Below, one piece after another: positions 1 to 64,000 of a DNA stretch of 64,000 nucleotides; position 1 is the first letter of the stretch; the number at the start of each line of letters is the position of its first letter. The notes beneath the pieces are model-generated. The model was given only the letters and a program-made list of their open reading frames with translations. It was not told the DNA's origin and ran no database searches. The DNA lies in the NCBI RefSeq assembly GCF_039634365.2, contig NZ_CP155079.2, forward strand, positions 310,001 through 374,000, given 5' to 3'. The translations under genes were made by a program, and so were the position numbers. The stretch comes from Mucilaginibacter sp. PAMB04168 (GTDB lineage Bacteria > Bacteroidota > Bacteroidia > Sphingobacteriales > Sphingobacteriaceae).

Positions 1-534
1 ATAGGGCCTTTGCAGGATGCCCAGCGCGCTATAAAACTTATTCGTGAGAATGCTGCTAAGTGGCAGCTGGATAGCCACAAAGTTGGCGTTATCGGCTTTT
101 CGGCAGGTGGCCACTTAGCTTCTACCCTTGCAACGCATTATAGGCAACCGGTAATTGAGAACAGAAACCAAACCAGCCTGCGTCCGGATTTCCTGATCCT
201 GGTGTATCCGGTAATCAGCATGCAGGATTCTCTTACCCATGCAGATTCGAGAAGGAACTTATTAGGCAGCCAACCACCTGCAGATTTAATTAAGCTTTAT
301 TCTAACGAGTTGCAGGTTGACGCTAATACGCCGCCTACTTATCTCACGCATGCCGGCGATGACCACTTGGTTGATGTAGATAACAGTATTGTTTTTTACG
401 AAAAGCTACGTCATCAGCATGTTGCCGCCGAGATGCATTTGTATCCGAAAGGTGGGCACGGTTTCATATTTGCCAAGGCCGATTGGATGACGCCGCTATT
501 TGAATGGATGAAAAACGGCAAATGGTTAAAATAG
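1..534 (+). CDS. Alpha/beta-hydrolase esterase, acetyl-xylan-esterase-like (5' partial)
   Basis: This is the C-terminal part of a serine esterase; the gene begins before the window, because the frame is open from base 1. The visible part has the nucleophile motif GFSAGG, the acid residue in AGDDHLVDVDNS and the catalytic His in GGHGF. It is a clear paralogue of the esterase at 37397-38314: both share IGPLQDAQRAI and the block around the nucleophile, so about 124 N-terminal residues (signal peptide and oxyanion CPGGG motif) should lie upstream. Beside xylan-degrading enzymes, the likely job is removal of O-acetyl (or feruloyl-type) groups from hemicellulose in the periplasm. The family and fold are firm; the exact ester is an inference. 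Confidence 0.85.
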   Translation: MGPLQDAQRAIKLIRENAAKWQLDSHKVGVIGFSAGGHLASTLATHYRQPVIENRNQTSLRPDFLILVYPVISMQDSLTHADSRRNLLGSQPPADLIKLYSNELQVDANTPPTYLTHAGDDHLVDVDNSIVFYEKLRHQHVAAEMHLYPKGGHGFIFAKADWMTPLFEWMKNGKWLK

Positions 535-654
535 TGCGCCTTTGATAGAAGGGGGTTATGCTGCCAAACTACAATTGCACCTGTTTAGTAATCTACCTTG
601 CTTTAAGGATGCTACGCTAACAAAATGACACACCTATTGAAAGACACTCATAGC

Positions 655-2001
655 ATGAAATATATACAATATTGGCTTATAGTTGCCGCCGCTCTGTTAT
701 CGGCTGGATATGTTAAAGCGCAAAATCCGTTAATCATTAACCAGTTTACAGCTGACCCATCTGCCCGGGTATTCAACGGCCGGGTGTACATTTATCCTTC
801 TCACGATATTAAGGCAACCCCAGGCCGCGGGCGCGAAGGCTGGTTTGTTATGGAAGATTACCACGTGTTTTCATCGGCTAATCTTACTGACTGGACCGAC
901 CACGGAATGATCGTTAGCCAAACGCAGGTACCCTGGGCAGATCCGGCATCATTTAGTATGTGGGCGCCAGATTGTATTTTTCGCAACGGCAAATACTACT
1001 TTTATTTTCCAACCACAACAAAGCCTGATTTACCCGGCGGCAAAGGGCACTTTGCTGTTGGTGTGGCAGTTGCTCAAAGGCCGGAAGGCCCGTTCAGGCC
1101 AGAAGCTCAACCCATTGCCGGTGTGGTAGGTATCGATCCTAATGTGTTTATTGATGATGACGGACAAGCCTACCTGTATTGGTCTCAGGGTAACATATAT
1201 GCGGCCAAACTGAAAGCAAATATGCTCGAGCTCGACGGAGAAGTTAAAACCTTAACCAACCTGCCAAGTAAAGGTTTAAAAGAAGGGCCTTACCTTTATA
1301 AGCATAATAATACCTATTATCTTACCTATCCTCATGTAGAAAACAAGATTGAACGGCTGGAATATGCCATCAGCAAAAGTCCCTTGGGGCCATTTAAATT
1401 CACAGGAGTAATTATGGATGAAAATCCTACCGGATGCTGGACAAATCATCACTCCATTATTGAATTTAAAGGACAGCACTACCTGTTTTACCACAGCAAT
1501 GATTTATCTCCCAATTTTGATAAGAACAGGTCTGTACGTGCTGATAGCTTGTTTTTTAACGCTAACGGCACAATTAAAAAGGTTATTCCCACTTTACGGG
1601 GAGTTGGCCTTACACAGGCTTTTACCAAAATACAAATAGATCGCTTTAGTGATAAGGGTAGCGAGGCAGGCGTCAGCTTTTTAGATTCGGCCAAGCGGTT
1701 CGACGGATGGAAATGCATACTTCCAGCTACGCCAAACGGCTGGGTTAAGTATACGCATGTTAATTTTAAGGAATTAAAGGCTAAAAAGCTCATGGTTAGG
1801 GCCTGGTCTGCTCTGGGAGGCGTTTTAGAGATCAGAACAGGGACAGTTTCGGGTCCGGTAATTGCCAGTATTCCGGTTCCACAAGGGGGCCAGTGGCATG
1901 AAATATCCGCTCCTACAGGTTTAATTAAGCCTGGTATCCAGGATTTGGTTATAGCGGCTAAAAACTCAACGGTAGAAGTTGACTGGATCAGCTTCAAGTA
2001 A
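655..2001 (+). CDS. GH43 beta-xylosidase / alpha-L-arabinofuranosidase
   Basis: Secreted five-bladed-propeller glycosidase that removes xylose or arabinose from hemicellulose oligosaccharides by inversion. I use the ATG at 655 instead of the in-frame ATG at 625, because 655 starts directly with a clean signal peptide (MKYIQYWLIV..., cleaved near VKAQ). The GH43 triad is visible: Asp34 in FTADPSA (base), Asp161 in GIDPNVFIDDDGQ (pKa modulator) and Glu210 in KEGPYLY (acid). The C-terminal ~120 residues look like a CBM6-type beta-sandwich (EIRTGTVSGPVIA, VEVDWISFK), although the usual linker motif RVEAETIAW seen in the other GH43 copies of this locus is missing. It is the most divergent of the four GH43 enzymes here. 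Substrate specificity cannot be fixed from sequence. Confidence 0.9.
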   Translation: MKYIQYWLIVAAALLSAGYVKAQNPLIINQFTADPSARVFNGRVYIYPSHDIKATPGRGREGWFVMEDYHVFSSANLTDWTDHGMIVSQTQVPWADPASFSMWAPDCIFRNGKYYFYFPTTTKPDLPGGKGHFAVGVAVAQRPEGPFRPEAQPIAGVVGIDPNVFIDDDGQAYLYWSQGNIYAAKLKANMLELDGEVKTLTNLPSKGLKEGPYLYKHNNTYYLTYPHVENKIERLEYAISKSPLGPFKFTGVIMDENPTGCWTNHHSIIEFKGQHYLFYHSNDLSPNFDKNRSVRADSLFFNANGTIKKVIPTLRGVGLTQAFTKIQIDRFSDKGSEAGVSFLDSAKRFDGWKCILPATPNGWVKYTHVNFKELKAKKLMVRAWSALGGVLEIRTGTVSGPVIASIPVPQGGQWHEISAPTGLIKPGIQDLVIAAKNSTVEVDWISFK

Positions 2002-2264
2002 TAAGGGGTTGTTCGATTAGGAGTAGGTCGATTGAAAAGGATCAAATGTGTTGAAGCCGATTTGCCTAGGACAACAAGATGTGATTTAATTAACTTTGAA
2101 CAAGTGTTGCAGATATATAGGAATTATTGGCCTTGTACTGCCTGCGTTAAGGCTATAATTGCCTTCAAACGCTCATCTCTCAAACCGCAACGCTATGCGT
2201 TTTTGCGTCAATGTTAGGTAACTGAAGATGTATAGCAATATCGTGATTGATTGAATAACACCAA

Positions 2265-4211
2265 ATGAGAATCTTTAACCTTTTATTAAGCCTTACTTTT
2301 CTTTTTTTTACCCAGGTTTATGGCCAGGTACTAACCGTTCAAAGTCCCGACAAGCAATTGCAGTTAAGTGTACTTGTACGCAATGGCAAGCCCACCTTTA
2401 AGGTGACCTATAAAGGAAATGTTATGCTCGAAGATTCTCCTTTGGGGCTGAAGACAAATGAAGGAGACTTTACCACTGATATTCGTTATGTAAGTAAATC
2501 GGAGGGTATTGTTCAAAAAGATTATACCCAAAGCAGAATCAAAAAATCTGAAATTAAATACCAGGCCAACCAACTGACCTGTACATTTGAAAACGCCCAG
2601 CAACGAAAATTTGCAGTCCAGTTTCAGGTGAGTAATAATAATATCGCTTTCCGTTATGAGTTTCCCGAATGGGGAGAGCGCCGTTCATGTGTAATTGAAA
2701 CTGAGGCTACTGGTTTTAACTTCCCGTTGGCTACAACCACATTCTTGTCCGGAATGATGAGCCCGATGACCGGTTTTGCCAGGACAGCGCCCAGCTACGA
2801 AAGTGCTTACCAGGCGGACGTTCCAATTGTTAAAACTAACCGTCGGAACGAAGGCTATATCTTTCCCGGTTTATTTCATATTAACAACAAAGGGTGGGTT
2901 TTGCTGTCTGAAACCGGAGTAAGCAGCCTTTACTGCGCTTCTCACCTTAGCGAGGCCTCTGCTGATGGAGTGTATACAGTAGAATATCCTAACGCAAGGC
3001 AAAACAATGGTTTTGGTAGTAGCGGTGCAGCCATTGCCTTACCTGGTGTTACACCATGGAGAACAATAACAGTTAGCGATAACCTGAAACCTATTGTAGA
3101 GACCACAATTCCGTTTGATGTAGTGGAGCCACTTTACGAGCCATCACAGCCTTATAAGTACGGACGCGCAACCTGGAGCTGGATTATGTGGCAGGACAAT
3201 AGCATGAATTATGCCGACCAGGTGCGGTTCATCGACTTGGCAGCATCTATGAATTTTGAATATATACTGATTGACGCCCTTTGGGATAAAAACATAGGTA
3301 AAACCCGTATGCAAGAACTGGTCGCTTATGCAAAATCAAAAGGTGTGGGTGTGTTTTTATGGTATAACTCGAACGGAACGTTTAACGATGCACCACAAGG
3401 CCCCAGAAACAAGATGAATACCGCCATTGAAAGAAAAAAGGAAATGCGCTGGCTTAAGGAAATTGGCATTAAAGGGCTCAAAGTTGATTTTTTTGGCGGT
3501 GATAAGCAGGAAACCATGCGGCTTTATGAAGACATACTCTCTGATGCAAACGACTATGGATTAATGATTATATTTCATGGTACTACTTTGCCCAGGGGTT
3601 GGGAAAGAATGTATCCTAACTTTGTAGGTGCCGAGGCCGTTTTAGCTTCTGAGATGCTCGTTTTTTCGGAAGGCGTTAGAGCCGCTGAGGCTTATAATGC
3701 CACTTTACACCCTTTCATCCGAAACACGGTTGGTAGTATGGAATTTGGAGGGGTGATACTGAATAAGTATCTCGTTAAAAGTAATGAAGGACGAAATAAA
3801 CGACTAACTACAGACGCTTTTCAACTAGCCACTGCCATTCTTTATCAAAACCCTGTGCAGATGTTTGCACTAACTCCTAATAATTTAACGGATGTGCCTT
3901 CTTTTGAGGTTGACTTCTTAAAAAAAGTGCCAACCACTTGGGATGAAACATTATTTATTGATGGTTACCCGGGTAAGTACTGCGTAATTGCACGCCGTAG
4001 TGGCAAGCAATGGTATGTGGCCGGGGCTAACGCAACAAAGGAGGGTTTGAAATTAAAGGTAAAACTCCCTATGCTAGCCGGAAAGACGGTCAGCCTGTAT
4101 GAGGATGATGCTAAAGGGTTAATTAAGTTACAGAAAGTTGATGTGAGGCACTCGGCGCAACTTGAGCTACAGATGCAGCCCAACGGTGGGTTGGTGATTA
4201 CCACGAATTAG
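2265..4211 (+). CDS. GH97 alpha-glycosidase (alpha-galactosidase/alpha-glucosidase type)
   Basis: Secreted 648-residue enzyme, the usual length for GH97. It has a signal peptide (residues 1-20, ending VYGQ), the N-terminal beta-super-sandwich (FRYEFPE), a (beta/alpha)8 barrel from about residue 300, and a C-terminal beta domain after FIDGYPGKYCVIARR. Asp408 in GLKVDFFGGDK sits where, as I recall, retaining GH97 enzymes such as BtGH97b carry their nucleophile, which would make this an alpha-galactosidase-like member and not an inverting SusB alpha-glucosidase. A second GH97 lies at 14997-16940. In complex-xylan loci of Bacteroides ovatus, GH97 enzymes remove alpha-galactose caps; the same role is inferred here. 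The 263-bp gap upstream holds no gene; it contains TTGCGTCA (2203-2210). Confidence 0.92.
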   Translation: MRIFNLLLSLTFLFFTQVYGQVLTVQSPDKQLQLSVLVRNGKPTFKVTYKGNVMLEDSPLGLKTNEGDFTTDIRYVSKSEGIVQKDYTQSRIKKSEIKYQANQLTCTFENAQQRKFAVQFQVSNNNIAFRYEFPEWGERRSCVIETEATGFNFPLATTTFLSGMMSPMTGFARTAPSYESAYQADVPIVKTNRRNEGYIFPGLFHINNKGWVLLSETGVSSLYCASHLSEASADGVYTVEYPNARQNNGFGSSGAAIALPGVTPWRTITVSDNLKPIVETTIPFDVVEPLYEPSQPYKYGRATWSWIMWQDNSMNYADQVRFIDLAASMNFEYILIDALWDKNIGKTRMQELVAYAKSKGVGVFLWYNSNGTFNDAPQGPRNKMNTAIERKKEMRWLKEIGIKGLKVDFFGGDKQETMRLYEDILSDANDYGLMIIFHGTTLPRGWERMYPNFVGAEAVLASEMLVFSEGVRAAEAYNATLHPFIRNTVGSMEFGGVILNKYLVKSNEGRNKRLTTDAFQLATAILYQNPVQMFALTPNNLTDVPSFEVDFLKKVPTTWDETLFIDGYPGKYCVIARRSGKQWYVAGANATKEGLKLKVKLPMLAGKTVSLYEDDAKGLIKLQKVDVRHSAQLELQMQPNGGLVITTN

Positions 4212-4482
4212 ATATAAGTTTGATCACTATAATTCGCTGGATGTTTTAAAGTAGGGGTTCAATTTCTATTAATAAAACGGTCTTTTTATCTAAACTAAAA
4301 GTGCTAATTTCAAAGTACGAGCTTGCCCGTTGCCTTATCATCTAAAGTTTAAACTTCTTTACGATTTGTTTAAACGTAAGTGTCATTGAATTGGCAGGTA
4401 TACGTCTACTTTAGCCTGCGCAAAACCAATTATAAGGCGGTATGCCTTAACACTCCGGTGATAACAACGTGAAATTTTAAAA

Positions 4483-7077
4483 ATGCATTTCAACAAAGGT
4501 CTACTCATACTTGCGATTTTTTTTGTTGCCAGGCTTCATGCGCAACCTTTGCCGTACAAAAATCCTGTGCTTTCTTCAGAAAGCAGGGCAAAGGATCTGA
4601 TATCGCGCATGACATTAAAAGAAAAAGTACTGTTGTTGCAGGATCAGTCTCCGGCTATACCCCGCCTCGGTATTAAAAAGTTTAATTGGTGGAGTGAGGC
4701 GCTGCACGGATTGGCCAGTAACGATAATGTAACCGTTTTTCCTGAGCCTATCGGAATGGCGGCATCTTTTAATGATAGTTTGCTGTACAACATATTTGAT
4801 GCCGTATCTGATGAAGTGCGTGCTCGCTACCATGATGGCCTTCGTAAAGGTCAGGAGAACCGGCGCTTTATGAGCTTGTCGGTATGGACCCCTAACGTTA
4901 ACATATTCAGAGATCCCCGCTGGGGGCGTGGTCAGGAAACTTACGGTGAGGATCCTTATCTCACTTCGCGCATGGGAGTATCAGTAGTTAGAGGCTTGCA
5001 AGGCGCTGATTCACGTTACAAAAAGTTGCTGGCCTGTGCCAAACACTTTGCTGTGCATTCAGGACCGGAGTGGAATCGTCATGAGCTCAATCTGGCTGAT
5101 GTTAATGTACGCGATCTTAGAGAGACTTATCTCCCCGCTTTTAAAGCGTTGGTTCAGCAGGCCGATGTGCGGCAGGTTATGTGTGCTTACCAGCGTCTGG
5201 ACGATGAACCATGCTGTGGAAACAGCCGGCTGATGCAGGACATATTGCGAAACGAATGGGGGTACAAGTACCTTGTGGTTTCGGATTGTGGCGCTATTAC
5301 GGATTTTTATACAAGTCATAAGGTGTCGTCTGACGCAGCGCATGCGGCTGCAAAAGGTGTACGTGCCGGAACAGACGTAGAGTGTGTTTGGGAAGGGTAT
5401 GCTTACCAAAAGCTGCCTGAGGCGGTATCTAAAGGGTTAATTGATGAAGCAGATATTAACAAAAGCTTGCTTCGGGTTTTAACGGGACGATTTGATTTAG
5501 GAGAAATGGACGAGGATAGTTTGGTGCCCTGGACTAAAATACCTGAAACCGTTATCAATAATGCAGATCATCGAAAAATGGCATTGGATATGGCGCGGCA
5601 ATCAATGACCTTGTTGCAAAACAGGAACAATGTGCTGCCGCTCAGCAAAAATGGCGGGCGTATAGCAGTAATAGGCCCAAACGCAGATAATGAACCGATG
5701 CTTTGGGGTAATTACAACGGTAAACCGGTGCGTACTATAACCATATTGAATGGAATTAAGTCTGCACTCCCTAGCCATAATGTATTATATGATAAGGCTT
5801 GCGACTGGGTAGAAAATAAAGTAACCGAAAGCTATATTCCCCAATGCGCCATACAGGGTAAAAAAGGTTTTAAAGCAACTTTTTGGAACAACCGCAACTT
5901 CAGTGGCCCGGTGGTTCGTACTGAACAAATTACCGACCCGATTAAACAAACCACCGCAGGGCAGCATGAGTTTGCATCCGGCGTGAGGTTAGAAAGCTTT
6001 TCAGCAAAATATGAAACTGTATTTAAAGCTGGCCGCACCGAAGAAATCGCTTTCAAGTTTGGTGCAACAGGCTTATTTGAATTATTGATTAACGGTCAGA
6101 AAGCGGGCAAATCCAATAATTGGAGAACCGTGCCCGGGCGTATACTTTACCGTGTGGAGGCCGGAAAATCGTACCGTATCGAATTTCGCTATGCTCAGTT
6201 AAATAACTGGCAGGCTAATTTAGAATTTAACTTTGGTAGGGAAACGCCCGTAAATTTCGGCGGGTTGATTAGCAAGCTTAATGGTATTGATATAGTTGTA
6301 TTTGCAGGAGGCTTATCAACCCTGCTGGAGGGGGAAGAAATGCCGGTAAATCTTCCTGGTTTTAAGGGAGGCGACCGCACCGATATTGAGCTTCCTCAGG
6401 TACAGCGTGATTGCTTGAAGGCGCTAAAAGCCGCCGGAAAGAAAGTGATCTTCGTCAACTGCTCCGGATCGGCTATCGGTTTAATGCCCGAAACAGTTAC
6501 TTGCGATGCAATTTTGCAAGCATGGTATGCCGGAGAATCAGGCGGGCAGGCGATTGCCGATGTACTGTTTGGTGATTACAATCCTTTGGGAAAACTTCCG
6601 ATTACTTTCTATAAAAACAACCAACAGCTTCCCGCATTCGAAAATTACAGCATGAAGGGCAGAACTTATCGCTTTATGGATAATCCGCTGTTCCCGTTTG
6701 GCTATGGGTTAAGTTACACAAGCTTTTCGATAGGTAACGCTAAGCTTGGGCAAATGCAAGTTAAACCAGGAGAGGATATTCGGCTTACCGTTCCGGTAAC
6801 TAACAAGGGGCAAAGGAGTGGCAATGAAACCATACAGGTTTACATCCGCAAAGTTAATGACAGCGAAGGGCCGCTAAAAACATTAAGAGGCTTTAAAAAA
6901 GTAGAAATAACGCCGGGAAGCACTTTAAACGTTGATATCAAACTGCCTTATACAGCCTTGGAATTTTACAATGCGTCAAATTACCAGATGGATGTAACGC
7001 CGGGTGTTTATGAGCTGTGGTACGGCAACAGTTCTGCCAATAAGGACCTTAAAAAGGTAGAGATATCGGTATTATAA
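4483..7077 (+). CDS. GH3 beta-xylosidase-type enzyme with PA14 insert
   Basis: Periplasmic exo-glycosidase of 864 residues, resembling plant and Bacteroidota beta-xylosidases (NWWSEALHG near residue 68; KHFAVHSGPEWNRH near 187). The signal peptide ends at ARLHAQ. Domain order: GH3 TIM barrel (about 25-340) with nucleophile Asp268 in VVSDCGAI; the first part of the alpha/beta sandwich (about 370-445); a PA14 insertion (about 460-590); the rest of the sandwich with LLEGEEM, where the acid/base Glu is expected (about 616); then a C-terminal fibronectin-III-like domain (from about 760). It should split xylo-oligosaccharides to xylose as the last extracytoplasmic step. A beta-glucosidase activity cannot be excluded, but the VSDCGAI/NWWSEALHG pair favours xylose. 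Confidence 0.92.
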   Translation: MHFNKGLLILAIFFVARLHAQPLPYKNPVLSSESRAKDLISRMTLKEKVLLLQDQSPAIPRLGIKKFNWWSEALHGLASNDNVTVFPEPIGMAASFNDSLLYNIFDAVSDEVRARYHDGLRKGQENRRFMSLSVWTPNVNIFRDPRWGRGQETYGEDPYLTSRMGVSVVRGLQGADSRYKKLLACAKHFAVHSGPEWNRHELNLADVNVRDLRETYLPAFKALVQQADVRQVMCAYQRLDDEPCCGNSRLMQDILRNEWGYKYLVVSDCGAITDFYTSHKVSSDAAHAAAKGVRAGTDVECVWEGYAYQKLPEAVSKGLIDEADINKSLLRVLTGRFDLGEMDEDSLVPWTKIPETVINNADHRKMALDMARQSMTLLQNRNNVLPLSKNGGRIAVIGPNADNEPMLWGNYNGKPVRTITILNGIKSALPSHNVLYDKACDWVENKVTESYIPQCAIQGKKGFKATFWNNRNFSGPVVRTEQITDPIKQTTAGQHEFASGVRLESFSAKYETVFKAGRTEEIAFKFGATGLFELLINGQKAGKSNNWRTVPGRILYRVEAGKSYRIEFRYAQLNNWQANLEFNFGRETPVNFGGLISKLNGIDIVVFAGGLSTLLEGEEMPVNLPGFKGGDRTDIELPQVQRDCLKALKAAGKKVIFVNCSGSAIGLMPETVTCDAILQAWYAGESGGQAIADVLFGDYNPLGKLPITFYKNNQQLPAFENYSMKGRTYRFMDNPLFPFGYGLSYTSFSIGNAKLGQMQVKPGEDIRLTVPVTNKGQRSGNETIQVYIRKVNDSEGPLKTLRGFKKVEITPGSTLNVDIKLPYTALEFYNASNYQMDVTPGVYELWYGNSSANKDLKKVEISVL

Positions 7078-7181
7078 ATTTTGGCTACGCATGGTTGTAC
7101 CGATGCAACACACAGCATGGCAATAATAATCAACAACTAACCGGGCCTGATACGTAAAGAATTCAACTCTATAAAATAGCA

Positions 7182-8951
7182 ATGTATAAAAGAATACTCA
7201 TAGCCATAGGACTGCTTGTACCTGTTTTACTGCCCTCATCTCTCAGAGCGCAAAATCCTATTATCCAAACAATTTACACAGCAGATCCGGCGCCTATGGT
7301 TTATAAAGACACCTTGTTTTTGTACGCCGGGCATGACGAGGATAAGTCTACCTGGTTTACCATGAATGATTGGCATGTATACGCCACCACCGATATGGTT
7401 AACTGGACAGACAGAGGTGTTGGTCTTTCTCTTAAAGCTTTCAGTTGGGCGGCCAAAGATGCATGGGCCGGCCAATGTGTGCCCAGAAACGGCAAGTTTT
7501 ATTGGTATGTACCCGTAAACGCCAAAAATGGTGGCATGTCTATTGGGGTGGCCGTTTCCGACAGCCCTACAGGGCCTTTTAAGGATGTGCTGGGTAAACC
7601 TATGGTGTCTGGCGGTTGGGGGTATATAGATCCATCTGTATTTATTGATGATGACGGACAAGCCTACCTATATTGGGGAAATCCACATTTATACTATGTG
7701 AAGCTGAATAAAGACATGACATCTTATGACCAGACGGTAGGCATTGTTAAAGTGCCGCTGACGGATGAAGGCTTTAAGCTACGTATTTTAAACGCAAAAA
7801 AGACTTTTGCCTGGGCTCAATCTATAAATGGGCTGGAATCGCACAGTGTTAAGAACGCAACTGACAACAAATATTATTGGTACGTAAGCGCGGTTGATAA
7901 AGCAACCCAGCAGCAGGTAATTGGTGTAGCAGTAGGCGAAAAAGCTATTGGCCCATTCCGGGATGTGCTTGGCAAACCGCTTATTGCTGAACATACCGGA
8001 GGAGAGCGGATCAACCCCACGGTTATAACAGACGCAGATAAGCAGCCTTGGTTAACCTGGGGAAATTCGGCTTTATGGCAGGTTAAGCTTAATAAAGATA
8101 TGATTTCTTATGATCAGTCCGCAGGCATTCAACCCGTTCCGGCAAATAAAAGGGATTGGGTTACAGAAAAGATTCATGCTACGGCCAACAGTACCGAAAA
8201 AAGAATTACCACTTATGAAGAAGGTCCGTGGCTTTACAAGCGCAAGGGCTTGTACTATTTGCTGTATCCGGCTGGCGGTGTGCCCGAACATTTAGCCTAT
8301 TCTACCAGTTCCAGTCCTATTGGCCCGTGGACATACCGTGATACTATTATGGCGGTGATTGGCAAAGGCGGCGCGTTTACCAATCATCCCGGATTGGTGG
8401 ATTTTAAAGGAAAATCCTATCTGTTTTATCATAACGGGGCCTTACCGGGTGGCGGCGGCTTTACCCGTTCGGTTTGTGTTGATGAACTGAAGTTTGATGC
8501 AAAGGGAGCTATAATTAGAATCGAGCCTTCTGTTGCCGGTATTGAGAGAGCCGTTCGTTACTTAAATCCATATCAGAGAGTAGAAGCCGAAACCATTGCC
8601 TGGGAACAGGGCATCGAAACAGCATTGGCGAATGAGGCGGGTGTATATGTAACCGATATTGATAACGGCGATTATATTAAGGTAAGAAGTGTAGATTTTG
8701 GAAAAGGAGCCCGATTGTTTAAAGCCGGGATAGCTGCTTTAAATGGAGGAGCTATAGAAATAAGGCTGGATAGCCTTGAGGGTCCTCTGGCAGGTAAGTG
8801 TGAAGTTACACGTAGTGCAAGCGGCGAGAGCTGGCGTGTCATTTCCACCGGTGTAAGCGGGGCTAAGGGTATACATGACGTTTTTATGGTATTTAAAGGC
8901 AGTAACGGGCACTTGTTCAATTTTAATTGGTGGCAGTTTGCAAAAAAATAA
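7182..8951 (+). CDS. GH43-CBM6 glycosidase with internal propeller-blade duplication
   Basis: Secreted GH43 enzyme with a C-terminal CBM6 (from RVEAETIAW, about residue 466). Signal peptide 1-23 (LRAQ). Catalytic residues: Asp35 (YTADPAP), Asp150 (YIDPSVFIDDDGQ) and Glu347 (YEEGPWLY). At 589 residues it is about 120-130 longer than the sister enzymes at 13535 (457) and 31675 (471). The excess is a second copy of the segment between the pKa-modulator blade and the acid blade: residues 99-192 are repeated, diverged, at about 222-320 (KFYWYV/KYYWYV, GPFKDVLGKP/GPFRDVLGKP, VKLNKDMTSYDQ/VKLNKDMISYDQ). In the copy the modulator Asp is Asn278 (RINPTVITDADKQ). Function is probably arabinofuranosidase or xylosidase on substituted xylan; the effect of the insert is unknown. 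Confidence 0.93.
   Translation: MYKRILIAIGLLVPVLLPSSLRAQNPIIQTIYTADPAPMVYKDTLFLYAGHDEDKSTWFTMNDWHVYATTDMVNWTDRGVGLSLKAFSWAAKDAWAGQCVPRNGKFYWYVPVNAKNGGMSIGVAVSDSPTGPFKDVLGKPMVSGGWGYIDPSVFIDDDGQAYLYWGNPHLYYVKLNKDMTSYDQTVGIVKVPLTDEGFKLRILNAKKTFAWAQSINGLESHSVKNATDNKYYWYVSAVDKATQQQVIGVAVGEKAIGPFRDVLGKPLIAEHTGGERINPTVITDADKQPWLTWGNSALWQVKLNKDMISYDQSAGIQPVPANKRDWVTEKIHATANSTEKRITTYEEGPWLYKRKGLYYLLYPAGGVPEHLAYSTSSSPIGPWTYRDTIMAVIGKGGAFTNHPGLVDFKGKSYLFYHNGALPGGGGFTRSVCVDELKFDAKGAIIRIEPSVAGIERAVRYLNPYQRVEAETIAWEQGIETALANEAGVYVTDIDNGDYIKVRSVDFGKGARLFKAGIAALNGGAIEIRLDSLEGPLAGKCEVTRSASGESWRVISTGVSGAKGIHDVFMVFKGSNGHLFNFNWWQFAKK
7476..7757 (+). repeat. Intragenic repeat, copy A
   Basis: Codes for residues 99-192 of the GH43 enzyme and carries the intact pKa-modulator Asp150. 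It is matched by copy B at 7845-8141. Shared protein blocks are (K)FYWYV, IGVAVS/GVAVGE, GPF(K/R)DVLGKP and VKLNKDM(T/I)SYDQ. Confidence 0.85.
7845..8141 (+). repeat. Intragenic repeat, copy B (catalytic Asp replaced by Asn)
   Basis: Diverged second copy (residues 222-320) of the segment at 7476-7757. It keeps the blade framework, but the Asp of the IDP motif is Asn278 and the following DDDGQ is DADKQ. The copy is therefore unlikely to be catalytic by itself. Confidence 0.85.
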
Positions 8952-9003
8952 AATTCATAAAAACGGCATATCAGCTCAATGTTGTAGGTCTCAATCATTC
9001 ATT

Positions 9004-11067
9004 ATGAAACTGACAGAATATATCAAAAAGTTAACAGTTGGCCGCAAGCTGCCGGCTACGCTGGGTTTAGTTATCACCATTAATTTGGGGGGTCTGAACC
9101 AATTACATGCGCAAACTATCTGGATTGACCAACTCGATTTAAGTACTGCTACGCAGGGATATGGAGTACCTAAAAAAAACAAGACTGTTGACGGTAAAAC
9201 GCTAACCATTGCCGGAAAGACCTACGAACGCGGGTTTGGCACACATGCAGAGAGTTCCTTATTTATTCAGCTCAATGGAAAGGCATTGAGGTTTACGGCA
9301 CAAGTGGGTATGGATGATGAAGTTAAAGGTCAACAGCCGGCATCTGAGTTTATGGTATACGGCGATGGTAAAAGGCTTTGGGCTAGTGGGATAATGCATT
9401 TAGGCGATACTGCCAAGTCGTGCGCTGTATCGCTCGCCGGCGTTCAAAAGATGGAATTGGTTGTCACCGATGGCGGAAATGGTAATTACTACGATCATGC
9501 CGACTGGGTAAATGCCCGGCTTGAAGGTGCTGAAGGCGCCAGCTTTGTAACAATCAGCCCCGTTGCAAGAGAACCTTATATACTAACACCACCACCTCCT
9601 GCTACGCCAAGAATTAATGGGGCCCGCGTTTTCGGTGTTCGTCCCGGTTCCCCGTTTCAGTTTATGGTTCCTGCCAGTGGAGACCGGCCCATGTATTTTA
9701 CAGCCAGTGGTTTACCCAAAGGGCTAAAGATAGATCGGAAGACAGGTATTATGACCGGCCGCCTCTCCCGGCCCGGTACGTACCAGGTTACGTTGGTTGC
9801 CAGCAATGGCAGGGGTAAGGATGAAAAAAAGCTGCGTATTGTTTGCGGTGATCATGTTGCACTAACACCCCCTATGGGTTGGAATAGCTGGAATTGCTTT
9901 GCCGGAGAGGTGTCGGCCGAAAAGGTAAAACGGGCAGCAGCAGCTATGGTGAGCAGTGGCCTGATCAATCATGGATGGACTTACATCAATGTAGATGATT
10001 TTTGGCAGAACCACCGTGATTCTAAAGACCAAATGTTACGTGGTAAGCTGCGTGATGAAGCCGGAAATATCCAGCCTAACGCCAGGTTTGGTGACATGAA
10101 AGCGCTGGCTGATCATATTCATGGGCTGGGGTTAAAAGTTGGTTTGTACTCCAGCCCTGGTCCATGGACTTGCGGAGGATGCGCCGGCAGTTACGGTTAT
10201 GAAAAACAGGATGCACAGAGTTACGCCAGGTGGGGGTTCGATTACCTGAAATACGACTGGTGCAGCTACGGAGGAGTGATTGACGGAATGCCAGACAACG
10301 ACGCTTACAAAATATCATCGCTGTCATATAAAGGCGGCAACAATCTATCCACAGCCATCAAGCCTTTTGATCTGATGGGTAAATATTTGCGCGAACAGCC
10401 GCGCGACATTGTCTTTAGCTTATGCCAGTACGGTATGTCTGATGTTTGGAAGTGGGGGGATTCGGTAGGTGGAACCGCTTGGCGCACAACCAATGATATA
10501 ACGGATACCTGGGTAAGCGTCAGGAATATTGCACTGGCTCAGGATAAGGCAGCCGCATGGGCAAAACCAGGCAATTGGAACGACCCCGACATGTTGGTTA
10601 TCGGCACAGTAGGATGGGGCAATCCGCATCCAAGTAAGCTCAGGCCCGACGAACAATACCTCCACTTTAGTCTTTGGAGTTTGTTTGCCGCCCCGCTTTT
10701 AATTGGCTGCGACATGGAAAAATTAGATGCCTTTACGCTTAGCTTACTCACCAATGACGAAGTAATTGCCGTTAATCAGGATCCATTGGGAAAGCAAGCC
10801 ACCTGTGTTCAAACCATAGGCGATCTGCGTATTTACGTTAAACAATTAGAGGATGGCAGTAAGGCCGTAGGCTTTTGTAACTTCGGTTTGCAGGAGATTA
10901 ATATTAAATATCACGACTTCGATAAGCTCGGGGTTACCGGCCGTCAACAGGTCCGTGATCTGTGGCGGCAAAAAAACATTCAATCTGTAGTTACCGGTAA
11001 GGATCAGCTTGAAATTAAGGTTCCTGTTCATGGAGTGCTTTTATACCGATTCAACCAGCTGTTTTAA
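9004..11067 (+). CDS. GH27 alpha-galactosidase with N-terminal NPCBM and Ig-like domains
   Basis: Secreted retaining alpha-galactosidase (or beta-L-arabinopyranosidase), 687 residues from the ATG at 9004. That start precedes a signal-like segment (ending LHAQ, residue 37) and avoids the 77-bp overlap with the upstream gene that the in-frame ATG at 8875 would require. Domains: NPCBM-type carbohydrate-binding domain (about 38-175; YERGFGTHAESSL), a putative Ig fold (about 205-280; GLPKGLKIDRKTGIMTG), then the GH27 barrel from LTPPMGWNSWN. Nucleophile Asp418 lies in YLKYDWC and acid/base Asp498 in WRTTNDI. In this locus it should remove galactose (or arabinopyranose) side groups that block xylan attack. 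The 52-bp gap to the upstream GH43 suggests one transcript. Confidence 0.92.
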   Translation: MKLTEYIKKLTVGRKLPATLGLVITINLGGLNQLHAQTIWIDQLDLSTATQGYGVPKKNKTVDGKTLTIAGKTYERGFGTHAESSLFIQLNGKALRFTAQVGMDDEVKGQQPASEFMVYGDGKRLWASGIMHLGDTAKSCAVSLAGVQKMELVVTDGGNGNYYDHADWVNARLEGAEGASFVTISPVAREPYILTPPPPATPRINGARVFGVRPGSPFQFMVPASGDRPMYFTASGLPKGLKIDRKTGIMTGRLSRPGTYQVTLVASNGRGKDEKKLRIVCGDHVALTPPMGWNSWNCFAGEVSAEKVKRAAAAMVSSGLINHGWTYINVDDFWQNHRDSKDQMLRGKLRDEAGNIQPNARFGDMKALADHIHGLGLKVGLYSSPGPWTCGGCAGSYGYEKQDAQSYARWGFDYLKYDWCSYGGVIDGMPDNDAYKISSLSYKGGNNLSTAIKPFDLMGKYLREQPRDIVFSLCQYGMSDVWKWGDSVGGTAWRTTNDITDTWVSVRNIALAQDKAAAWAKPGNWNDPDMLVIGTVGWGNPHPSKLRPDEQYLHFSLWSLFAAPLLIGCDMEKLDAFTLSLLTNDEVIAVNQDPLGKQATCVQTIGDLRIYVKQLEDGSKAVGFCNFGLQEINIKYHDFDKLGVTGRQQVRDLWRQKNIQSVVTGKDQLEIKVPVHGVLLYRFNQLF

Positions 11068-11115
11068 AGGATTGACAGCGCTGTATATAATTCATAAGAA
11101 GGGAATAATGCAATT

Positions 11116-13521
11116 ATGAAAAGAAACATTTATTTGATGCTTTTGGGCGTTTTGGCGTTCAGCAATAGTTTCGGCCAAACGGTAGAGAAAACGCGCTTGG
11201 GCGCACGGGTAAAGGTGAACAATACTTGGGTTGAAATACAGTTTTACACCCCATCAATCGTCAGAATCATTAAAAGCCCCGAAGGTGAGAAGGTAAATAA
11301 AGCAAGTTTATCTGTAATCAAAAGCCCGCAGCAGCAAGCACTTAAGTTTAACCAGAGTGCAAAAATGCTTTCGGTTAAAAGCGCACAGCTCCATGTAACG
11401 TTGGATATTGCAACCGGTCAGTTAACTTTTTCAAAAACGGCAGGCAATGTGTTGCTGCAGGAAAAGCCTTCCGGAAGTTCTTTTACCACATTCAACGATG
11501 CCGGTATATCAACTTACTCGGTTTCTCAGTCATTTCAGTTAGACAAAGATGAGTCAATTTACGGATTAGGGCAGCAGCAACAGGGTAAAATGGTACAGCG
11601 CAACCTGAAACTGAATATGGTACAGGGCAACACAGACGATTATATTCCCTTCTTCCAGTCGTTGAAAGGGTATGGGCTTTTTTGGGATAATTACTCGCCC
11701 ACCGTTTTTCAGGATACTCCTGAGAGCACTTCTTTTAAATCTGATGTTGGTGATTGCATTGATTACTACTTTATGTATGGTGGCAACGCCGATGGTGTTA
11801 TTGCCGGCATCCGCAATTTAACTGGTCAGGCGCTCATGTTTCCGCTGTGGACTTTTGGCTTTTGGCAAAGTAAGGAGCGATATAAAAGCCAGGATGAAGT
11901 GCTTGACGTGGTTAAAAAGTACCGGCAATTAGGAGTACCCCTTGATGGCATTATACAAGACTGGCAGTATTGGGGTAATAATTATTTGTGGAACGCAATG
12001 GAGTTTTTAAATGTTGAGTTTAATAACCCTCAAAAAATGGTGAACGAGGTTCATCGCATGAACGCACACATGATTATTTCTATCTGGAGCTCTTTTGGTC
12101 CACAAACAAAGCCTTATCATGATCTGGATAAAATGGGCGCTCTTTTTAACTTTTCGACCTGGCCGCAGTCTGGTGCCGAAAAGTGGCCCCCCAATCTAGA
12201 CTATCCTTCGGGCGTTAGGGTTTATGATGCATACAATCCAAAAGCTCGTGACGTTTACTGGAGCTATTTAAACAAAGGGATATTTTCGCTGGGTATGGAT
12301 GGGTGGTGGATGGACTCCACAGAGCCGGATCACTTGGATTTTAAACCACATGACCTGGACAGCAAAACTTATTTAGGATCGTTCAGAAAAGTGCGGAATG
12401 CCTATCCCTTAATGACTGTTGGCGGTGTTTCTGAACACCAGCGTGCTGAGAGCTCTAAAAAGCGAGTGTTTATTCTTACGCGCTCAGCCTTTGCCGGGCA
12501 GCAACGTTACGGCGCCAATACCTGGTCTGGCGATGTTACTGCTTCCTGGCAGGCATTAAAAAATCAAATTTCGGCCGGATTGAACTTTTCCCTGTGCGGT
12601 ATCCCTTACTGGAACTCCGACATTGGTGGCTTCTTCCTTTCACGCTTTCGCCAACGGCTAAACGATCCGGAGTACCGGGAGCTTTATGTGAGGTGGCTCG
12701 AGTTTGGAGCGTTCTGCCCGATGATGCGCTCACACGGCGCGGATGCACCACGCGAGATCTATCAATTTGGTAAAAAAGGAGATGAGGCATACGATGCCAT
12801 CGAAAAGTACATTAACCTGCGCTACCGCCTGCTGCCTTATATATATTCTGCCTCTTGGGATGTAACCTCGCGCCAGTCTAGCATGATGCGGGCACTGATG
12901 ATGGATTTTGCAGCAGATAAAAAAGCCATAGATATTAATGATGAGTTTATGTTTGGTAAATCTTTGTTGGTGGCACCGGTTACCGAAGCCATGTTTGTAA
13001 AACCTGCTGTAAACGGTCGGGACAGTTTGCGTAAGGATGATTTTACCACTGTTAAAGCCAAGCAGGTATATCTGCCTGCAAATGTGTCTTGGTACGACTT
13101 CTGGACGGGCGAAAAACTGGTTGGCGGCACACGTATCAGTAAGCCGGTAGCGCTGGATGTAATGCCCTTATATGTAAAGGCGGGAAGTATCTTACCACTC
13201 GGCCCCAAAGTGCAATACGCTGAAGAAAAAAGGTGGGATAATTTAGAGATGTTAATTTACCCGGGTGCCGACGGCAACTTTACGCTTTATGAGGATGAGA
13301 ATGACAACTACCATTATGAAGAAGGAAAGTATTCAGAAATTAAGTTTCATTGGGACGATAAGAGGCATCAACTTTTAATTGCTGACCGGAAAGGCTCGTT
13401 TACCAACATGCTTGATAAGCGAAACTTTAAAATACGTGTTGCGCCGGCAATGGCCGATGGCTCTGCCAACAAAGAGCGAGTTGTAAGTTACAGCGGTAAA
13501 GCGCAGGTAGTAAAATTATAG
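11116..13521 (+). CDS. GH31 alpha-xylosidase-type enzyme (no PA14)
   Basis: Secreted 801-residue GH31 enzyme with a signal peptide (ending SFGQ), N-terminal beta-sandwich and a barrel starting near FPLWTFGFWQSKERY (residues 242-256). That segment, together with QDWQYWG, is typical of alpha-xylosidases. Nucleophile Asp400 is in GWWMDSTEPD and acid/base Asp473 in TWSGDV. It should cleave terminal alpha-xylose from decorated hemicellulose (xyloglucan or complex cereal xylan) with retention. It starts 48 bp after the GH27 gene and ends 13 bp before a GH43 gene, so co-transcription is very likely. Its paralogue at 16950-19559 differs by a PA14 insert. An alpha-glucosidase role is less likely but not ruled out. 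Confidence 0.92.
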   Translation: MKRNIYLMLLGVLAFSNSFGQTVEKTRLGARVKVNNTWVEIQFYTPSIVRIIKSPEGEKVNKASLSVIKSPQQQALKFNQSAKMLSVKSAQLHVTLDIATGQLTFSKTAGNVLLQEKPSGSSFTTFNDAGISTYSVSQSFQLDKDESIYGLGQQQQGKMVQRNLKLNMVQGNTDDYIPFFQSLKGYGLFWDNYSPTVFQDTPESTSFKSDVGDCIDYYFMYGGNADGVIAGIRNLTGQALMFPLWTFGFWQSKERYKSQDEVLDVVKKYRQLGVPLDGIIQDWQYWGNNYLWNAMEFLNVEFNNPQKMVNEVHRMNAHMIISIWSSFGPQTKPYHDLDKMGALFNFSTWPQSGAEKWPPNLDYPSGVRVYDAYNPKARDVYWSYLNKGIFSLGMDGWWMDSTEPDHLDFKPHDLDSKTYLGSFRKVRNAYPLMTVGGVSEHQRAESSKKRVFILTRSAFAGQQRYGANTWSGDVTASWQALKNQISAGLNFSLCGIPYWNSDIGGFFLSRFRQRLNDPEYRELYVRWLEFGAFCPMMRSHGADAPREIYQFGKKGDEAYDAIEKYINLRYRLLPYIYSASWDVTSRQSSMMRALMMDFAADKKAIDINDEFMFGKSLLVAPVTEAMFVKPAVNGRDSLRKDDFTTVKAKQVYLPANVSWYDFWTGEKLVGGTRISKPVALDVMPLYVKAGSILPLGPKVQYAEEKRWDNLEMLIYPGADGNFTLYEDENDNYHYEEGKYSEIKFHWDDKRHQLLIADRKGSFTNMLDKRNFKIRVAPAMADGSANKERVVSYSGKAQVVKL

Positions 13522-13534
13522 TTAAGCCATAATA

Positions 13535-14908
13535 ATGAAGGTATTACATTTCAAATTATTACTGCCCGCTTTAATTTTAGGATTAGTAGGTAAGGCGCAA
13601 AACCCAGTTATACAAACTAAGTATACGGCTGATCCTGCACCGATGGTCTATCACGACACTGTGTATCTTTATACCAGCCATGATGAGGATGACGCCCCTC
13701 CGGGCCAGGGTAAATTTTTAATGCGCAATTGGTTGTGCTATACATCTACTGATATGGTTAACTGGACCGACCAGGGTGAAGTTGCCTCTCTCAAAAATTT
13801 TAAATGGGCCGATAAGGCTTTAACTGGTTGGGGTGGGTTTGATAATGGTGCATGGGCTCCGCAAACTGTTGAGCGTAACGGTAAATTTTACATGTACTGC
13901 CCGGTACAGGGAAGGGGTATTGGCGTGCTGGTATCCAATAGCCCTTTAGGTCCTTTTAAAGACCCTATAGGTGGTCCTTTAATTGGGGGGAAATTTGATA
14001 GTATTGATCCTACAGTTCTTATTGATGATGATGGCCAGGCTTATCTATACTGGGGAAATCCCAACCTGTGGTATGTAAAACTTAACCAGGATATGATTTC
14101 CTTAGCAGGTGAGATCATAAAAGACAGTTCTGTTGCAAAACGGACTGGCCAGCCTGACCCTTTCCATTATCAGGAAGGACCGTGGGCATACAAGCTTAAT
14201 GGCTCTTATTATATGGCCTATGCCTCTACTTGTTGTCCGGAGGGTATTGGTTATGCTATGAGTAAAAGCGCCACCGGCCCATGGGAGTTCAAGGGCTATA
14301 TCATGAAGCCCGATAAGAGGTCAACGGGCAATCATCCTGGCATTATTGCGTACAAAGGCAAATCTTACGTTTTTGGTTTTAATTACCGTTTAAACTTTAT
14401 GCAAACCACTCAGCATCACGAGAGGCGCTCGGTTTGCGTGGCTGAGTTGAAGTATAACCCCGACGGTACTATTATTGAATTGCCATGGTGGCAAGAGGAA
14501 GGTGTAGCACAAATTGGCACTTTAAATCCTTTTGTACGAAACGAGGCCGAAACCATTGCCTGGGAAAAGGGTGTAGGAACAGAACGCGACAGCTTGGCAG
14601 GAATGTTTGTGACCGGTATAGACAGCAACGACTATATTCAGGTTCGTGGTGTAAACTTTACCAGGAGCGCAAAATCATTTAACGCGAGCGTTTCTTCTGC
14701 TTATACCGGCGGCACTATTGAGATCCGTTTAGATAGTCTTGAAGGAAAGCCAATAGGAACTTGTGTTATCAAGGGTAACGGCAGTTCAAATAAATGGCTT
14801 ACTAAATCTTGTAAAATTACCGCTGCTAAAGGTGTACACGATCTCTATTTCGTTTTTAAAGGCGGCGGCAAACAGTTGTTTAATTTAAACTGGTGGAAGT
14901 TTAATTAA
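13535..14908 (+). CDS. GH43-CBM6 arabinofuranosidase/xylosidase
   Basis: Secreted 457-residue enzyme: signal peptide (ending GKAQ), GH43 propeller (about 22-330) and CBM6 (from NEAETIAWEKG). Catalytic residues are Asp33 (YTADPAP), Asp158 (SIDPTVLIDDDGQ) and Glu214 (YQEGPWAY). This is the standard architecture of arabinoxylan arabinofuranohydrolases and beta-xylosidases in Bacteroidota. The CBM6 ends with NLNWWKFN, closely matching the CBM6 of the 7182-8951 and 31675-33090 enzymes, so these three are paralogues. It starts 13 bp after the GH31 stop codon. Confidence 0.92.
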   Translation: MKVLHFKLLLPALILGLVGKAQNPVIQTKYTADPAPMVYHDTVYLYTSHDEDDAPPGQGKFLMRNWLCYTSTDMVNWTDQGEVASLKNFKWADKALTGWGGFDNGAWAPQTVERNGKFYMYCPVQGRGIGVLVSNSPLGPFKDPIGGPLIGGKFDSIDPTVLIDDDGQAYLYWGNPNLWYVKLNQDMISLAGEIIKDSSVAKRTGQPDPFHYQEGPWAYKLNGSYYMAYASTCCPEGIGYAMSKSATGPWEFKGYIMKPDKRSTGNHPGIIAYKGKSYVFGFNYRLNFMQTTQHHERRSVCVAELKYNPDGTIIELPWWQEEGVAQIGTLNPFVRNEAETIAWEKGVGTERDSLAGMFVTGIDSNDYIQVRGVNFTRSAKSFNASVSSAYTGGTIEIRLDSLEGKPIGTCVIKGNGSSNKWLTKSCKITAAKGVHDLYFVFKGGGKQLFNLNWWKFN

Positions 14909-14996
14909 ATGCAATAAGAGCCGGTAATAGTGCGCTCCATTTACATCAATTATCAACGCCACATCTCCCTTGCAACTTGTTTTTAAATAATATTAC

Positions 14997-16940
14997 ATGA
15001 AGTTTGTTACTCAGGTTATCCGACTAAGTATTTTGCTGATAATGAGCCACGCATTGGTGCAGGCGCAGGTTTTAAACGCAAGTTCGCCTAATCGTAAAAT
15101 AAATGTACGGCTACTTCAACGGGCAGGTAAAAGTACTAATGAGTTGTACTTGCAGGTTATTTATAAATCCGGTAAGCAGGAAGTAGAGGCTATTCCTGAA
15201 ATAGCGTTAGGGCTCACAAGGAGCGATCAAGACTTTTCAAAAAGCCTTAAAATTCTTCATATAAGCAAGCCTAAACTGATTAAGGAAAAATATGCTGCTT
15301 TACACGGCAAGAAGTCTGTTTGCGAAAATTCAGCATACGAGATTAAAGTGAGCCTCGAAAACTCATCTAAGTCGAAAATTAATGTCATAGTCAGGGCTTA
15401 TAATGATGGGGTAGCTTTCCGTTATGAATTTCCGGGCAAACAGGGCACCTTTCAAATTTTGGATGAACAGACAACTTATACCATACCCCGCGAGACCAAG
15501 CGGTGGATGGAAAAATGGAATCCGGCTAACGAAGGCCTGTATACTGCCATGAGTGCTGAAAAAGTACAAAAACAGGAATGGAGCTATCCGGCACTTTTTC
15601 AAACTAAAGATACTAACTGCTGGTTTTTGCTGCACGAAGCGGACCTGGACGACAGCTATTGCGGTACAAAATTAAATAATTTGCAGGATAGCGACCGCTA
15701 TAAATTAAGCTTCCCAAACCCGCGGGACGGCAGGGGGCAGGGGGCCTCTAATCCAACTATCACGCTCCCCTGGGTATCGCCTTGGCGGGTAGTTTTGATG
15801 GGTGCCCTGCCAGATGTGGTAGCATCCACATTAGTTGATGATGTATCGGCACCATCCATAGTAAAAGAAACCGGCTGGATAAAGCCCGGCCTGGTATCCT
15901 GGAACTATTGGTCAAGCAATCACGGAACCAAAGATTTTAAAACCGTTAAAGCATTTGCTGACCTTGCCGCTGAAATGAACTGGCCGTATACCCTGCTAGA
16001 TTGGGAATGGGATGCCATGACCAATGGCGGCAATGTGGAAGACGCCGCAAAATACATACTGTCTAAAGGAGTTAAGCCACTAATTTGGTATAACTCAGGA
16101 GGAAACCACACGTGGGTGGCTGCCACCCCTAAAGACCGTATGCTTACACACGAGAATCGGAAAGTTGAATTTGCCAAGCTCAAAAAGATGGGTTTTGCAG
16201 GTGTGAAGATTGATTTTTTTGAAAGCGAAAAGCAGGATATGATCCGGTACTACCTGGATATTTTGAAAGATGCCGCCGCTTACCAGATGATGGTTTATTT
16301 TCATGGTTGTCTGGTACCACGGGGTTGGTCAAGAACCTATCCGCATTTAATGACATATGAAGCAGTAAGAGGTGCAGAATGGTATAACAATGGCCCCGAG
16401 TTTACCATGACCGCCCCTGAGCATAACACCATACTGCCTTTTACACGGAATGTGGTTGGACCTATGGATTATACTCCGGTCACGTTTACCAATTCTCAGT
16501 TTCCGCATACTACCTCTTATGGGCATGAGTTAGCACTTTCTGTAGTGTTTGAATCCGGATTTCAGCACCTGGCCGATCGCCCAGACGGATACCATGATTT
16601 GCCCGATGCTGCTAAGACATTTCTTAAAAAAGTTCCCAACGCCTGGGATGAAACCCGGCTAATTGACGGCTATCCGGGTAAGTATGTAATAATTGCCCGC
16701 CGTAAAGGTACTGCCTGGTATGTGGGTGCAATTAATGCAGAGAACAGAGAAATGAATCAGACGGTTCACTTGCCGTTTTTGCAAAGTGAATCCAACTATT
16801 CTTGCACTTTAATAACCGATGGGGAACACGATAAGAGTTTTAAAACGCAGTTTTCGAAGGTAAATCATTCCAGTACTCTTGCGGTTAAAATCCTCCGTCG
16901 CGGAGGTTTTGTTGCAGTTTTTACACCGGATAGTAATTGA
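14997..16940 (+). CDS. GH97 alpha-glycosidase, second copy
   Basis: Secreted 647-residue GH97 enzyme with a signal peptide ending VQAQ. It shares the family blocks FRYEFPG, PWVSPWR, LVSWNYW, VKIDFFESEKQ and LIDGYPGKYVIIARR with the copy at 2265-4211. Asp406 in VKIDFF is the candidate nucleophile of a retaining alpha-galactosidase-like member. The substrate-facing loops after PLIWYNSGGNHTW differ strongly from the first copy, so the two probably act on different linkages. It is followed after 9 bp by a GH31 gene, pairing an alpha-galactosidase-like and an alpha-xylosidase-like enzyme. Confidence 0.92.
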   Translation: MKFVTQVIRLSILLIMSHALVQAQVLNASSPNRKINVRLLQRAGKSTNELYLQVIYKSGKQEVEAIPEIALGLTRSDQDFSKSLKILHISKPKLIKEKYAALHGKKSVCENSAYEIKVSLENSSKSKINVIVRAYNDGVAFRYEFPGKQGTFQILDEQTTYTIPRETKRWMEKWNPANEGLYTAMSAEKVQKQEWSYPALFQTKDTNCWFLLHEADLDDSYCGTKLNNLQDSDRYKLSFPNPRDGRGQGASNPTITLPWVSPWRVVLMGALPDVVASTLVDDVSAPSIVKETGWIKPGLVSWNYWSSNHGTKDFKTVKAFADLAAEMNWPYTLLDWEWDAMTNGGNVEDAAKYILSKGVKPLIWYNSGGNHTWVAATPKDRMLTHENRKVEFAKLKKMGFAGVKIDFFESEKQDMIRYYLDILKDAAAYQMMVYFHGCLVPRGWSRTYPHLMTYEAVRGAEWYNNGPEFTMTAPEHNTILPFTRNVVGPMDYTPVTFTNSQFPHTTSYGHELALSVVFESGFQHLADRPDGYHDLPDAAKTFLKKVPNAWDETRLIDGYPGKYVIIARRKGTAWYVGAINAENREMNQTVHLPFLQSESNYSCTLITDGEHDKSFKTQFSKVNHSSTLAVKILRRGGFVAVFTPDSN

Positions 16941-16949
16941 AATCAGATA

Positions 16950-19559
16950 ATGAAAGCTATTTCCATTTTTTTGATCATCCTGCTGCCTGCCCTTGTATTT
17001 GCCCAAGGCTATAAAAGGCATATGGTACAGGCCGACCGGGTTTCGATTGAACTTTCAAAAGGTGTGTTGGAGCTTATTCCGTTATCAGAAAAAGCCATTC
17101 GCGTGCAATGGCATAAGAACGGCATCAGGGAAGCGCAAGAAATTATTTTAATCAATAAGATTCCGGTGCCAAAATTCATGGTCACATCAACCTTAGGCCA
17201 GTTAAAAGTTAGTACCCGTTCGCTTCAGGTTGTTTTTTCAAAAAATAATGGGGCGCTTACCTTTGCTGACAGTAATGGAAAAGCTTTTTTGCAGGAAAAA
17301 GCAGGCAGCCGAACACTTAGGGCTGATAGCGTATCGGGCGAAGATTGCTTTGTGGCCGAACAGAGTTTCCTTTCCACCAACGGTGAAGCTTTATTTGGAC
17401 TCGGGCAATTTCAAGACGGCAATTTTAATCTCCGCAATGTGAGCCGTAAACTTACTCAGGTAAACACCCAAATAGCAATACCTTTTTTGTATTCGAGTAA
17501 AAACTACGGAATTCTTTGGCACCAGTACGGTTTAACGTATTTCAATCCGGCAGACAGTGCAGTTGCTCTCGTTGCAAGTAATACTATAGCCACTGGGAAA
17601 AAAGCAGATGCAGAAGTGACCACAACGGCCGGTACTCAACGTGTGTCGCAACAACAAGCCGTTTACCGTGGGGAATTTAAGATTGGCCGCAACGGTAACT
17701 ATTTATTTCTGTTAGATTTAGGGGATATGGATAACCGACACTTGGTTGTTATTGATGGCGTAGCACAAATTGATCAGTCCAATTTATGGCTTCCGCCCTC
17801 AGCTGGTAAGCTTATGTACCTGAATGCTGGGGTACATACCGTTCAAATCGTCTGCAAAGCAACCAATAAACCTAAGTTGACATGGAAGCCGGCTGATAAC
17901 CTGACCACTTTCCGTTCGCCTAATGCCAAAGCGCTGGACTATGTGATTTTTCGAGGTAATAATGCAGATGAAGTGATCGGAAACTACCGTAAGCTATCAG
18001 GCGAAGTGCCAATGCTTCCGTTATGGGCCTACGGCTTTTGGCAATGTCGTGAGCGGTATACATCCGGCAATCATTTGGTGGAAACTATAATAGAATTCAG
18101 AAAAAGGAATTTGCCTGTAGATGTAATTGTTCAGGACTGGCAGTACTGGGGCAAGTATGGCTGGGGAGTACCGAAATTTGATGAAGCGAATTACCCCGAC
18201 CCTAAAGGTTTCATTGAGCATTTACATGATTTGAACGCACATTTTTCTGTGTCTGTTTGGGAAAACTTAGATAAGCGGTCTGATGTGGCCAAACCTTATA
18301 TTGTGAAAAACCTGTACATTCCGAATAGCCCTTGGATAGACATCTTTAATCCGGAGACGCAAAAGGTACACTGGAATGCACTTGATACCAACTTGTTTGC
18401 CAACGGCGTGGACTCGTGGTGGATGGATGCGACCGAGCCTGAAAATGATGCGCTCACAGGTAAGCAAACTTATTTAGGGCCGGGTAATTTTTACCGGCTA
18501 ACTTATCCTCTTTTTGTAAGTAAAGCCGTTTATGAAGGGCAGCGCCGTTCAGACCCTCAAAAACGGGTAGCTATTCTTACCCGCTCTGCCTTTGCTGGTC
18601 AGCAGCGCTATGGCACCATCAACTGGTCTGGCGATATCGGTTGGAGCTGGGATACCTACAAACGCCAGATTGTGGCCGGGCTAAATTACAACATGACGGG
18701 CATGCCTTACTGGACAACCGATATTGGCGGTTTTTTTAGACCGGGACGCTCGCAGTACACCGATCCGCAATATCATGATCTGCTTACACGCTGGTTTCAG
18801 TGGGGCACTTTCAACCCTATTTTTAGGGTACACGGATACCAGTCTGAAACAGAACCCTGGAAATATGGTGAAGCCGTTGAAAAAAACATGAAAAAGATGC
18901 TCGTTCTGCGTTACCAGTTGTTGCCTTACATCTACTCGTCTGCCTGGCAGGTATCTGCAAATGGTTCTACGCTCATGCGTCCCCTGGTAATGGATTTTGC
19001 AACCGATCAAAAGGCTGTTGAACGGCGATACGAATACCTGTTTGGCAAGTCAATGTTGGTTGCTCCGGTAACCGAAGCCGGTATTAAGGAGTTAGAAGTG
19101 TATCTGCCCCAATCTACTATTTGGTATGACTGGTGGAGCGAGAAGCAGTATAATGGCGGGCAAGTCATCAAAACCGATGCTCCGCAGGATAAAATACCTG
19201 TATTTATAAAAGCAGGTGCCATCATTCCGGTAGGTCCGCCTATGCAATATACCAAAGAAAAGACTGCGGATACGCTGGAGATCCGCATTTACAGCGGTGC
19301 GAACGGTACGTTTGAATTATATGAGGATGAGGGCGACAACTATAACTATGAAAAAGGGAAATTTAACCTAATTCCATTTAGCTGGAACAACACCACAAAA
19401 ATCCTGACTATAGGTCCATCAGCCGGAAAGCCTTTCCCCGGAAAGTTGAAGGCCAGAATTTTTAACATTGTGTTGATAAATGGCAAAAGCAAGGCAGATG
19501 CGCATAATAGCAAGCAATTGCGCTATAATGGTGTACGGCTAACAACTAAAGTAGAGTAA
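16950..19559 (+). CDS. GH31 alpha-xylosidase with PA14 insert
   Basis: Secreted 869-residue GH31 enzyme; signal peptide ends at LVFAQ. A PA14 domain (about residues 225-315; YRGEFKIGRNGNYLFLLD) is inserted in the N-terminal sandwich, as in the characterised xyloglucan alpha-xylosidase Xyl31A of Cellvibrio japonicus, where PA14 lengthens the active-site pocket and favours longer oligosaccharides. Nucleophile is Asp493 (SWWMDATEPE), acid/base Asp562 (NWSGDIG). It is the last gene of the plus-strand enzyme operon, before the strong terminator at 19665-19703. Function by analogy: alpha-xylose removal from larger oligosaccharides, complementing the PA14-free GH31 at 11116. Confidence 0.93.
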   Translation: MKAISIFLIILLPALVFAQGYKRHMVQADRVSIELSKGVLELIPLSEKAIRVQWHKNGIREAQEIILINKIPVPKFMVTSTLGQLKVSTRSLQVVFSKNNGALTFADSNGKAFLQEKAGSRTLRADSVSGEDCFVAEQSFLSTNGEALFGLGQFQDGNFNLRNVSRKLTQVNTQIAIPFLYSSKNYGILWHQYGLTYFNPADSAVALVASNTIATGKKADAEVTTTAGTQRVSQQQAVYRGEFKIGRNGNYLFLLDLGDMDNRHLVVIDGVAQIDQSNLWLPPSAGKLMYLNAGVHTVQIVCKATNKPKLTWKPADNLTTFRSPNAKALDYVIFRGNNADEVIGNYRKLSGEVPMLPLWAYGFWQCRERYTSGNHLVETIIEFRKRNLPVDVIVQDWQYWGKYGWGVPKFDEANYPDPKGFIEHLHDLNAHFSVSVWENLDKRSDVAKPYIVKNLYIPNSPWIDIFNPETQKVHWNALDTNLFANGVDSWWMDATEPENDALTGKQTYLGPGNFYRLTYPLFVSKAVYEGQRRSDPQKRVAILTRSAFAGQQRYGTINWSGDIGWSWDTYKRQIVAGLNYNMTGMPYWTTDIGGFFRPGRSQYTDPQYHDLLTRWFQWGTFNPIFRVHGYQSETEPWKYGEAVEKNMKKMLVLRYQLLPYIYSSAWQVSANGSTLMRPLVMDFATDQKAVERRYEYLFGKSMLVAPVTEAGIKELEVYLPQSTIWYDWWSEKQYNGGQVIKTDAPQDKIPVFIKAGAIIPVGPPMQYTKEKTADTLEIRIYSGANGTFELYEDEGDNYNYEKGKFNLIPFSWNNTTKILTIGPSAGKPFPGKLKARIFNIVLINGKSKADAHNSKQLRYNGVRLTTKVE

Positions 19560-19664
19560 GCGAGAGTTAACTTTCATCACTGTTTCCTCTGCCTGCAACC
19601 TAAGCTCTGAAAACCATTGAACGTTAACTGCCGGAAATTACAGTGGAATAACGAAAGGTACTAT

Positions 19665-19703
19665 AAAGAAAGGTCTGGAAAATAGATTTCCAGACCTTTC
19701 TTT
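19665..19703. terminator. Bidirectional intrinsic terminator between convergent operons
   Basis: Perfect 17-bp inverted repeat (left arm 19665-19681, loop ATAGA, right arm 19687-19703) with A/T-rich ends on both sides. It ends the plus-strand GH operon and the minus-strand SusCD operon. Confidence 0.9.
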
Positions 19704-19724
19704 GCATAAAAGTTTAGATCGAAT

Positions 19725-20759
19725 TTACTTCTTTTCCACGTCGAAATACTCCGCTTTTATACCTCTATCCCGAACAACAAGCGTATCCTTGGTGGCATAC
19801 CGCAAGTTGAGATTTTTAAAGTTAACGGTGTAATCTAAATAAATGGCGCTCCTATCGGCTCCTCCTATACTGTTTTTTTCTCCTTTAGAAACAAACTTGC
19901 CAGTTCCTGAGATTTCGAAATCGGCCGAATTGCTGCCTACTGTACAGGTTCCGTTATCGGCAAAGGTTAAAACTAATGTAAAAGGAACGTTATTGCCTGT
20001 GCTATTTTTAATTGTTAAGGGCAGGGTAACAGATTTTAATGAACTGGTTGTAGTGCTCACCAACTGGTCGTTTTCAACATAGGTGGCATGGCGGGTAGCA
20101 GAAGTGGGCGAGCCGCCGGCGGGCGTAATTTGATCTACGCCTCTGCGTAAATAGTTAGCCTGCCAGGGGTTCACAAACTTAACCGCATACAGAACATAGT
20201 CTTTAGGCCTGGTAGTCCAGTTCAAGGGTACAACACGGGATGGATTAGCCGTCGTTGGGGTACCTTTAAGAATAGAATCGGCACCGCTTACATTAGTCAT
20301 TACCAAGGGGATAACGTAATTTCTGGTTAAAGCTTTTGGGTCAGCAAAAAAAGCATCGGTTAATTGTACGTCTACCCCGCCCAGTATATTACCAGATGGA
20401 ATTGTAAGTTTGTTAGATGTTAACTGATAATATTGAGCTGGCATAGCCGCTATTTTCGAACCGCCATTATTGAAATAAAGATTATCCAACAGAGTCTCAT
20501 CAACCTTCACGTCTATTACCACATCTTTTTTGTTTTCGTAAACGCCTCCCATGGTAGCCTTTATAGATATTTTGTGCTGGTTATCTAAAGAATTATCTAC
20601 AAACAAATCTTCTCCAAGTACAACAGTTCTTAAAGGATATTGGTTAGCAAAGTACACTGTCGAATAATTGAAGTCAGGAAAGGGGGCATCGTCATTTTTG
20701 CATGACGACAGCAAGCCGGCTGCAACCACCAAGCCTGTAAGTATTTTATAAATTTTCAT
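19725..20759 (-). CDS. DUF1735-type surface lipoprotein (XusE-like)
   Basis: Lipoprotein of 344 residues: signal with lipobox LLSSC (Cys20), followed by KNDD. The N-terminal half matches the DUF1735 (BT_3987-like) fold seen in many PUL accessory lipoproteins (PAQYYQLTSNKLTIPSG, then NYVIPLVMTNVSGAD). The C-terminal half (from DYVLYAVKFVNPW) is a second beta domain, possibly DUF5627. It is the last gene of susC-susD-susC-susD-DUF1735, the position of xusE in the Prevotella bryantii xylan operon. The likely role is surface glycan binding next to the two SusCD complexes; the glycan is inferred from context. Confidence 0.85.
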   Translation of the reverse strand: MKIYKILTGLVVAAGLLSSCKNDDAPFPDFNYSTVYFANQYPLRTVVLGEDLFVDNSLDNQHKISIKATMGGVYENKKDVVIDVKVDETLLDNLYFNNGGSKIAAMPAQYYQLTSNKLTIPSGNILGGVDVQLTDAFFADPKALTRNYVIPLVMTNVSGADSILKGTPTTANPSRVVPLNWTTRPKDYVLYAVKFVNPWQANYLRRGVDQITPAGGSPTSATRHATYVENDQLVSTTTSSLKSVTLPLTIKNSTGNNVPFTLVLTFADNGTCTVGSNSADFEISGTGKFVSKGEKNSIGGADRSAIYLDYTVNFKNLNLRYATKDTLVVRDRGIKAEYFDVEKK

Positions 20760-20796
20760 ATCATTTATCTAATTAATATAATGCTGTGGTTACTAA

Positions 20797-22572
20797 TTAT
20801 TTCCATCCCTGGTTCTGCAGTAGCTGGCTATACTTCAATACTTCAGAATTTGGAATTGGTCCGAAGTACATGTAGCTCTGGTAAGAACGCGTTTCCACAT
20901 TATTAAGCGGCGTGTAAACAGTACCGTTTACATCCAGTCCTCTTGCTGTTTCATTCAATTTACTTAAATCAACTTTCCACCTGCGGAGATCCCAGAAACG
21001 GAAACCTTCAAAACAAAGTTCCAGGCGGCGTTCGTTACGGATCAGTTCGCGCATTGTAGCCTGATCGCCTTTACACTCCTCTAAATAAGGGTCGGTGTTA
21101 AGGCCCAGCGCCCTTTTGCGGATAGCTTTAATTATATCATAAGCCGAGTAGGAGCGGGTTCCGGTTCCTGTTGGTCCAAAGGCTTCATTAGCTGCCTCTG
21201 CATAGTTCAGATAAATTTCTGTATACCGAATGCGGGGGGTATAATGATTTTTGCCGCTTATAGAATTTGGGTTACGGTTCACGTCCATCCGTAAACGCTT
21301 TTTCATATAATAGCCGGTACGGGTTGAAGTAGATCTGACGTTGACACCATCATCAGAACCGGATGCACTGCCAGTTCTGATCACTGTGTTGCTTACACCT
21401 GCGGTACTGCCATTGTATATAATATATTTTGCAAACCTTGGATCTCTTCCGGTATATGGATTAGCAGGGTTGTAATTGGCATTCGGATGGCCTATAGGAT
21501 AACCATTAGCCATCGGGAAAGCATCTACCAAATTCTGAGTGGGGTTCATAAAGCCCGTACCAAATAAACTAGGCGGAAAGTTTTGTGCTTCCTGTGTACC
21601 GTCACTAGTGGCAACGTTTTGCCGCCATATAATCTCAGGCGGATTAATTCCTCCGCCAATTCCATCAACCTCAGCTGTGTTGGCATAGTATGTGCCGCCG
21701 TTCTGTGGTAAAGCATTAGCGCCCCCTTTATAGTCAATTATGGCAGCGGAATATGTAGCGGCATCTGTCCACGTAACGGTGTTAGAACTGTTTTGGAAAG
21801 CCGGACTGGCAGCTAACAACGCTAACCTGGCCCTGAAAGACTTAGCAATTAGCCCGTTAAATAATTGACGCGCAAACTGTCCCATAACCCGGTTATAAGT
21901 TTCGGCGTTTTGTGTGTAAACTTTGAACCGGTCCGGAATCTGCGCGCCCGAGGCAACATCGTTATACTCAACCGGCAAATAAGTTTCGGCACTGTCTAAA
22001 TCTTTGTAAGCCTGTTTAACACAGGCATCAAAACTAGCCCGCGGCACATTAAAGTCGGCGTTAGGGGTTTGATACTGCGTAATTATAGGCACGCCGGTTA
22101 ACTGCCCGTTGCTTGCCACACCGCCGTGGTGGCGCAGCAGGAAATACATATACAGCCCGCGTAAACCAAATGCTTCTCCGCGCATCCTGATGTTAAAAAG
22201 CTTTGATGCTTCAGGGTCTTCTGCCCACTTTACTTTTGCTGAGTTTTCCAAAAAAAGGTTGATATATTGTATAGCCTCATAAGACTGGTTCCATACCGAA
22301 GCCGGATTGTTGGTTGCCGTCCACGAACCTGTGGTTAGTTGCTGATAGGCTTGCCCCAATTGGTTGGTTACCGCGTCATCTGTGGCATATTCCGAATTGT
22401 CATAGTAATTAGGAATGGTACGGTAAGCATTAACCAAAAAGCCTTGCGCAAAATTTGCGTCGGTGTACATTTGGTCAAGGGTCTTTAAATTTTCCGGTTC
22501 GGGTTCAAGGAGCTTTTTACAGCTTGTTAGAGCCACAACCGCCAACGTCAAAATTGTTATGTAAAATTTCAT
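20797..22572 (-). CDS. SusD-like glycan-binding lipoprotein (second pair)
   Basis: RagB/SusD-family lipoprotein, 591 residues, lipobox ALTSC (Cys18) then KKLLEPEPENL. The SusD core is recognisable in RMRGEAFGLRGLYMYFLLRHHGG, read through the TPR-like helices, and in the family C-terminal block RNERRLELCFEGFRFWDLRRWK. It forms the lid of the SusC barrel encoded immediately upstream in transcription order (24-bp gap) and captures oligosaccharides at the cell surface. By position it corresponds to xusD of the xylan system. Confidence 0.94.
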   Translation of the reverse strand: MKFYITILTLAVVALTSCKKLLEPEPENLKTLDQMYTDANFAQGFLVNAYRTIPNYYDNSEYATDDAVTNQLGQAYQQLTTGSWTATNNPASVWNQSYEAIQYINLFLENSAKVKWAEDPEASKLFNIRMRGEAFGLRGLYMYFLLRHHGGVASNGQLTGVPIITQYQTPNADFNVPRASFDACVKQAYKDLDSAETYLPVEYNDVASGAQIPDRFKVYTQNAETYNRVMGQFARQLFNGLIAKSFRARLALLAASPAFQNSSNTVTWTDAATYSAAIIDYKGGANALPQNGGTYYANTAEVDGIGGGINPPEIIWRQNVATSDGTQEAQNFPPSLFGTGFMNPTQNLVDAFPMANGYPIGHPNANYNPANPYTGRDPRFAKYIIYNGSTAGVSNTVIRTGSASGSDDGVNVRSTSTRTGYYMKKRLRMDVNRNPNSISGKNHYTPRIRYTEIYLNYAEAANEAFGPTGTGTRSYSAYDIIKAIRKRALGLNTDPYLEECKGDQATMRELIRNERRLELCFEGFRFWDLRRWKVDLSKLNETARGLDVNGTVYTPLNNVETRSYQSYMYFGPIPNSEVLKYSQLLQNQGWK

Positions 22573-22595
22573 ATCGTTACGATTTACTTAGTTCG

Positions 22596-25463
22596 TTAAA
22601 AAGAAGTTCGGACACCCAGGTTAAAAAAAAGTGTTTGTGGTGCCGAACCTATGTTAGTTTCCATAAGTTCACGCTCTTTTGATAAGACGAGCAGGTTATC
22701 GCCCTGCACATACACGCTCAAACCGTGAACAAACGACTTTTTAAAGATTTCCTCATTAAAATCATAGGTAAATTGTACCCTGTTCAGGTTAAAGCGGTTG
22801 GTTTTGTACATCCAAAAAGTTGAGTTACGGAAATTGTTAGTGCTGTTGGTTGTTAAACGCGGGTAAGTAGCTGAGTTTTTGTTGGCCTCTGTCCAGCGTC
22901 CTAAAACCACTTCAGAATACTTACTGGTACCGCCTGCCCAGTAATAAGAACTGTTTTTAAATGCAACAGATCCAACGTTTCCTGAGCCCAAAGCAAACAA
23001 GGTTAGACGTTTCCATTTTACTGTAAGATTAAGGCCGTAGTTAAATGGCGAAGCTGCAAATCCGGTATGGCCTAAGTCTGTCTGATCCCTGCTGTCAATC
23101 AAGCCATCGCCATTGATGTCTTTGTACTTGATATCACCAGGCTTTACCGTACCAAACGTTTGGCGGGCATAGCTGTCTATTTCAGCCTGGCTTTGAAAAA
23201 AGCCCTCGCTTACATACCCATAATTAGCATCTAAAGGTCTGCCGGTTCTGGCCAGATAACTTTCTGCCGGCGTTTCATCCCTGCGCAGTACTTTAGAGTT
23301 ATAGAACATGCCGGTAACTCCTAAAGAGTATTGTACCTGCCCGATTTTTTTGTTCAGGTTAACTGCAAAATCAACGCCCGAACGCTTCTCTTTGTTAAAA
23401 TTAATCCAGGGGCGAAAATCACCCGAGCCTGAGAAATAAGATGGATAAATGGTTAGGCCGCGTGCAAGCAAGCCATCGGTGATTTGCGAGAAATAATTAA
23501 CATCCAACGTTATCAGGTTTTTAAAAAGCGAGCCATCCAGGCCAACCCTGAACTCATTCCGCTTAACGAAAGTTAAATCGGGATTGGCTGCTTGTCCGGA
23601 AAGGGTAGTCCGGCCACCTGCAACGTTATCCCGCCATTGATAATAACCACCAAAGGTAGCCGTGTTGCTATAATAGCCTTGGTATAGATAGTGGTCAACC
23701 GGCTCAGCTGTGTTATTAGCTCTGTAACCGGTAATGTCCAGGTCTTGATTTATGGAGGCGTAAGAAGATGTTATTTTCAAATTGTCCAGAAAGGAAACTT
23801 TGTTCTTCAAAAAATTTTCATCACTGATACGCCATCCGAGTGTAATGGTAGGAGATAGGGCATCCCGCTTACCCGGAGGCAGCTTGGCTGAATGTACTAG
23901 CGCACCTGAAAAATCTAAATAGTACTTGCGGCGGTAATTATAACCGGCCTGAAAGCCCAGATTAGTGTTTTTGACAGGCTGATAATCGCTTCCGCCTTCA
24001 TTGTCGATATCGCTTGAGAATTGCGTTTTATACCACCAGCCCAGTAAGGTAGCCGTCACGTTATGGTCTTGTGCGAAAGTACGGCCATAATCAAACTGCG
24101 ATCTGAAAGACATGGTTTGTGTATAAGTTGACCGGCCTACAAATTCGCTGGTAGAGTTCCTGTCCTCGCCAAACCTTTCCAGAGCGGTTATAATATCCCG
24201 GCCGTTTACAGTAGACCATGTTGGCCGGTAGGTGGCATAAGGCAATTGATAGGCTTCAGAATACAGTGAGGTATAATCCATACTGGTACCTGTAGAAAAA
24301 GACAAGCCTTTAACCAAAGAACCCAGATCAGCTCTTGCATTTAAATTGTAAAGAAAGGAACGAGACCGGGTTTTAATGTAACCCGCTGCCAGCATATCCG
24401 AAAATACGTTAGTTGGATTAGTACTTTGCCCACCGAGTAAGTACTGCCCATCAATTATATGATTACTGTTCTTTACAATGGTTTGAAGTGCCGCATTATT
24501 CGGATCAAGCAGGCTGATAGGAATAAGCGGTGAAAAGCGATTGAAGTTTGGTGTTATTGTTGAACTTGCTCCCCAAAAATCGCCCCTGCCTGCATAATTA
24601 TCATTGAGGTTTGCTACTGCATTCACATAAGCGGTAAGCCATTTTGAGAGGTTCATGTCAACATTACCCCTAACATTGAATGCAAAATCCTTATTCTTTT
24701 TTTGTTCACCGTAGTTTACCAAACTGTTGTTTGATGTTAAGCCGATATTGGTATAGTAACGGGCAAATTCATTACCACCCGAAACCTCAGTGGTGACATC
24801 TGACCGGTAATAGGTTTTTTTAAGATAGTCTGAACTGAAAAAATCAATGTCGGGGTACCGGAAAGGATTGTTACCTGCCCTTGTATTATTGATGTCATCC
24901 TGGCTATATCCTGCGCCGGTGGTTGCAATTCCGTCATTGGTTAAGGCCTCATTATATAAGGTCATATAATTTGCAGCATCGAGATACTTGGGGTATGCTT
25001 TGGGCACAAAAAGCCCGGCATTGCCACGCACATCTATCCGTAGCGGGCCAATACTACCGCGTTTGGTGGTGATAAGGATTGCACCTTTTGCAGCGCTGCT
25101 GCCATAAAGCACAACTGCGCTTGCACCTTTAAGTACTGTAATGGATTCTACCTCAACCAGTCGTACGTCAGATGTTCGCCTTGGTACACCATCCACTAGT
25201 ATAAGGGGCGCTTGCCCCCAGATGTTGCCTGTATAGCCACCTACAAAGCTTTGCAGGTTGTCGAGACTATTAGTGCCGTAACTCTTTTTCAATAACTCCG
25301 AAACGTTGACCGTAGACACTGCACCCAGCAAATCTTCTTTGGCAACTGTTCGGAATGCGACATTAACGAGGCTGTCATTTTTTTCCTGACCCTGAGCTTT
25401 TGCCATGCTTACTAACAGCGCGGCAAATAGAACACAACAGGCCTTTATATTTTTTTTCTTCAT
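22596..25463 (-). CDS. SusC-like TonB-dependent transporter lacking the N-terminal domain
   Basis: Outer-membrane SusC/RagA-type transporter of 955 residues for import of bound oligosaccharides using the TonB-ExbBD system. After the signal peptide (ending AKAQ) it goes almost directly into the plug (VAKEDLLGAVSTVNVSEL; LILVDGVPRR; GAILITTKRG). The carboxypeptidase-regulatory-like domain of about 80 residues found in typical SusC proteins, including the partner at 27391, is missing. The rest is the 22-strand barrel ending FFNLGVRTSF. The start ATG lies 16 bp after the previous susD stop. The short N terminus appears native, as no upstream frame is available. Confidence 0.93.
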   Translation of the reverse strand: MKKKNIKACCVLFAALLVSMAKAQGQEKNDSLVNVAFRTVAKEDLLGAVSTVNVSELLKKSYGTNSLDNLQSFVGGYTGNIWGQAPLILVDGVPRRTSDVRLVEVESITVLKGASAVVLYGSSAAKGAILITTKRGSIGPLRIDVRGNAGLFVPKAYPKYLDAANYMTLYNEALTNDGIATTGAGYSQDDINNTRAGNNPFRYPDIDFFSSDYLKKTYYRSDVTTEVSGGNEFARYYTNIGLTSNNSLVNYGEQKKNKDFAFNVRGNVDMNLSKWLTAYVNAVANLNDNYAGRGDFWGASSTITPNFNRFSPLIPISLLDPNNAALQTIVKNSNHIIDGQYLLGGQSTNPTNVFSDMLAAGYIKTRSRSFLYNLNARADLGSLVKGLSFSTGTSMDYTSLYSEAYQLPYATYRPTWSTVNGRDIITALERFGEDRNSTSEFVGRSTYTQTMSFRSQFDYGRTFAQDHNVTATLLGWWYKTQFSSDIDNEGGSDYQPVKNTNLGFQAGYNYRRKYYLDFSGALVHSAKLPPGKRDALSPTITLGWRISDENFLKNKVSFLDNLKITSSYASINQDLDITGYRANNTAEPVDHYLYQGYYSNTATFGGYYQWRDNVAGGRTTLSGQAANPDLTFVKRNEFRVGLDGSLFKNLITLDVNYFSQITDGLLARGLTIYPSYFSGSGDFRPWINFNKEKRSGVDFAVNLNKKIGQVQYSLGVTGMFYNSKVLRRDETPAESYLARTGRPLDANYGYVSEGFFQSQAEIDSYARQTFGTVKPGDIKYKDINGDGLIDSRDQTDLGHTGFAASPFNYGLNLTVKWKRLTLFALGSGNVGSVAFKNSSYYWAGGTSKYSEVVLGRWTEANKNSATYPRLTTNSTNNFRNSTFWMYKTNRFNLNRVQFTYDFNEEIFKKSFVHGLSVYVQGDNLLVLSKERELMETNIGSAPQTLFFNLGVRTSF

Positions 25464-25479
25464 TGTGATTGAATGTTAA

Positions 25480-27378
25480 TTACCAACCTGGATTCTGCTT
25501 AAAATCACTATACATATTGACGTCCTCTGTGCGGAACGGCAACCAGTAATGGCGCTGGCCCAGTTGCCTTTCAAATAATATGGTTTCTCTAAAATTTCTT
25601 ACACGTGCGTTTTTAGGGTCGGCATATACCTGGGCATTGGGTAGCGCCCTGTCAAACTCTATGGCTTTTTTATAGGTGTATGGGCGCTCGGTTAGCAGCA
25701 ACCAACGTCGCAAGTCGTTAAACCGGTGGCCTTCAAACGCCAGTTCTACTGCGCGCTCGCGTCTAAGCTCACTTAAAAAACTTGTGTTCGAACCCAAATA
25801 CTTTGCTGCTACACCAGGTACACCCGCACGGGCACGTATTTTATTTACAGCAGCAACAGCTGTAAGTGAATAGCCGGGCGCGCTGGCCTGCGGACTGCCA
25901 TAACCCATAGCAGCAGCCTCGGCGTACATCAAATAAACGTCTGCCAGCCGCATTAAGCTTAGTATAAAGGTGTTGCCATCTCTATGCCCGTCATAGTCAT
26001 TCATCAGCTTAGAAACCAGTTTTGAATTCATATAACCGGTCCAAACTTTTTTGTTGCCATCGGCCGTACGGAATAGACCGTTGGTAAAAAGACTTGCATA
26101 TTGCCTGTACTCATTATTGCCTACAGCTTGTGCCGTTAAAACACATTTCTCGCCATCTATCAGGATATCGTTATAAAAACGAGGGTCACGGTTTTTCCAG
26201 GGGTACTCAGGGTCATATCCGCTTTCGGGGTCGGGTTTTTCAGGATCAGCAATGGGTAGTCCGTTCGCCATCCCATAGTAATCCGCATAATTTGCGGTAG
26301 GGTAAACCTTGATGCCTGATGGGTGAATAGTGAGCGGCCGGTAATCGTTTACTTGGTTCCAGCGCCAGCGATCATTTGAACGAGCGAGATTCTCTAAAAA
26401 GATCGCCTCTTTTAAACCGGGAATTTTACCGCCTTGATTCCAGGTATAAAACACATCACTTATTTGGGAATACGGTGCCAGTTCATAACGCTGGGTTGAT
26501 TCAATAATTTGCAGCATCTGCGCAAATGTATCAGCCGCTTTTTTGCAGTATTCGGTGTTGTAGCTACTGCTGCCGGTAGATTCCCTGTTCATTAATGGAC
26601 TACCAGCAAACAGATAATTTTTTGCTTTAAAGCCCAACGCCATAATTTTGTTGATGCGCGTATTGTTGCTGCCAAGGGTTTGCTTTCCAATAACAGTTTC
26701 GTCCCAGTTTAACGGTAGTAAATCAGCTGCCTTCTGCAAGTCTGCTGCAACCTTATCGGCTGTTGCCTGGTAGCTTAAACGCGAAACTTTGATTACCTGA
26801 TCGGTTGGGAAAACCTGGTCTATATAAGGCAGGCCGCCCCAATACTGCATCAACTGAAAGTGGAAAAAGCCCCTAAAAAAGTATAGTTGTCCTGCAATTA
26901 AATCTTTTTCTTCCTGGGTTGCTTCTGTTAACAGGTTTAGATTGGCCAGGCCTACGTTAGCTTTCCTGATACCATACCATGATAATCCCCATAGTTCGCC
27001 TTTGGTTAAGTTGGGGTCTGCACCGGTACCGTTAGAGGCGCCGCTGGCGTCTGTACCTAAAAAGTTATAATAGGTGTTGGTCCAAGCCATGTAGTTGCCA
27101 TTATCAATATGGTAAGATAATAGCCGTGTTTCTCCAAGCTCCCAAAACTCATCTTCGCCTAAGTTAAAGCTGCTGTGTGCTTTAGATACGGTTAGCAATG
27201 GAATGCAATTATATAGCTCTTCCGTAAAGCCCTGAAAGTTTCTAAAATTTTTGTAGGGATCTGCATCCTGTATATCGGCAAGAGGCGACCTTTCCAGATA
27301 TTTTTTGCATGAACTTAGCGCACCAGTGCCTAACACAATTATGAAAGGCAAAAGTATTTTTGTAAAGAGATTTTTCAT
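25480..27378 (-). CDS. SusD-like glycan-binding lipoprotein (first pair)
   Basis: RagB/SusD-family lipoprotein of 632 residues with lipobox ALSSC (Cys24) followed by KKYLERSPLAD. Family blocks: QLYFFRGFFHFQLMQYWGGLPYID (residues split by the TPR region), RLADVYLMYAEAAAMGYG and the C-terminal RRERAVELAFEGHRFNDLRRW. It works as the surface lid of the SusC at 27391-30525, 12 bp away. Size and divergence from the other SusD at 20797 suggest the two pairs bind different oligosaccharide lengths or decorations of one polymer, as proposed for the xus system. Confidence 0.94.
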   Translation of the reverse strand: MKNLFTKILLPFIIVLGTGALSSCKKYLERSPLADIQDADPYKNFRNFQGFTEELYNCIPLLTVSKAHSSFNLGEDEFWELGETRLLSYHIDNGNYMAWTNTYYNFLGTDASGASNGTGADPNLTKGELWGLSWYGIRKANVGLANLNLLTEATQEEKDLIAGQLYFFRGFFHFQLMQYWGGLPYIDQVFPTDQVIKVSRLSYQATADKVAADLQKAADLLPLNWDETVIGKQTLGSNNTRINKIMALGFKAKNYLFAGSPLMNRESTGSSSYNTEYCKKAADTFAQMLQIIESTQRYELAPYSQISDVFYTWNQGGKIPGLKEAIFLENLARSNDRWRWNQVNDYRPLTIHPSGIKVYPTANYADYYGMANGLPIADPEKPDPESGYDPEYPWKNRDPRFYNDILIDGEKCVLTAQAVGNNEYRQYASLFTNGLFRTADGNKKVWTGYMNSKLVSKLMNDYDGHRDGNTFILSLMRLADVYLMYAEAAAMGYGSPQASAPGYSLTAVAAVNKIRARAGVPGVAAKYLGSNTSFLSELRRERAVELAFEGHRFNDLRRWLLLTERPYTYKKAIEFDRALPNAQVYADPKNARVRNFRETILFERQLGQRHYWLPFRTEDVNMYSDFKQNPGW

Positions 27379-27390
27379 CTTTAATATGAT

Positions 27391-30300
27391 TTATAGGGTG
27401 ATATCAAGACCTAAATTGAAACGTCTTACGGTAGGATAGGCGCCACCACGTGGATCTCCGCTAAAGTTTGATTCGCGGTCATCCAGCATCTTGGTCCATA
27501 ACAGCAGGTTATTGCCGTTAACAAAAATGCGACACGTTTTAAGCCCTAGCTTGCTTACATAATTGGTGGGCAGGCTGTAACCAATTTCGGCGTTCTTTAA
27601 GCGTATGTACGATGCGTCATAATAGTAACGGGTACCATCGCCACCAAAGGCGTCTAACACCGTCCAGCGGGGTGGAGGCACCTCGCCGCCGCCATCCTGT
27701 AAGTACCAAAAAGGTTTTTCTACAAAAACTACGTTGCTTTTCCCTTGGTAGTCTGGAAATATTACCTCGCGGGTTACATTGTTTACGGCGTAAAATTGTA
27801 CAAATAAGCTCAGGCGCTTCCATTCAAAACCCAACGAAGCGTTGTAAGTATTTTGCGGATTGGATGTATAACCGAAAGGCGCCCTGTCTTTATCGTCAAT
27901 AATACCATCGGCGTTATAGTCAACAATGTTATAATCGCCGGGCAACCTGTTTTGGTTGTTAGAAAGCCGGGCTGTGCTGCCATAAATATCATCCCAACTT
28001 TTAATAAATCCGTTATCAATATAGGTTCTGGTTTGCCCAATAGCATAGCCTGCCTGTTTCTGATAAGCTGGAGTCAGTTCAGGGTCATCACGGAAAATGG
28101 TTTTATTTTCGGCATGGGTAACAGCGGTATTAGCCCATATACGGATGTTATTGTTAAAGGTGTGGGTTAGCCTAAGTTCAACTTCGTAACCTTTGCTAAT
28201 AACTTCACCTAAATTGGCCCTTGGCGCATTTAGGCCAAAGCCATAAAAAGAAGGAATAGCACGGGCTCCGCCGTTAACCATCACATCGGTTCTTCTGTCC
28301 CTGAAAACATCCACGTTGCCCGATATTTTTCCTTTCAGGAAACTATAGTCGACACCCAGGTTGCGCTTTTCAACGGTTTCCCATGATAGGTTGGGGTTAC
28401 CCATAGTGCCCACCCGGTAAATAGTATAGGGTGTAGCAATGGCAGGGCTACCCATTGGGGTGTTACCGGTGTACTGATAGGCATCTCTAAAAGGCCAGCG
28501 CGCACCACCCAGGTTATCATCACCAATTTTACCCCATGAGCTGCGAATCTTCAATAAATCAACAAACGCCAGATTTTTCATGAATTTTTCATTACTAAGC
28601 GTCCAGCCTAACGAGAGTGAAGGGAAGAAGGCAAATCGATAGTCGGGCCCAAATTGCTCTGAACCGTTATAAGCGCCATTGGCTTCTAACAGGTACTTAG
28701 CTTTGTAAGCATAAGTAACCCTGAAAACCCAATCTTCCCTAAAAGTGGGAAATGCGCCTCCGCGTGCAGTTCTCTGCCGTTGCATCAGGCCCATGGCAGT
28801 TACATCATGATCGCCAAACATGCGGGCATAGTTTAACTGAAACTGGTAGTTTACGTTGCGGTAGGTAGCCGCCCTGTCTACCTCTCCCGGAGCAACAGAC
28901 CAAGCAATCGCATCAGTGAAATCAAACTGTGTACCTGTGTTTCTGCTCTGTTCGTAAGAAGCAAAACCGGTAGAAGGGCTTATCCATTTACGTTGGGCTG
29001 GGTTGTTTTGATCATTAATGCCACGTCGCCTTTCCAGAAAGCTATTGTCCAGCGAGAGGCTCGATCTGAAGCTAAGGCCCTTTGTTATCATATCCAGCTG
29101 TTGCTGCAAAATAAAGTCGGTGGTGAGCTGTGTTGCCGTGCGTTTTTCTACGCCCGAAAAAGCCAGCCAAAACGCGGCATTGGGTTGGTCCTGAATTGCA
29201 GAGGGAAAGTAGCCATAAGTACCGTCTGAATAAAAAGGGCGGAAAGAATCCGGCGCTGTACGGTAAGCCGATGACCAGAAAGCCTGTTCCCCATCGGCCA
29301 TGTTATAAGGTAGTTGGCGAACACCGTTTGATCCAAATAACTTAGTGGAGAATTTGGTAGTCTTGGTAAGGTTAAAATCAAGATTACTTCGAACGTTGGT
29401 ACGGTTATAACCAAAGTTTGACTCATATCCGCGGCTGTTAGGAAAGGTCTTAAACAAATCGCCTTCACGTACAAGATCGATGCCTGCAAAATAAGTGACA
29501 AACTTTGAGCCTCCTGAAACATTAGCCGCCGTATTGTAAGACATGGCCTTATTTCTAAACAACTCGTCTTCCCAATTTACATTGGGGTAACGGTCCCATT
29601 CTTCTGCATTTGCTGGGTTGCGGTATTTGTCAATTATTAATTTTGGAGTATAGCCCGACCATACGTTCGGATCTACTATTGATTCTCTTTCAATAATCCG
29701 GTTTTTTATCATCAAGGCATCATACGAATCATATTTTTCAGGAAGCCTTGAGGCTACTTTTGCTGTTACATTTGACCGTATTTGAATTTGTGGTTTTCCT
29801 TCTACGCCACGTTTAGTAGTAACCAGTATTACTCCGTTGGCACCTCTTACCCCATAAACAGCTGTTGCAGAGGCGTCTTTCAGAACCGAGATGCTTTCTA
29901 CAGAAGAAATATCAAGCGAACTGATGGAGCGTTCAATCCCATCCACCAAAATAAGCGGCGAACTATTATTCCAGGAACTTTGCCCACGAATGAGAATCTG
30001 CGGGTCTTCGCTACCCGGCATGCCAGTAGAAGATGTGGTGACAACGCCCGGCAAATTTCCGGTTAATGCCATGCCCAAATTGGTAACGCCGCCTGTACGT
30101 TCTAATACTTTACCGGTTGTTTGGGTAATAGCGCCCACAACGCTGGTTTTCTTTTGCTGGCCATACCCTACTACAATTACCTCGTTCATGGCTTTTGTTT
30201 CACCATCGAGCACAACATTGATAGGAGAATTACCCGAAACACTTACCTCCTTGGTGAGCATGCCTACATAAGAAACAACAAGAACTGTAGTGCCACTAGG

Positions 30301-30525
30301 GACAGCAATGGTGAATTTTCCGATTGCATCCGACATCGTTTTTCTGGCGTTGCTACCTTTGGTCGCAATCACCGCACCGATCACCGGCTCTCCGCCTTTA
30401 TCGGTAACCGTTCCTCTCAGCGTTACGCTGTTTTGGGCCTGCGTTCCCAAAGCCTTAAAAAGCAGAAGCAAGACCAGAAAAGAAATCTTTGAAAATCGCT
30501 TTTTTGTATTTTTAATGATGATCAT
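27391..30525 (-). CDS. SusC-like TonB-dependent transporter (first pair)
   Basis: Full-length SusC/RagA transporter, 1044 residues: signal peptide (ending GTQAQ), carboxypeptidase-regulatory-like domain (about 33-110; LRGTVTDKGGEPVIGA), TonB-box-like segment MNEVIVVGYGQQKK, plug (LILVDGIERS; GVILVTTKRG) and barrel ending FNLGLDITL. First gene of the minus-strand operon; AAGGAAATG precedes the start at 30525, giving a modest ribosome-binding site. It should import xylan-type oligosaccharides into the periplasm, where the GH43, GH31, GH97, GH27 and GH3 enzymes encoded on the other strand finish degradation. Confidence 0.95.
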   Translation of the reverse strand: MIIIKNTKKRFSKISFLVLLLLFKALGTQAQNSVTLRGTVTDKGGEPVIGAVIATKGSNARKTMSDAIGKFTIAVPSGTTVLVVSYVGMLTKEVSVSGNSPINVVLDGETKAMNEVIVVGYGQQKKTSVVGAITQTTGKVLERTGGVTNLGMALTGNLPGVVTTSSTGMPGSEDPQILIRGQSSWNNSSPLILVDGIERSISSLDISSVESISVLKDASATAVYGVRGANGVILVTTKRGVEGKPQIQIRSNVTAKVASRLPEKYDSYDALMIKNRIIERESIVDPNVWSGYTPKLIIDKYRNPANAEEWDRYPNVNWEDELFRNKAMSYNTAANVSGGSKFVTYFAGIDLVREGDLFKTFPNSRGYESNFGYNRTNVRSNLDFNLTKTTKFSTKLFGSNGVRQLPYNMADGEQAFWSSAYRTAPDSFRPFYSDGTYGYFPSAIQDQPNAAFWLAFSGVEKRTATQLTTDFILQQQLDMITKGLSFRSSLSLDNSFLERRRGINDQNNPAQRKWISPSTGFASYEQSRNTGTQFDFTDAIAWSVAPGEVDRAATYRNVNYQFQLNYARMFGDHDVTAMGLMQRQRTARGGAFPTFREDWVFRVTYAYKAKYLLEANGAYNGSEQFGPDYRFAFFPSLSLGWTLSNEKFMKNLAFVDLLKIRSSWGKIGDDNLGGARWPFRDAYQYTGNTPMGSPAIATPYTIYRVGTMGNPNLSWETVEKRNLGVDYSFLKGKISGNVDVFRDRRTDVMVNGGARAIPSFYGFGLNAPRANLGEVISKGYEVELRLTHTFNNNIRIWANTAVTHAENKTIFRDDPELTPAYQKQAGYAIGQTRTYIDNGFIKSWDDIYGSTARLSNNQNRLPGDYNIVDYNADGIIDDKDRAPFGYTSNPQNTYNASLGFEWKRLSLFVQFYAVNNVTREVIFPDYQGKSNVVFVEKPFWYLQDGGGEVPPPRWTVLDAFGGDGTRYYYDASYIRLKNAEIGYSLPTNYVSKLGLKTCRIFVNGNNLLLWTKMLDDRESNFSGDPRGGAYPTVRRFNLGLDITL

Positions 30526-31674
30526 TTCCTTGAGAATGAATAAGTAATGGTTTTTACTAATTGGTTGGTGAATTTTTTACTGGCGTAATGCGCCTTACCA
30601 AACATCGATGTGGTTTGAGTAAGGCATCCAGTTAACTAAACTTATCGCACTCTGTTGTCTATTATAATACCCTCTCCATCAGGCCCAACCGGCAGGCCAT
30701 TTTTTGAATCGGAACAAAGGGTTTCTAATAATTTGATTGGAGAAGTAAACCTGTTACCATATACGGCTCAATATTTCTGGTTTCGTAATTGATTAGTTAG
30801 TTAAAAAATTCATTGTTAGCAGCTACAACTTTATAGCTGCGCACAGGTAGGCTACGTCGGTGTTCTCATGACGATCGAGGTTTAATCAGTAATTGGTTAT
30901 GTGTTCGAGCAAAAGGAAAGGCAGAAGTAATTGCCCCGGTTTATAACATGCTGTTGAACAAATCAAATTTATCAGCCTGAATCATGAAAAAGTTACGCTG
31001 TCGTTGAAAAAGATAGCATAAATGTCAATTGTACACTAAAAATATTTACGCGCTTGTGTTTTTGTAATATTCTGATTGATAAGAGTTTGTGGTAATCGTA
31101 AAAGCGCTTGTAAAGAAACGAATGATTGTTTGCGTCATTTTGCTATGACGCAACAATAAAGTTGTTTGGCAATGTTGAAAATTGATATGAGGCGCTTAAA
31201 TGCTATTAATAATTAAAGCATTAATGCAAAGCTGCGGCATTTTAATATGGCCGTTTAGTTATATATCAAGGCAGGGTTTGCTGAAAGTAAGATTACTGTA
31301 ACAGCGCTAGGGCCTGCGGCGTAAGGCTGCGGAATTGGACTTTTGTGACGTTTAAGCTAACTGGTTAACACTTGTTGAATATGGCGTTCAATTAGTTTAT
31401 GCATGGAAATTACTCTTTAAAATATCTCGCTTTTAAGGCATGTTTTCTTTTTCTACTGTCCATTGGGCGTCGTTGGATAGTTCGGGTAATCGTATTGGCT
31501 GTTGTCCGATTTTTAAAGATACTTTAAGTCAACTCAACCTAAACGGATAACGGTAATGTTGCAGATCGCCTTTACACATCTTTCCTATTATTTTGAACAA
31601 TTGCCATACGTTACGAGTGCTTCATCAACTACTTTAGCCGGTAACCAACATAATCATAAACTTAAAACCGATTC
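30526..31674. other. 1.15-kb divergent intergenic region
   Basis: No convincing gene is present between the divergent susC (minus) and GH43 (plus) starts. The sequence is AT-rich and must hold the promoters of both operons. I see one long imperfect inverted repeat (31125-31157) and the octamer GCGCTTGT twice (31050-31057 and 31104-31111), the second inside AAGCGCTT, a LacI-type half-site look. TAAATTTG on the minus strand (30964-30971) fits the -7 consensus but would leave a leader of over 400 bases. A small RNA or remnants of a lost regulator are possible but unsupported. Confidence 0.5.
31125..31157. promoter_or_regulatory. Imperfect inverted repeat, candidate operator
   Basis: Arms of 14 and 13 bases (left 31125-31138, right 31145-31157) separated by TTTGCT; the core is TTGCGTCAT/ATGACGCAA with one bulged T. 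There is no T-run after it, so it does not look like a terminator. TTGCGTCA also occurs once upstream of the GH97 gene (2203-2210). It may be a binding site for the unseen PUL regulator. Confidence 0.4.
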
Positions 31675-33090
31675 ATGGATCTGAAAACAAAAAGCATTTT
31701 GTTAAGCTGTTTTGGGGTGTTGTTATTTTCAACCTCGTTGCTGGCTCAAAACCCTGTTATTCAAACCCATTATTCACCCGATCCGGCACCGCTGGTGCAT
31801 AACGGTACTGTTTACGTATACACAGGCGACGACATTCCAGGTTATGATTTTTATTACATGACCAAATGGCGGGTGCATTCATCAAACGATATGGTGAACT
31901 GGACAGACCATGGTTCTCCAATTGCGCTCGAGTCTTTCTCATGGGCAAGAGACCGCGCATGGGCTGCCCAGTGTATAGCACGTAACGGTAAGTTTTACTG
32001 GTACATATGTGCGCAAACTACTGCAAACAATATGGCAATAGGCGTCGCCGTATCAGATAAGCCAACAGGGCCTTTTCGGGATGCCTTAAATAAGCCGCTT
32101 ATTACTACAGGCAATTGGTCAAACATTGATCCTACCGTTTATATTGATGATGATGGGCAAGCTTACCTTTACTGGGGCAACGGTAGTTTATACTACGTAA
32201 AACTAAATACTGATATGATTTCCTATTCGGGTGAGATTATGCAGGTACCGCAAACAGCAGAGAGCTTTGGTGGCGTAAGGCGTGCCAGGAATGCTAACGG
32301 GCAGAACGGCAGCGAAACTGCACAAAATAAAGATATGTATGTAGAAGGGCCCTGGTTTTATAAGCACGCCGGCAAGTATTATCTTATGTATGCAGGAATG
32401 GGGAAGGGCGGAGAGACGCTGTCATACACCATGAGCGATAAGGCCACAGGACCGTGGAAATACCAAGGCAGAATCATGGCCGATCAGCCTGCCAATAGTT
32501 TTACTAATCATGGTGGCATTATTGATTTTAAGGGCAAGTCTTATTTGTTCTACCATACCGGTTTATTGCCGGGTGGTGGCAGTTACGGACGCTCAACTGC
32601 AATAGAAGAGTTTAAGTACAACCCAGATGGAACAATACCGGTGGTAAAAATGACGAAAGCAGGTGTTGGGCCTGTTGGTTTATTAAATCCTTACAAAAGG
32701 ACGGAAGCAGAAACCATCGCTTGGGCCGAAAAGTGTAGTATAGATGAGAATAAGGCTACAGGTGTTTATGTCTCCAAAATACGCACGGGTGGTTATATCA
32801 AAGTACGTTCGGTAGATTTTGGGAGTAACTCGCCCCGAAACTTCTCTGCTAACATTGCTGCAGGCCTGGATGGAGGCATATTAGAAGTACGTGCAGATAG
32901 CCTTACCGGAATAAAACTGGCTAATATTAGTGTACCGCGTACAGGAGGCTGGACAATGTGGAAACAACTTTCATCCGCTGTTGATACAGCTGTAACCGGC
33001 GTGCACGATATTTACTTCGTTTTTAAGGGCCAGAATATAACAGCCGGGAGAGAACTTTATAATTTTGATTATTGGAAATTTGAACACTAA
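31675..33090 (+). CDS. GH43-CBM6 arabinofuranosidase/xylosidase
   Basis: Secreted 471-residue enzyme: signal peptide ending SLLAQ, GH43 propeller and C-terminal CBM6 (from RTEAETIAW, ending NFDYWKFEH). Catalytic residues: Asp36 (YSPDPAP), Asp152 (NIDPTVYIDDDGQ) and Glu224 (YVEGPWFY). It is a paralogue of the GH43-CBM6 enzymes at 7182 and 13535 and lacks the blade duplication of the former. Transcribed divergently from the SusCD operon and followed by a GH2 gene 186 bp on. Likely removes arabinose or xylose from xylan side chains. Confidence 0.92.
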   Translation: MDLKTKSILLSCFGVLLFSTSLLAQNPVIQTHYSPDPAPLVHNGTVYVYTGDDIPGYDFYYMTKWRVHSSNDMVNWTDHGSPIALESFSWARDRAWAAQCIARNGKFYWYICAQTTANNMAIGVAVSDKPTGPFRDALNKPLITTGNWSNIDPTVYIDDDGQAYLYWGNGSLYYVKLNTDMISYSGEIMQVPQTAESFGGVRRARNANGQNGSETAQNKDMYVEGPWFYKHAGKYYLMYAGMGKGGETLSYTMSDKATGPWKYQGRIMADQPANSFTNHGGIIDFKGKSYLFYHTGLLPGGGSYGRSTAIEEFKYNPDGTIPVVKMTKAGVGPVGLLNPYKRTEAETIAWAEKCSIDENKATGVYVSKIRTGGYIKVRSVDFGSNSPRNFSANIAAGLDGGILEVRADSLTGIKLANISVPRTGGWTMWKQLSSAVDTAVTGVHDIYFVFKGQNITAGRELYNFDYWKFEH

Positions 33091-33276
33091 CCACTAAGTT
33101 GCATATAACTTAAAATCGCTTACTGTTTTTCGGGCCGTTTGTTGAGCAATAAGCGGTAAGGTTAATCTGCAATACCGGTTATTTGGTAACCTGGAGCCCC
33201 TGCATATTGCCTAGAAAAGCTGGCACAGGAGGCTGATTTCAGAGTTCATATTTAACAGTTAAACCCTATTTACAAA

Positions 33277-36200
33277 ATGCGTTTTTTATATGTTTCCGGC
33301 TTGAAGCTATTGTTAATAGCCGCCTTGATATGCTATTATATGCAAACTAATGCGCAGTCCGGTCTTCAGACAGGCGTAGGTTTTCCTGCCGAAATTGAAA
33401 ACCCTGAGATTACCGGTATCGGTAAGGAACCGCATCATGCTACACTGATGCCTTATGCAAACCTGCAGGAGGCTTTGCGAGCTAAGCGGCACGCTTCTTC
33501 TTTTAGCAGGAGCCTGAACGGGCTATGGAAATTCAATTGGGTGCCCACGCCGCAATTACGTCCTATTAACTTTTATAACCCTGAGTTTGATGTTTCGTCC
33601 TGAAAAGAGATCCCTGTACCATCAAATTGGGAAGTTGAAGGATATGGAACTCCTTTTTACCGCAATTTGGGATACACCATTAAAAAAGATTTCCCGCACG
33701 TTATGAGCGAGCCGGATCAAAAATATACGGCATTTAAGGAGCGCAACCCGGTAGGAAGTTACCGAAGAGAGTTTGAGGTTCCAGCAGAGTGGGCTGGCCG
33801 GCGGCAGTTTATTACGTTCGACGGTGTTGACTGCGCCTTTTTTTTATGGGTGAACGGCAAAAAGGTGGGCTATAGTGTGAACAGTAGAAATGCAGCTGAG
33901 TTTGATGTTACCACGTTATTGAAACCAGGGAAAAATATGATTGCTGTTGAGGTTTATCAATATAGTTCGGGCACTTGGCTTGAAGATCAGGACATGTGGC
34001 GATTACATGGTATTTTTCGGAACGTAACTTTGTGGAGTGCCCCGCAAGTGCACATTCGTGATTTTTTTGTTCAAACCGACCTCGATAAAGAGTACCGGGA
34101 TGCCACTATAAATGTTTCTGCTATCATTAAAAATTATAGCGAGAAAGGTGCCGTGAGCCAGGTAGTTACAGCAACGCTCTACGACCGGAACGGGAAAGAA
34201 ATAGCCAGGGGCAATGCCAATGGGCACCGGCTTAATGCTAAGCAGGAAGAATCTTTGCAGTTAAAATTGCAGCTTGCCAATCCAGATAAGTGGACTGCTG
34301 AAACGCCCAATCTTTATACTTTGGTGTTGTCAGGTTCATCCGGAGAAATTCTTTCTACAAAAGTTGGCGTTCGCAAGATCGAGATTAAGGGCAGGGTTTT
34401 TATGGTAAACGGTGTGCCTATTAAGCTAAAAGGTGTAAACCGTCATGAACATTGGTCGGACGTAGGGCATGCGATTACCGAAGAGCAGATGATCCGCGAT
34501 CTGCAAATCATCAAGCAAGGAAACTGCAACCATGTTCGCACTTGTCATTACTCGGACGACCCACGCTGGTATGAACTATGTGATGAATGGGGCATTTGGT
34601 TGGTTGCCGAGGCGAACATGGAATATCATGGGTACGACAAAAAATTTGATGAGGAACCAACCATAAAAGCGGCCATTGTTGACCGTAATGTAGCTAACAC
34701 TCAAAATTTTAAAAACCACCCTGCAGTTATTATCTGGTCGTTGGGTAATGAAGGGGGTAATGGTGGATCAAATGTAAGGGCTGCCCTTAAAGCTGTTAAA
34801 GCAATAGATAGTACCCGCTTTGTTCACTATGAAAGGTTTGGCACCGGAAAAAATAATCCGGCCGACTTGGATGGCAGAATGTACGGCACTGCCGAAGACT
34901 ATGCCAACGTTGCCAGGAATAAGGAGCTGACCAAACCATTTTATATTTGCGAATTTGTACATGCAATGTTCAACTCTATGGGTTCATTGGAAGAGTATTC
35001 GCAGGTATTTGATAATAATGCCGAAATATTAGGTGGAGCAATATGGGAGTTCCAGGATCAGGGGTTATGGAACAAGCGCGATCCAAAACATCCCATACTG
35101 GCTTACGGCGGGGGCTTTGGCGAATACCCTAACGATCACTACTTTATTCATAAAGGTGTTGTAGCCTGGGACCGGAAGACCGTTAAGCCTCACTTTCCTG
35201 AAATGAAGAAGGCTTTTCAATGGATAGAAACACAGCTGGCGGATCCGGCTAACGGAACCATACGAATCAAAAATAAATACCAGTTCATCTCACTCGACGG
35301 TTTCGACGCTTCGTGGAGCTTAAGCGAAAACGGGCTCGAAATAGCAAAAGGAAAGCTTAAGTATCGACCCATTAACGCCCGGAGTACGGGGTCTGCCAAT
35401 GTTCCTTATAAAATCGAACATCCCAAAGCCGGCGCTGAATACTTTTTGCGCATATCTTACACACAAAAGGAAGCTACGCTGTGGGCTGATAAAGGCTTTG
35501 AAGTGGCTTCTGCACAGTTTAAGCTACCTGTTTACACGCCGCCTGTTAACACAATAGCAGATGTTCATCCGCTTAAATTAGAAGAGAACGTACAGGGTAT
35601 TGTGCTTTCCGGTAATCAGTTTTCGGTAAGTTTCAGTAAAAAAACAGGGTTCATTAATCAAATTAATAAGGCAGGGGTCCCCTTGCTTGCTCCAAATGGC
35701 TCGCCACGTTTGCACCTGTGGCGTGCTGCCCACAGGAACGACGATAATTGGGCTTTTGATATGTGGGAGCGATTTGGCGTAACTACGCTTAATTATAAGT
35801 TGGTGAGCATTAAGGCTGAGCGCGTAAGCAATGCCGCTGTAAAAGTTACTGCAGTTACCCATGCTGATGGAAAGGAAGGTTTTGGCGTATACCATACTGC
35901 AACTTACCTGGTTAAAGGGAGCGGAAACATAGTAGTAGATAACCAGGTGTCTTTTGTTGGGCTGCGAATTAACCTTGCCAGAATAGGCGTGCGTGTTTTG
36001 TTTGATAAGAGCTTTGACAAGATGGCCTTTTATGGACGTGGTCCGTTCGAAAACTATGCTGATCGTAAAAGCGCCGCTGACGTGGGAATTTACGAAATTG
36101 GTGTAAATGATCAGTATGAATATGAAAAACCCATGGAGCGTGGCAATCACGAAGAAGTTAGATGGGCTTCTTTCAGCGGTAAGGGCAAACCGCCCGTATT

Positions 36201-36426
36201 AATCCAGGCTGATGAAAAACTAATGCAGGTAGCGGCGCTTCCACATACCGATGAGCAGATGTATCCGGTAGAATATAAAATTGATCTTCCGGCAAGCACT
36301 GCAACTGTAGTTTGTATATCTACTAAAACGCTTGGTGTGGGCTCAGCCAGTTGTGGCCCGCGTCCTTTGGAATCTTTTCAGGTTTTTTCAGAGCCTACGC
36401 GTTTTTCATATACAATTAAACTATAA
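33277..36426 (+). pseudogene. GH2 beta-galactosidase-family gene interrupted by an in-frame TGA
   Basis: The frame encodes a complete LacZ-type GH2 enzyme of about 1049 codons, but codon 109 (33601-33603) is TGA. The reading FDVSS-stop-KEIPVPSNWEVEGYGTPFY matches the GH2 motif in which Trp stands at this place, so a TGG-to-TGA change is the simplest explanation. Everything else looks intact: signal peptide (ending TNAQ), sugar-binding and Ig-like domains, the barrel with acid/base Glu at codon 492 (WSLGNEGG) and nucleophile at codon 559 (YICEFVHAM), and the C-terminal Bgal_small_N domain. No ATG with a plausible ribosome-binding site restarts the frame. It may be a recent pseudogene, a sequencing error or a readthrough case. 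The ancestral role was exo-removal of beta-galactose or a related sugar. Confidence 0.9.
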
Positions 36427-36591
36427 AATAATGTATTAGTTAAAGTAGCACCTCGGTAATCGGCAGTTGTAATTCAAGCTTTCCAAACTCATCGGGTCTC
36501 TGTTTGACTATTATAGCAATCATATTATTCAAAGTCGAAAAAAGATAGCGAAGTCCAAGCATCTTTATTTTAATGTATGCAACTTAATTTG

Positions 36592-36685
36592 AAGGTATAC
36601 AGCCAGTAGTTTAAGTAAATGTACTCATGAAGGTATACTTGAATTATTAAAGAGCAATACGTGGCTGACTTTTTGCAAGGTATAC
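36592..36685 (+). promoter_or_regulatory. Three direct repeats AAGGTATAC upstream of the PA2169-family gene
   Basis: AAGGTATAC occurs at 36592-36600, 36630-36638 and 36677-36685, the last ending 18 bases before the start codon. The core GTATAC is palindromic. This could be a regulator- or sigma-factor-binding array. A related AGGTATACGTC is found at 4397-4407 upstream of the GH3 gene. Function is unknown. Confidence 0.4.
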
Positions 36686-36703
36686 GTCAAAACATCAGCA
36701 ACT

Positions 36704-37183
36704 ATGGAAAGCATTGGAAAAGCATCATTAAAGAGTAAAGAACAGGTTATAAATGATCTTAATGAGATCCTGAATCTTGTAAATGATGGTAAAGAGGGGT
36801 ATCAGTCAGCAGCAGAAGCAACTGAAAATCCGGAGCTACAAGCATTATTTCTGAAGCTCTCAGGAGAACGGATTGTTTACGCAGCAGAGCTGAAAGAGCA
36901 TATCGCCACGCATGGAGAGGATGCTGATAATGAAAATGGCGGTTTACTGGGTGGGTTACACCGTACCTGGTTAACTATAAAACAAGCATTAAGCAGCAAG
37001 GAGGACAAAGCTATTTTAAATGCTATTACCACCGGTGAGAAAGCCGCTATAGAAAAATACAACGAATGCATAGCTGACTATGCAGATCATGCAGACCACC
37101 TGACACTGCTAACCGAGCAGCGCGACGGCATAAAAGCCGCACTGGTTGAGATTGAGAAGCAGATCATTCAACAAGGTGCATAA
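36704..37183 (+). CDS. PA2169/DUF2383 family ferritin-like four-helix protein
   Basis: Cytoplasmic, almost wholly helical 159-residue protein. The family signature is visible in VINDLNEILNLVNDGKEGY, then ELQALFLKLSGER, GGLLGGLHRTWLTIKQAL and ITTGEKAAIEKYNE: carboxylate-rich helices typical of ferritin-like bundles that could hold a di-iron site. Members are often stress-induced and of unproven biochemical function. It is a single-gene unit with its own terminator directly after the stop codon and a repeated AAGGTATAC motif in the promoter region, unrelated to the flanking carbohydrate loci. Confidence 0.88.
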   Translation: MESIGKASLKSKEQVINDLNEILNLVNDGKEGYQSAAEATENPELQALFLKLSGERIVYAAELKEHIATHGEDADNENGGLLGGLHRTWLTIKQALSSKEDKAILNAITTGEKAAIEKYNECIADYADHADHLTLLTEQRDGIKAALVEIEKQIIQQGA

Positions 37184-37217
37184 AAAAAAGGGTTGCTTGA
37201 AAGCAACCCTTTTTTTT
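37182..37217. terminator. Bidirectional intrinsic terminator
   Basis: Stem GGGTTGCT/AGCAACCC (37190-37197 and 37202-37209) with a TGAA loop, eight A before and eight T after. It serves the PA2169-family gene and, read on the other strand, the convergent esterase gene. Confidence 0.93.
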
Positions 37218-37396
37218 ATGTTTTTCGGTACAAGGAATGAAAACGCGTAACGGCCTTAAAATGGTAAACACAAGTGTTGCTACCACCTCCATAACGGTAA
37301 AGTTCTTTAACTGGGCAAAGTGTTTATGATAAAACTTACTCATTATACGCATAGTCAGTGTACATTAGATGTATGAGCGTTCAACCATAATCTTTC

Positions 37397-38314
37397 TCAA
37401 GGTATCAGGTGGTTTGACGATAGCCAATTATATAAGTGATTAATCCACTTGTCATTTGTAGTCGTATTGTTCAGGCCATAACCGTGCCCACCAGCCTGGT
37501 ATATATGTATTTCGGCCTTAACTCCATGTGCGGATAACGATTTAAAATAGTTAATGCTATTTCCTACCGGTACTACTTTGTCGTTGGCACTATGAATCAG
37601 AAATGCCGGAGGTGTATTATCAGTTACCTGCATTTCGTTAGAATATTCCTTGGTCTTCTCTGCACTGGCATTTTCACCAATAAGCGCTTTTTTCGACCCT
37701 TTGTGTAACAAGCTGTCCTGAAAGCTAATGACAGGGTAAACTAATATCGAGAAATTTGGCCTTAAACTTATACTGTCGGGGTTCGCTATCAGTGCTTTTT
37801 GGTAATGAGTGGATAAAGTTGACGCTAAATGACCACCTGCCGAAAATCCGGCAATACCTATTTTGTCGGGTGCTATGTGCCACTCGGCCGCGCGCTGCCT
37901 TACTATTTGTATAGCCCTTTGTGCATCCTGTAGTGGCCCAATCTCTTTATTCTGCATGGTCTCATCGTTAGGTAGTCGATATTTTAAAACAAACGCGGCA
38001 ATCCCCCGGGTATTCAACTCACGGGCAACATTACGTCCTTCATCATTTACTACCAAGTAAGAGTAACCACCGCCTGGGCAAATAATAACTGCGGTTCCGT
38101 TTGCTAAAGCTGCATCTGGTAAATAGGCTGTAAGTGTAGGAAAAACTACTTTACTTACCTTGCCGCGCTTAACGGTAGTGTCATTAACCTCGCGTATACT
38201 ACTCTCTTTGGCATTGGGCACAATTTTATAAAGTGGCACAACGGTTTGAGCCTTTGCATTAAGTAAATTAAGCAAAAGGCCTAGTCCAAGCATCATAATT
38301 GGTAATCTTCTCAT
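37397..38314 (-). CDS. Secreted alpha/beta-hydrolase carbohydrate esterase
   Basis: Esterase of 305 residues with a signal peptide (ending NAKAQ), oxyanion motif CPGGGYS, nucleophile Ser158 in GFSAGG, Asp245 in HSANDK and His277 in GGHGYG. This is the BD-FAE/acetyl-xylan-esterase-like fold used by bacteria to remove O-acetyl or feruloyl groups from sugars. It is a paralogue of the truncated esterase at 1-534. This copy is divergent from a sialidase gene, and the GntR-type operator at 38353 lies 38 bp before its start codon. It may therefore deacetylate O-acetylated sialic acids, standing in for NanS; that substrate is an inference from position. Confidence 0.88.
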   Translation of the reverse strand: MRRLPIMMLGLGLLLNLLNAKAQTVVPLYKIVPNAKESSIREVNDTTVKRGKVSKVVFPTLTAYLPDAALANGTAVIICPGGGYSYLVVNDEGRNVARELNTRGIAAFVLKYRLPNDETMQNKEIGPLQDAQRAIQIVRQRAAEWHIAPDKIGIAGFSAGGHLASTLSTHYQKALIANPDSISLRPNFSILVYPVISFQDSLLHKGSKKALIGENASAEKTKEYSNEMQVTDNTPPAFLIHSANDKVVPVGNSINYFKSLSAHGVKAEIHIYQAGGHGYGLNNTTTNDKWINHLYNWLSSNHLIP

Positions 38315-38352
38315 TTTATATAACTGGATATACCACGAAAATAATAAATTAA

Positions 38353-38365
38353 TATGTAGTACATA
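38353..38365. promoter_or_regulatory. Candidate GntR (NanR-like) operator, copy 1
   Basis: TATGTAGTACATA, a perfect palindrome around one central base. It lies between the divergent esterase and sialidase genes, 20 bases upstream of a -7 element, so a bound repressor would cover the promoter of the sialidase and possibly that of the esterase. Confidence 0.8.
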
Positions 38366-38385
38366 AATATTTATAATGAATTAGT

Positions 38386-38393
38386 TAACTTTG
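38386..38393 (+). promoter_or_regulatory. Candidate -7 element of the sialidase promoter
   Basis: TAACTTTG matches the Bacteroidota consensus TAnnTTTG. It lies 55 bases upstream of the ATG at 38449. A clear -33 TTTG is not visible. Confidence 0.55.
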
Positions 38394-38448
38394 ATTATCA
38401 AGCACCTGCTTGAATTTCTTAATCAATCCATTAACCAATTTGAAACCG

Positions 38449-39798
38449 ATGAGAAAAATGTATCACCCAGTGTCACACCTTATGTTGGCACTTACCATCT
38501 CTTCCTGTATGTTAGTAACGGCATGCAGCAAAAAAAACCAGTTACCCGAAAAGTTGCCTGCAGATAATATCGTAGACGCCAAGACCGAAAATGATGTAAC
38601 TGACCCGCCTCCGTTTTTTACTATATTTCCCGAATCAGGAAATACCACCTATCACAGCTATCGCATTCCGGCTATCATCCGCTCAAAAAACGGTGTTTTA
38701 ATCGCTCTTGCCGAAGCACGAAAGAACAGTGATGATGATTGGGGCGATATCGACATTGTTTGCAGAAGGCTGTTAAAAACATCTACTGATGAAGTAAAGC
38801 CTGGAATAACAAACGCAGAGTGGACTTCGCAAACCGTTATTGCCGGTAACAACAACGTTGTACTGGACGATATTCCTAATGTACCCTCAGATGCGGTAGC
38901 CGAAAGCTACAGTAACCAGGGTACTTTTGGTAACCCTACGCTGGTAACAGATCAAACTACCGGCCGCGTATGGTTGTTCATGTCATTTAACGATAAGGAT
39001 CATTGTCAAAGCTGTAATAAAGTTGCAGGCGATGGTACGTATGACCAGTATAGTAATGTAACTAAATATGGCGATCGCAGGCTTTTTTTATGTTACAGCG
39101 ACGACGATGGCGCAACCTGGTCTACACCGGTTGACATGACCCAGGAGTTAACGCCAAACACTTATAAGTGGGATGCCGTAGGACCAGGGATTGGTATCCA
39201 AAAGCGGTTTGTGTCTCTCGAGAATACTTTGATAATCCCGGCAAATGGAAGAAATCTGTACAAAACGCCTACAGGCTCTTGGAGCTATGCTACCGTTCCG
39301 AGCGGAACAAGCGAAAGCACTATTATAGAAAGGCCTGACGGCAAATTATTAAGAAACGATCGTAAGGCACCTGCACCAGATATAACCGATTTAGCTAACA
39401 GATACAGGCAAACGTCAGCTTCTACTGATTTGCTCAACTGGACAGCACCTTTTCAGAACAACACTAAGTTAATGGATCCGATCTGCCAGGCGTCTATATT
39501 AAGATATACCGATGGCTCTACTACCAACAAAAGCCGGGTAATGTTCATGAACTCCAATCATCAAACCCAACGAAGACATCCGGCTATAAGAATTTCGTAT
39601 AACGAAGCGATAGATTGGCCTATAATACGTTCAATACCCAATAACGGGTCGGGTATTCTTGGCGGCTATACCAGTTTAGTAAAAACAGCCGATAACATGA
39701 CCGGAGCTTTAATTGAGTATAATTCCACTACATCCATGAATATTCAATATCATAAAATTAGCCTAGGCTGGATATTGAACGGTAACCCGGAACCGTAA
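38449..39798 (+). CDS. Lipoprotein sialidase-family (GH33) glycosidase
   Basis: Exo-alpha-sialidase-family protein of 449 residues from the ATG at 38449; upstream in-frame options use TTG at 38410. It has a lipobox LVTAC (Cys26), so it should be anchored, probably at the cell surface, releasing terminal sialic acid from glycoconjugates. Propeller features: YRIPAI (the FRIP-type motif with the first triad Arg), ALAEAR, one clear Asp-box SDDDGATW and a degenerate second SYNEAIDWP, with candidate catalytic Tyr in LIEYNS. GH33 proteins can also act on Kdo or Kdn. It is more divergent from classic sialidases than the copy at 40812, so its exact nonulosonic acid is uncertain. Confidence 0.85.
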   Translation: MRKMYHPVSHLMLALTISSCMLVTACSKKNQLPEKLPADNIVDAKTENDVTDPPPFFTIFPESGNTTYHSYRIPAIIRSKNGVLIALAEARKNSDDDWGDIDIVCRRLLKTSTDEVKPGITNAEWTSQTVIAGNNNVVLDDIPNVPSDAVAESYSNQGTFGNPTLVTDQTTGRVWLFMSFNDKDHCQSCNKVAGDGTYDQYSNVTKYGDRRLFLCYSDDDGATWSTPVDMTQELTPNTYKWDAVGPGIGIQKRFVSLENTLIIPANGRNLYKTPTGSWSYATVPSGTSESTIIERPDGKLLRNDRKAPAPDITDLANRYRQTSASTDLLNWTAPFQNNTKLMDPICQASILRYTDGSTTNKSRVMFMNSNHQTQRRHPAIRISYNEAIDWPIIRSIPNNGSGILGGYTSLVKTADNMTGALIEYNSTTSMNIQYHKISLGWILNGNPEP

Positions 39799-39816
39799 AT
39801 ACGATATATGCAACAC

Positions 39817-39856
39817 AAAAACAAAGAGGAGCTTACATAAGCTCCTCTTTGTTTTT
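39817..39856. terminator. Intrinsic terminator after the sialidase gene
   Basis: Perfect 18-bp inverted repeat (39817-39834 and 39839-39856) with loop ACAT. The outer base pairs are A5/T5, giving a U-tract on the plus strand. It isolates the sialidase gene from the regulator gene. Confidence 0.93.
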
Positions 39857-39928
39857 ATAAGTAAATTAGTGAAGGGCAATGCGCATCATAACCTTAGCGG
39901 TTTTATTACAAGCTGTTAGTAACTCTTT

Positions 39929-39941
39929 TATGCACTACATA
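39929..39941. promoter_or_regulatory. Candidate GntR operator, copy 2 (one mismatch)
   Basis: TATGCACTACATA, one base off the palindrome of the other copies. It is 39 bases upstream of the regulator gene's -7 element, suggesting weaker autoregulation. Confidence 0.65.
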
Positions 39942-39980
39942 AATAACGTAGAATTTTTAGCTCTGTAAAAAAGATACCAG

Positions 39981-39988
39981 TACCTTTG
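39981..39988 (+). promoter_or_regulatory. Candidate -7 element of the regulator gene
   Basis: TACCTTTG fits TAnnTTTG and lies 51 bases upstream of the ATG at 40040. Confidence 0.55.
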
Positions 39989-40039
39989 TAAATCGCACGG
40001 GTAATAGAGAACAAAACCATTTAAGCATTAACTATCACT

Positions 40040-40732
40040 ATGGTTATTCATAACAATTTAAGTAAAGACATAGAGCGGGTACCAACAGATACTATGGCCG
40101 ATGTAGTAGAGCTCCGTTTACGGGATTATTTTAAGAGGAAATCTTTTAAACCGGGCGATGCACTGCCAAAAGAACTTGAACTGGCTGAAGCTTTAGGTGT
40201 AAGCCGTAATGTTGTTAGAGAAGCGCTAAGCAGATTGCGAATGCTGGGTATGATTGAGTCGAAAAAGAAAAGGGGAATGATATTATCCAGCCCAGACATA
40301 CTTGGCGCTTTCGAGCGTATACTCGATCCGCTGATTATGACTGAAGATGCACTGAAGGATCTTTTTGAGTTACGTCTTGTATTGGAGATGGGACTTGCCG
40401 ATATCCTGTTCATCAATGTTACCGATAAGGCTATCAATGAGCTCGAACAAATTGCAAAGAGTGAAGTTCATGCACCGATGGAATTCAGGATTAAAAATGA
40501 GATTGCATTTCACGGCAAACTGTATGAAATTGCAGGCAATGATACGCTCAAGCGCTTTCAGATCATGCTGTTACCTGTTTTTGGATTTGTTATTAAAATG
40601 GAAAAAGAGGTTACCTACGGCAAGGTAACGCACCGCGATTTAGTTGAGCTGCTAAAAAAAGGTAATAAAGATGATTTTAGGCAGGGAATGTATGAGCACT
40701 TGAAACCCCATTTTGACAGGTTGAAAAAATAA
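40040..40732 (+). CDS. GntR-family (FadR/FCD subfamily) regulator, NanR-like
   Basis: 230-residue cytoplasmic transcription factor. The N-terminal winged helix-turn-helix (about 20-82) shows LPKELELAEALGVSRNVVREAL. The C-terminal FCD helical bundle (about 100-225) has metal/ligand-site His158 (FHGKLYE), His198 (THRDLVE) and His220 (YEHLKPH), as in metal-dependent FCD regulators such as NanR. It sits between two sialidase genes. The palindrome TATGTA(C/G)TACATA precedes it (one mismatch) and follows it by 6 bases, and also occurs at the other promoters of the locus. Most likely it is a sialic-acid-responsive repressor of the whole cluster and of itself. The inducer (Neu5Ac or a breakdown product) is inferred. 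Confidence 0.9.
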   Translation: MVIHNNLSKDIERVPTDTMADVVELRLRDYFKRKSFKPGDALPKELELAEALGVSRNVVREALSRLRMLGMIESKKKRGMILSSPDILGAFERILDPLIMTEDALKDLFELRLVLEMGLADILFINVTDKAINELEQIAKSEVHAPMEFRIKNEIAFHGKLYEIAGNDTLKRFQIMLLPVFGFVIKMEKEVTYGKVTHRDLVELLKKGNKDDFRQGMYEHLKPHFDRLKK

Positions 40733-40738
40733 CCTTTT

Positions 40739-40751
40739 TATGTACTACATA
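40739..40751. promoter_or_regulatory. Candidate GntR operator, copy 3
   Basis: TATGTACTACATA, perfect palindrome, 6 bases after the regulator stop codon and 13 bases upstream of the next gene's -7 element. It gives the second sialidase and sulfatase genes their own regulated promoter. Confidence 0.82.
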
Positions 40752-40764
40752 ATGATTTAATAAT

Positions 40765-40772
40765 TACATTTG
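40765..40772 (+). promoter_or_regulatory. Candidate -7 element of the second sialidase promoter
   Basis: TACATTTG fits TAnnTTTG and lies 39 bases upstream of the ATG at 40812. Confidence 0.6.
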
Positions 40773-40811
40773 TTTAAACGGTATTCTACCGGCATAACCA
40801 ATTATTGTCAA

Positions 40812-41966
40812 ATGAAATCATTAATCAAGAGTGCAATGTGGCGTAAAGCATTGCCTATCTGTTTTGTAGTATTGCTGGTTTTAATAAAACCAGGTTATTG
40901 TTTTGTAAAAGACAGCGTAGCAATAAACCACATTTACAAAGCAGGGGAGGGTGGCTATGCCTGTTTTAGGATACCGGCACTAATAACAACCACAAATGAT
41001 GCGTTATTGGCATTTGCCGAAGCCCGCAAAGCTGATTGCGGCGATTCGGGCGATATAGATCTCGTTGTAAAAAGATCTGATAATGGGGGCAAGACGTGGG
41101 GGGCCATGCAGTTGGTTTGGAGTGACTCGACTAATACCTGCGGCAACCCTGTACCCATCGTGGACCGAACCAACGGGCATATTGTGTTAATCAGTACCTG
41201 GAATTTGGGCACTGATCATGAAAAAGATATTATAGCCGGTACCAGCAAGGATGGGCGCCGGGTTTATGTGTTACAATCTGACAACCAGGGCAAAAGCTGG
41301 TCCAAACCCCGCGAAATCACCTCTTCTGTTAAAATGACCAACTGGACCTGGTATGCTACAGGACCCTGCCACGGCTTGCAAATAGAAAACGGCCAGCACA
41401 AGGGCAGGTTGGTTGTTCCTGTTAATCATATAGAAGCGCCTTCTAATAAGAATTTTTCTCATACCATTTATTCGGACGATCATGGGGCAACCTGGAAGTT
41501 AGGCAGCAACACCCCACAGGATATGATGAATGAGACGACTTTGGCAGAAATTAGTGGTAGCCGCCTGATGCTTAACATGCGCAATGCAAACCGTAGCATA
41601 CGCACCCGAAATACGAGTACAAGTACCGATGGGGGGCAAACCTGGAGTAATGTAAGAAATGACAGCGTGCTGGTTGAACCTATTTGCCAGGGGAGCTTGC
41701 TTAACTTCAACATCCGCAAAAAGCCGGTGCTGCTGTTTATTAACCCTGCAAACAAAGCGAAGCGCATGAATTTAACACTGCGCATGAGTTACGATGACGG
41801 GCAAACCTGGCCCGTTTCAGAAATAATTTATCCTGGCCCATCTGCCTATTCAGACATTTCCATTTATAAGAATAAAAATGTGGCTGTATTGTATGAGTGT
41901 GGCGTCGCTAAACCTTACGAAGGCATTGCTTTTAAAGTAGTTAGTAAGTTTTTAAACAAGCCATAA
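40812..41966 (+). CDS. GH33 exo-alpha-sialidase (neuraminidase)
   Basis: Secreted sialidase of 384 residues. I use the ATG at 40812 because the longer frame starts with TTG inside the -7 element; 40812 gives a signal peptide ending near PGYCF. The six-bladed propeller has the motif CFRIPAL with the first triad Arg and five Asp-boxes (SDNGGKTW, SDNQGKSW, SDDHGATW, STDGGQTW, SYDDGQTW). Glu in MNETTLAE, Arg in MLNMRNANR and Tyr in VLYECG fit the active-site Glu, triad Arg and nucleophilic Tyr. It cleaves terminal sialic acids, probably in the periplasm. The sulfatase gene follows 87 bp on. Confidence 0.93.
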   Translation: MKSLIKSAMWRKALPICFVVLLVLIKPGYCFVKDSVAINHIYKAGEGGYACFRIPALITTTNDALLAFAEARKADCGDSGDIDLVVKRSDNGGKTWGAMQLVWSDSTNTCGNPVPIVDRTNGHIVLISTWNLGTDHEKDIIAGTSKDGRRVYVLQSDNQGKSWSKPREITSSVKMTNWTWYATGPCHGLQIENGQHKGRLVVPVNHIEAPSNKNFSHTIYSDDHGATWKLGSNTPQDMMNETTLAEISGSRLMLNMRNANRSIRTRNTSTSTDGGQTWSNVRNDSVLVEPICQGSLLNFNIRKKPVLLFINPANKAKRMNLTLRMSYDDGQTWPVSEIIYPGPSAYSDISIYKNKNVAVLYECGVAKPYEGIAFKVVSKFLNKP

Positions 41967-42053
41967 AATATAGAGCACAGGTCGCAATGCTTTAAGCTTT
42001 TACAAGCTGAGCATAGCAAACTGATTAAAACTTTATTCTAAGCTCATTATTTT

Positions 42054-43502
42054 ATGAAATGTATAGTAAGCTGTTACCTACGCCTATTTAGGTATGGTAA
42101 CGTAAAGTTCTTCCTAACCTTTTGCTGTTGTTTATCTGTTCTGCCTTCATTCGCGCAGCAGAAGAAAAATGTATTGTTTATTGTGGTAGACGATTTTCGG
42201 CCTGCGTTAGGATGTTACGGCGACCGCGTAGCCGTATCGCCTAATATTGACAGGTTGGCCGCCATGGGTACCATTTTTAAATCAGCGTATTGCCAGCAGG
42301 CTGTATGCGCACCTTCCAGAGCATCGTTCATGACCGGAAAGAAGCCTGATCATACTAAGGTGTGGAATTTAACCACACATTTTAGAAAAGCGCTGCCCAA
42401 TGTGATAACCATGCCTGAGTACTTTAAAAGTAACGGCTACTACGCACGGCAAATTGGCAAGATTTATCATGATCCTAAAGCTGCCCAGGATGCCCGTTCA
42501 TGGAGTGTTCCGGAGCTATTTGCTGTTACCACAAACCTGGGCAAGTATGTTTTGGATTCTAATTTAGTACGGGCACCCAAAGCTAACGCAGCAGAGGCGG
42601 CCAATGTAGCTGACAGCGCTTATATTGATGGTATGGTAGCTAATGCCGCTATAAAGGAGTTGCAGTTGGTGCAAAAGAAGCCTTTCTTTTTGGCTGTTGG
42701 CTTCAGGCGGCCTCACTTGCCTTTTAGTGCGCCGCTTAAGTATTGGAATAACAATGCCGGCAAGGTATTCCCTTTATCAACTGATACTGCTGCGGGTTTG
42801 CATGTGCCCAGGTATTCCATACACCATTCAGTTGAGTTAAGAGGATATCAGGATATTCCGGATTTAGGGCCAATAAATAAGGAACTATCAGCCGAGTTAA
42901 TTAAGGGATATTATACAGCCGTGTCGTTTACTGATGAGCAAATCGGAAAAGTGCTTAGTGAGCTTAGTCGGCTCAAACTTGATCAAAGCACTATAGTAGT
43001 AATATTAAGTGATCATGGCTTTCATTTGGGCGAGCACGGTATGTGGGGTAAAACAACCAATTCAAAAATTGACACACGTGTACCACTTATTATTTACGAT
43101 CCTTCACAAACAAAAGCACCGCGAGCAACGGTAGCAACAGTTGAGTTGGTTGACTTGTATGCTACATTATCTGATTTGTGCGGATTGCCCATTCCCAAAA
43201 CCGATGGGCAAAGCTTTGCTAATATTATAAAAGGAAAACCTTACTTAGGAAGGGGCATGGCCTTTAGTCAGTTTCCCGACGACATGAAATTTGACCAGCA
43301 GCCTAAGGTTATGGGTTATGCCATTCATAACAACCGTTTTGGTTACACAGAGTGGATAGATGTGCCTACCGGTAAAGTGCTGGCGCAGGAATTATACGAT
43401 TACCACGCAGACCCTGCTGAAAATGCCAACGTAGCAGCAAAGCCTAAATACCGCCGGCAAGTGGCGTTTTTCCATCAACAAGTAGATTTATACCGTAAAT
43501 AA
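42054..43502 (+). CDS. Secreted sulfatase (iduronate-2-sulfatase-like, S1 family)
   Basis: Sulfatase of 482 residues with a long-n-region signal peptide (ending PSFAQ). Metal-binding VVDDFRP and the modification motif CAPSR (Cys85, converted to formylglycine by an anaerobic-type or FGE maturase encoded elsewhere) are present, followed by SDHGFHLGEHGMWGK, typical of the iduronate-2-sulfatase-like subfamily. It lies between a sialidase and the SusCD pair under the same predicted regulon, so it may remove sulfate from sialylated, mucin-like or glycosaminoglycan-type glycans, or from sulfated sialic acid itself. The start at 42054 is the only in-frame ATG before the mature part. Confidence 0.92.
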   Translation: MKCIVSCYLRLFRYGNVKFFLTFCCCLSVLPSFAQQKKNVLFIVVDDFRPALGCYGDRVAVSPNIDRLAAMGTIFKSAYCQQAVCAPSRASFMTGKKPDHTKVWNLTTHFRKALPNVITMPEYFKSNGYYARQIGKIYHDPKAAQDARSWSVPELFAVTTNLGKYVLDSNLVRAPKANAAEAANVADSAYIDGMVANAAIKELQLVQKKPFFLAVGFRRPHLPFSAPLKYWNNNAGKVFPLSTDTAAGLHVPRYSIHHSVELRGYQDIPDLGPINKELSAELIKGYYTAVSFTDEQIGKVLSELSRLKLDQSTIVVILSDHGFHLGEHGMWGKTTNSKIDTRVPLIIYDPSQTKAPRATVATVELVDLYATLSDLCGLPIPKTDGQSFANIIKGKPYLGRGMAFSQFPDDMKFDQQPKVMGYAIHNNRFGYTEWIDVPTGKVLAQELYDYHADPAENANVAAKPKYRRQVAFFHQQVDLYRK

Positions 43503-43545
43503 ACACCGGCTGATTAAGAGATTACAGAAAAATAAATTTATTTAT

Positions 43546-43558
43546 TATGTACTACATA
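43546..43558. promoter_or_regulatory. Candidate GntR operator, copy 4
   Basis: TATGTACTACATA, perfect palindrome, 12 bases upstream of a -7 element and 38 bases upstream of the SusC start. It should control the long downstream operon up to the NHL gene. Confidence 0.82.
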
Positions 43559-43570
43559 TATATTTAATGA

Positions 43571-43578
43571 TATATTTG
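43571..43578 (+). promoter_or_regulatory. Candidate -7 element of the SusC promoter
   Basis: TATATTTG fits TAnnTTTG but would leave a leader of only about 12 bases before the ATG at 43597, shorter than usual for susC genes. Confidence 0.45.
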
Positions 43579-43596
43579 ACTAACCAATTTTAAATT

Positions 43597-46500
43597 ATGA
43601 AACTTAAACTCAACTACATTGTTGGTTGCCTTCTCTTGCTGGCATTCAGCATGGTGAAGGCGCAAACGGGTACACCGATAACCGTGTCCGGCACAGTTAC
43701 CGATGGAACCAAAAACGAAATGCTTCCGGGTGTGAGTGTTACCGTTAAAGGTAGCAGCACCGGCGCCATTACTGATGTTAACGGTAAGTTCACTGTAAAA
43801 GCTCCATCTCCTAATGCTGTACTGGTATTTACCTATGTAGGCTACGACAATCAGGAAGTGCCTGTAAATGGCCGTTCTCAACTTAACGTTTCTATGGCGG
43901 CCAACAGCAAATCGCTTTCAGAAATTGTAGTAGTGGGTTACACCACTCAAACCCGCGATAAAAATACCGCTGCCATCAGTTCGCTTGATACTAAGCAGTT
44001 GGTAAATACGGCTAATCCAAGCCCGCTGGCAGCTATACAAGGTAAAATAGCCGGTGTTTCTTTGCCTTTATCAAATGGTCAGCCCGGTTCGGCGCCGGCC
44101 AATATCATTATTCGCGGCGGTACCAAGGCTAACGTATACGGTTCTGGTACAGGTAATGCCAATGGTACACAATACCTAAATTCAGAAGGTTCGAGCCCAT
44201 TGGTAGTTATTGATGGTGTGTACCGTACCATCAATGACATTAACCCCGACGATATTGAAACGCTTCAGGTAATGAAAGATGCTGCATCGACGGCAATTTA
44301 TGGTGCACGTGGTGCCAATGGTGTTATTGTGGTTAAAACTAAAGGGGGCAAATTTGGGCAGGGCAAAATTAACGTTACGCTCAACTACCGCACTAACCGC
44401 GAGGTGCCTACCGGTAAACGCGATTACATGTCGGCTGCAGAATATTTAGTGCTGGCGCGTACTACTATGCAAAATACCACCGATCCGTTGGATAAGAATT
44501 TTTACTTGACCAACGGCGGTTTCTCTGCCGGTTATAAACTGTTCACCGCCAAAGGACAGTATGGTGTAGATCCCTATACTACTGCACTTTTAAGCAATAT
44601 TGTGGCCATAGAGGGGCAGGGATATGTAAATAACCTGCTTGCAAAAGGTTATCAAACCATGCCCGATCCTATTAACCCGGCAAACACATTGCTGTATTAC
44701 GATAACAATTATCAAAACTTGCTATGGAACACGGTTACCACTAATACCTATAACCTGGGTATAGATGGTGGCAGCCAGAATTCGAGCTTTAACGTATCGT
44801 TTAACTACGTTGACCAACCAGGCACGTTTGTAGGTACTAAATATAAGCGTTACAGTGGGTTAGCTAATTTCAGCTTCAAAGCAAGTAATAACGTTCAAAT
44901 CAACACTTCGTTAAACTATCAAAACATTCAACCTAATTACGTAAATGGTTATACCAACGAATTAGTAAGGGCTACAAGGGTAACACCGCTTGTAAGAATA
45001 TTTAAAGACGACGGAACGCCAAGTTTTGGTGAGGTAACCAGTACACGCAACCGTTTCCACACGCTGGCTTACGATAATTATCAGATATCTACAGAACGTA
45101 CCGTTTCGCGGGTTGATTTGGACTGGAATATTATAAAAGGACTGCATTTCAGGCCAGCCGTGTCATACATGATGACTGATTACAGCAACCAGTTTAATCG
45201 TAAGGCTTACAATGATCTTGTTCAGCTGCCTGCGCCAAGGTTAAAGGTAGATAGTACAAACAATCAGCGCCAGTTAATGATAGACCAGGTTTTGCAGTAT
45301 GACCATACTTTCAAAAATGATCATCATTTATCGGTATTGGGTGGTTTCAGTTATCAACTAAACAAATTGCATTATGTGGATATCAGCTCGCAGCGCGGTA
45401 GTAACGATTATGTAACCACCATTAGCGAGAACCCAACAACAGTAATAAACGGAAGTACGGTATCTAACGTTTTGCCCACTAATTACGGCACTTTCTCCAG
45501 GGTTGATAAAACCGCCAGTATTTACGGCCAATTCGGCTATGATTTTAAAGGCAAATACCTTTTAAATGCTACAGTTAGGCGCGATGGTTTCTCAAACTTT
45601 GCACCCAATAACCGGTATGCTTTCTTCCCTTCCGTAGCAGCTGGCTGGAATATCTATAAGGAGAGTTTTTGGAAAGATAATAATGCCGTAAGCACACTTA
45701 AACTGCGTGGCAGTTGGGGGCAGGTAGGCGCCTCCGACTTACAATACACCGATACTTACGGCGGCTATACAGCTAACGCGTATAACACACTTTCGGGTAT
45801 ACAACGGTCAAACTTGGCCAATCCTAATCTTAAATGGGAAACCACAGAAACCACAGATCTGGCTATTGACGCTGGTTTCTTAAAAGATAGGATTACATTA
45901 ACGGTTGATCTTTATAATAAATTGACCAAAGACCGGCTTGATTCTAAACCGCTGCCTGCCGAAGCTCCTTTCTCTTCTATTTTCTTTAACAACGGTACAT
46001 TGCGTAACAGAGGTATTGAAGTTGAGTTGGGCGCAACTGTGCTACGCTTAAAAGATTTTCAGTGGCGCACTAACATAGCTTACGCCTACAATTCACAAAA
46101 AATCATTTCGTTACCCTTCAACGGCCGCTTAAAAAACCGGCAGGGAGGTGGTGTTATAGCCGACCCTAATACAGGTAAGGATATGGAAGTAGGCGGTTTG
46201 GCCGAAGGCGAACGACCGTACGGTTACTATGCATGGCAGGTAGTAAAGGTGTTTAGTACCGAAGCCGAGGCAGCCGAGTGGAATAAAACACACAAAGATT
46301 TGGTACCAACATCAGTAGGGCAGGCCAATGGCAAACATGCCGGCGATTACGAGTTCCAGGATGTTAACAACGATGGTGTAATTGATAGCAAAGACCTTGT
46401 TTTTCAGGGCTACAAAACGCCTAATGTAACCGGCGGCATGCAAAACACTTTCACTTACAAAAACTTTACCCTGCGCTTTAATATGGACTTTGCCTTGGGC

Positions 46501-46965
46501 CATGTCATATCAGACGGTGGCCTTGCACGTGAACTGGGCGTAGGCCGTGCCTTTAATGAAGGTGCACCCAGGGAGGCTTTGGGTAATAACATCTGGAAGC
46601 AATCGGGTGACGGGGATAAAAAATACGCCCGCTACTCTTTTGCTGATGCCAATTTTGGGCAATTCAATTATATCAGGCAAGCATCGTCTGATGTAGGAAC
46701 CGGCAGTGCTTACGCTTCAGACGTTTCCAGAATGATTGCAAAGGGTGATTTCCTGGCTTTTAGAGAACTGTATTTAGCTTATAACCTGCCTAAAAGCATT
46801 TTATCAAAGATCAAGGCAACTGGTCTTACAGTATTTGTAAGCGGTACCAATCTGGGTTACTTAACAGCCTATAAGGGTCAAAATCCTGAAACTTACACTG
46901 GTTTCGATCCCGGAGGTTACCCGCGCCCACGGCAGTACACATTTGGTGCTTCATTGAGATTTTAA
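43597..46965 (+). CDS. SusC-like TonB-dependent transporter, NanO-like by context
   Basis: Outer-membrane transporter of 1122 residues: signal peptide (ending VKAQ), carboxypeptidase-regulatory-like domain (about 28-105; VSGTVTDGTKNEMLPGVSV), TonB-box region LSEIVVVGY, plug (PLVVIDGVYRT; GANGVIVVKTKGG) and barrel ending YTFGASLRF. With the SusD partner 11 bp downstream it matches the place of NanO/NanU in the sialic-acid loci of Tannerella and Bacteroides, which take up free sialic acid over the outer membrane. Longer oligosaccharide cargo is equally possible. It is preceded by the predicted regulator operator at 43546. Confidence 0.93.
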   Translation: MKLKLNYIVGCLLLLAFSMVKAQTGTPITVSGTVTDGTKNEMLPGVSVTVKGSSTGAITDVNGKFTVKAPSPNAVLVFTYVGYDNQEVPVNGRSQLNVSMAANSKSLSEIVVVGYTTQTRDKNTAAISSLDTKQLVNTANPSPLAAIQGKIAGVSLPLSNGQPGSAPANIIIRGGTKANVYGSGTGNANGTQYLNSEGSSPLVVIDGVYRTINDINPDDIETLQVMKDAASTAIYGARGANGVIVVKTKGGKFGQGKINVTLNYRTNREVPTGKRDYMSAAEYLVLARTTMQNTTDPLDKNFYLTNGGFSAGYKLFTAKGQYGVDPYTTALLSNIVAIEGQGYVNNLLAKGYQTMPDPINPANTLLYYDNNYQNLLWNTVTTNTYNLGIDGGSQNSSFNVSFNYVDQPGTFVGTKYKRYSGLANFSFKASNNVQINTSLNYQNIQPNYVNGYTNELVRATRVTPLVRIFKDDGTPSFGEVTSTRNRFHTLAYDNYQISTERTVSRVDLDWNIIKGLHFRPAVSYMMTDYSNQFNRKAYNDLVQLPAPRLKVDSTNNQRQLMIDQVLQYDHTFKNDHHLSVLGGFSYQLNKLHYVDISSQRGSNDYVTTISENPTTVINGSTVSNVLPTNYGTFSRVDKTASIYGQFGYDFKGKYLLNATVRRDGFSNFAPNNRYAFFPSVAAGWNIYKESFWKDNNAVSTLKLRGSWGQVGASDLQYTDTYGGYTANAYNTLSGIQRSNLANPNLKWETTETTDLAIDAGFLKDRITLTVDLYNKLTKDRLDSKPLPAEAPFSSIFFNNGTLRNRGIEVELGATVLRLKDFQWRTNIAYAYNSQKIISLPFNGRLKNRQGGGVIADPNTGKDMEVGGLAEGERPYGYYAWQVVKVFSTEAEAAEWNKTHKDLVPTSVGQANGKHAGDYEFQDVNNDGVIDSKDLVFQGYKTPNVTGGMQNTFTYKNFTLRFNMDFALGHVISDGGLARELGVGRAFNEGAPREALGNNIWKQSGDGDKKYARYSFADANFGQFNYIRQASSDVGTGSAYASDVSRMIAKGDFLAFRELYLAYNLPKSILSKIKATGLTVFVSGTNLGYLTAYKGQNPETYTGFDPGGYPRPRQYTFGASLRF

Positions 46966-46976
46966 CCTATAAAAAC

Positions 46977-48428
46977 ATGAAAATGAGAAAAATATTCTTT
47001 GCGGCAGGCCTGTTAGGCTTAACGCTGGCAGGAACAACCTCCTGCAATAAATTATTAGATGTTACACCGCAGTCGCAAATCACTGGACAAGTTTACTTTA
47101 AAAGCGAAGGCGATTTCGATCCTTTTGTTATCGGCAATTATGCCTCTATACGCGCATTTGCAAACTCCTTTACTTATGGTACCGAGCGTAGCGAAGAATT
47201 GGCGCAAGGGCCAAACTCACGTTTAACAAGCGTGTGGCTGCAAACCATTACGCCTACAACAAATGCCTTTAACTACAACGGGCAGTACAGAGCTATTGGT
47301 GCTTCTAACTTACTTTTAGAGCAGATTGAGCCATTCCAATTTAGCAGCGCGGCCGTTAAGAACAGAATAAAAGCCGAAGCTTTATGCCAACGGGCTTATA
47401 CCTATTTATTTTTGGTTAGGGTTGTTGGTGATACGCCTTTAATGCTGCAGGCCATTACTGACGATAATGTGCCCCTGCTGCCGCGCGCTAAGGCGGCTGA
47501 TGTGATGAAACAGATATTTTCTGATTTAGACATGGCTATCAGCTTGTTCCCAGATAAATCCTATGCCAATAAGTATCGCTTTAGCTGGGGCGCAGCACAA
47601 GCTTTAAAGGCCGAAGCTAAACTTTGGAGTGCCAAAGTACTGGGCGGCGGTGCAACTGACTTTAATGATGCTATTGCCGCATGTGCAGCTGTTGAAACCA
47701 CGGGTGTAAGCTTATTGAATAACTTTAAAGATGTAACCACCACACGCGCCAATGCAGAGGTTATCATGGCTGCCTATTATCAGCGCGACGAGACTGGTGC
47801 CAATTACGGACTAAATGCATTGCCGTACCTGCAAAGTGTGCAAAACGCATCTAATTTAGATAGCATACCTTATGCTAAAACTACAACAAATGGCCAGGGC
47901 GGTTACCAAATCAGCCTAAAAAGCCGCCAACTGTTTAGCGGTTTAACTAATGACAAACGCAAGCCGTTTACCTTCATTACCGAGCGCGTTGGCACAACGG
48001 TTAGAAATAGCTATGTTATCAAATTGCCGGGTAACGTGTACCCTGATGACCGTGTTTCTGACAATGATGTAATCATGTGGCGGTTGGCCGACGTTTACCT
48101 GATGGAAGCTGAAGCTTACGCAGGGGTTAATAACACTACCAAAGCTATCGAATATCTCGACAAGGTGCGCGTACGTGCCGGCAACGGCGCTTATACGGGT
48201 GCAACAGATAAAGCTACTGTTGAACGCGCCATATTTGATGAGCGTGGCCGCGAGTTGTTTTTTGAGAACAAACGCTGGTATGATATTGTGCGCTTTCACT
48301 TTGGCAACACCATTAATGCTTACGATTATGTGCCAAATCTTGTAGGTAAAAAAACACCATTATTCTGGCCGCTGTCAGCAAGCGTACTTGCTGCAAATTC
48401 TCAATTAGTACAAACAGCAGGGTATTAA
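46977..48428 (+). CDS. SusD-like binding lipoprotein, NanU-like by context
   Basis: RagB/SusD-family lipoprotein of 483 residues with lipobox TTSC (Cys23), then NKLLDVTPQSQITGQVYF. Family blocks: KAEALCQRAYTYLFLVRVVGDTPL (over the first TPR helices), WRLADVYLMEAEAYAG and DERGRELFFENKRWYDIVRF. It pairs with the SusC above and should bind sialic acid or a sialylated or sulfated fragment at the cell surface. At 483 residues it is clearly shorter than the two SusD proteins of the xylan locus (591 and 632). Confidence 0.93.
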   Translation: MKMRKIFFAAGLLGLTLAGTTSCNKLLDVTPQSQITGQVYFKSEGDFDPFVIGNYASIRAFANSFTYGTERSEELAQGPNSRLTSVWLQTITPTTNAFNYNGQYRAIGASNLLLEQIEPFQFSSAAVKNRIKAEALCQRAYTYLFLVRVVGDTPLMLQAITDDNVPLLPRAKAADVMKQIFSDLDMAISLFPDKSYANKYRFSWGAAQALKAEAKLWSAKVLGGGATDFNDAIAACAAVETTGVSLLNNFKDVTTTRANAEVIMAAYYQRDETGANYGLNALPYLQSVQNASNLDSIPYAKTTTNGQGGYQISLKSRQLFSGLTNDKRKPFTFITERVGTTVRNSYVIKLPGNVYPDDRVSDNDVIMWRLADVYLMEAEAYAGVNNTTKAIEYLDKVRVRAGNGAYTGATDKATVERAIFDERGRELFFENKRWYDIVRFHFGNTINAYDYVPNLVGKKTPLFWPLSASVLAANSQLVQTAGY

Positions 48429-48488
48429 GATTCTGATGGCAGAGATTTTAACATCCGCTAACCATACAAATTAACTACAGATTTTGAT

Positions 48489-49268
48489 ATGAAACACACA
48501 TCATTATTCAACTATAAAGCACTTAATGAAGATGAGTTGAAATCTTTCAAAGAAAACGGTTTCTTGGTTATCAAAAGTATTCTTACTAAGGAGGGCCTTA
48601 ACCAGATGCAAACTGAAAGCATGGCCGCGTGGGCTCGTGAAAAAGAATCATTTGATCCTACTAAAAGCTGGCTTCAAAACTCACTGCTGGTAAACATTCA
48701 TCACCAGGCGCCAACTGTTCGTAATTATTATTTTGAAGGACCGCTGGTTGATATAGCTTCACAGGTTATTGGGCCCAATATTAAAGGAGCTACTTCGCAG
48801 CTTACATTTAAAATGCGGGGCAACACCAAGCCCTTTGGCTGGCATCAGGATAACGGCTATGGCGAACTGGAGCCTTACAATGCTATAACAACACTTACTG
48901 CGCTTGATGATACCGACCGTGGTAACGGTTGCTTGTGGTTAATTCCCGGCAGTCACAAACAAGGCCAGATTAAAGTTAATCAGGATGAAGAGCAGAAAAA
49001 AACGCAGTCGGAAATTATAGTTGAGGCAGATGATTCACTTGCTGTACCGATGGAAATGCAGGCAGGCGATGTGCTTATATTTAATTGCTGGATGCTTCAT
49101 AAATCCGACGGCAATTATTCAACTGATCGTGACCGGCGTATCCTTTTCCTTCGCTATGCTGATGCTGATGCAGTTGAGGTTTATAACGATAGGAAGCCCA
49201 GGCTTGGCCGGTTGGTTAAAGGCGCAACCCGGTTTACTGAAGTGTCAGAATTTGAAGCCAATATATAA
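48489..49268 (+). CDS. Phytanoyl-CoA dioxygenase (PhyH)-family Fe(II)/2-oxoglutarate oxygenase
   Basis: Cytoplasmic 259-residue oxygenase, no signal peptide. The iron facial triad is visible as His119 and Asp121 (GWHQDNGYGE) and His204 (WMLHKSDGN). Arg216/217 (RDRRILFLR) would bind 2-oxoglutarate, and GNGCLWLIPGSHKQG is the family's conserved segment. Such enzymes hydroxylate small molecules or remove alkyl groups oxidatively; the substrate cannot be read from sequence. The next gene's ATG follows its stop codon directly, so it is translated together with two aldolases of the NanA/DapA family. A role in converting a modified nonulosonic acid or its breakdown product is inferred from this context only. 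Confidence 0.88.
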   Translation: MKHTSLFNYKALNEDELKSFKENGFLVIKSILTKEGLNQMQTESMAAWAREKESFDPTKSWLQNSLLVNIHHQAPTVRNYYFEGPLVDIASQVIGPNIKGATSQLTFKMRGNTKPFGWHQDNGYGELEPYNAITTLTALDDTDRGNGCLWLIPGSHKQGQIKVNQDEEQKKTQSEIIVEADDSLAVPMEMQAGDVLIFNCWMLHKSDGNYSTDRDRRILFLRYADADAVEVYNDRKPRLGRLVKGATRFTEVSEFEANI

Positions 49269-50204
49269 ATGAGGCTTACTGCTGAAACTTTAAAGGGAAA
49301 TTGGGCCACACTGCTACTGCCAGTTAATACGGATGATTCAATCAACTACACACTGCTGGCCGAGGAAATTGACCAATTGATAGCAGCTCAGGTAGATGGC
49401 ATTTATTCAAATGGATCGGCGGGTGAGTTTCATAACCAAACCGAAGCTGAATTTGATAAAATAAACGAGTTGCTCGCGAGTAAATGCAGAATGGCCGGTA
49501 TGCCGTTTCAGATAGGTGCGTCGCATCCGTCTCCCATCATATCAAAAGAGCGCCTGCAAAGAAGCGTAGCCTTGCTGCCAGATGCTATCCAGGTTATACT
49601 GCCTGATTGGATAGTAGCTAACCAGCAGGAGCAAGTAAGCTTTTTGCAGGGAATGAGCCATGCTGCTGCCGGTATACCTCTGGTGCTTTATAATCCGCCG
49701 CATGCCAAAATGGTTTTGCCGCCACAGGCTTACGCTGGCTTTAAAGATTTAGTCCTCAGCCTTATTGGCATAAAAGTACTGAGCGGTGATGTGCAATGGG
49801 TTAATGATATGAAGCGGTATGGCAAGCACCTTTCAGTATTTGTACCGGGGCATATGTTAGCCACTGGCTTCGCCAATGGCATTGCGTCTGGCGCTTACTC
49901 AAATGTAGCCTGCATTAACGCAAAAACCGCCCAACAATGGTGGGATGATATGCAAACAGATATTAACTCGGCTCTCGATTTGGAGTTTCGAATCCAGCAG
50001 TTTTTTAAAGAATGTATAGTGCCGTATCAGCAACAACGATTTTCTAACCCAGCACTTGATAAATTTTTGAGTGCGGTAGGGGGTTACATAAACGTAGGAA
50101 CGCGTTTGCGCTGGCCATATCACTTTATTAGCGAGGATGAGGTGCTCACGGCAAGGAAGCGCGCCCAGGCACTGATACCCGAATTTTTTACTACAAAACA
50201 TTAA
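49269..50204 (+). CDS. DapA/NanA-superfamily aldolase or dehydratase, unknown substrate
   Basis: Cytoplasmic 311-residue class I aldolase-type (beta/alpha)8 barrel. The Schiff-base Lys is Lys169 in LIGIKVLSGD and the catalytic Tyr is Tyr141 in PLVLYNPP. The pyruvate-carboxylate-binding motif reads GSAGEF, where DapA has GTTGES, so the keto-acid site appears kept. The C-terminal half is divergent (PYHFISEDEVLTARKRAQ). It is distinct from the N-acetylneuraminate lyase encoded immediately after it (stop and start codons abut). It probably cleaves or dehydrates another 2-keto-3-deoxy acid made in this pathway. Which one is unknown. Confidence 0.85.
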   Translation: MRLTAETLKGNWATLLLPVNTDDSINYTLLAEEIDQLIAAQVDGIYSNGSAGEFHNQTEAEFDKINELLASKCRMAGMPFQIGASHPSPIISKERLQRSVALLPDAIQVILPDWIVANQQEQVSFLQGMSHAAAGIPLVLYNPPHAKMVLPPQAYAGFKDLVLSLIGIKVLSGDVQWVNDMKRYGKHLSVFVPGHMLATGFANGIASGAYSNVACINAKTAQQWWDDMQTDINSALDLEFRIQQFFKECIVPYQQQRFSNPALDKFLSAVGGYINVGTRLRWPYHFISEDEVLTARKRAQALIPEFFTTKH

Positions 50205-51140
50205 ATGAATATGAAAATAAACGGAATAGTAGCAGCAACATTTGCAGCCTATCATGAAGACGGAACACTTAATACGGAGATTATAGCAACGCTGGTTGAA
50301 AAGCTAATAGGAGATGGTGTTTCGGGTGTATACATATGCGGCACTAACGGCGAGGGCCCCAACATGTCAGTTGAGGAACGTATGGCTGTTGCCGAAGCCT
50401 ATGTAAAAGCTGCCAATAAACGCATATTGGTGCTTGTACATGTAGGTCATACCTCAATTGCCGAGTGTAAAAAGCTGGCAGCACATGCCGCTTCCATTGG
50501 TGCTGATGCATTTTCGTCAGTAGCGGCATTTTACTTTAAGCCGGTATCGGTACAAAACCTGGTCGATTGTATGGCCGAGATAGCTTCAGCTGCGCCGCAG
50601 CTGCCTTTTTATTACTATCATATGCCTACGTTAACAGGTGTGGGTATGGATATGGTTGATTTCTTAAAAATAGGCGGACAGCAGATACCCAATCTTGCAG
50701 GTATAAAGTATACAGCATCTACGTTGTACGAGTACCAGGCCTGCCTGAACGTTGAAGACGGAAGATATGAAGCGCTTTACGGATTTGATGAGATGCTGCT
50801 TCCTGCTTTATCGGTTGGCGCAGTAGGTGCAATTGGCAGTACCTATACCTTTGCCGCGCCTGTATATTTAGACCTCATTAAAAATTACCGTGCTGGTAAT
50901 CACGAAGAGGCAAAACGCCTGCAACTGTTAATGGTAAACATCATTCGTTGTATTATTAAACATCCATCCATTGCTGCACAAAGAGCCATTATGCACATGC
51001 TGGGTTTTGATATGGGTAATCCACGTTTGCCACTTGCGCCGTTGTCTGCCCAGAGTTATGCCCAATTAAAAGGCGATCTGGAATCAGAAAGCTTCTTTGA
51101 GCTGCTTAATCAATACGCAAATCAAACTGCTAATGCATAA
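50205..51140 (+). CDS. nanA: N-acetylneuraminate lyase (sialic acid aldolase), eukaryotic-NPL-like
   Basis: Cytoplasmic 311-residue aldolase that splits N-acetylneuraminate to N-acetylmannosamine and pyruvate. Lys168 in AGIKYTA forms the Schiff base and Tyr138 lies in PFYYYHMPTLTGV; the carboxylate loop is CGTNGEG. From memory, these blocks and the late GSTYTF and MGNPRLPL resemble vertebrate NPL (PFYYYHIPALTGV, GSTYNY, MGPPRLPL) more than Escherichia coli NanA. It is the central enzyme of the locus. The downstream mutarotase start codon overlaps its stop region by 8 bases, indicating translational coupling. Confidence 0.93.
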   Translation: MNMKINGIVAATFAAYHEDGTLNTEIIATLVEKLIGDGVSGVYICGTNGEGPNMSVEERMAVAEAYVKAANKRILVLVHVGHTSIAECKKLAAHAASIGADAFSSVAAFYFKPVSVQNLVDCMAEIASAAPQLPFYYYHMPTLTGVGMDMVDFLKIGGQQIPNLAGIKYTASTLYEYQACLNVEDGRYEALYGFDEMLLPALSVGAVGAIGSTYTFAAPVYLDLIKNYRAGNHEEAKRLQLLMVNIIRCIIKHPSIAAQRAIMHMLGFDMGNPRLPLAPLSAQSYAQLKGDLESESFFELLNQYANQTANA

Positions 51141-52269
51141 AGCTATTTCTCAAACACTACGAGCAGCAAAAATTATTGGTTTTAATCTGAGCCTGATGAG
51201 TACGACGATAGCTGAAGCACAAGTTACCGAATTTAAATGGTCTGAGCTGGCTGCTATTCCTGATGCGCATGGTTTTGCCGGTTCGTTTGGCGGCACTTCC
51301 GGAGGTAGCATGATTGTAGCAGGAGGGGCAAACTTCCCTGACGGCGGAGCGCCGTGGACAGGAAGTAAGAAAGTTTGGACTAATCAGATTTTTGCGCTTG
51401 AGAAGCCTGATGGGCAATGGAAAGTTGTCGGTAAATTACCCCATAATCTGGGTTACGGTGTATCGGTAACCTGGAATAACAAATTAATTTGTGTTGGCGG
51501 AAGCAACGAAGCCGGCCATACGCAGAAAGTGTTTGCACTTTCTTATAACACACAAAGTATAACAATAGATACGCTGCCAGATTTGCCCTACGCCCTTGCC
51601 AATAGTTCGGGGGCTGTTGCCGGTGATATACTCTATGTAGCTGGCGGTTTAATTAACCCCGACGACAGGCGTTGCGCTAACCTTTTTTTATCGCTCGATC
51701 TTTCATTGCCGACAGCCGAACAGCGGTGGCATAAATTAGATAGCTGGCCCGGTCCGGCCCGAATGTTAGCTGCAACAGGTGCCATAAATAATACATTTTA
51801 TTTGTTTAGTGGCGCTGAACTCGTAGACGCACAGACCGGATCGGTGAAGCGCAGGTATTTGAACGATGCCTATTCTTATACGCCGGATAAAGGTTGGAAA
51901 CAGCTTGCTGATATGCCTTGGGCCGCTGTTGCGGCTCCTAATTCCGTTTATACCTCAAATAAAAATGTATTAAGCATATTTGGTGGCGATGACGGACAAC
52001 TGGCCGAACGAGCTGATCTTAAAGAAACGCATCCAGGCTTTAATATCCGGATCTTGAACTATTATGTAAATGAAAATCAGTGGAAAGCCGGGTCAGATAT
52101 CCCGGTTGAGAAGAATAAGAACAGTGTAAGTAAGCCTAACGAAAGTTTATGGGCACCGGTTACTGTACCTTTAGTTATATGGAACGGAAAGCTTGTTTTT
52201 CCAGGCGGTGAAGTGCGCCCGGCTGTTCGTACTCCGCGGGTGCGGGTGGCAACGCCAGTTAAACATTAA
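51133..52269 (+). CDS. nanM: Cyclically permuted kelch mutarotase, N-acetylneuraminate epimerase type
   Basis: Secreted kelch-type propeller of 378 residues from the ATG at 51133; this start gives a signal peptide ending AEAQ and overlaps the lyase gene by 8 bases. The permuted-mutarotase signature is visible: FAGSFGGTSGG, VAGGANFPDG with WTGSKKVW, IFGGDDGQLAE, then KLVFPGGEVRPAVRTP. NanM enzymes convert alpha-sialic acid, as freed by sialidases, to the beta anomer favoured by transport and by the lyase. Acting in the periplasm, it links the sialidases to the inner-membrane transporter encoded 38 bp downstream. Confidence 0.9.
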   Translation: MHKAISQTLRAAKIIGFNLSLMSTTIAEAQVTEFKWSELAAIPDAHGFAGSFGGTSGGSMIVAGGANFPDGGAPWTGSKKVWTNQIFALEKPDGQWKVVGKLPHNLGYGVSVTWNNKLICVGGSNEAGHTQKVFALSYNTQSITIDTLPDLPYALANSSGAVAGDILYVAGGLINPDDRRCANLFLSLDLSLPTAEQRWHKLDSWPGPARMLAATGAINNTFYLFSGAELVDAQTGSVKRRYLNDAYSYTPDKGWKQLADMPWAAVAAPNSVYTSNKNVLSIFGGDDGQLAERADLKETHPGFNIRILNYYVNENQWKAGSDIPVEKNKNSVSKPNESLWAPVTVPLVIWNGKLVFPGGEVRPAVRTPRVRVATPVKH

Positions 52270-52307
52270 AGTAACCACAGTTTACCCCATTACAGAACAC
52301 CAATACC

Positions 52308-53546
52308 ATGATTAAATCACCATCCGTTTCTTCCTCCTATCCATGGGCACTTGTAGCTATGCTTTGGGTGGTTGCGTTTTTAAATTATTTCGACCGAAAC
52401 CTCATTACATCAATGCATGATCCGGTAGTAGCCGATTTTAAACTCAATGATTCGCAGTTCGGTCTGTTAACTACCATGTTTTTGCTTTCGTATGGCTTGC
52501 TTAGTCCGCTTGGCGGCTACTTTGCCGATAATTATGGGCGCAAAAAGGTAATTTGTTTTAGCGTGGCCATCTGGTCTGCTGTAACGCTTTGGACGGGTTT
52601 TGTAAGTTCTTTTCCGGAAATGCTGGTTGCACGTGTGGTAATGGGGCTTAGCGAAGCGTGCTACATACCGGCTGGCCTGGCGCTTATAAGTGAGTATCAT
52701 CAGGGCCGGACAAGATCTATTGCCACGGGCTTGCACATGAGCGGCTTATATGCTGGTCTTGCGCTCGGCGGCTTAGGCGGTTTTATAGCCGAATCATGGG
52801 GGTGGCGCCATGGCTTTCAATTATTTGGATTGATTGGTGTAGTTTATTCGATTTTATTGATTGTGTTTTTAAAAGATAAACCTATCGTATCTAACGGTGA
52901 CCCGGGCGACAAAAAGGCACCTGCAAATCTGTTCCAAATATTTAAGGAGTTATTGGCAGAACGCTCGTTTTTAGTACTGATGTTCTATTTCTGCGTATTG
53001 GGCATTGTAAACTGGTTAATTTATGCCTGGCTGCCCACTTTCTTAAAAGAACATTTTCACCTCGGGCTTGGAGAGGCTGGTATTTCGGCCACGGGCTATA
53101 TGCAAATTGGCTCTTTTGCGGGTGTTTTGATAGGTGGTATACTGGCAGATCGGTGGTCGAAAATTAATGAACGCAGTCGTTTATATGTAGTTATAATTGG
53201 CTTTACGGTTGGGGCTCCATTTCTTTTTTTAATGGCCAGTACGCATGTTTTACTTATAGCCATTGCCGCTATGATTGTTTATGGCTTAGCACGTGGCTTT
53301 AATGACAGTAACCTGATGCCCATTTTGTGTCAGGTAATTGATAACCGGTACATAGCAACGGGGTATGGCTTCCTGAACTTTTTAAGTACCATAGTTGGCG
53401 GATTGATGGTATATATTGGTGGGGTTTTAAAAGACGCTCAAATCGATCTTTCTATCATTTACCAGGTTTCAGCGGTGTTAATGCTGTTGGCAAGCCTCTC
53501 TCTGTTTTTTGTAAAATTTTATCGTCAAAAAGAATATACAGCATGA
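52308..53546 (+). CDS. nanT: MFS transporter, sialic-acid (NanT-like/ACS-type) symporter
   Basis: Inner-membrane major facilitator of 412 residues with about 12 TM helices. N terminus ALVAMLWVVAFLNYFDRNLI is characteristic of the anion:cation symporter group; the loop 2-3 motif GGYFADNYGRKK and the TM4 segment GLSEACYIPAGLALI are present. In Bacteroidota nan operons a similar MFS protein (NanT) takes sialic acid from periplasm to cytoplasm, and the neighbouring lyase and mutarotase support that cargo here. Its TGA stop overlaps the ATG of the NHL gene (ATGA, 4 bases). Confidence 0.88.
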   Translation: MIKSPSVSSSYPWALVAMLWVVAFLNYFDRNLITSMHDPVVADFKLNDSQFGLLTTMFLLSYGLLSPLGGYFADNYGRKKVICFSVAIWSAVTLWTGFVSSFPEMLVARVVMGLSEACYIPAGLALISEYHQGRTRSIATGLHMSGLYAGLALGGLGGFIAESWGWRHGFQLFGLIGVVYSILLIVFLKDKPIVSNGDPGDKKAPANLFQIFKELLAERSFLVLMFYFCVLGIVNWLIYAWLPTFLKEHFHLGLGEAGISATGYMQIGSFAGVLIGGILADRWSKINERSRLYVVIIGFTVGAPFLFLMASTHVLLIAIAAMIVYGLARGFNDSNLMPILCQVIDNRYIATGYGFLNFLSTIVGGLMVYIGGVLKDAQIDLSIIYQVSAVLMLLASLSLFFVKFYRQKEYTA

Positions 53547-54487
53547 AGGAGGTTATAGGACACGGTGATTACCAGTATCGTGTTAACCGTAATTGGAGCA
53601 AGGCCGATGCCGTAAAATATCCGGTTAACGACTGCCATGAAATGGTTAGGGCACAGAACGGATTGCTGTACATGCTTACCAACGAGGTTAAGAACAATAT
53701 ACTTGTTTATTCAAAAGACGGTAACATTGTGTCTGTCTGGGGAAACGAGTTTCCGGGCGGGCATGGCTTAACCATTGCTGATGAAAACGGGACTGAATAC
53801 TTATACATTACCGATACGGTACGCCATGAAGTGATTAAAACGTCGCTCGATGGCAAAATAATCTCGGTATACAGCTATCCTAAAGAGATACCCGAATATA
53901 CAGCTGTCAATGAATATAAACCGACCGAAACGGCAGTTGCTGCCAATGGAGATTTATACGTTACCGATGGTTATGGTCACCAGTTTGTTATACAGTATGA
54001 CCATGCAGGTAATTACATCCGGCATTGGGGGGGTAAAGGTGACGGGCGCGAGCAATTTGATTGTGCACATGGTATAACTGTTGATAGCCGTTATAGTGAG
54101 CCGTCTTTACTAATTACTTCCCGAAATCATCAGGCGCTTAAGCGCTTTACACTGGATGGACAATATATAGAAACCATTTCCCTGCCGGGTTCTTTTATTT
54201 GCCGACCTGTTATACACGGAAAAAATGTTTATGGCGCAGTATTCAGATCAGAACATAATCAAAATTTTGGCTCTGGTTACGTTACCATATTAGATGAACA
54301 TCACCGTGTAATTTCCTCTCCGGGTGGCACTGAACCTATATATGCAGACGGTGTTTTACAACCGCAAAAGCAGGTTGGGCAAACGTTTATTCACCCGCAC
54401 GATGTATGCGTTGATGCGGACGAAAACCTCCTCATACCGCAATGGAACGCGGGTAAGACCTATCCGGTTTTTTTGGAAAGAGTATGA
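53543..54487 (+). CDS. Cytoplasmic NHL-repeat six-bladed beta-propeller protein
   Basis: 314 residues with no signal peptide, built of NHL-type repeats (GLTIADENGTEYLYITDT, ETAVAANGDLYVTDGYG, GITVDSRYSEPSLLITSRN). His-rich blade ends (NDCHEMV, GGHGLTI, CAHGITV, HPHDVCVD) could bind a metal as in peptidyl-alpha-hydroxyglycine lyase, gluconolactonase and related propeller enzymes. Start overlaps the transporter stop (ATGA), so it belongs to the operon. An enzymatic role downstream of the PhyH oxygenase is possible: lyase on an alpha-hydroxylated intermediate, or lactonase. There is no direct evidence, and a binding-only role is equally open. Confidence 0.82.
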   Translation: MKEVIGHGDYQYRVNRNWSKADAVKYPVNDCHEMVRAQNGLLYMLTNEVKNNILVYSKDGNIVSVWGNEFPGGHGLTIADENGTEYLYITDTVRHEVIKTSLDGKIISVYSYPKEIPEYTAVNEYKPTETAVAANGDLYVTDGYGHQFVIQYDHAGNYIRHWGGKGDGREQFDCAHGITVDSRYSEPSLLITSRNHQALKRFTLDGQYIETISLPGSFICRPVIHGKNVYGAVFRSEHNQNFGSGYVTILDEHHRVISSPGGTEPIYADGVLQPQKQVGQTFIHPHDVCVDADENLLIPQWNAGKTYPVFLERV

Positions 54488-54679
54488 TGTATATATGGAC
54501 TTCAGGCCAATGTCGCTTATATTAAATAAGCCAGACTTGAAAGGAATGTGACGCTGCTAATTTTCTTAGAATGTGTTGTAGAAGTATGACTTTGCCTCCT
54601 TATATAATAGGCAGGTAAACGTCCTTTCTAAATAAGTCATCCGTTGTTTGTAGCTTTACAGCTATCTATGTATGCATCT

Positions 54680-55993
54680 ATGAGAAATTTACTACTGTTA
54701 TTTCCTGTGTTAATGGTTTTGTCATGTAAAAGCCCTGCCGAAAAGGAAGAAGACAGGCAACTGAATAAGTTGGCGAAAGATTATGTCCATCTTGGCTTAA
54801 CTATTGGCCAGTATGACAGTGACTTTGTGGATGCTTATTATGGTCCCGATTCATTGAAACCTAAGCAGGCAGTTGCCGAAAGTTTTCCTAAGGATAGCCT
54901 TTTAGCATCAGTAAATGAGTTGATGAACGAGCTCAGCTCAGTAGCCCATAGCTCAACCAACGATTCTAACCAGATCAGGGCAAATTGGATGTATGATCAG
55001 TTACTGGCATTTAGCCGCCGTATCAGGATATATAGCGAAGAATACGCCACGTTTGATGAAGAGTCAAAAGCGCTGTTTGGCGTAGTGGCCCCTGTTTATG
55101 ACGAAGATTATTTTAAAGCTACCGTTGATGAACTGGATAGTATTTTGCCAGGCAGCGGTAATGTGAACAACCGTTTCCAGAAGCTGGCTAATAAATTTGT
55201 AATTCCGACAGAGAAACTTGAGCCGGTTATAAACGCTGCCATAGCTGAAGCGCGTAAACGCACTAAAGCCCACTATCAATTGCCGGCAAACGAGAGCTTT
55301 ACACTGGAATTTGTAAAAGATAAACCATGGTCGGGTTATAATTGGTACAAGGGCAACTATAAAAGCGTAGTACAAATTAATACCGACACCAAGATTTTTA
55401 TTGACCGGGCTATTGATGTGGGCAGCCATGAAAGTTACCCCGGTCACCATGTATATAATATGCTGTTGGAAAAGAACCTGTACCACGACAGGGGATGGGT
55501 GGAACTTTCATTATACCCGTTGTTCAGCCCGCAGTCTTTAATTGCGGAGGGCAGTGCCAATTATGGTATAGAAGTAGCTTTTCCGGGTAATGATAAAGTG
55601 AATTTCGCAAAATCGATATTGTTACCGTTAGCAGGACTGGATACCGCCGGAATTGACGTTTACTTTAAAGCCCTGGCTATTAAAGCAAGATTGAATTATG
55701 TGCGTAATGAAGTAGCCAGAGGGTTAATTAATGATACCATGAGCCGGGGCAAGGCACTAAGCTGGCTAAAAAAGTATGGTCTCATGAATGATGAAACAGC
55801 CGAAAAATCATTAGATTTTATCAGAAAGTACCGCAGCTATGTAATTAACTACAACTATGGGCAGGATTTGATTAGAAATTATATGGCGCAAAACGGTGCA
55901 ATTGGTAAAGACCCTAATAAGCGTTGGGAAGTGTTCGGTAGGTTGCTGAGCAACGAAACCACTCCGGCCAGTTTGGTCAAATCACACAAATAG
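54680..55993 (+). CDS. DUF885-family metallopeptidase lipoprotein
   Basis: Lipoprotein of 437 residues from the ATG at 54680, which gives lipobox VLSC (Cys16); earlier in-frame starts lengthen the n-region without reason. The zinc motif HESYPGHH (His250, Glu251, His256/257) followed by IAEGSANYG (third ligand Glu) identifies a DUF885-type gluzincin carboxypeptidase-like enzyme. The rest is helical. It stands alone between the sialic-acid operon (192-bp gap) and the terminator at 56018, so there is no reason to tie it to either neighbour. Peptide substrate unknown. Confidence 0.85.
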   Translation: MRNLLLLFPVLMVLSCKSPAEKEEDRQLNKLAKDYVHLGLTIGQYDSDFVDAYYGPDSLKPKQAVAESFPKDSLLASVNELMNELSSVAHSSTNDSNQIRANWMYDQLLAFSRRIRIYSEEYATFDEESKALFGVVAPVYDEDYFKATVDELDSILPGSGNVNNRFQKLANKFVIPTEKLEPVINAAIAEARKRTKAHYQLPANESFTLEFVKDKPWSGYNWYKGNYKSVVQINTDTKIFIDRAIDVGSHESYPGHHVYNMLLEKNLYHDRGWVELSLYPLFSPQSLIAEGSANYGIEVAFPGNDKVNFAKSILLPLAGLDTAGIDVYFKALAIKARLNYVRNEVARGLINDTMSRGKALSWLKKYGLMNDETAEKSLDFIRKYRSYVINYNYGQDLIRNYMAQNGAIGKDPNKRWEVFGRLLSNETTPASLVKSHK

Positions 55994-56017
55994 ATTTTTG
56001 TAAAAATAACGCCACTT

Positions 56018-56046
56018 AAAGCCTTCTTGCCGGGAAGGCTTTTTTA
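56018..56046 (+). terminator. Intrinsic terminator after the DUF885 gene
   Basis: Perfect 9-bp stem AAAGCCTTC/GAAGGCTTT (56018-56026 and 56034-56042), 7-base loop and a T-run. Confidence 0.88.
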
Positions 56047-56169
56047 TTACGGCTTATATTATTACTTAAAGCCTATTTTTATTTAGACTGTTTCTTATTA
56101 ACTTCGCTGCATTATCTTATTTATAACAGTGAAGTAAGCGGTATTTGTATACCCAGCAACTCCGGTAAT

Positions 56170-57705
56170 ATGAAAAAACTACTTATAGCCCTTTCAACTC
56201 TTTTTACATTTGCTGCACATGCGCAGAGAAATGTGTTGTTAGATCCATCTTTTTGGCAGGCTAAACCCGACGTGAGCCAGGTAAAAGCCGAAGTGGATAA
56301 AGGAGGTAGCCCTTCACAATTTAATGCCATGAGCTTCGACCCGGTTGTAATGGCTATTAATGCGCAGGCGCCTACGGAGGCTATTAAATATTTAATAGAC
56401 CAGCCGGGTAACAACGTAGATAAACTAACACACGATGGTCGTACTTATTTACACTGGGCTGCTAACAGGGGTAATGCAGAGGTGGTAGAATACCTGCTCT
56501 CAAAAGGTGCTAAAACAAATATTGAGGACAGCCATGGCACTACGCCGCTAAACTTTGCAGCTGCCAGTGGTCAGGGCAATACAAAAATTTACGATTTATG
56601 CTTAGCGCACGGCGCTAACCTAAAGAAGGAGCTCAATCATGATGGTGCAAATGCGCTGCTTTTAGCTGTAGCAAATGATAAAGACCTTACACTAACTAGT
56701 TATTTCGTATCTAAAGGGTTGGATATCAAAAGCACGGATGCTGCCGGCAACAATGCCTTTGCTTATGCTGCCCGGGGTGGTAATATTGATGTGTTAAAGG
56801 CATTGGTACAAAAAGGGGTGCCTGTGAATGCCAACGCCATGATTATGGCCAGCCAGTCTGGAGGACGCCGTGGACCGGGCGGTAATGCCGGCGGCGCTAC
56901 TTTAGCCCTTTACCAGTACCTCGAAAGCCTGAACATTAAACCTACGGTAACCAATAAGAGTGGCGAGAATGTGCTTCATTACATTGTGCGCAAGCCTAAC
57001 CAAAATCAAATCATCCAGTATTTCTTATCTAAAGGTGTTGACGTAAATCAGGCCGACGAAGACGGTAATACACCCTTTATGAATGCTGCTGCCAGTAACC
57101 GCGATACGGCTGTGTTGGGTATGCTTATCTCACATGTAAAAAACCTTAATCAAAGTAACCAAAAAGGCGTAAGTGCATTGGCTATGGCTGTGCGTAGCAA
57201 TTCGCCCGATGTTGTAAGTTACCTGCTCAATAAAGGTGCTAATGTTAAAGTAATTGACCATGCCGGTGATAACCTTGCTGCTTACCTGGTGCAATCATAC
57301 GCCGGCGAACAAATGGGTGGAAGGCAAGGTGCCCCTGGCTTTAACGGGCCAAAGCCCGAAGACTTTGATACCAAGCTAAAACTGCTCCAGGCAAAAGGCT
57401 TTGATGCCAAGGCACCGCAAAAAAATGGTAATACGCTGTGGCATCTGGCCATTGCCAAAAACGACTTCTCATTAATGAAACGTTTAGAGCCATTGGGTAT
57501 TGATGTGAACGCTCGTAATAATGAAGGCCTTACTGCATTGCATAAAGCAGCTATGGTATCTAAAGACGATGCCATGCTGAAATATTTGTTATCAATAGGC
57601 GCTAAAAAAGACATCACTACAAATTTTAAAGAAACTGCATTTGACTTAGCTGGTGAAAATGAGTCTTTAACTAAAAAGAACGTATCTGTTAATTTCCTTA
57701 AATAA
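56170..57705 (+). CDS. Secreted ankyrin-repeat protein
   Basis: 511 residues with a signal peptide (ending AHAQ) and ankyrin repeats through most of the mature protein, e.g. DGRTYLHWAANRGNAEVVEYL, then HGTTPLNFAAASGQ, EDGNTPFMNAAASN and NEGLTALHKAAMVS. Periplasmic protein-protein interaction role. It is 7 bp upstream of the DUF2271 gene and forms an operon with it and the PepSY-flavodoxin-reductase gene, so it may scaffold that flavin electron-transfer system. Two Gly-rich inserts (GGRRGPGGNAGG; MGGRQGAPGFNG) interrupt the repeat array. No enzymatic motif was seen. Confidence 0.9.
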   Translation: MKKLLIALSTLFTFAAHAQRNVLLDPSFWQAKPDVSQVKAEVDKGGSPSQFNAMSFDPVVMAINAQAPTEAIKYLIDQPGNNVDKLTHDGRTYLHWAANRGNAEVVEYLLSKGAKTNIEDSHGTTPLNFAAASGQGNTKIYDLCLAHGANLKKELNHDGANALLLAVANDKDLTLTSYFVSKGLDIKSTDAAGNNAFAYAARGGNIDVLKALVQKGVPVNANAMIMASQSGGRRGPGGNAGGATLALYQYLESLNIKPTVTNKSGENVLHYIVRKPNQNQIIQYFLSKGVDVNQADEDGNTPFMNAAASNRDTAVLGMLISHVKNLNQSNQKGVSALAMAVRSNSPDVVSYLLNKGANVKVIDHAGDNLAAYLVQSYAGEQMGGRQGAPGFNGPKPEDFDTKLKLLQAKGFDAKAPQKNGNTLWHLAIAKNDFSLMKRLEPLGIDVNARNNEGLTALHKAAMVSKDDAMLKYLLSIGAKKDITTNFKETAFDLAGENESLTKKNVSVNFLK

Positions 57706-57712
57706 TTTATTA

Positions 57713-58207
57713 ATGTCTAAGTTATATAAAGCAACGCTTTTGTTTTTGGCGCTCACCTTCGTTAAGTCTACTGTTTCTTTTGCTCAGGCAACCGGTACCA
57801 GCAAGTATAAATGCATGGTGCAAATGACCAATTACATGGGTGAGGGCGCTTATATTGTTATTTCATTAATTGATAGCAAAGGTGCGTACGATAAAACTTT
57901 GTATGTAATGGGTTCTGACAAGAAATGGTATTCGAGCCTGAAAGAGTGGAACAAGTTTTATAAAAAGAAGCCGGCTAACATTAGCGCTATCACCGGCGCC
58001 TCCGTTACAGGTGGTGACCGTAGCGTTAACGTTATTGAGATTGAAACTTCAAAGATAAATGCTGGCTACAAGCTGCGTTTTGAAAGCGCAGTAGAAGATA
58101 AAAATTACTATGTAAAAGACCTGGAAATACCACTCACCAGCGATGCGCTTGCCGGCAAAAATGAGGGCACGGGCTTTATTCGTTATGTGCGCTTTAGCGC
58201 TAACTAA
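57713..58207 (+). CDS. DUF2271 periplasmic protein with flavinylation motif
   Basis: 164 residues, signal peptide ending SFAQ, mature beta-rich DUF2271 domain (MTNYMGEGAYIVISLID; SDKKWYSSLKEW; KDLEIPLTSDAL). Residues 94-99 are TGASVT, fitting the ApbE target pattern (S/T)GA(S/T)x(S/T), so Thr99 is the predicted FMN attachment site. An ApbE gene lies two genes on (60428-61429), and the PepSY reductase lies 15 bp downstream. DUF2271 is, as I recall, among the domains linked to post-translational flavinylation. It probably carries electrons in the periplasm to an acceptor not visible here. Confidence 0.87.
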   Translation: MSKLYKATLLFLALTFVKSTVSFAQATGTSKYKCMVQMTNYMGEGAYIVISLIDSKGAYDKTLYVMGSDKKWYSSLKEWNKFYKKKPANISAITGASVTGGDRSVNVIEIETSKINAGYKLRFESAVEDKNYYVKDLEIPLTSDALAGKNEGTGFIRYVRFSAN

Positions 58208-58222
58208 CGTTACCATTACAGC

Positions 58223-60412
58223 ATGACTATTTCAATTTGGAGATACAGCCACTTAGCACTGGCCGTATCTTCTTTTTTGTTGCTTACATTAGCCTCCGTA
58301 ACCGGCATCATCCTTTCATTTGAGCCGGTATCCGAAAAGTTGCATCCTTACCGCGTTGATGGGTTTAACCAGATTACACTAGCTCAAACGCTTCCTGCAG
58401 TTCGTAAAACTTATCCCGATATTAGTGAGCTTACCGTTGATGCCAACCAGTTTGTACAGGTAAAGGCAAGTGATGCACAAGGAAAAAACCTGGCGGCATA
58501 TATAGATCCGCTAACAGGGAAAGTTTTGGGTATACCGGCCAAAAAGAATGAATTTTTCCAATGGGTGAATGATTTGCACCGCTCACTTTTTTTGCATGAA
58601 ACGGGCCGGTTCTTCATAGGTCTTATCGCTTTTTTGTTACTGCTAATTACCTTGTCCGGAACTGTGCTGGTTATACAGCGGCAGCGTGGGCTGAAGCGGT
58701 TTTTTACCCGGATAGTACGGGATAATTTTGCCCAGTACTACCATGTGGTGCTGGGGCGGCTGGCACTGGTGCCAATCTTTATTATTGCGCTAACCGGCGC
58801 ATACCTGTCGTTAGCCCGGTTTGGGCTGGTGGAAACTAAAAAAGCTACACCAAAGATTGATTTAAACGCTATTCGGTCTAAGCCTGAAAGGACGCCTGCT
58901 GAGATTGCCATTTTTAAAAATACTAAACTAGCACAGGTACAAAGCATTGAGTTTCCTTTCTCAGAAGATGCGGAAGACTATTATACCCTTAAGCTAAATG
59001 ACCGCGAACTAACGGTTAACCAAATTACCGGAGATATTTTGAGTGAAGTGAAGTATCCTACTGCCGTAGTGCTCACTACCTTAAGCCTCAACTTACATAC
59101 GGGCAAAGCAAGCGCACTGTGGGCCGTTGTGCTAGCCGTTGCTTCGGCCAGTATTTTGTTCTTTATTTATTCGGGCTTTGCTATTACGTTTAAACGCAGG
59201 GTTAACCGGGTAAAAAACAAATACACCGCCGCCACTGCCGAGTTTATTATACTGGTTGGATCAGAAAACGGCAGCACGTTTGGCTTTGCACAGGCCGTGC
59301 ATCAACAATTGCTCAAGCAGGATAAAAGAAGTTTTATAACCGAGTTGAATAGCTATACGGCATTCCCTCAAGCCAAACATTTAATTGTATTAACCGCCAC
59401 TTATGGGCTGGGCGATGCGCCTACCAATGCTTCACGTGTTGCCGGCCTTTTTCAAAAGTACCAGCAACCGCAAGGGGTTCTGTATTCGGTAATTGGCTTT
59501 GGCTCACATGCCTATCCCAATTTTTGTAAGTTTGCTTTTGAGGTAAACCAGCTGCTTGCGCACCAAACCTGGGCTAAACCTTTGTTGGATATTCATACGG
59601 TAAATGATAAATCGCCAGCCGAATTCAATTTATGGGCAGAGGCCTGGTCACAACAATCAGGCGTTGTGCTTACAGCACTGCCTGAATGGCAAAGTACAAG
59701 ACCCAGCCGCCTGGAAACATTTATTGTAACCAGTACAACCGCCGGTAGTGATGATACTTTTTTAATTCGTTTACAAGCTAAGCGTAAAATGAAAGCCACC
59801 TCTGGTGATCTGTTGGCTATTTACCCTGCAAATGATCATCGGGAAAGGTTGTATTCTATTGGTGTTATTGATAAAGAGATTCAGTTAAGTGTGCGCTTGC
59901 ATACTGAGGGGCTTGGTTCGGGCTTTTTACATCGGCTAAGTGAAGGGCAAAGTATCCAGGCACGCCTCGTCAACAATGATCATTTTCATTTCCCATCAAA
60001 AGCCGCCGAGGTTGTCATGATTTGCAACGGTACGGGTATTGCCCCGTTTTTGGGCATGATTGGACAGAACCTTCAAAGAACGCCGTGCCATTTGTACTGC
60101 GGTTTCCGTGACGGTGCATCATTCGCTATTTATCAGCCGTTTTTGGAAGAGGCTAAAGCTGTGCAAAAGCTTAGCCGGCTGCATGTGGCGCGTTCAAGGG
60201 AAGGCGAAATGCAATATGTAAGCCATTTGATTGATCGCGACATTAACTTTATTGCACGTATACTGAACGGTGGTGGCGTGCTGATGATTTGTGGTTCGCT
60301 ATCGATGCAAAAGGACGTTGTTGCTTTGCTCGAAACCGCATGTCAATCGCAATTAGGGCAAAGCCTCAGTGTTTACCAGTCGCATGGTCAAATTTTGATG
60401 GATTGTTATTAG
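58223..60412 (+). CDS. PepSY-TM / flavodoxin / FNR-type reductase fusion
   Basis: Inner-membrane protein of 729 residues. Four TM helices (about 12-34, 130-152, 174-196, 290-314) enclose PepSY segments on the periplasmic side. A cytoplasmic flavodoxin domain (about 336-470; GSENGSTFGFA, TATYGLGDAPTNAS) and a sulfite-reductase/cytochrome-P450-reductase-like FAD/NADPH module (about 485-729; YSIGV, NGTGIAPFLGM, CGSLSMQKDV) follow. It can take electrons from NADPH via FAD and FMN over the membrane to the neighbouring flavinylated DUF2271 protein. Family precedent includes PepSY reductases for siderophore iron and extracytosolic redox maintenance. Final acceptor unknown. Confidence 0.9.
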   Translation: MTISIWRYSHLALAVSSFLLLTLASVTGIILSFEPVSEKLHPYRVDGFNQITLAQTLPAVRKTYPDISELTVDANQFVQVKASDAQGKNLAAYIDPLTGKVLGIPAKKNEFFQWVNDLHRSLFLHETGRFFIGLIAFLLLLITLSGTVLVIQRQRGLKRFFTRIVRDNFAQYYHVVLGRLALVPIFIIALTGAYLSLARFGLVETKKATPKIDLNAIRSKPERTPAEIAIFKNTKLAQVQSIEFPFSEDAEDYYTLKLNDRELTVNQITGDILSEVKYPTAVVLTTLSLNLHTGKASALWAVVLAVASASILFFIYSGFAITFKRRVNRVKNKYTAATAEFIILVGSENGSTFGFAQAVHQQLLKQDKRSFITELNSYTAFPQAKHLIVLTATYGLGDAPTNASRVAGLFQKYQQPQGVLYSVIGFGSHAYPNFCKFAFEVNQLLAHQTWAKPLLDIHTVNDKSPAEFNLWAEAWSQQSGVVLTALPEWQSTRPSRLETFIVTSTTAGSDDTFLIRLQAKRKMKATSGDLLAIYPANDHRERLYSIGVIDKEIQLSVRLHTEGLGSGFLHRLSEGQSIQARLVNNDHFHFPSKAAEVVMICNGTGIAPFLGMIGQNLQRTPCHLYCGFRDGASFAIYQPFLEEAKAVQKLSRLHVARSREGEMQYVSHLIDRDINFIARILNGGGVLMICGSLSMQKDVVALLETACQSQLGQSLSVYQSHGQILMDCY

Positions 60413-60427
60413 GCTTTCAAAACTCCA

Positions 60428-61429
60428 CTATAAAGCATACTTGTCAAGGTCCAACTTATGTGAATAAATATGGCCATCATCAGTAATTAAAATGCAGCTG
60501 TAGGCCGGGTATTTTTTAATTAGCTGCATACCCTTAGTTTTCCCTAAAACCATCATAGAGGTGCTTAAACCGTTGGCTGTTTCAGCGCTGGGGCCAAATA
60601 CGGTTACACTGCATAAGCCGGTAGCCGGGTAGCCGGTGGTCGGGTTAATAATGTGCGAATATCTTTTGCCATTAAACACTACAAATTTTTCATAACTGCC
60701 CGAGGTTACCACGGCGCTTTTTTGCAGTGGCACAACCGCAAATATGGTGTCTTTATGTATAGGGTTAGTGATGCCCACGGCCCAGTTACTGCCATTAGGG
60801 TGTTTGCCCCAGGTGCTCATATCGCCCGATCCATTTACAATGCCAGCCTTAATGCCACGGGCCAGCATCATATCGCGGCAGCGGTCGGTTGCATAACCTT
60901 CGCCCAAAGCACCGAATCCAATCTTCATTCCCTTCCGCTTTAAAAAAATAGTCGAGTTTTTACGATCCAGTACTATATACTGATAGCCTACGTTTTTAAC
61001 CGATTTTTTTACCGCTTCGGCAGACGGCATTTGGGTCATGGAGCCATCAAACTTCCATATCCGATCCATGGCTGCAAAGCTAATATCAAATGCGCCTTTA
61101 GTAATTTTAGAAAGATGCAGCGCCCGTTCCGTCAAAGCAAATACTTCCGCACTTACCTTTACCGGGGCAATGCCTGCATTTTGGTTCACTGCAGATATTT
61201 GTGTGTCGGCCTTCCAGTCCGATATCAGGTTTTCTATCCGGGTAACTTCAGCAATCACTGTATCAATATTATGCTCGGCCGATAGGGAATCAGGTGCTAC
61301 AATGGTGATATCAAACCTCCCACCCATTAATTTAACTGTTCTTTTGCGCAGTACCTGGGCCGAGGTGCTTATACCGGTTAAAATTAAAAATACAAATAGG
61401 CACTGTTTCATGGAATAAAAGGAACGCAT
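60428..61429 (-). CDS. apbE: ApbE-family FAD:protein FMN transferase
   Basis: 333-residue periplasmic flavin transferase with signal peptide (best read from the Met at residue 7, start 61411; cleaved near STSAQ). ApbE motifs: KLMGGRFDITIV (substitute for MGTxF), FGALGEGYATD, GIVNGSGDMSTWG, HIINPTTGYP and ETANGLSTSMMVLG (Mg-binding region). It attaches FMN by a phosphoester bond to Thr/Ser of target proteins; the DUF2271 protein with TGASVT, encoded convergently nearby, is the obvious client. Its stop codon is only 15 bp from the stop of the PepSY gene, without a clear terminator between. Confidence 0.93.
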   Translation of the reverse strand: MRSFYSMKQCLFVFLILTGISTSAQVLRKRTVKLMGGRFDITIVAPDSLSAEHNIDTVIAEVTRIENLISDWKADTQISAVNQNAGIAPVKVSAEVFALTERALHLSKITKGAFDISFAAMDRIWKFDGSMTQMPSAEAVKKSVKNVGYQYIVLDRKNSTIFLKRKGMKIGFGALGEGYATDRCRDMMLARGIKAGIVNGSGDMSTWGKHPNGSNWAVGITNPIHKDTIFAVVPLQKSAVVTSGSYEKFVVFNGKRYSHIINPTTGYPATGLCSVTVFGPSAETANGLSTSMMVLGKTKGMQLIKKYPAYSCILITDDGHIYSHKLDLDKYAL

Positions 61430-61541
61430 TAGCTCCTAAAAGATTTCAGCAAATAACGCAAATTTAGGTTAAAGAAAACTGAAATTAAGGTGATGATGAG
61501 CAATGTGCCTTTGTGAATAATGCAAGCTTGCTTCTTGCTAA

Positions 61542-61991
61542 TTATTTAGCGCTATATTGGAAGTCAACGCCTCCTATCAATTCGTCAGCTTCATAACGTT
61601 TTTTCAAAAGTTCGGGCATCGTAATTGTCCCTGCCTTATACAGTGAGTAATGATAATGCAGCATTCTCCAAGCTTTTCGCCAGTTATTTGCCTTGGGTCC
61701 GAGATTGAAAGCGGTAATAAGCGTAATCGAAACAGTTGAAGTAAATGAAACGTAGGGCAAATATTTTGTGTCAAATAATTGATTGTCTTTTGTGGATATA
61801 AACGTTGTAACAAATACCGACGATAAAATGGCTATTACACCTATAACAATATAGAGCGCATGTAATTGCCCGGCCCATCTGTGCCAATTACCCAGAGATT
61901 CGGCAATGTCTAGTTCTATCTCTATAATGTTGTCTGATCTTACTACCGGTATGGTAGTAGGTTTTGGCGGGCGGCTTAAAAAGTTAAACAT
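61542..61991 (-). CDS. Two-TM SLATT-like membrane protein
   Basis: 149 residues with a cytoplasmic N terminus, two TM helices (about 43-66 and 79-98) and a C-terminal amphipathic helix with WRKAWRMLHYHYSLYKAG. The layout (a short helix with W/R before TM1, a short extracellular loop, a W-R-L-Y helix after TM2) resembles SLATT/DUF4231 proteins, the pore-forming effectors predicted in nucleotide-signal defence systems. The start follows the stop of the lipase gene by 3 bases, so the two are translationally coupled. Assignment to SLATT is by eye; a plain two-TM accessory protein is the alternative. Confidence 0.6.
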   Translation of the reverse strand: MFNFLSRPPKPTTIPVVRSDNIIEIELDIAESLGNWHRWAGQLHALYIVIGVIAILSSVFVTTFISTKDNQLFDTKYLPYVSFTSTVSITLITAFNLGPKANNWRKAWRMLHYHYSLYKAGTITMPELLKKRYEADELIGGVDFQYSAK

Positions 61992-61994
61992 AAA

Positions 61995-63656
61995 TTAAGT
62001 TGTCTGCTCCCCCCATTTAAATGGCTTTAAAACGATATTACCAACCAATGATGACATATCCTGAACTGCTGCATTAGTGGTAAGCGGAATAACAAAATTT
62101 CCATCCTCATCAGCTGCAAAGTCTTTCCATTTGTCAATATCGGATTGCCAAGAATACCTGGCAACGTAATCGTAAGGACTTGTAGCATCTGCTACGACTT
62201 CTATCTCCAGGCTTTCTGAATAGATGGTTCGGGATGGGTATTGTGTATCCCATAGCAAGCCCTTTTTAACACTATACTCCAATACGCTGAACTTCATGAT
62301 AAAAAACGAGCCTTCATTTTTAGACTGCCGTAATTTTGAATTTAAAAAGCCGGTATGCAAAAAAATGTCTTTCTGATCCGGAATCTCTTTTCGCCTAATA
62401 CGTATGGCATTTTCGCAGGGGTCTTGCTTTCTTTGATGTAAGTAAACCCCTGTACCGCGTATGGTTAATGCAAATTCAAAGTCATAAAAGTATTCCAGTC
62501 CTTGCAGCTCGGGCGTTTGAATTTTAATGTCGCGTAGCGCTATACGTACGCCTAAGTCGCCAAACAAAAAACGCTGGATGTTTTCAAATGTCTCGTAGCT
62601 GTTTACAATGCCCCTGTAGCCCGAATGAGCCCGGTGCACATTGGCATAAAAAGCAACATTGTTTTCGTCGTATTGAGTGCCTGACACGGGCTTTTCACCG
62701 CTTACTATGTAAGCTCTGTCTTGCTTTACCAAGCCATCACTAAAACTTCCGGTAACGTGTTTAATGGCAGAGTAGGCGCCATAATCACTTCCTATAACGC
62801 AAAGGCAATTTTTAACGGGGAAGGTACTTTTGCCTAAACTGTGTAAATCATACTTGTAATTATCTTCATTGCGACTTTCACTTTGCGGGTTTTTTAAATC
62901 ATCAAGCTGTAAATACTCCCGCATTCTTTTAGGCCTGAAAATGCTGGAGTCATACGGGTTGAGAGAAGAAACAATCGCCTCTTCAACAATATCGGGTATG
63001 TTACCCATGTCTATTCCTTTATGCGGCGAACCAATGGTTACCAAACGGTGTATTAGTTTGGCTGGATCTGTAATACGGCTAAGGGGCACAATAATGTCAT
63101 CCGGGGCTCTGTTGTCTATGTAATTAGGCAAGGTATTCTGCAACAATGTTCTGCATACCAGGCCACCCATTGAATGGGTAATCAGTATAACTTTATAATC
63201 TTTTTCTAACGACTCCCTGCTCATGCCCAACGCCAATAACTGGAGAGGAATTTTATTTACAATCAGGTCTGTCAGTTCAAGCGCATGGTTTTCAATACTG
63301 CGCACTTTATCCTGAATGTAGTCCACATCATAAAAGCGGCTTATCCAAATACTTCTCGATGGGTTAGATTCGTCAAAATCTTCCGTCCGGCAATTCACGG
63401 CATCGGCATAGCCATACTTTTTTTCATCACTGCTTTCAAACCGGCTTTTCATAAAGCGGATTAATTGCCCTTCAAATAAATCGGGGGTGAGGTAACCGTT
63501 GTCTGCCTGTGTTTGCTTCTTATAAACGGCCGAAGTTGCAAAGCCATAATAAGAGTCGTTAAAAGTTTCTTCAACGTCGGCTCGGCGCATCGCATATCCT
63601 CTTACATAAACTATGGGGTAATAGGGTGGGTCAATTTTTTTAAATGAATCTTTCAT
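61995..63656 (-). CDS. Cytoplasmic lipase/PGAP1-like alpha/beta hydrolase with C-terminal beta domain
   Basis: 553 residues, no signal peptide. The hydrolase domain (about 12-345) has the oxyanion region YPIVYVRGY, nucleophile Ser162 in THSMGGLVCR, VTIGSPHKG after it, a candidate Asp in FSDGLV and a candidate His in HRAHSGYRG: the layout of triacylglycerol-lipase/PGAP1-like enzymes. The C-terminal ~180 residues (from LEYFYDFEFALTIRG) form an unknown beta-rich domain. First gene of a two-gene operon with the SLATT-like protein. Phospholipid attack in an immune or toxin role is a plausible idea; a housekeeping lipase cannot be excluded. Confidence 0.8.
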   Translation of the reverse strand: MKDSFKKIDPPYYPIVYVRGYAMRRADVEETFNDSYYGFATSAVYKKQTQADNGYLTPDLFEGQLIRFMKSRFESSDEKKYGYADAVNCRTEDFDESNPSRSIWISRFYDVDYIQDKVRSIENHALELTDLIVNKIPLQLLALGMSRESLEKDYKVILITHSMGGLVCRTLLQNTLPNYIDNRAPDDIIVPLSRITDPAKLIHRLVTIGSPHKGIDMGNIPDIVEEAIVSSLNPYDSSIFRPKRMREYLQLDDLKNPQSESRNEDNYKYDLHSLGKSTFPVKNCLCVIGSDYGAYSAIKHVTGSFSDGLVKQDRAYIVSGEKPVSGTQYDENNVAFYANVHRAHSGYRGIVNSYETFENIQRFLFGDLGVRIALRDIKIQTPELQGLEYFYDFEFALTIRGTGVYLHQRKQDPCENAIRIRRKEIPDQKDIFLHTGFLNSKLRQSKNEGSFFIMKFSVLEYSVKKGLLWDTQYPSRTIYSESLEIEVVADATSPYDYVARYSWQSDIDKWKDFAADEDGNFVIPLTTNAAVQDMSSLVGNIVLKPFKWGEQTT

Positions 63657-64000
63657 GGGATGAAAATTGGTTTATAAGGAGGGTCTGTGAAGACGCTTTG
63701 ATAAAGGCTTACAACGAAATTGCTTAATACCACTTATGAATACAATAGCTACTTATAGCTAATTTACTTACTAAAGGGAACCTACAATCCGGGCATATAT
63801 GGCTTCAAATGCATGCTGCTTTTTATATGCGGCAAAGCTGTGGTTTATGCTACTTACTTATATTTTAACCGCCCAATTTTTATTGGTGCGTAACAGTATT
63901 TTAAGTATTTGTGTCTCCAACTCCAACTTTTATACAGTTTTGTTCGTTAACTCGCTATTAACCATCATCTACTGCCTTGAAAAATATATTGCTCATCATT
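63657..64000. other. Intergenic region at the window end
   Basis: No supported gene. It must contain the minus-strand promoter of the lipase/SLATT operon, though I see no clear -7 element. A plus-strand frame opens at ATG 63799 and stays open to base 64000 (67 codons, hydrophobic, starting MASNACCFLY); it could be the start of a gene beyond the window or chance. Confidence 0.4.

Follow-up and report, generated by a model that had tools for sequence, protein, structure and literature searches.

In Escherichia coli, the genes for sialic acid use are targets of the repressor NanR, a protein in which a GntR domain is joined to an FCD domain (PDB 6on4, 6wfq) and whose operator consists of GGTATA repeats (PMC8012715). 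Within the Bacteroidota, regulation of sialic acid use has been predicted for NanR of Bacteroides thetaiotaomicron (BT0433), which, as a ROK protein, belongs to an unrelated family (PMC3878776). The operators of the FadR subfamily, exemplified by FadR, LldR, and PdhR, are palindromes with a GT-N3-AC core, and the survey of this subfamily included no member from the Bacteroidota (PMC4494728). For Sphingobacterium, a genus of the Sphingobacteriaceae in which both a sialidase and an aldolase specific for Kdn are known (PMC10017367, PMC5778107), no regulator or operator of Kdn utilisation was found described in the literature; nor was any bacterial regulator for Kdn, or any operator of the AusR-like alginate regulators, which were considered as relatives.

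In this article, a locus of Mucilaginibacter sp. PAMB04168, another member of the Sphingobacteriaceae, is analysed within a window of 64,000 nucleotides (contig NZ_CP155079.2, positions 310,001 to 374,000). The locus has aldolases related to those of Sphingobacterium and a Kdnase-like sialidase. It is highly probable, judging from sequence comparison, that a FadR-subfamily repressor encoded at 40040-40732 binds a palindrome at four sites and thereby silences the sialic-acid locus. A FadR-type sialoregulator is known, as in E. coli; the palindromic operator and the probable control of a SusCD locus set the present one apart, in a phylum whose predicted NanR is a ROK protein. No earlier description of this regulator or operator was found in the literature, most subscription journals and RegPrecise being outside the scope of the search.

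Genes and Operators of the Locus

The genes and operators are as follows, in window coordinates.

37397-38314, minus strand: secreted esterase, an alpha/beta-hydrolase of BD-FAE type that may act as a sialate O-acetylesterase; counted in the regulon on grounds of synteny
38353-38365: operator 1, TATGTAGTACATA, shared between sialidase A on the plus strand and the divergent esterase on the minus strand
38449-39798, plus strand: sialidase A, a lipoprotein of GH33-like type with fungal Kdnases as its nearest matches (7p1b, 3e-58; 2xcy, 3e-57)
39929-39941: operator 2, TATGCACTACATA, with one mismatch, upstream of nanR and 39 bp before TACCTTTG
40040-40732, plus strand: nanR-like regulator of the FadR subfamily, GntR N-terminal and FCD C-terminal (PF00392, 3e-16; PF07729, 5e-11)
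40739-40751: operator 3, TATGTACTACATA, upstream of sialidase B and 13 bp before TACATTTG
40770-41966, plus strand: sialidase B, GH33, with a FRIP motif and five Asp boxes (BNR_2, 1.5e-37; 4fj6, 3e-42)
42054-43502, plus strand: sulfatase, 87 bp after sialidase B
43546-43558: operator 4, TATGTACTACATA, upstream of susC and 12 bp before TATATTTG
43597-46965, plus strand: SusC/TonB-dependent receptor
46977-48428, plus strand: SusD-like lipoprotein
48489-49268, plus strand: PhyH-type Fe/2-oxoglutarate oxygenase, a conserved regulon member (PF05721, 7e-31)
49269-50204, plus strand: divergent aldolase of the DHDPS/NanA family, DHDPS1 (PF00701, 3e-13)
50205-51140, plus strand: NanA-family sialic acid aldolase in which TNGEG replaces STGEG
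51142-52269, plus strand: NanM-like kelch mutarotase (PF24996, 2e-39); in the ORF call it begins further upstream, at 51097
52308-53546, plus strand: MFS transporter (PF07690, 2e-61)
53543-54487, plus strand: NHL/six-bladed propeller protein, whose gene closes the apparent susC operon and is followed by a gap of 195 bp

Since no gap between susC and the NHL gene exceeds 60 bp, these genes look like one operon. Operator 1, which the preliminary description had not connected with the esterase, lies also 38 bp from the start of that divergent gene, and the pairing of esterase and operator is kept in seven other loci (L018, L019, L020, L022, L042, L049, and L144). The sulfatase has an operator of its own in two loci where the gene is located elsewhere (L145 and L147), which suggests sulfated sialoglycans or a sulfated sialic acid as substrate. 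The PhyH-type oxygenase and the divergent DHDPS-family aldolase (48489-50204, plus strand) belong to the conserved part of the regulon in Pedobacter relatives, and their substrate may be a modified sialic acid. Upstream of the locus, a GH2 beta-galactosidase gene (33277-36426, plus strand) has one in-frame stop after residue 108 and could be a pseudogene or reflect a sequencing error.

The preliminary description had reported four palindromes, in front of each sialidase gene, the GntR/FCD gene, and susC, and had found no other in the window. Three of them prove to be exact (38353, 40739, and 43546) and the one at 39929 has one mismatch, and their downstream genes are indeed a GH33-like sialidase, the GntR/FCD gene, a second GH33 sialidase, and susC. 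With up to two mismatches allowed, the window holds six matches, so that only two poor ones (9160 and 44831) are added to the four, while 100 shuffles gave a mean of 1.43 and a maximum of 4. The confinement extends to the genome, which was scanned by pattern search with mismatches for copies at unrelated genes: its two contigs, 5.44 Mb in all, contain TATGTASTACATA without mismatch at three places, all of them in this locus. One mismatch adds the site at 39929 and four others, three within ORFs that are unrelated and one between genes, close to a ferritin-like gene. Exact ATGTNSNACAT cores elsewhere in the genome (1027548, 259773, 2631694, and 4048957) are all within ORFs and add no regulon member.

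The Regulator Protein

Both Pfam domains of the regulator score above their cut-offs (PF00392, 59.2 bits; PF07729, 43.7 bits), and its predicted model (pLDDT 83) has FadR-subfamily structures, including E. coli NanR (E 2.6e-8), as its top Foldseek matches. The NCBIfam model for NanR (NF003011) is still the best-scoring one, although its 79 bits fall below the cut-off of 260. Residues R112, E154, and H158, placed by pairwise alignment, and H198 and H220, matched by the FCD pattern, correspond to R128, D172, H176, H222, and H244 of E. coli NanR. These metal ligands and the carboxylate-binding Arg, by which E. coli NanR holds Neu5Ac, are conserved in 63-64 of 64 orthologs, the exchange of D172 for E154 being conservative. 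Ligands of the NanR type on a fold of the FadR type make a sugar-acid inducer likely.

The regulator thus resembles E. coli NanR in its domains, in the carboxylate Arg and metal ligands, with Asp replaced by Glu, and in its predicted sialic-acid gene targets, and it would share the repressor logic. It differs in several respects: the identity is about 23%, the N-terminal extension is about 13 residues shorter, and the genes that it would control form a SusCD locus with sialidases. The operators differ as well, as had been claimed at the outset, with single 13-bp palindromes here in place of the direct GGTATA repeats.

Conservation of the Operator Across Genomes

The comparison set comprised 20 named relatives and about 80 loci from further genomes. 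Ortholog loci (n = 64) were defined by a regulator with at least 57.5% identity to the window protein; they include near-identical strains, and the counts are therefore not all independent. An unbiased search over all six-base half-sites of gapped palindromes in these loci returned TATGTA-N-TACATA as by far the most frequent among intergenic palindromes whose half-sites stand one base apart: it was exact in 30 loci, and the next best half-site reached 3. Matches to the palindrome with one mismatch numbered 100 in intergenic DNA, which makes up only about one tenth of the sequence, against 3 in coding DNA, and were spread over 59 of the 64 loci; for 59 palindromes with permuted half-sites, the mean was 1.3 intergenic matches and the maximum 6. 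It could be argued that such palindromes are chance products of AT-rich promoters, the half-site being AT-rich itself. The shuffles, the permuted palindromes, the genome-wide confinement, and the cross-genome conservation are all contrary to this reading, whose probability is negligible; a chance origin is ruled out by the conservation.

The operator also follows the regulator. Among 400 genomes of the host's family, exact copies were present in 37 of 61 with an ortholog and in 36 of 339 without one (p = 1.7e-16). In genomes with an ortholog, 11 exact copies at a distance from nanR, in nine loci, were inspected, and every one stands before a homologue of a gene of this locus, namely an esterase, sialidase A, sialidase B, a sulfatase, or susC; none of the 11 copies inspected in genomes without an ortholog lies beside such genes, and 8 of these are inside genes. 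The 64 ortholog loci, the remote copies, and the co-occurrence with the regulator together support the original reading of a GntR-family sialic-acid regulon. The sites, their confinement to the locus, their conservation, their linkage to the regulator, and their geometry are direct results of sequence analysis.

How far the association with sialic acid extends is a separate matter. Homologues of the sialidase, aldolase, or mutarotase occur in 58 of the 64 ortholog loci, and the remaining 6 have none within about 9 kb, which counts against the proposed regulon, as does the absence of the exact core from 8 of the 64. A wider reading, which we regard as rather unlikely, is that the palindrome is a common operator type of this FCD branch, whose regulators govern various glycan loci, sialic acid being only one of their subjects. 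Consistent with it, a locus of Agaribacillus (L034), whose regulator is 53% identical, carries two exact copies at genes for GH28, a sodium symporter, myo-inositol oxygenase, and SusCD, and the sister clade has TATGTNNNACATA at other SusCD loci. An exact operator at such a pectin-type locus suggests that the operator belongs to the protein branch and not to the sugar. The 58 orthologs with sialidase, aldolase, or mutarotase homologues and the remote copies at genes of this same locus argue against it, and it bears on the family rather than on this genome. Across the family as a whole, the operator is not restricted to sialic acid. In the comparison set, one contig labelled Thalassovita (L035) carries SusC/SusD and a regulator of the Bacteroidota type, and is probably a misbinned MAG contig.

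Operator Position and the Proposed Mechanism

Promoters of the Bacteroidota follow a scheme of -33 and -7 elements. The TAnnTTTG boxes that the preliminary description had placed shortly downstream of three operators are confirmed, starting at 38386, 40765, and 43571, that is, 20, 13, and 12 bases past operators 1, 3, and 4. In 114 operator-gene pairs, the box starts mainly 21-33 bp after the start of the operator, with a cluster at 25-26 bp, or else 9-12 bp before it. With such spacing, the operator would overlap either the -33 element or the start site just after -7, and both placements are, as predicted promoters go, blocking positions for a repressor. In the window, the predicted blocking geometry holds at the sialidase B and susC sites, roughly at the sialidase A site, and not at the nanR site.

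The nanR site speaks against the repressor model: it has a mismatch, and the nearest exact -7 box, at 39981, starts 39 bases past its end, so that operator 2 is apparently not at the standard blocking position for the nanR promoter. Relatives (L018 and others) have a better placed copy before nanR, with the -7 box 21 bp from the operator start. Because the copy in the window starts 52 bp upstream of the box, it would be compatible with activation of that one promoter, and the regulator might be an activator from these sites. We consider this very improbable, as the operators in the 114 pairs overlap the -33 element or the start site, and activation is disfavoured by position.

From these results we infer binding, repression, and an inducer. 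In the proposed mechanism, a dimer of the regulator would bind the 13-bp palindrome, with its GT-N3-AC core, at the four sites and silence the esterase, the two sialidases, the sulfatase, SusC/D, the oxygenase, the two aldolases, the mutarotase, and the MFS transporter, probably in five transcripts. With the operator over the -33 region (in relatives also over the start-site region just after -7), the bound dimer would block RNA polymerase. The repressor would be released when the metal-containing FCD pocket binds a sugar acid, either Neu5Ac or Kdn, set free by the sialidases.

Central Base and Residue 57

The core of FadR-type operators (GT-N2/3-AC) is found as ATGTNNNACAT at three of the four window sites and in 57 of 65 loci. 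The flanks depart from the FadR-type pattern (TATGT here, TKGT there), and the central base is invariably C or G, as it is in all 96 such sites at orthologs. In a sister clade, whose regulators are 43-54% identical, 28 of 34 sites have a central A or T. The distinction is matched in the recognition helix, where residue 57 is Asn with a central C/G in 98 of 98 cases and Thr with a central A/T in 27 of 31. Mapped through FadR, this residue is position 39 of the HTH numbering in PMC4494728, the position that was linked there to the central operator bases. The same study found that Arg at an outer-contact position prefers G; the window regulator has Leu46 in its place, and the site has A/T where FadR-type sites usually have G, so that the A/T in the operator agrees with the absence of Arg at position 46.

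The tree places most of the covariation of Asn57 with the central base on one well-supported split (98/98), and the covariation therefore appears largely to reflect one deep divergence. In one locus (L068, genome G178), a regulator of the Asn57 clade stands in tandem with a second whose identity to the window protein is about 49%, a natural setting in which crosstalk could be studied.

Kdn or Neu5Ac as the Possible Natural Inducer

Kdn (deaminoneuraminic acid) is a little-studied sialic acid. It would be cut by a Kdnase-like sialidase and split by the aldolase into mannose and pyruvate, so that no ManNAc epimerase would be needed. With the same repressor and operator, the natural inducer and substrate could be Kdn rather than Neu5Ac, with the sister clade serving Neu5Ac, a reading that we judge well worth considering, if still somewhat less probable than its contrary.

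Several comparisons favour it. Sialidase A is much closer to fungal Kdnases (3e-58) than to bacterial sialidases (about 2e-15), as is its homologue in L069, and Kdnase-like sialidases are encoded at 14 of 65 ortholog loci and at none of 33 sister-clade loci. Homologues of the GlcNAc epimerase (AGE) show the reverse distribution (0/65 against 9/33, p = 2e-5); five of the sister-clade matches are strong and full-length, giving p = 0.003 alone, and four are partial ones at locus ends. The aldolase has Asn (Asn48) where the sister-clade and canonical enzymes have Thr (37/37 against 0/23), and the Kdn-specific sialidase and aldolase of Sphingobacterium provide a parallel (PMC10017367, PMC5778107). 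On the other side, sialidase B is an unremarkable GH33 sialidase, a Kdnase-like gene is missing from the surroundings of most ortholog loci, an AGE gene is present elsewhere in the genome, and a review gives the Kdn aldolase mutation as Asp50. Taken together, the Kdnase-like sialidase A, the aldolase Asn, and the absence of AGE from these loci suggest that Kdn may be the inducer instead of Neu5Ac or ManNAc, and Kdn may thus be regarded as a serious candidate.

A separate locus of the genome (L142, 1940000-1958000) combines GH20, SusCD, an AGE epimerase, and NagB. No operator was found at this AGE/NagB/GH20 locus (1.95 Mb), and the use of ManNAc or GlcNAc seems to lie outside the regulon.

More tentatively, two sister FCD repressors may divide the sialic acids between them in the Bacteroidota, one with Asn57, central-C/G operators, and Kdn loci that combine a Kdnase-like sialidase with an Asn48 aldolase and lack an epimerase, and the other with Thr57, central-A/T operators, and Neu5Ac loci with AGE. 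This is possible, though on balance unlikely.

Implications

With this analysis, sialic acid use in the Sphingobacteriaceae and related Bacteroidota acquires a regulator, an operator, and a set of genes that can be tested, and the regulon adds members that are missed by gene-by-gene reading, namely the esterase, the sulfatase, and the oxygenase. The central base offers a means of telling two regulator clades apart by a single position, and the locus points to Kdn. If the division between the sister repressors is true, it would represent a natural switch of operator specificity at one base pair, and the Asn57 loci governed by Kdn would be, to our knowledge, the first Kdn-responsive regulon.
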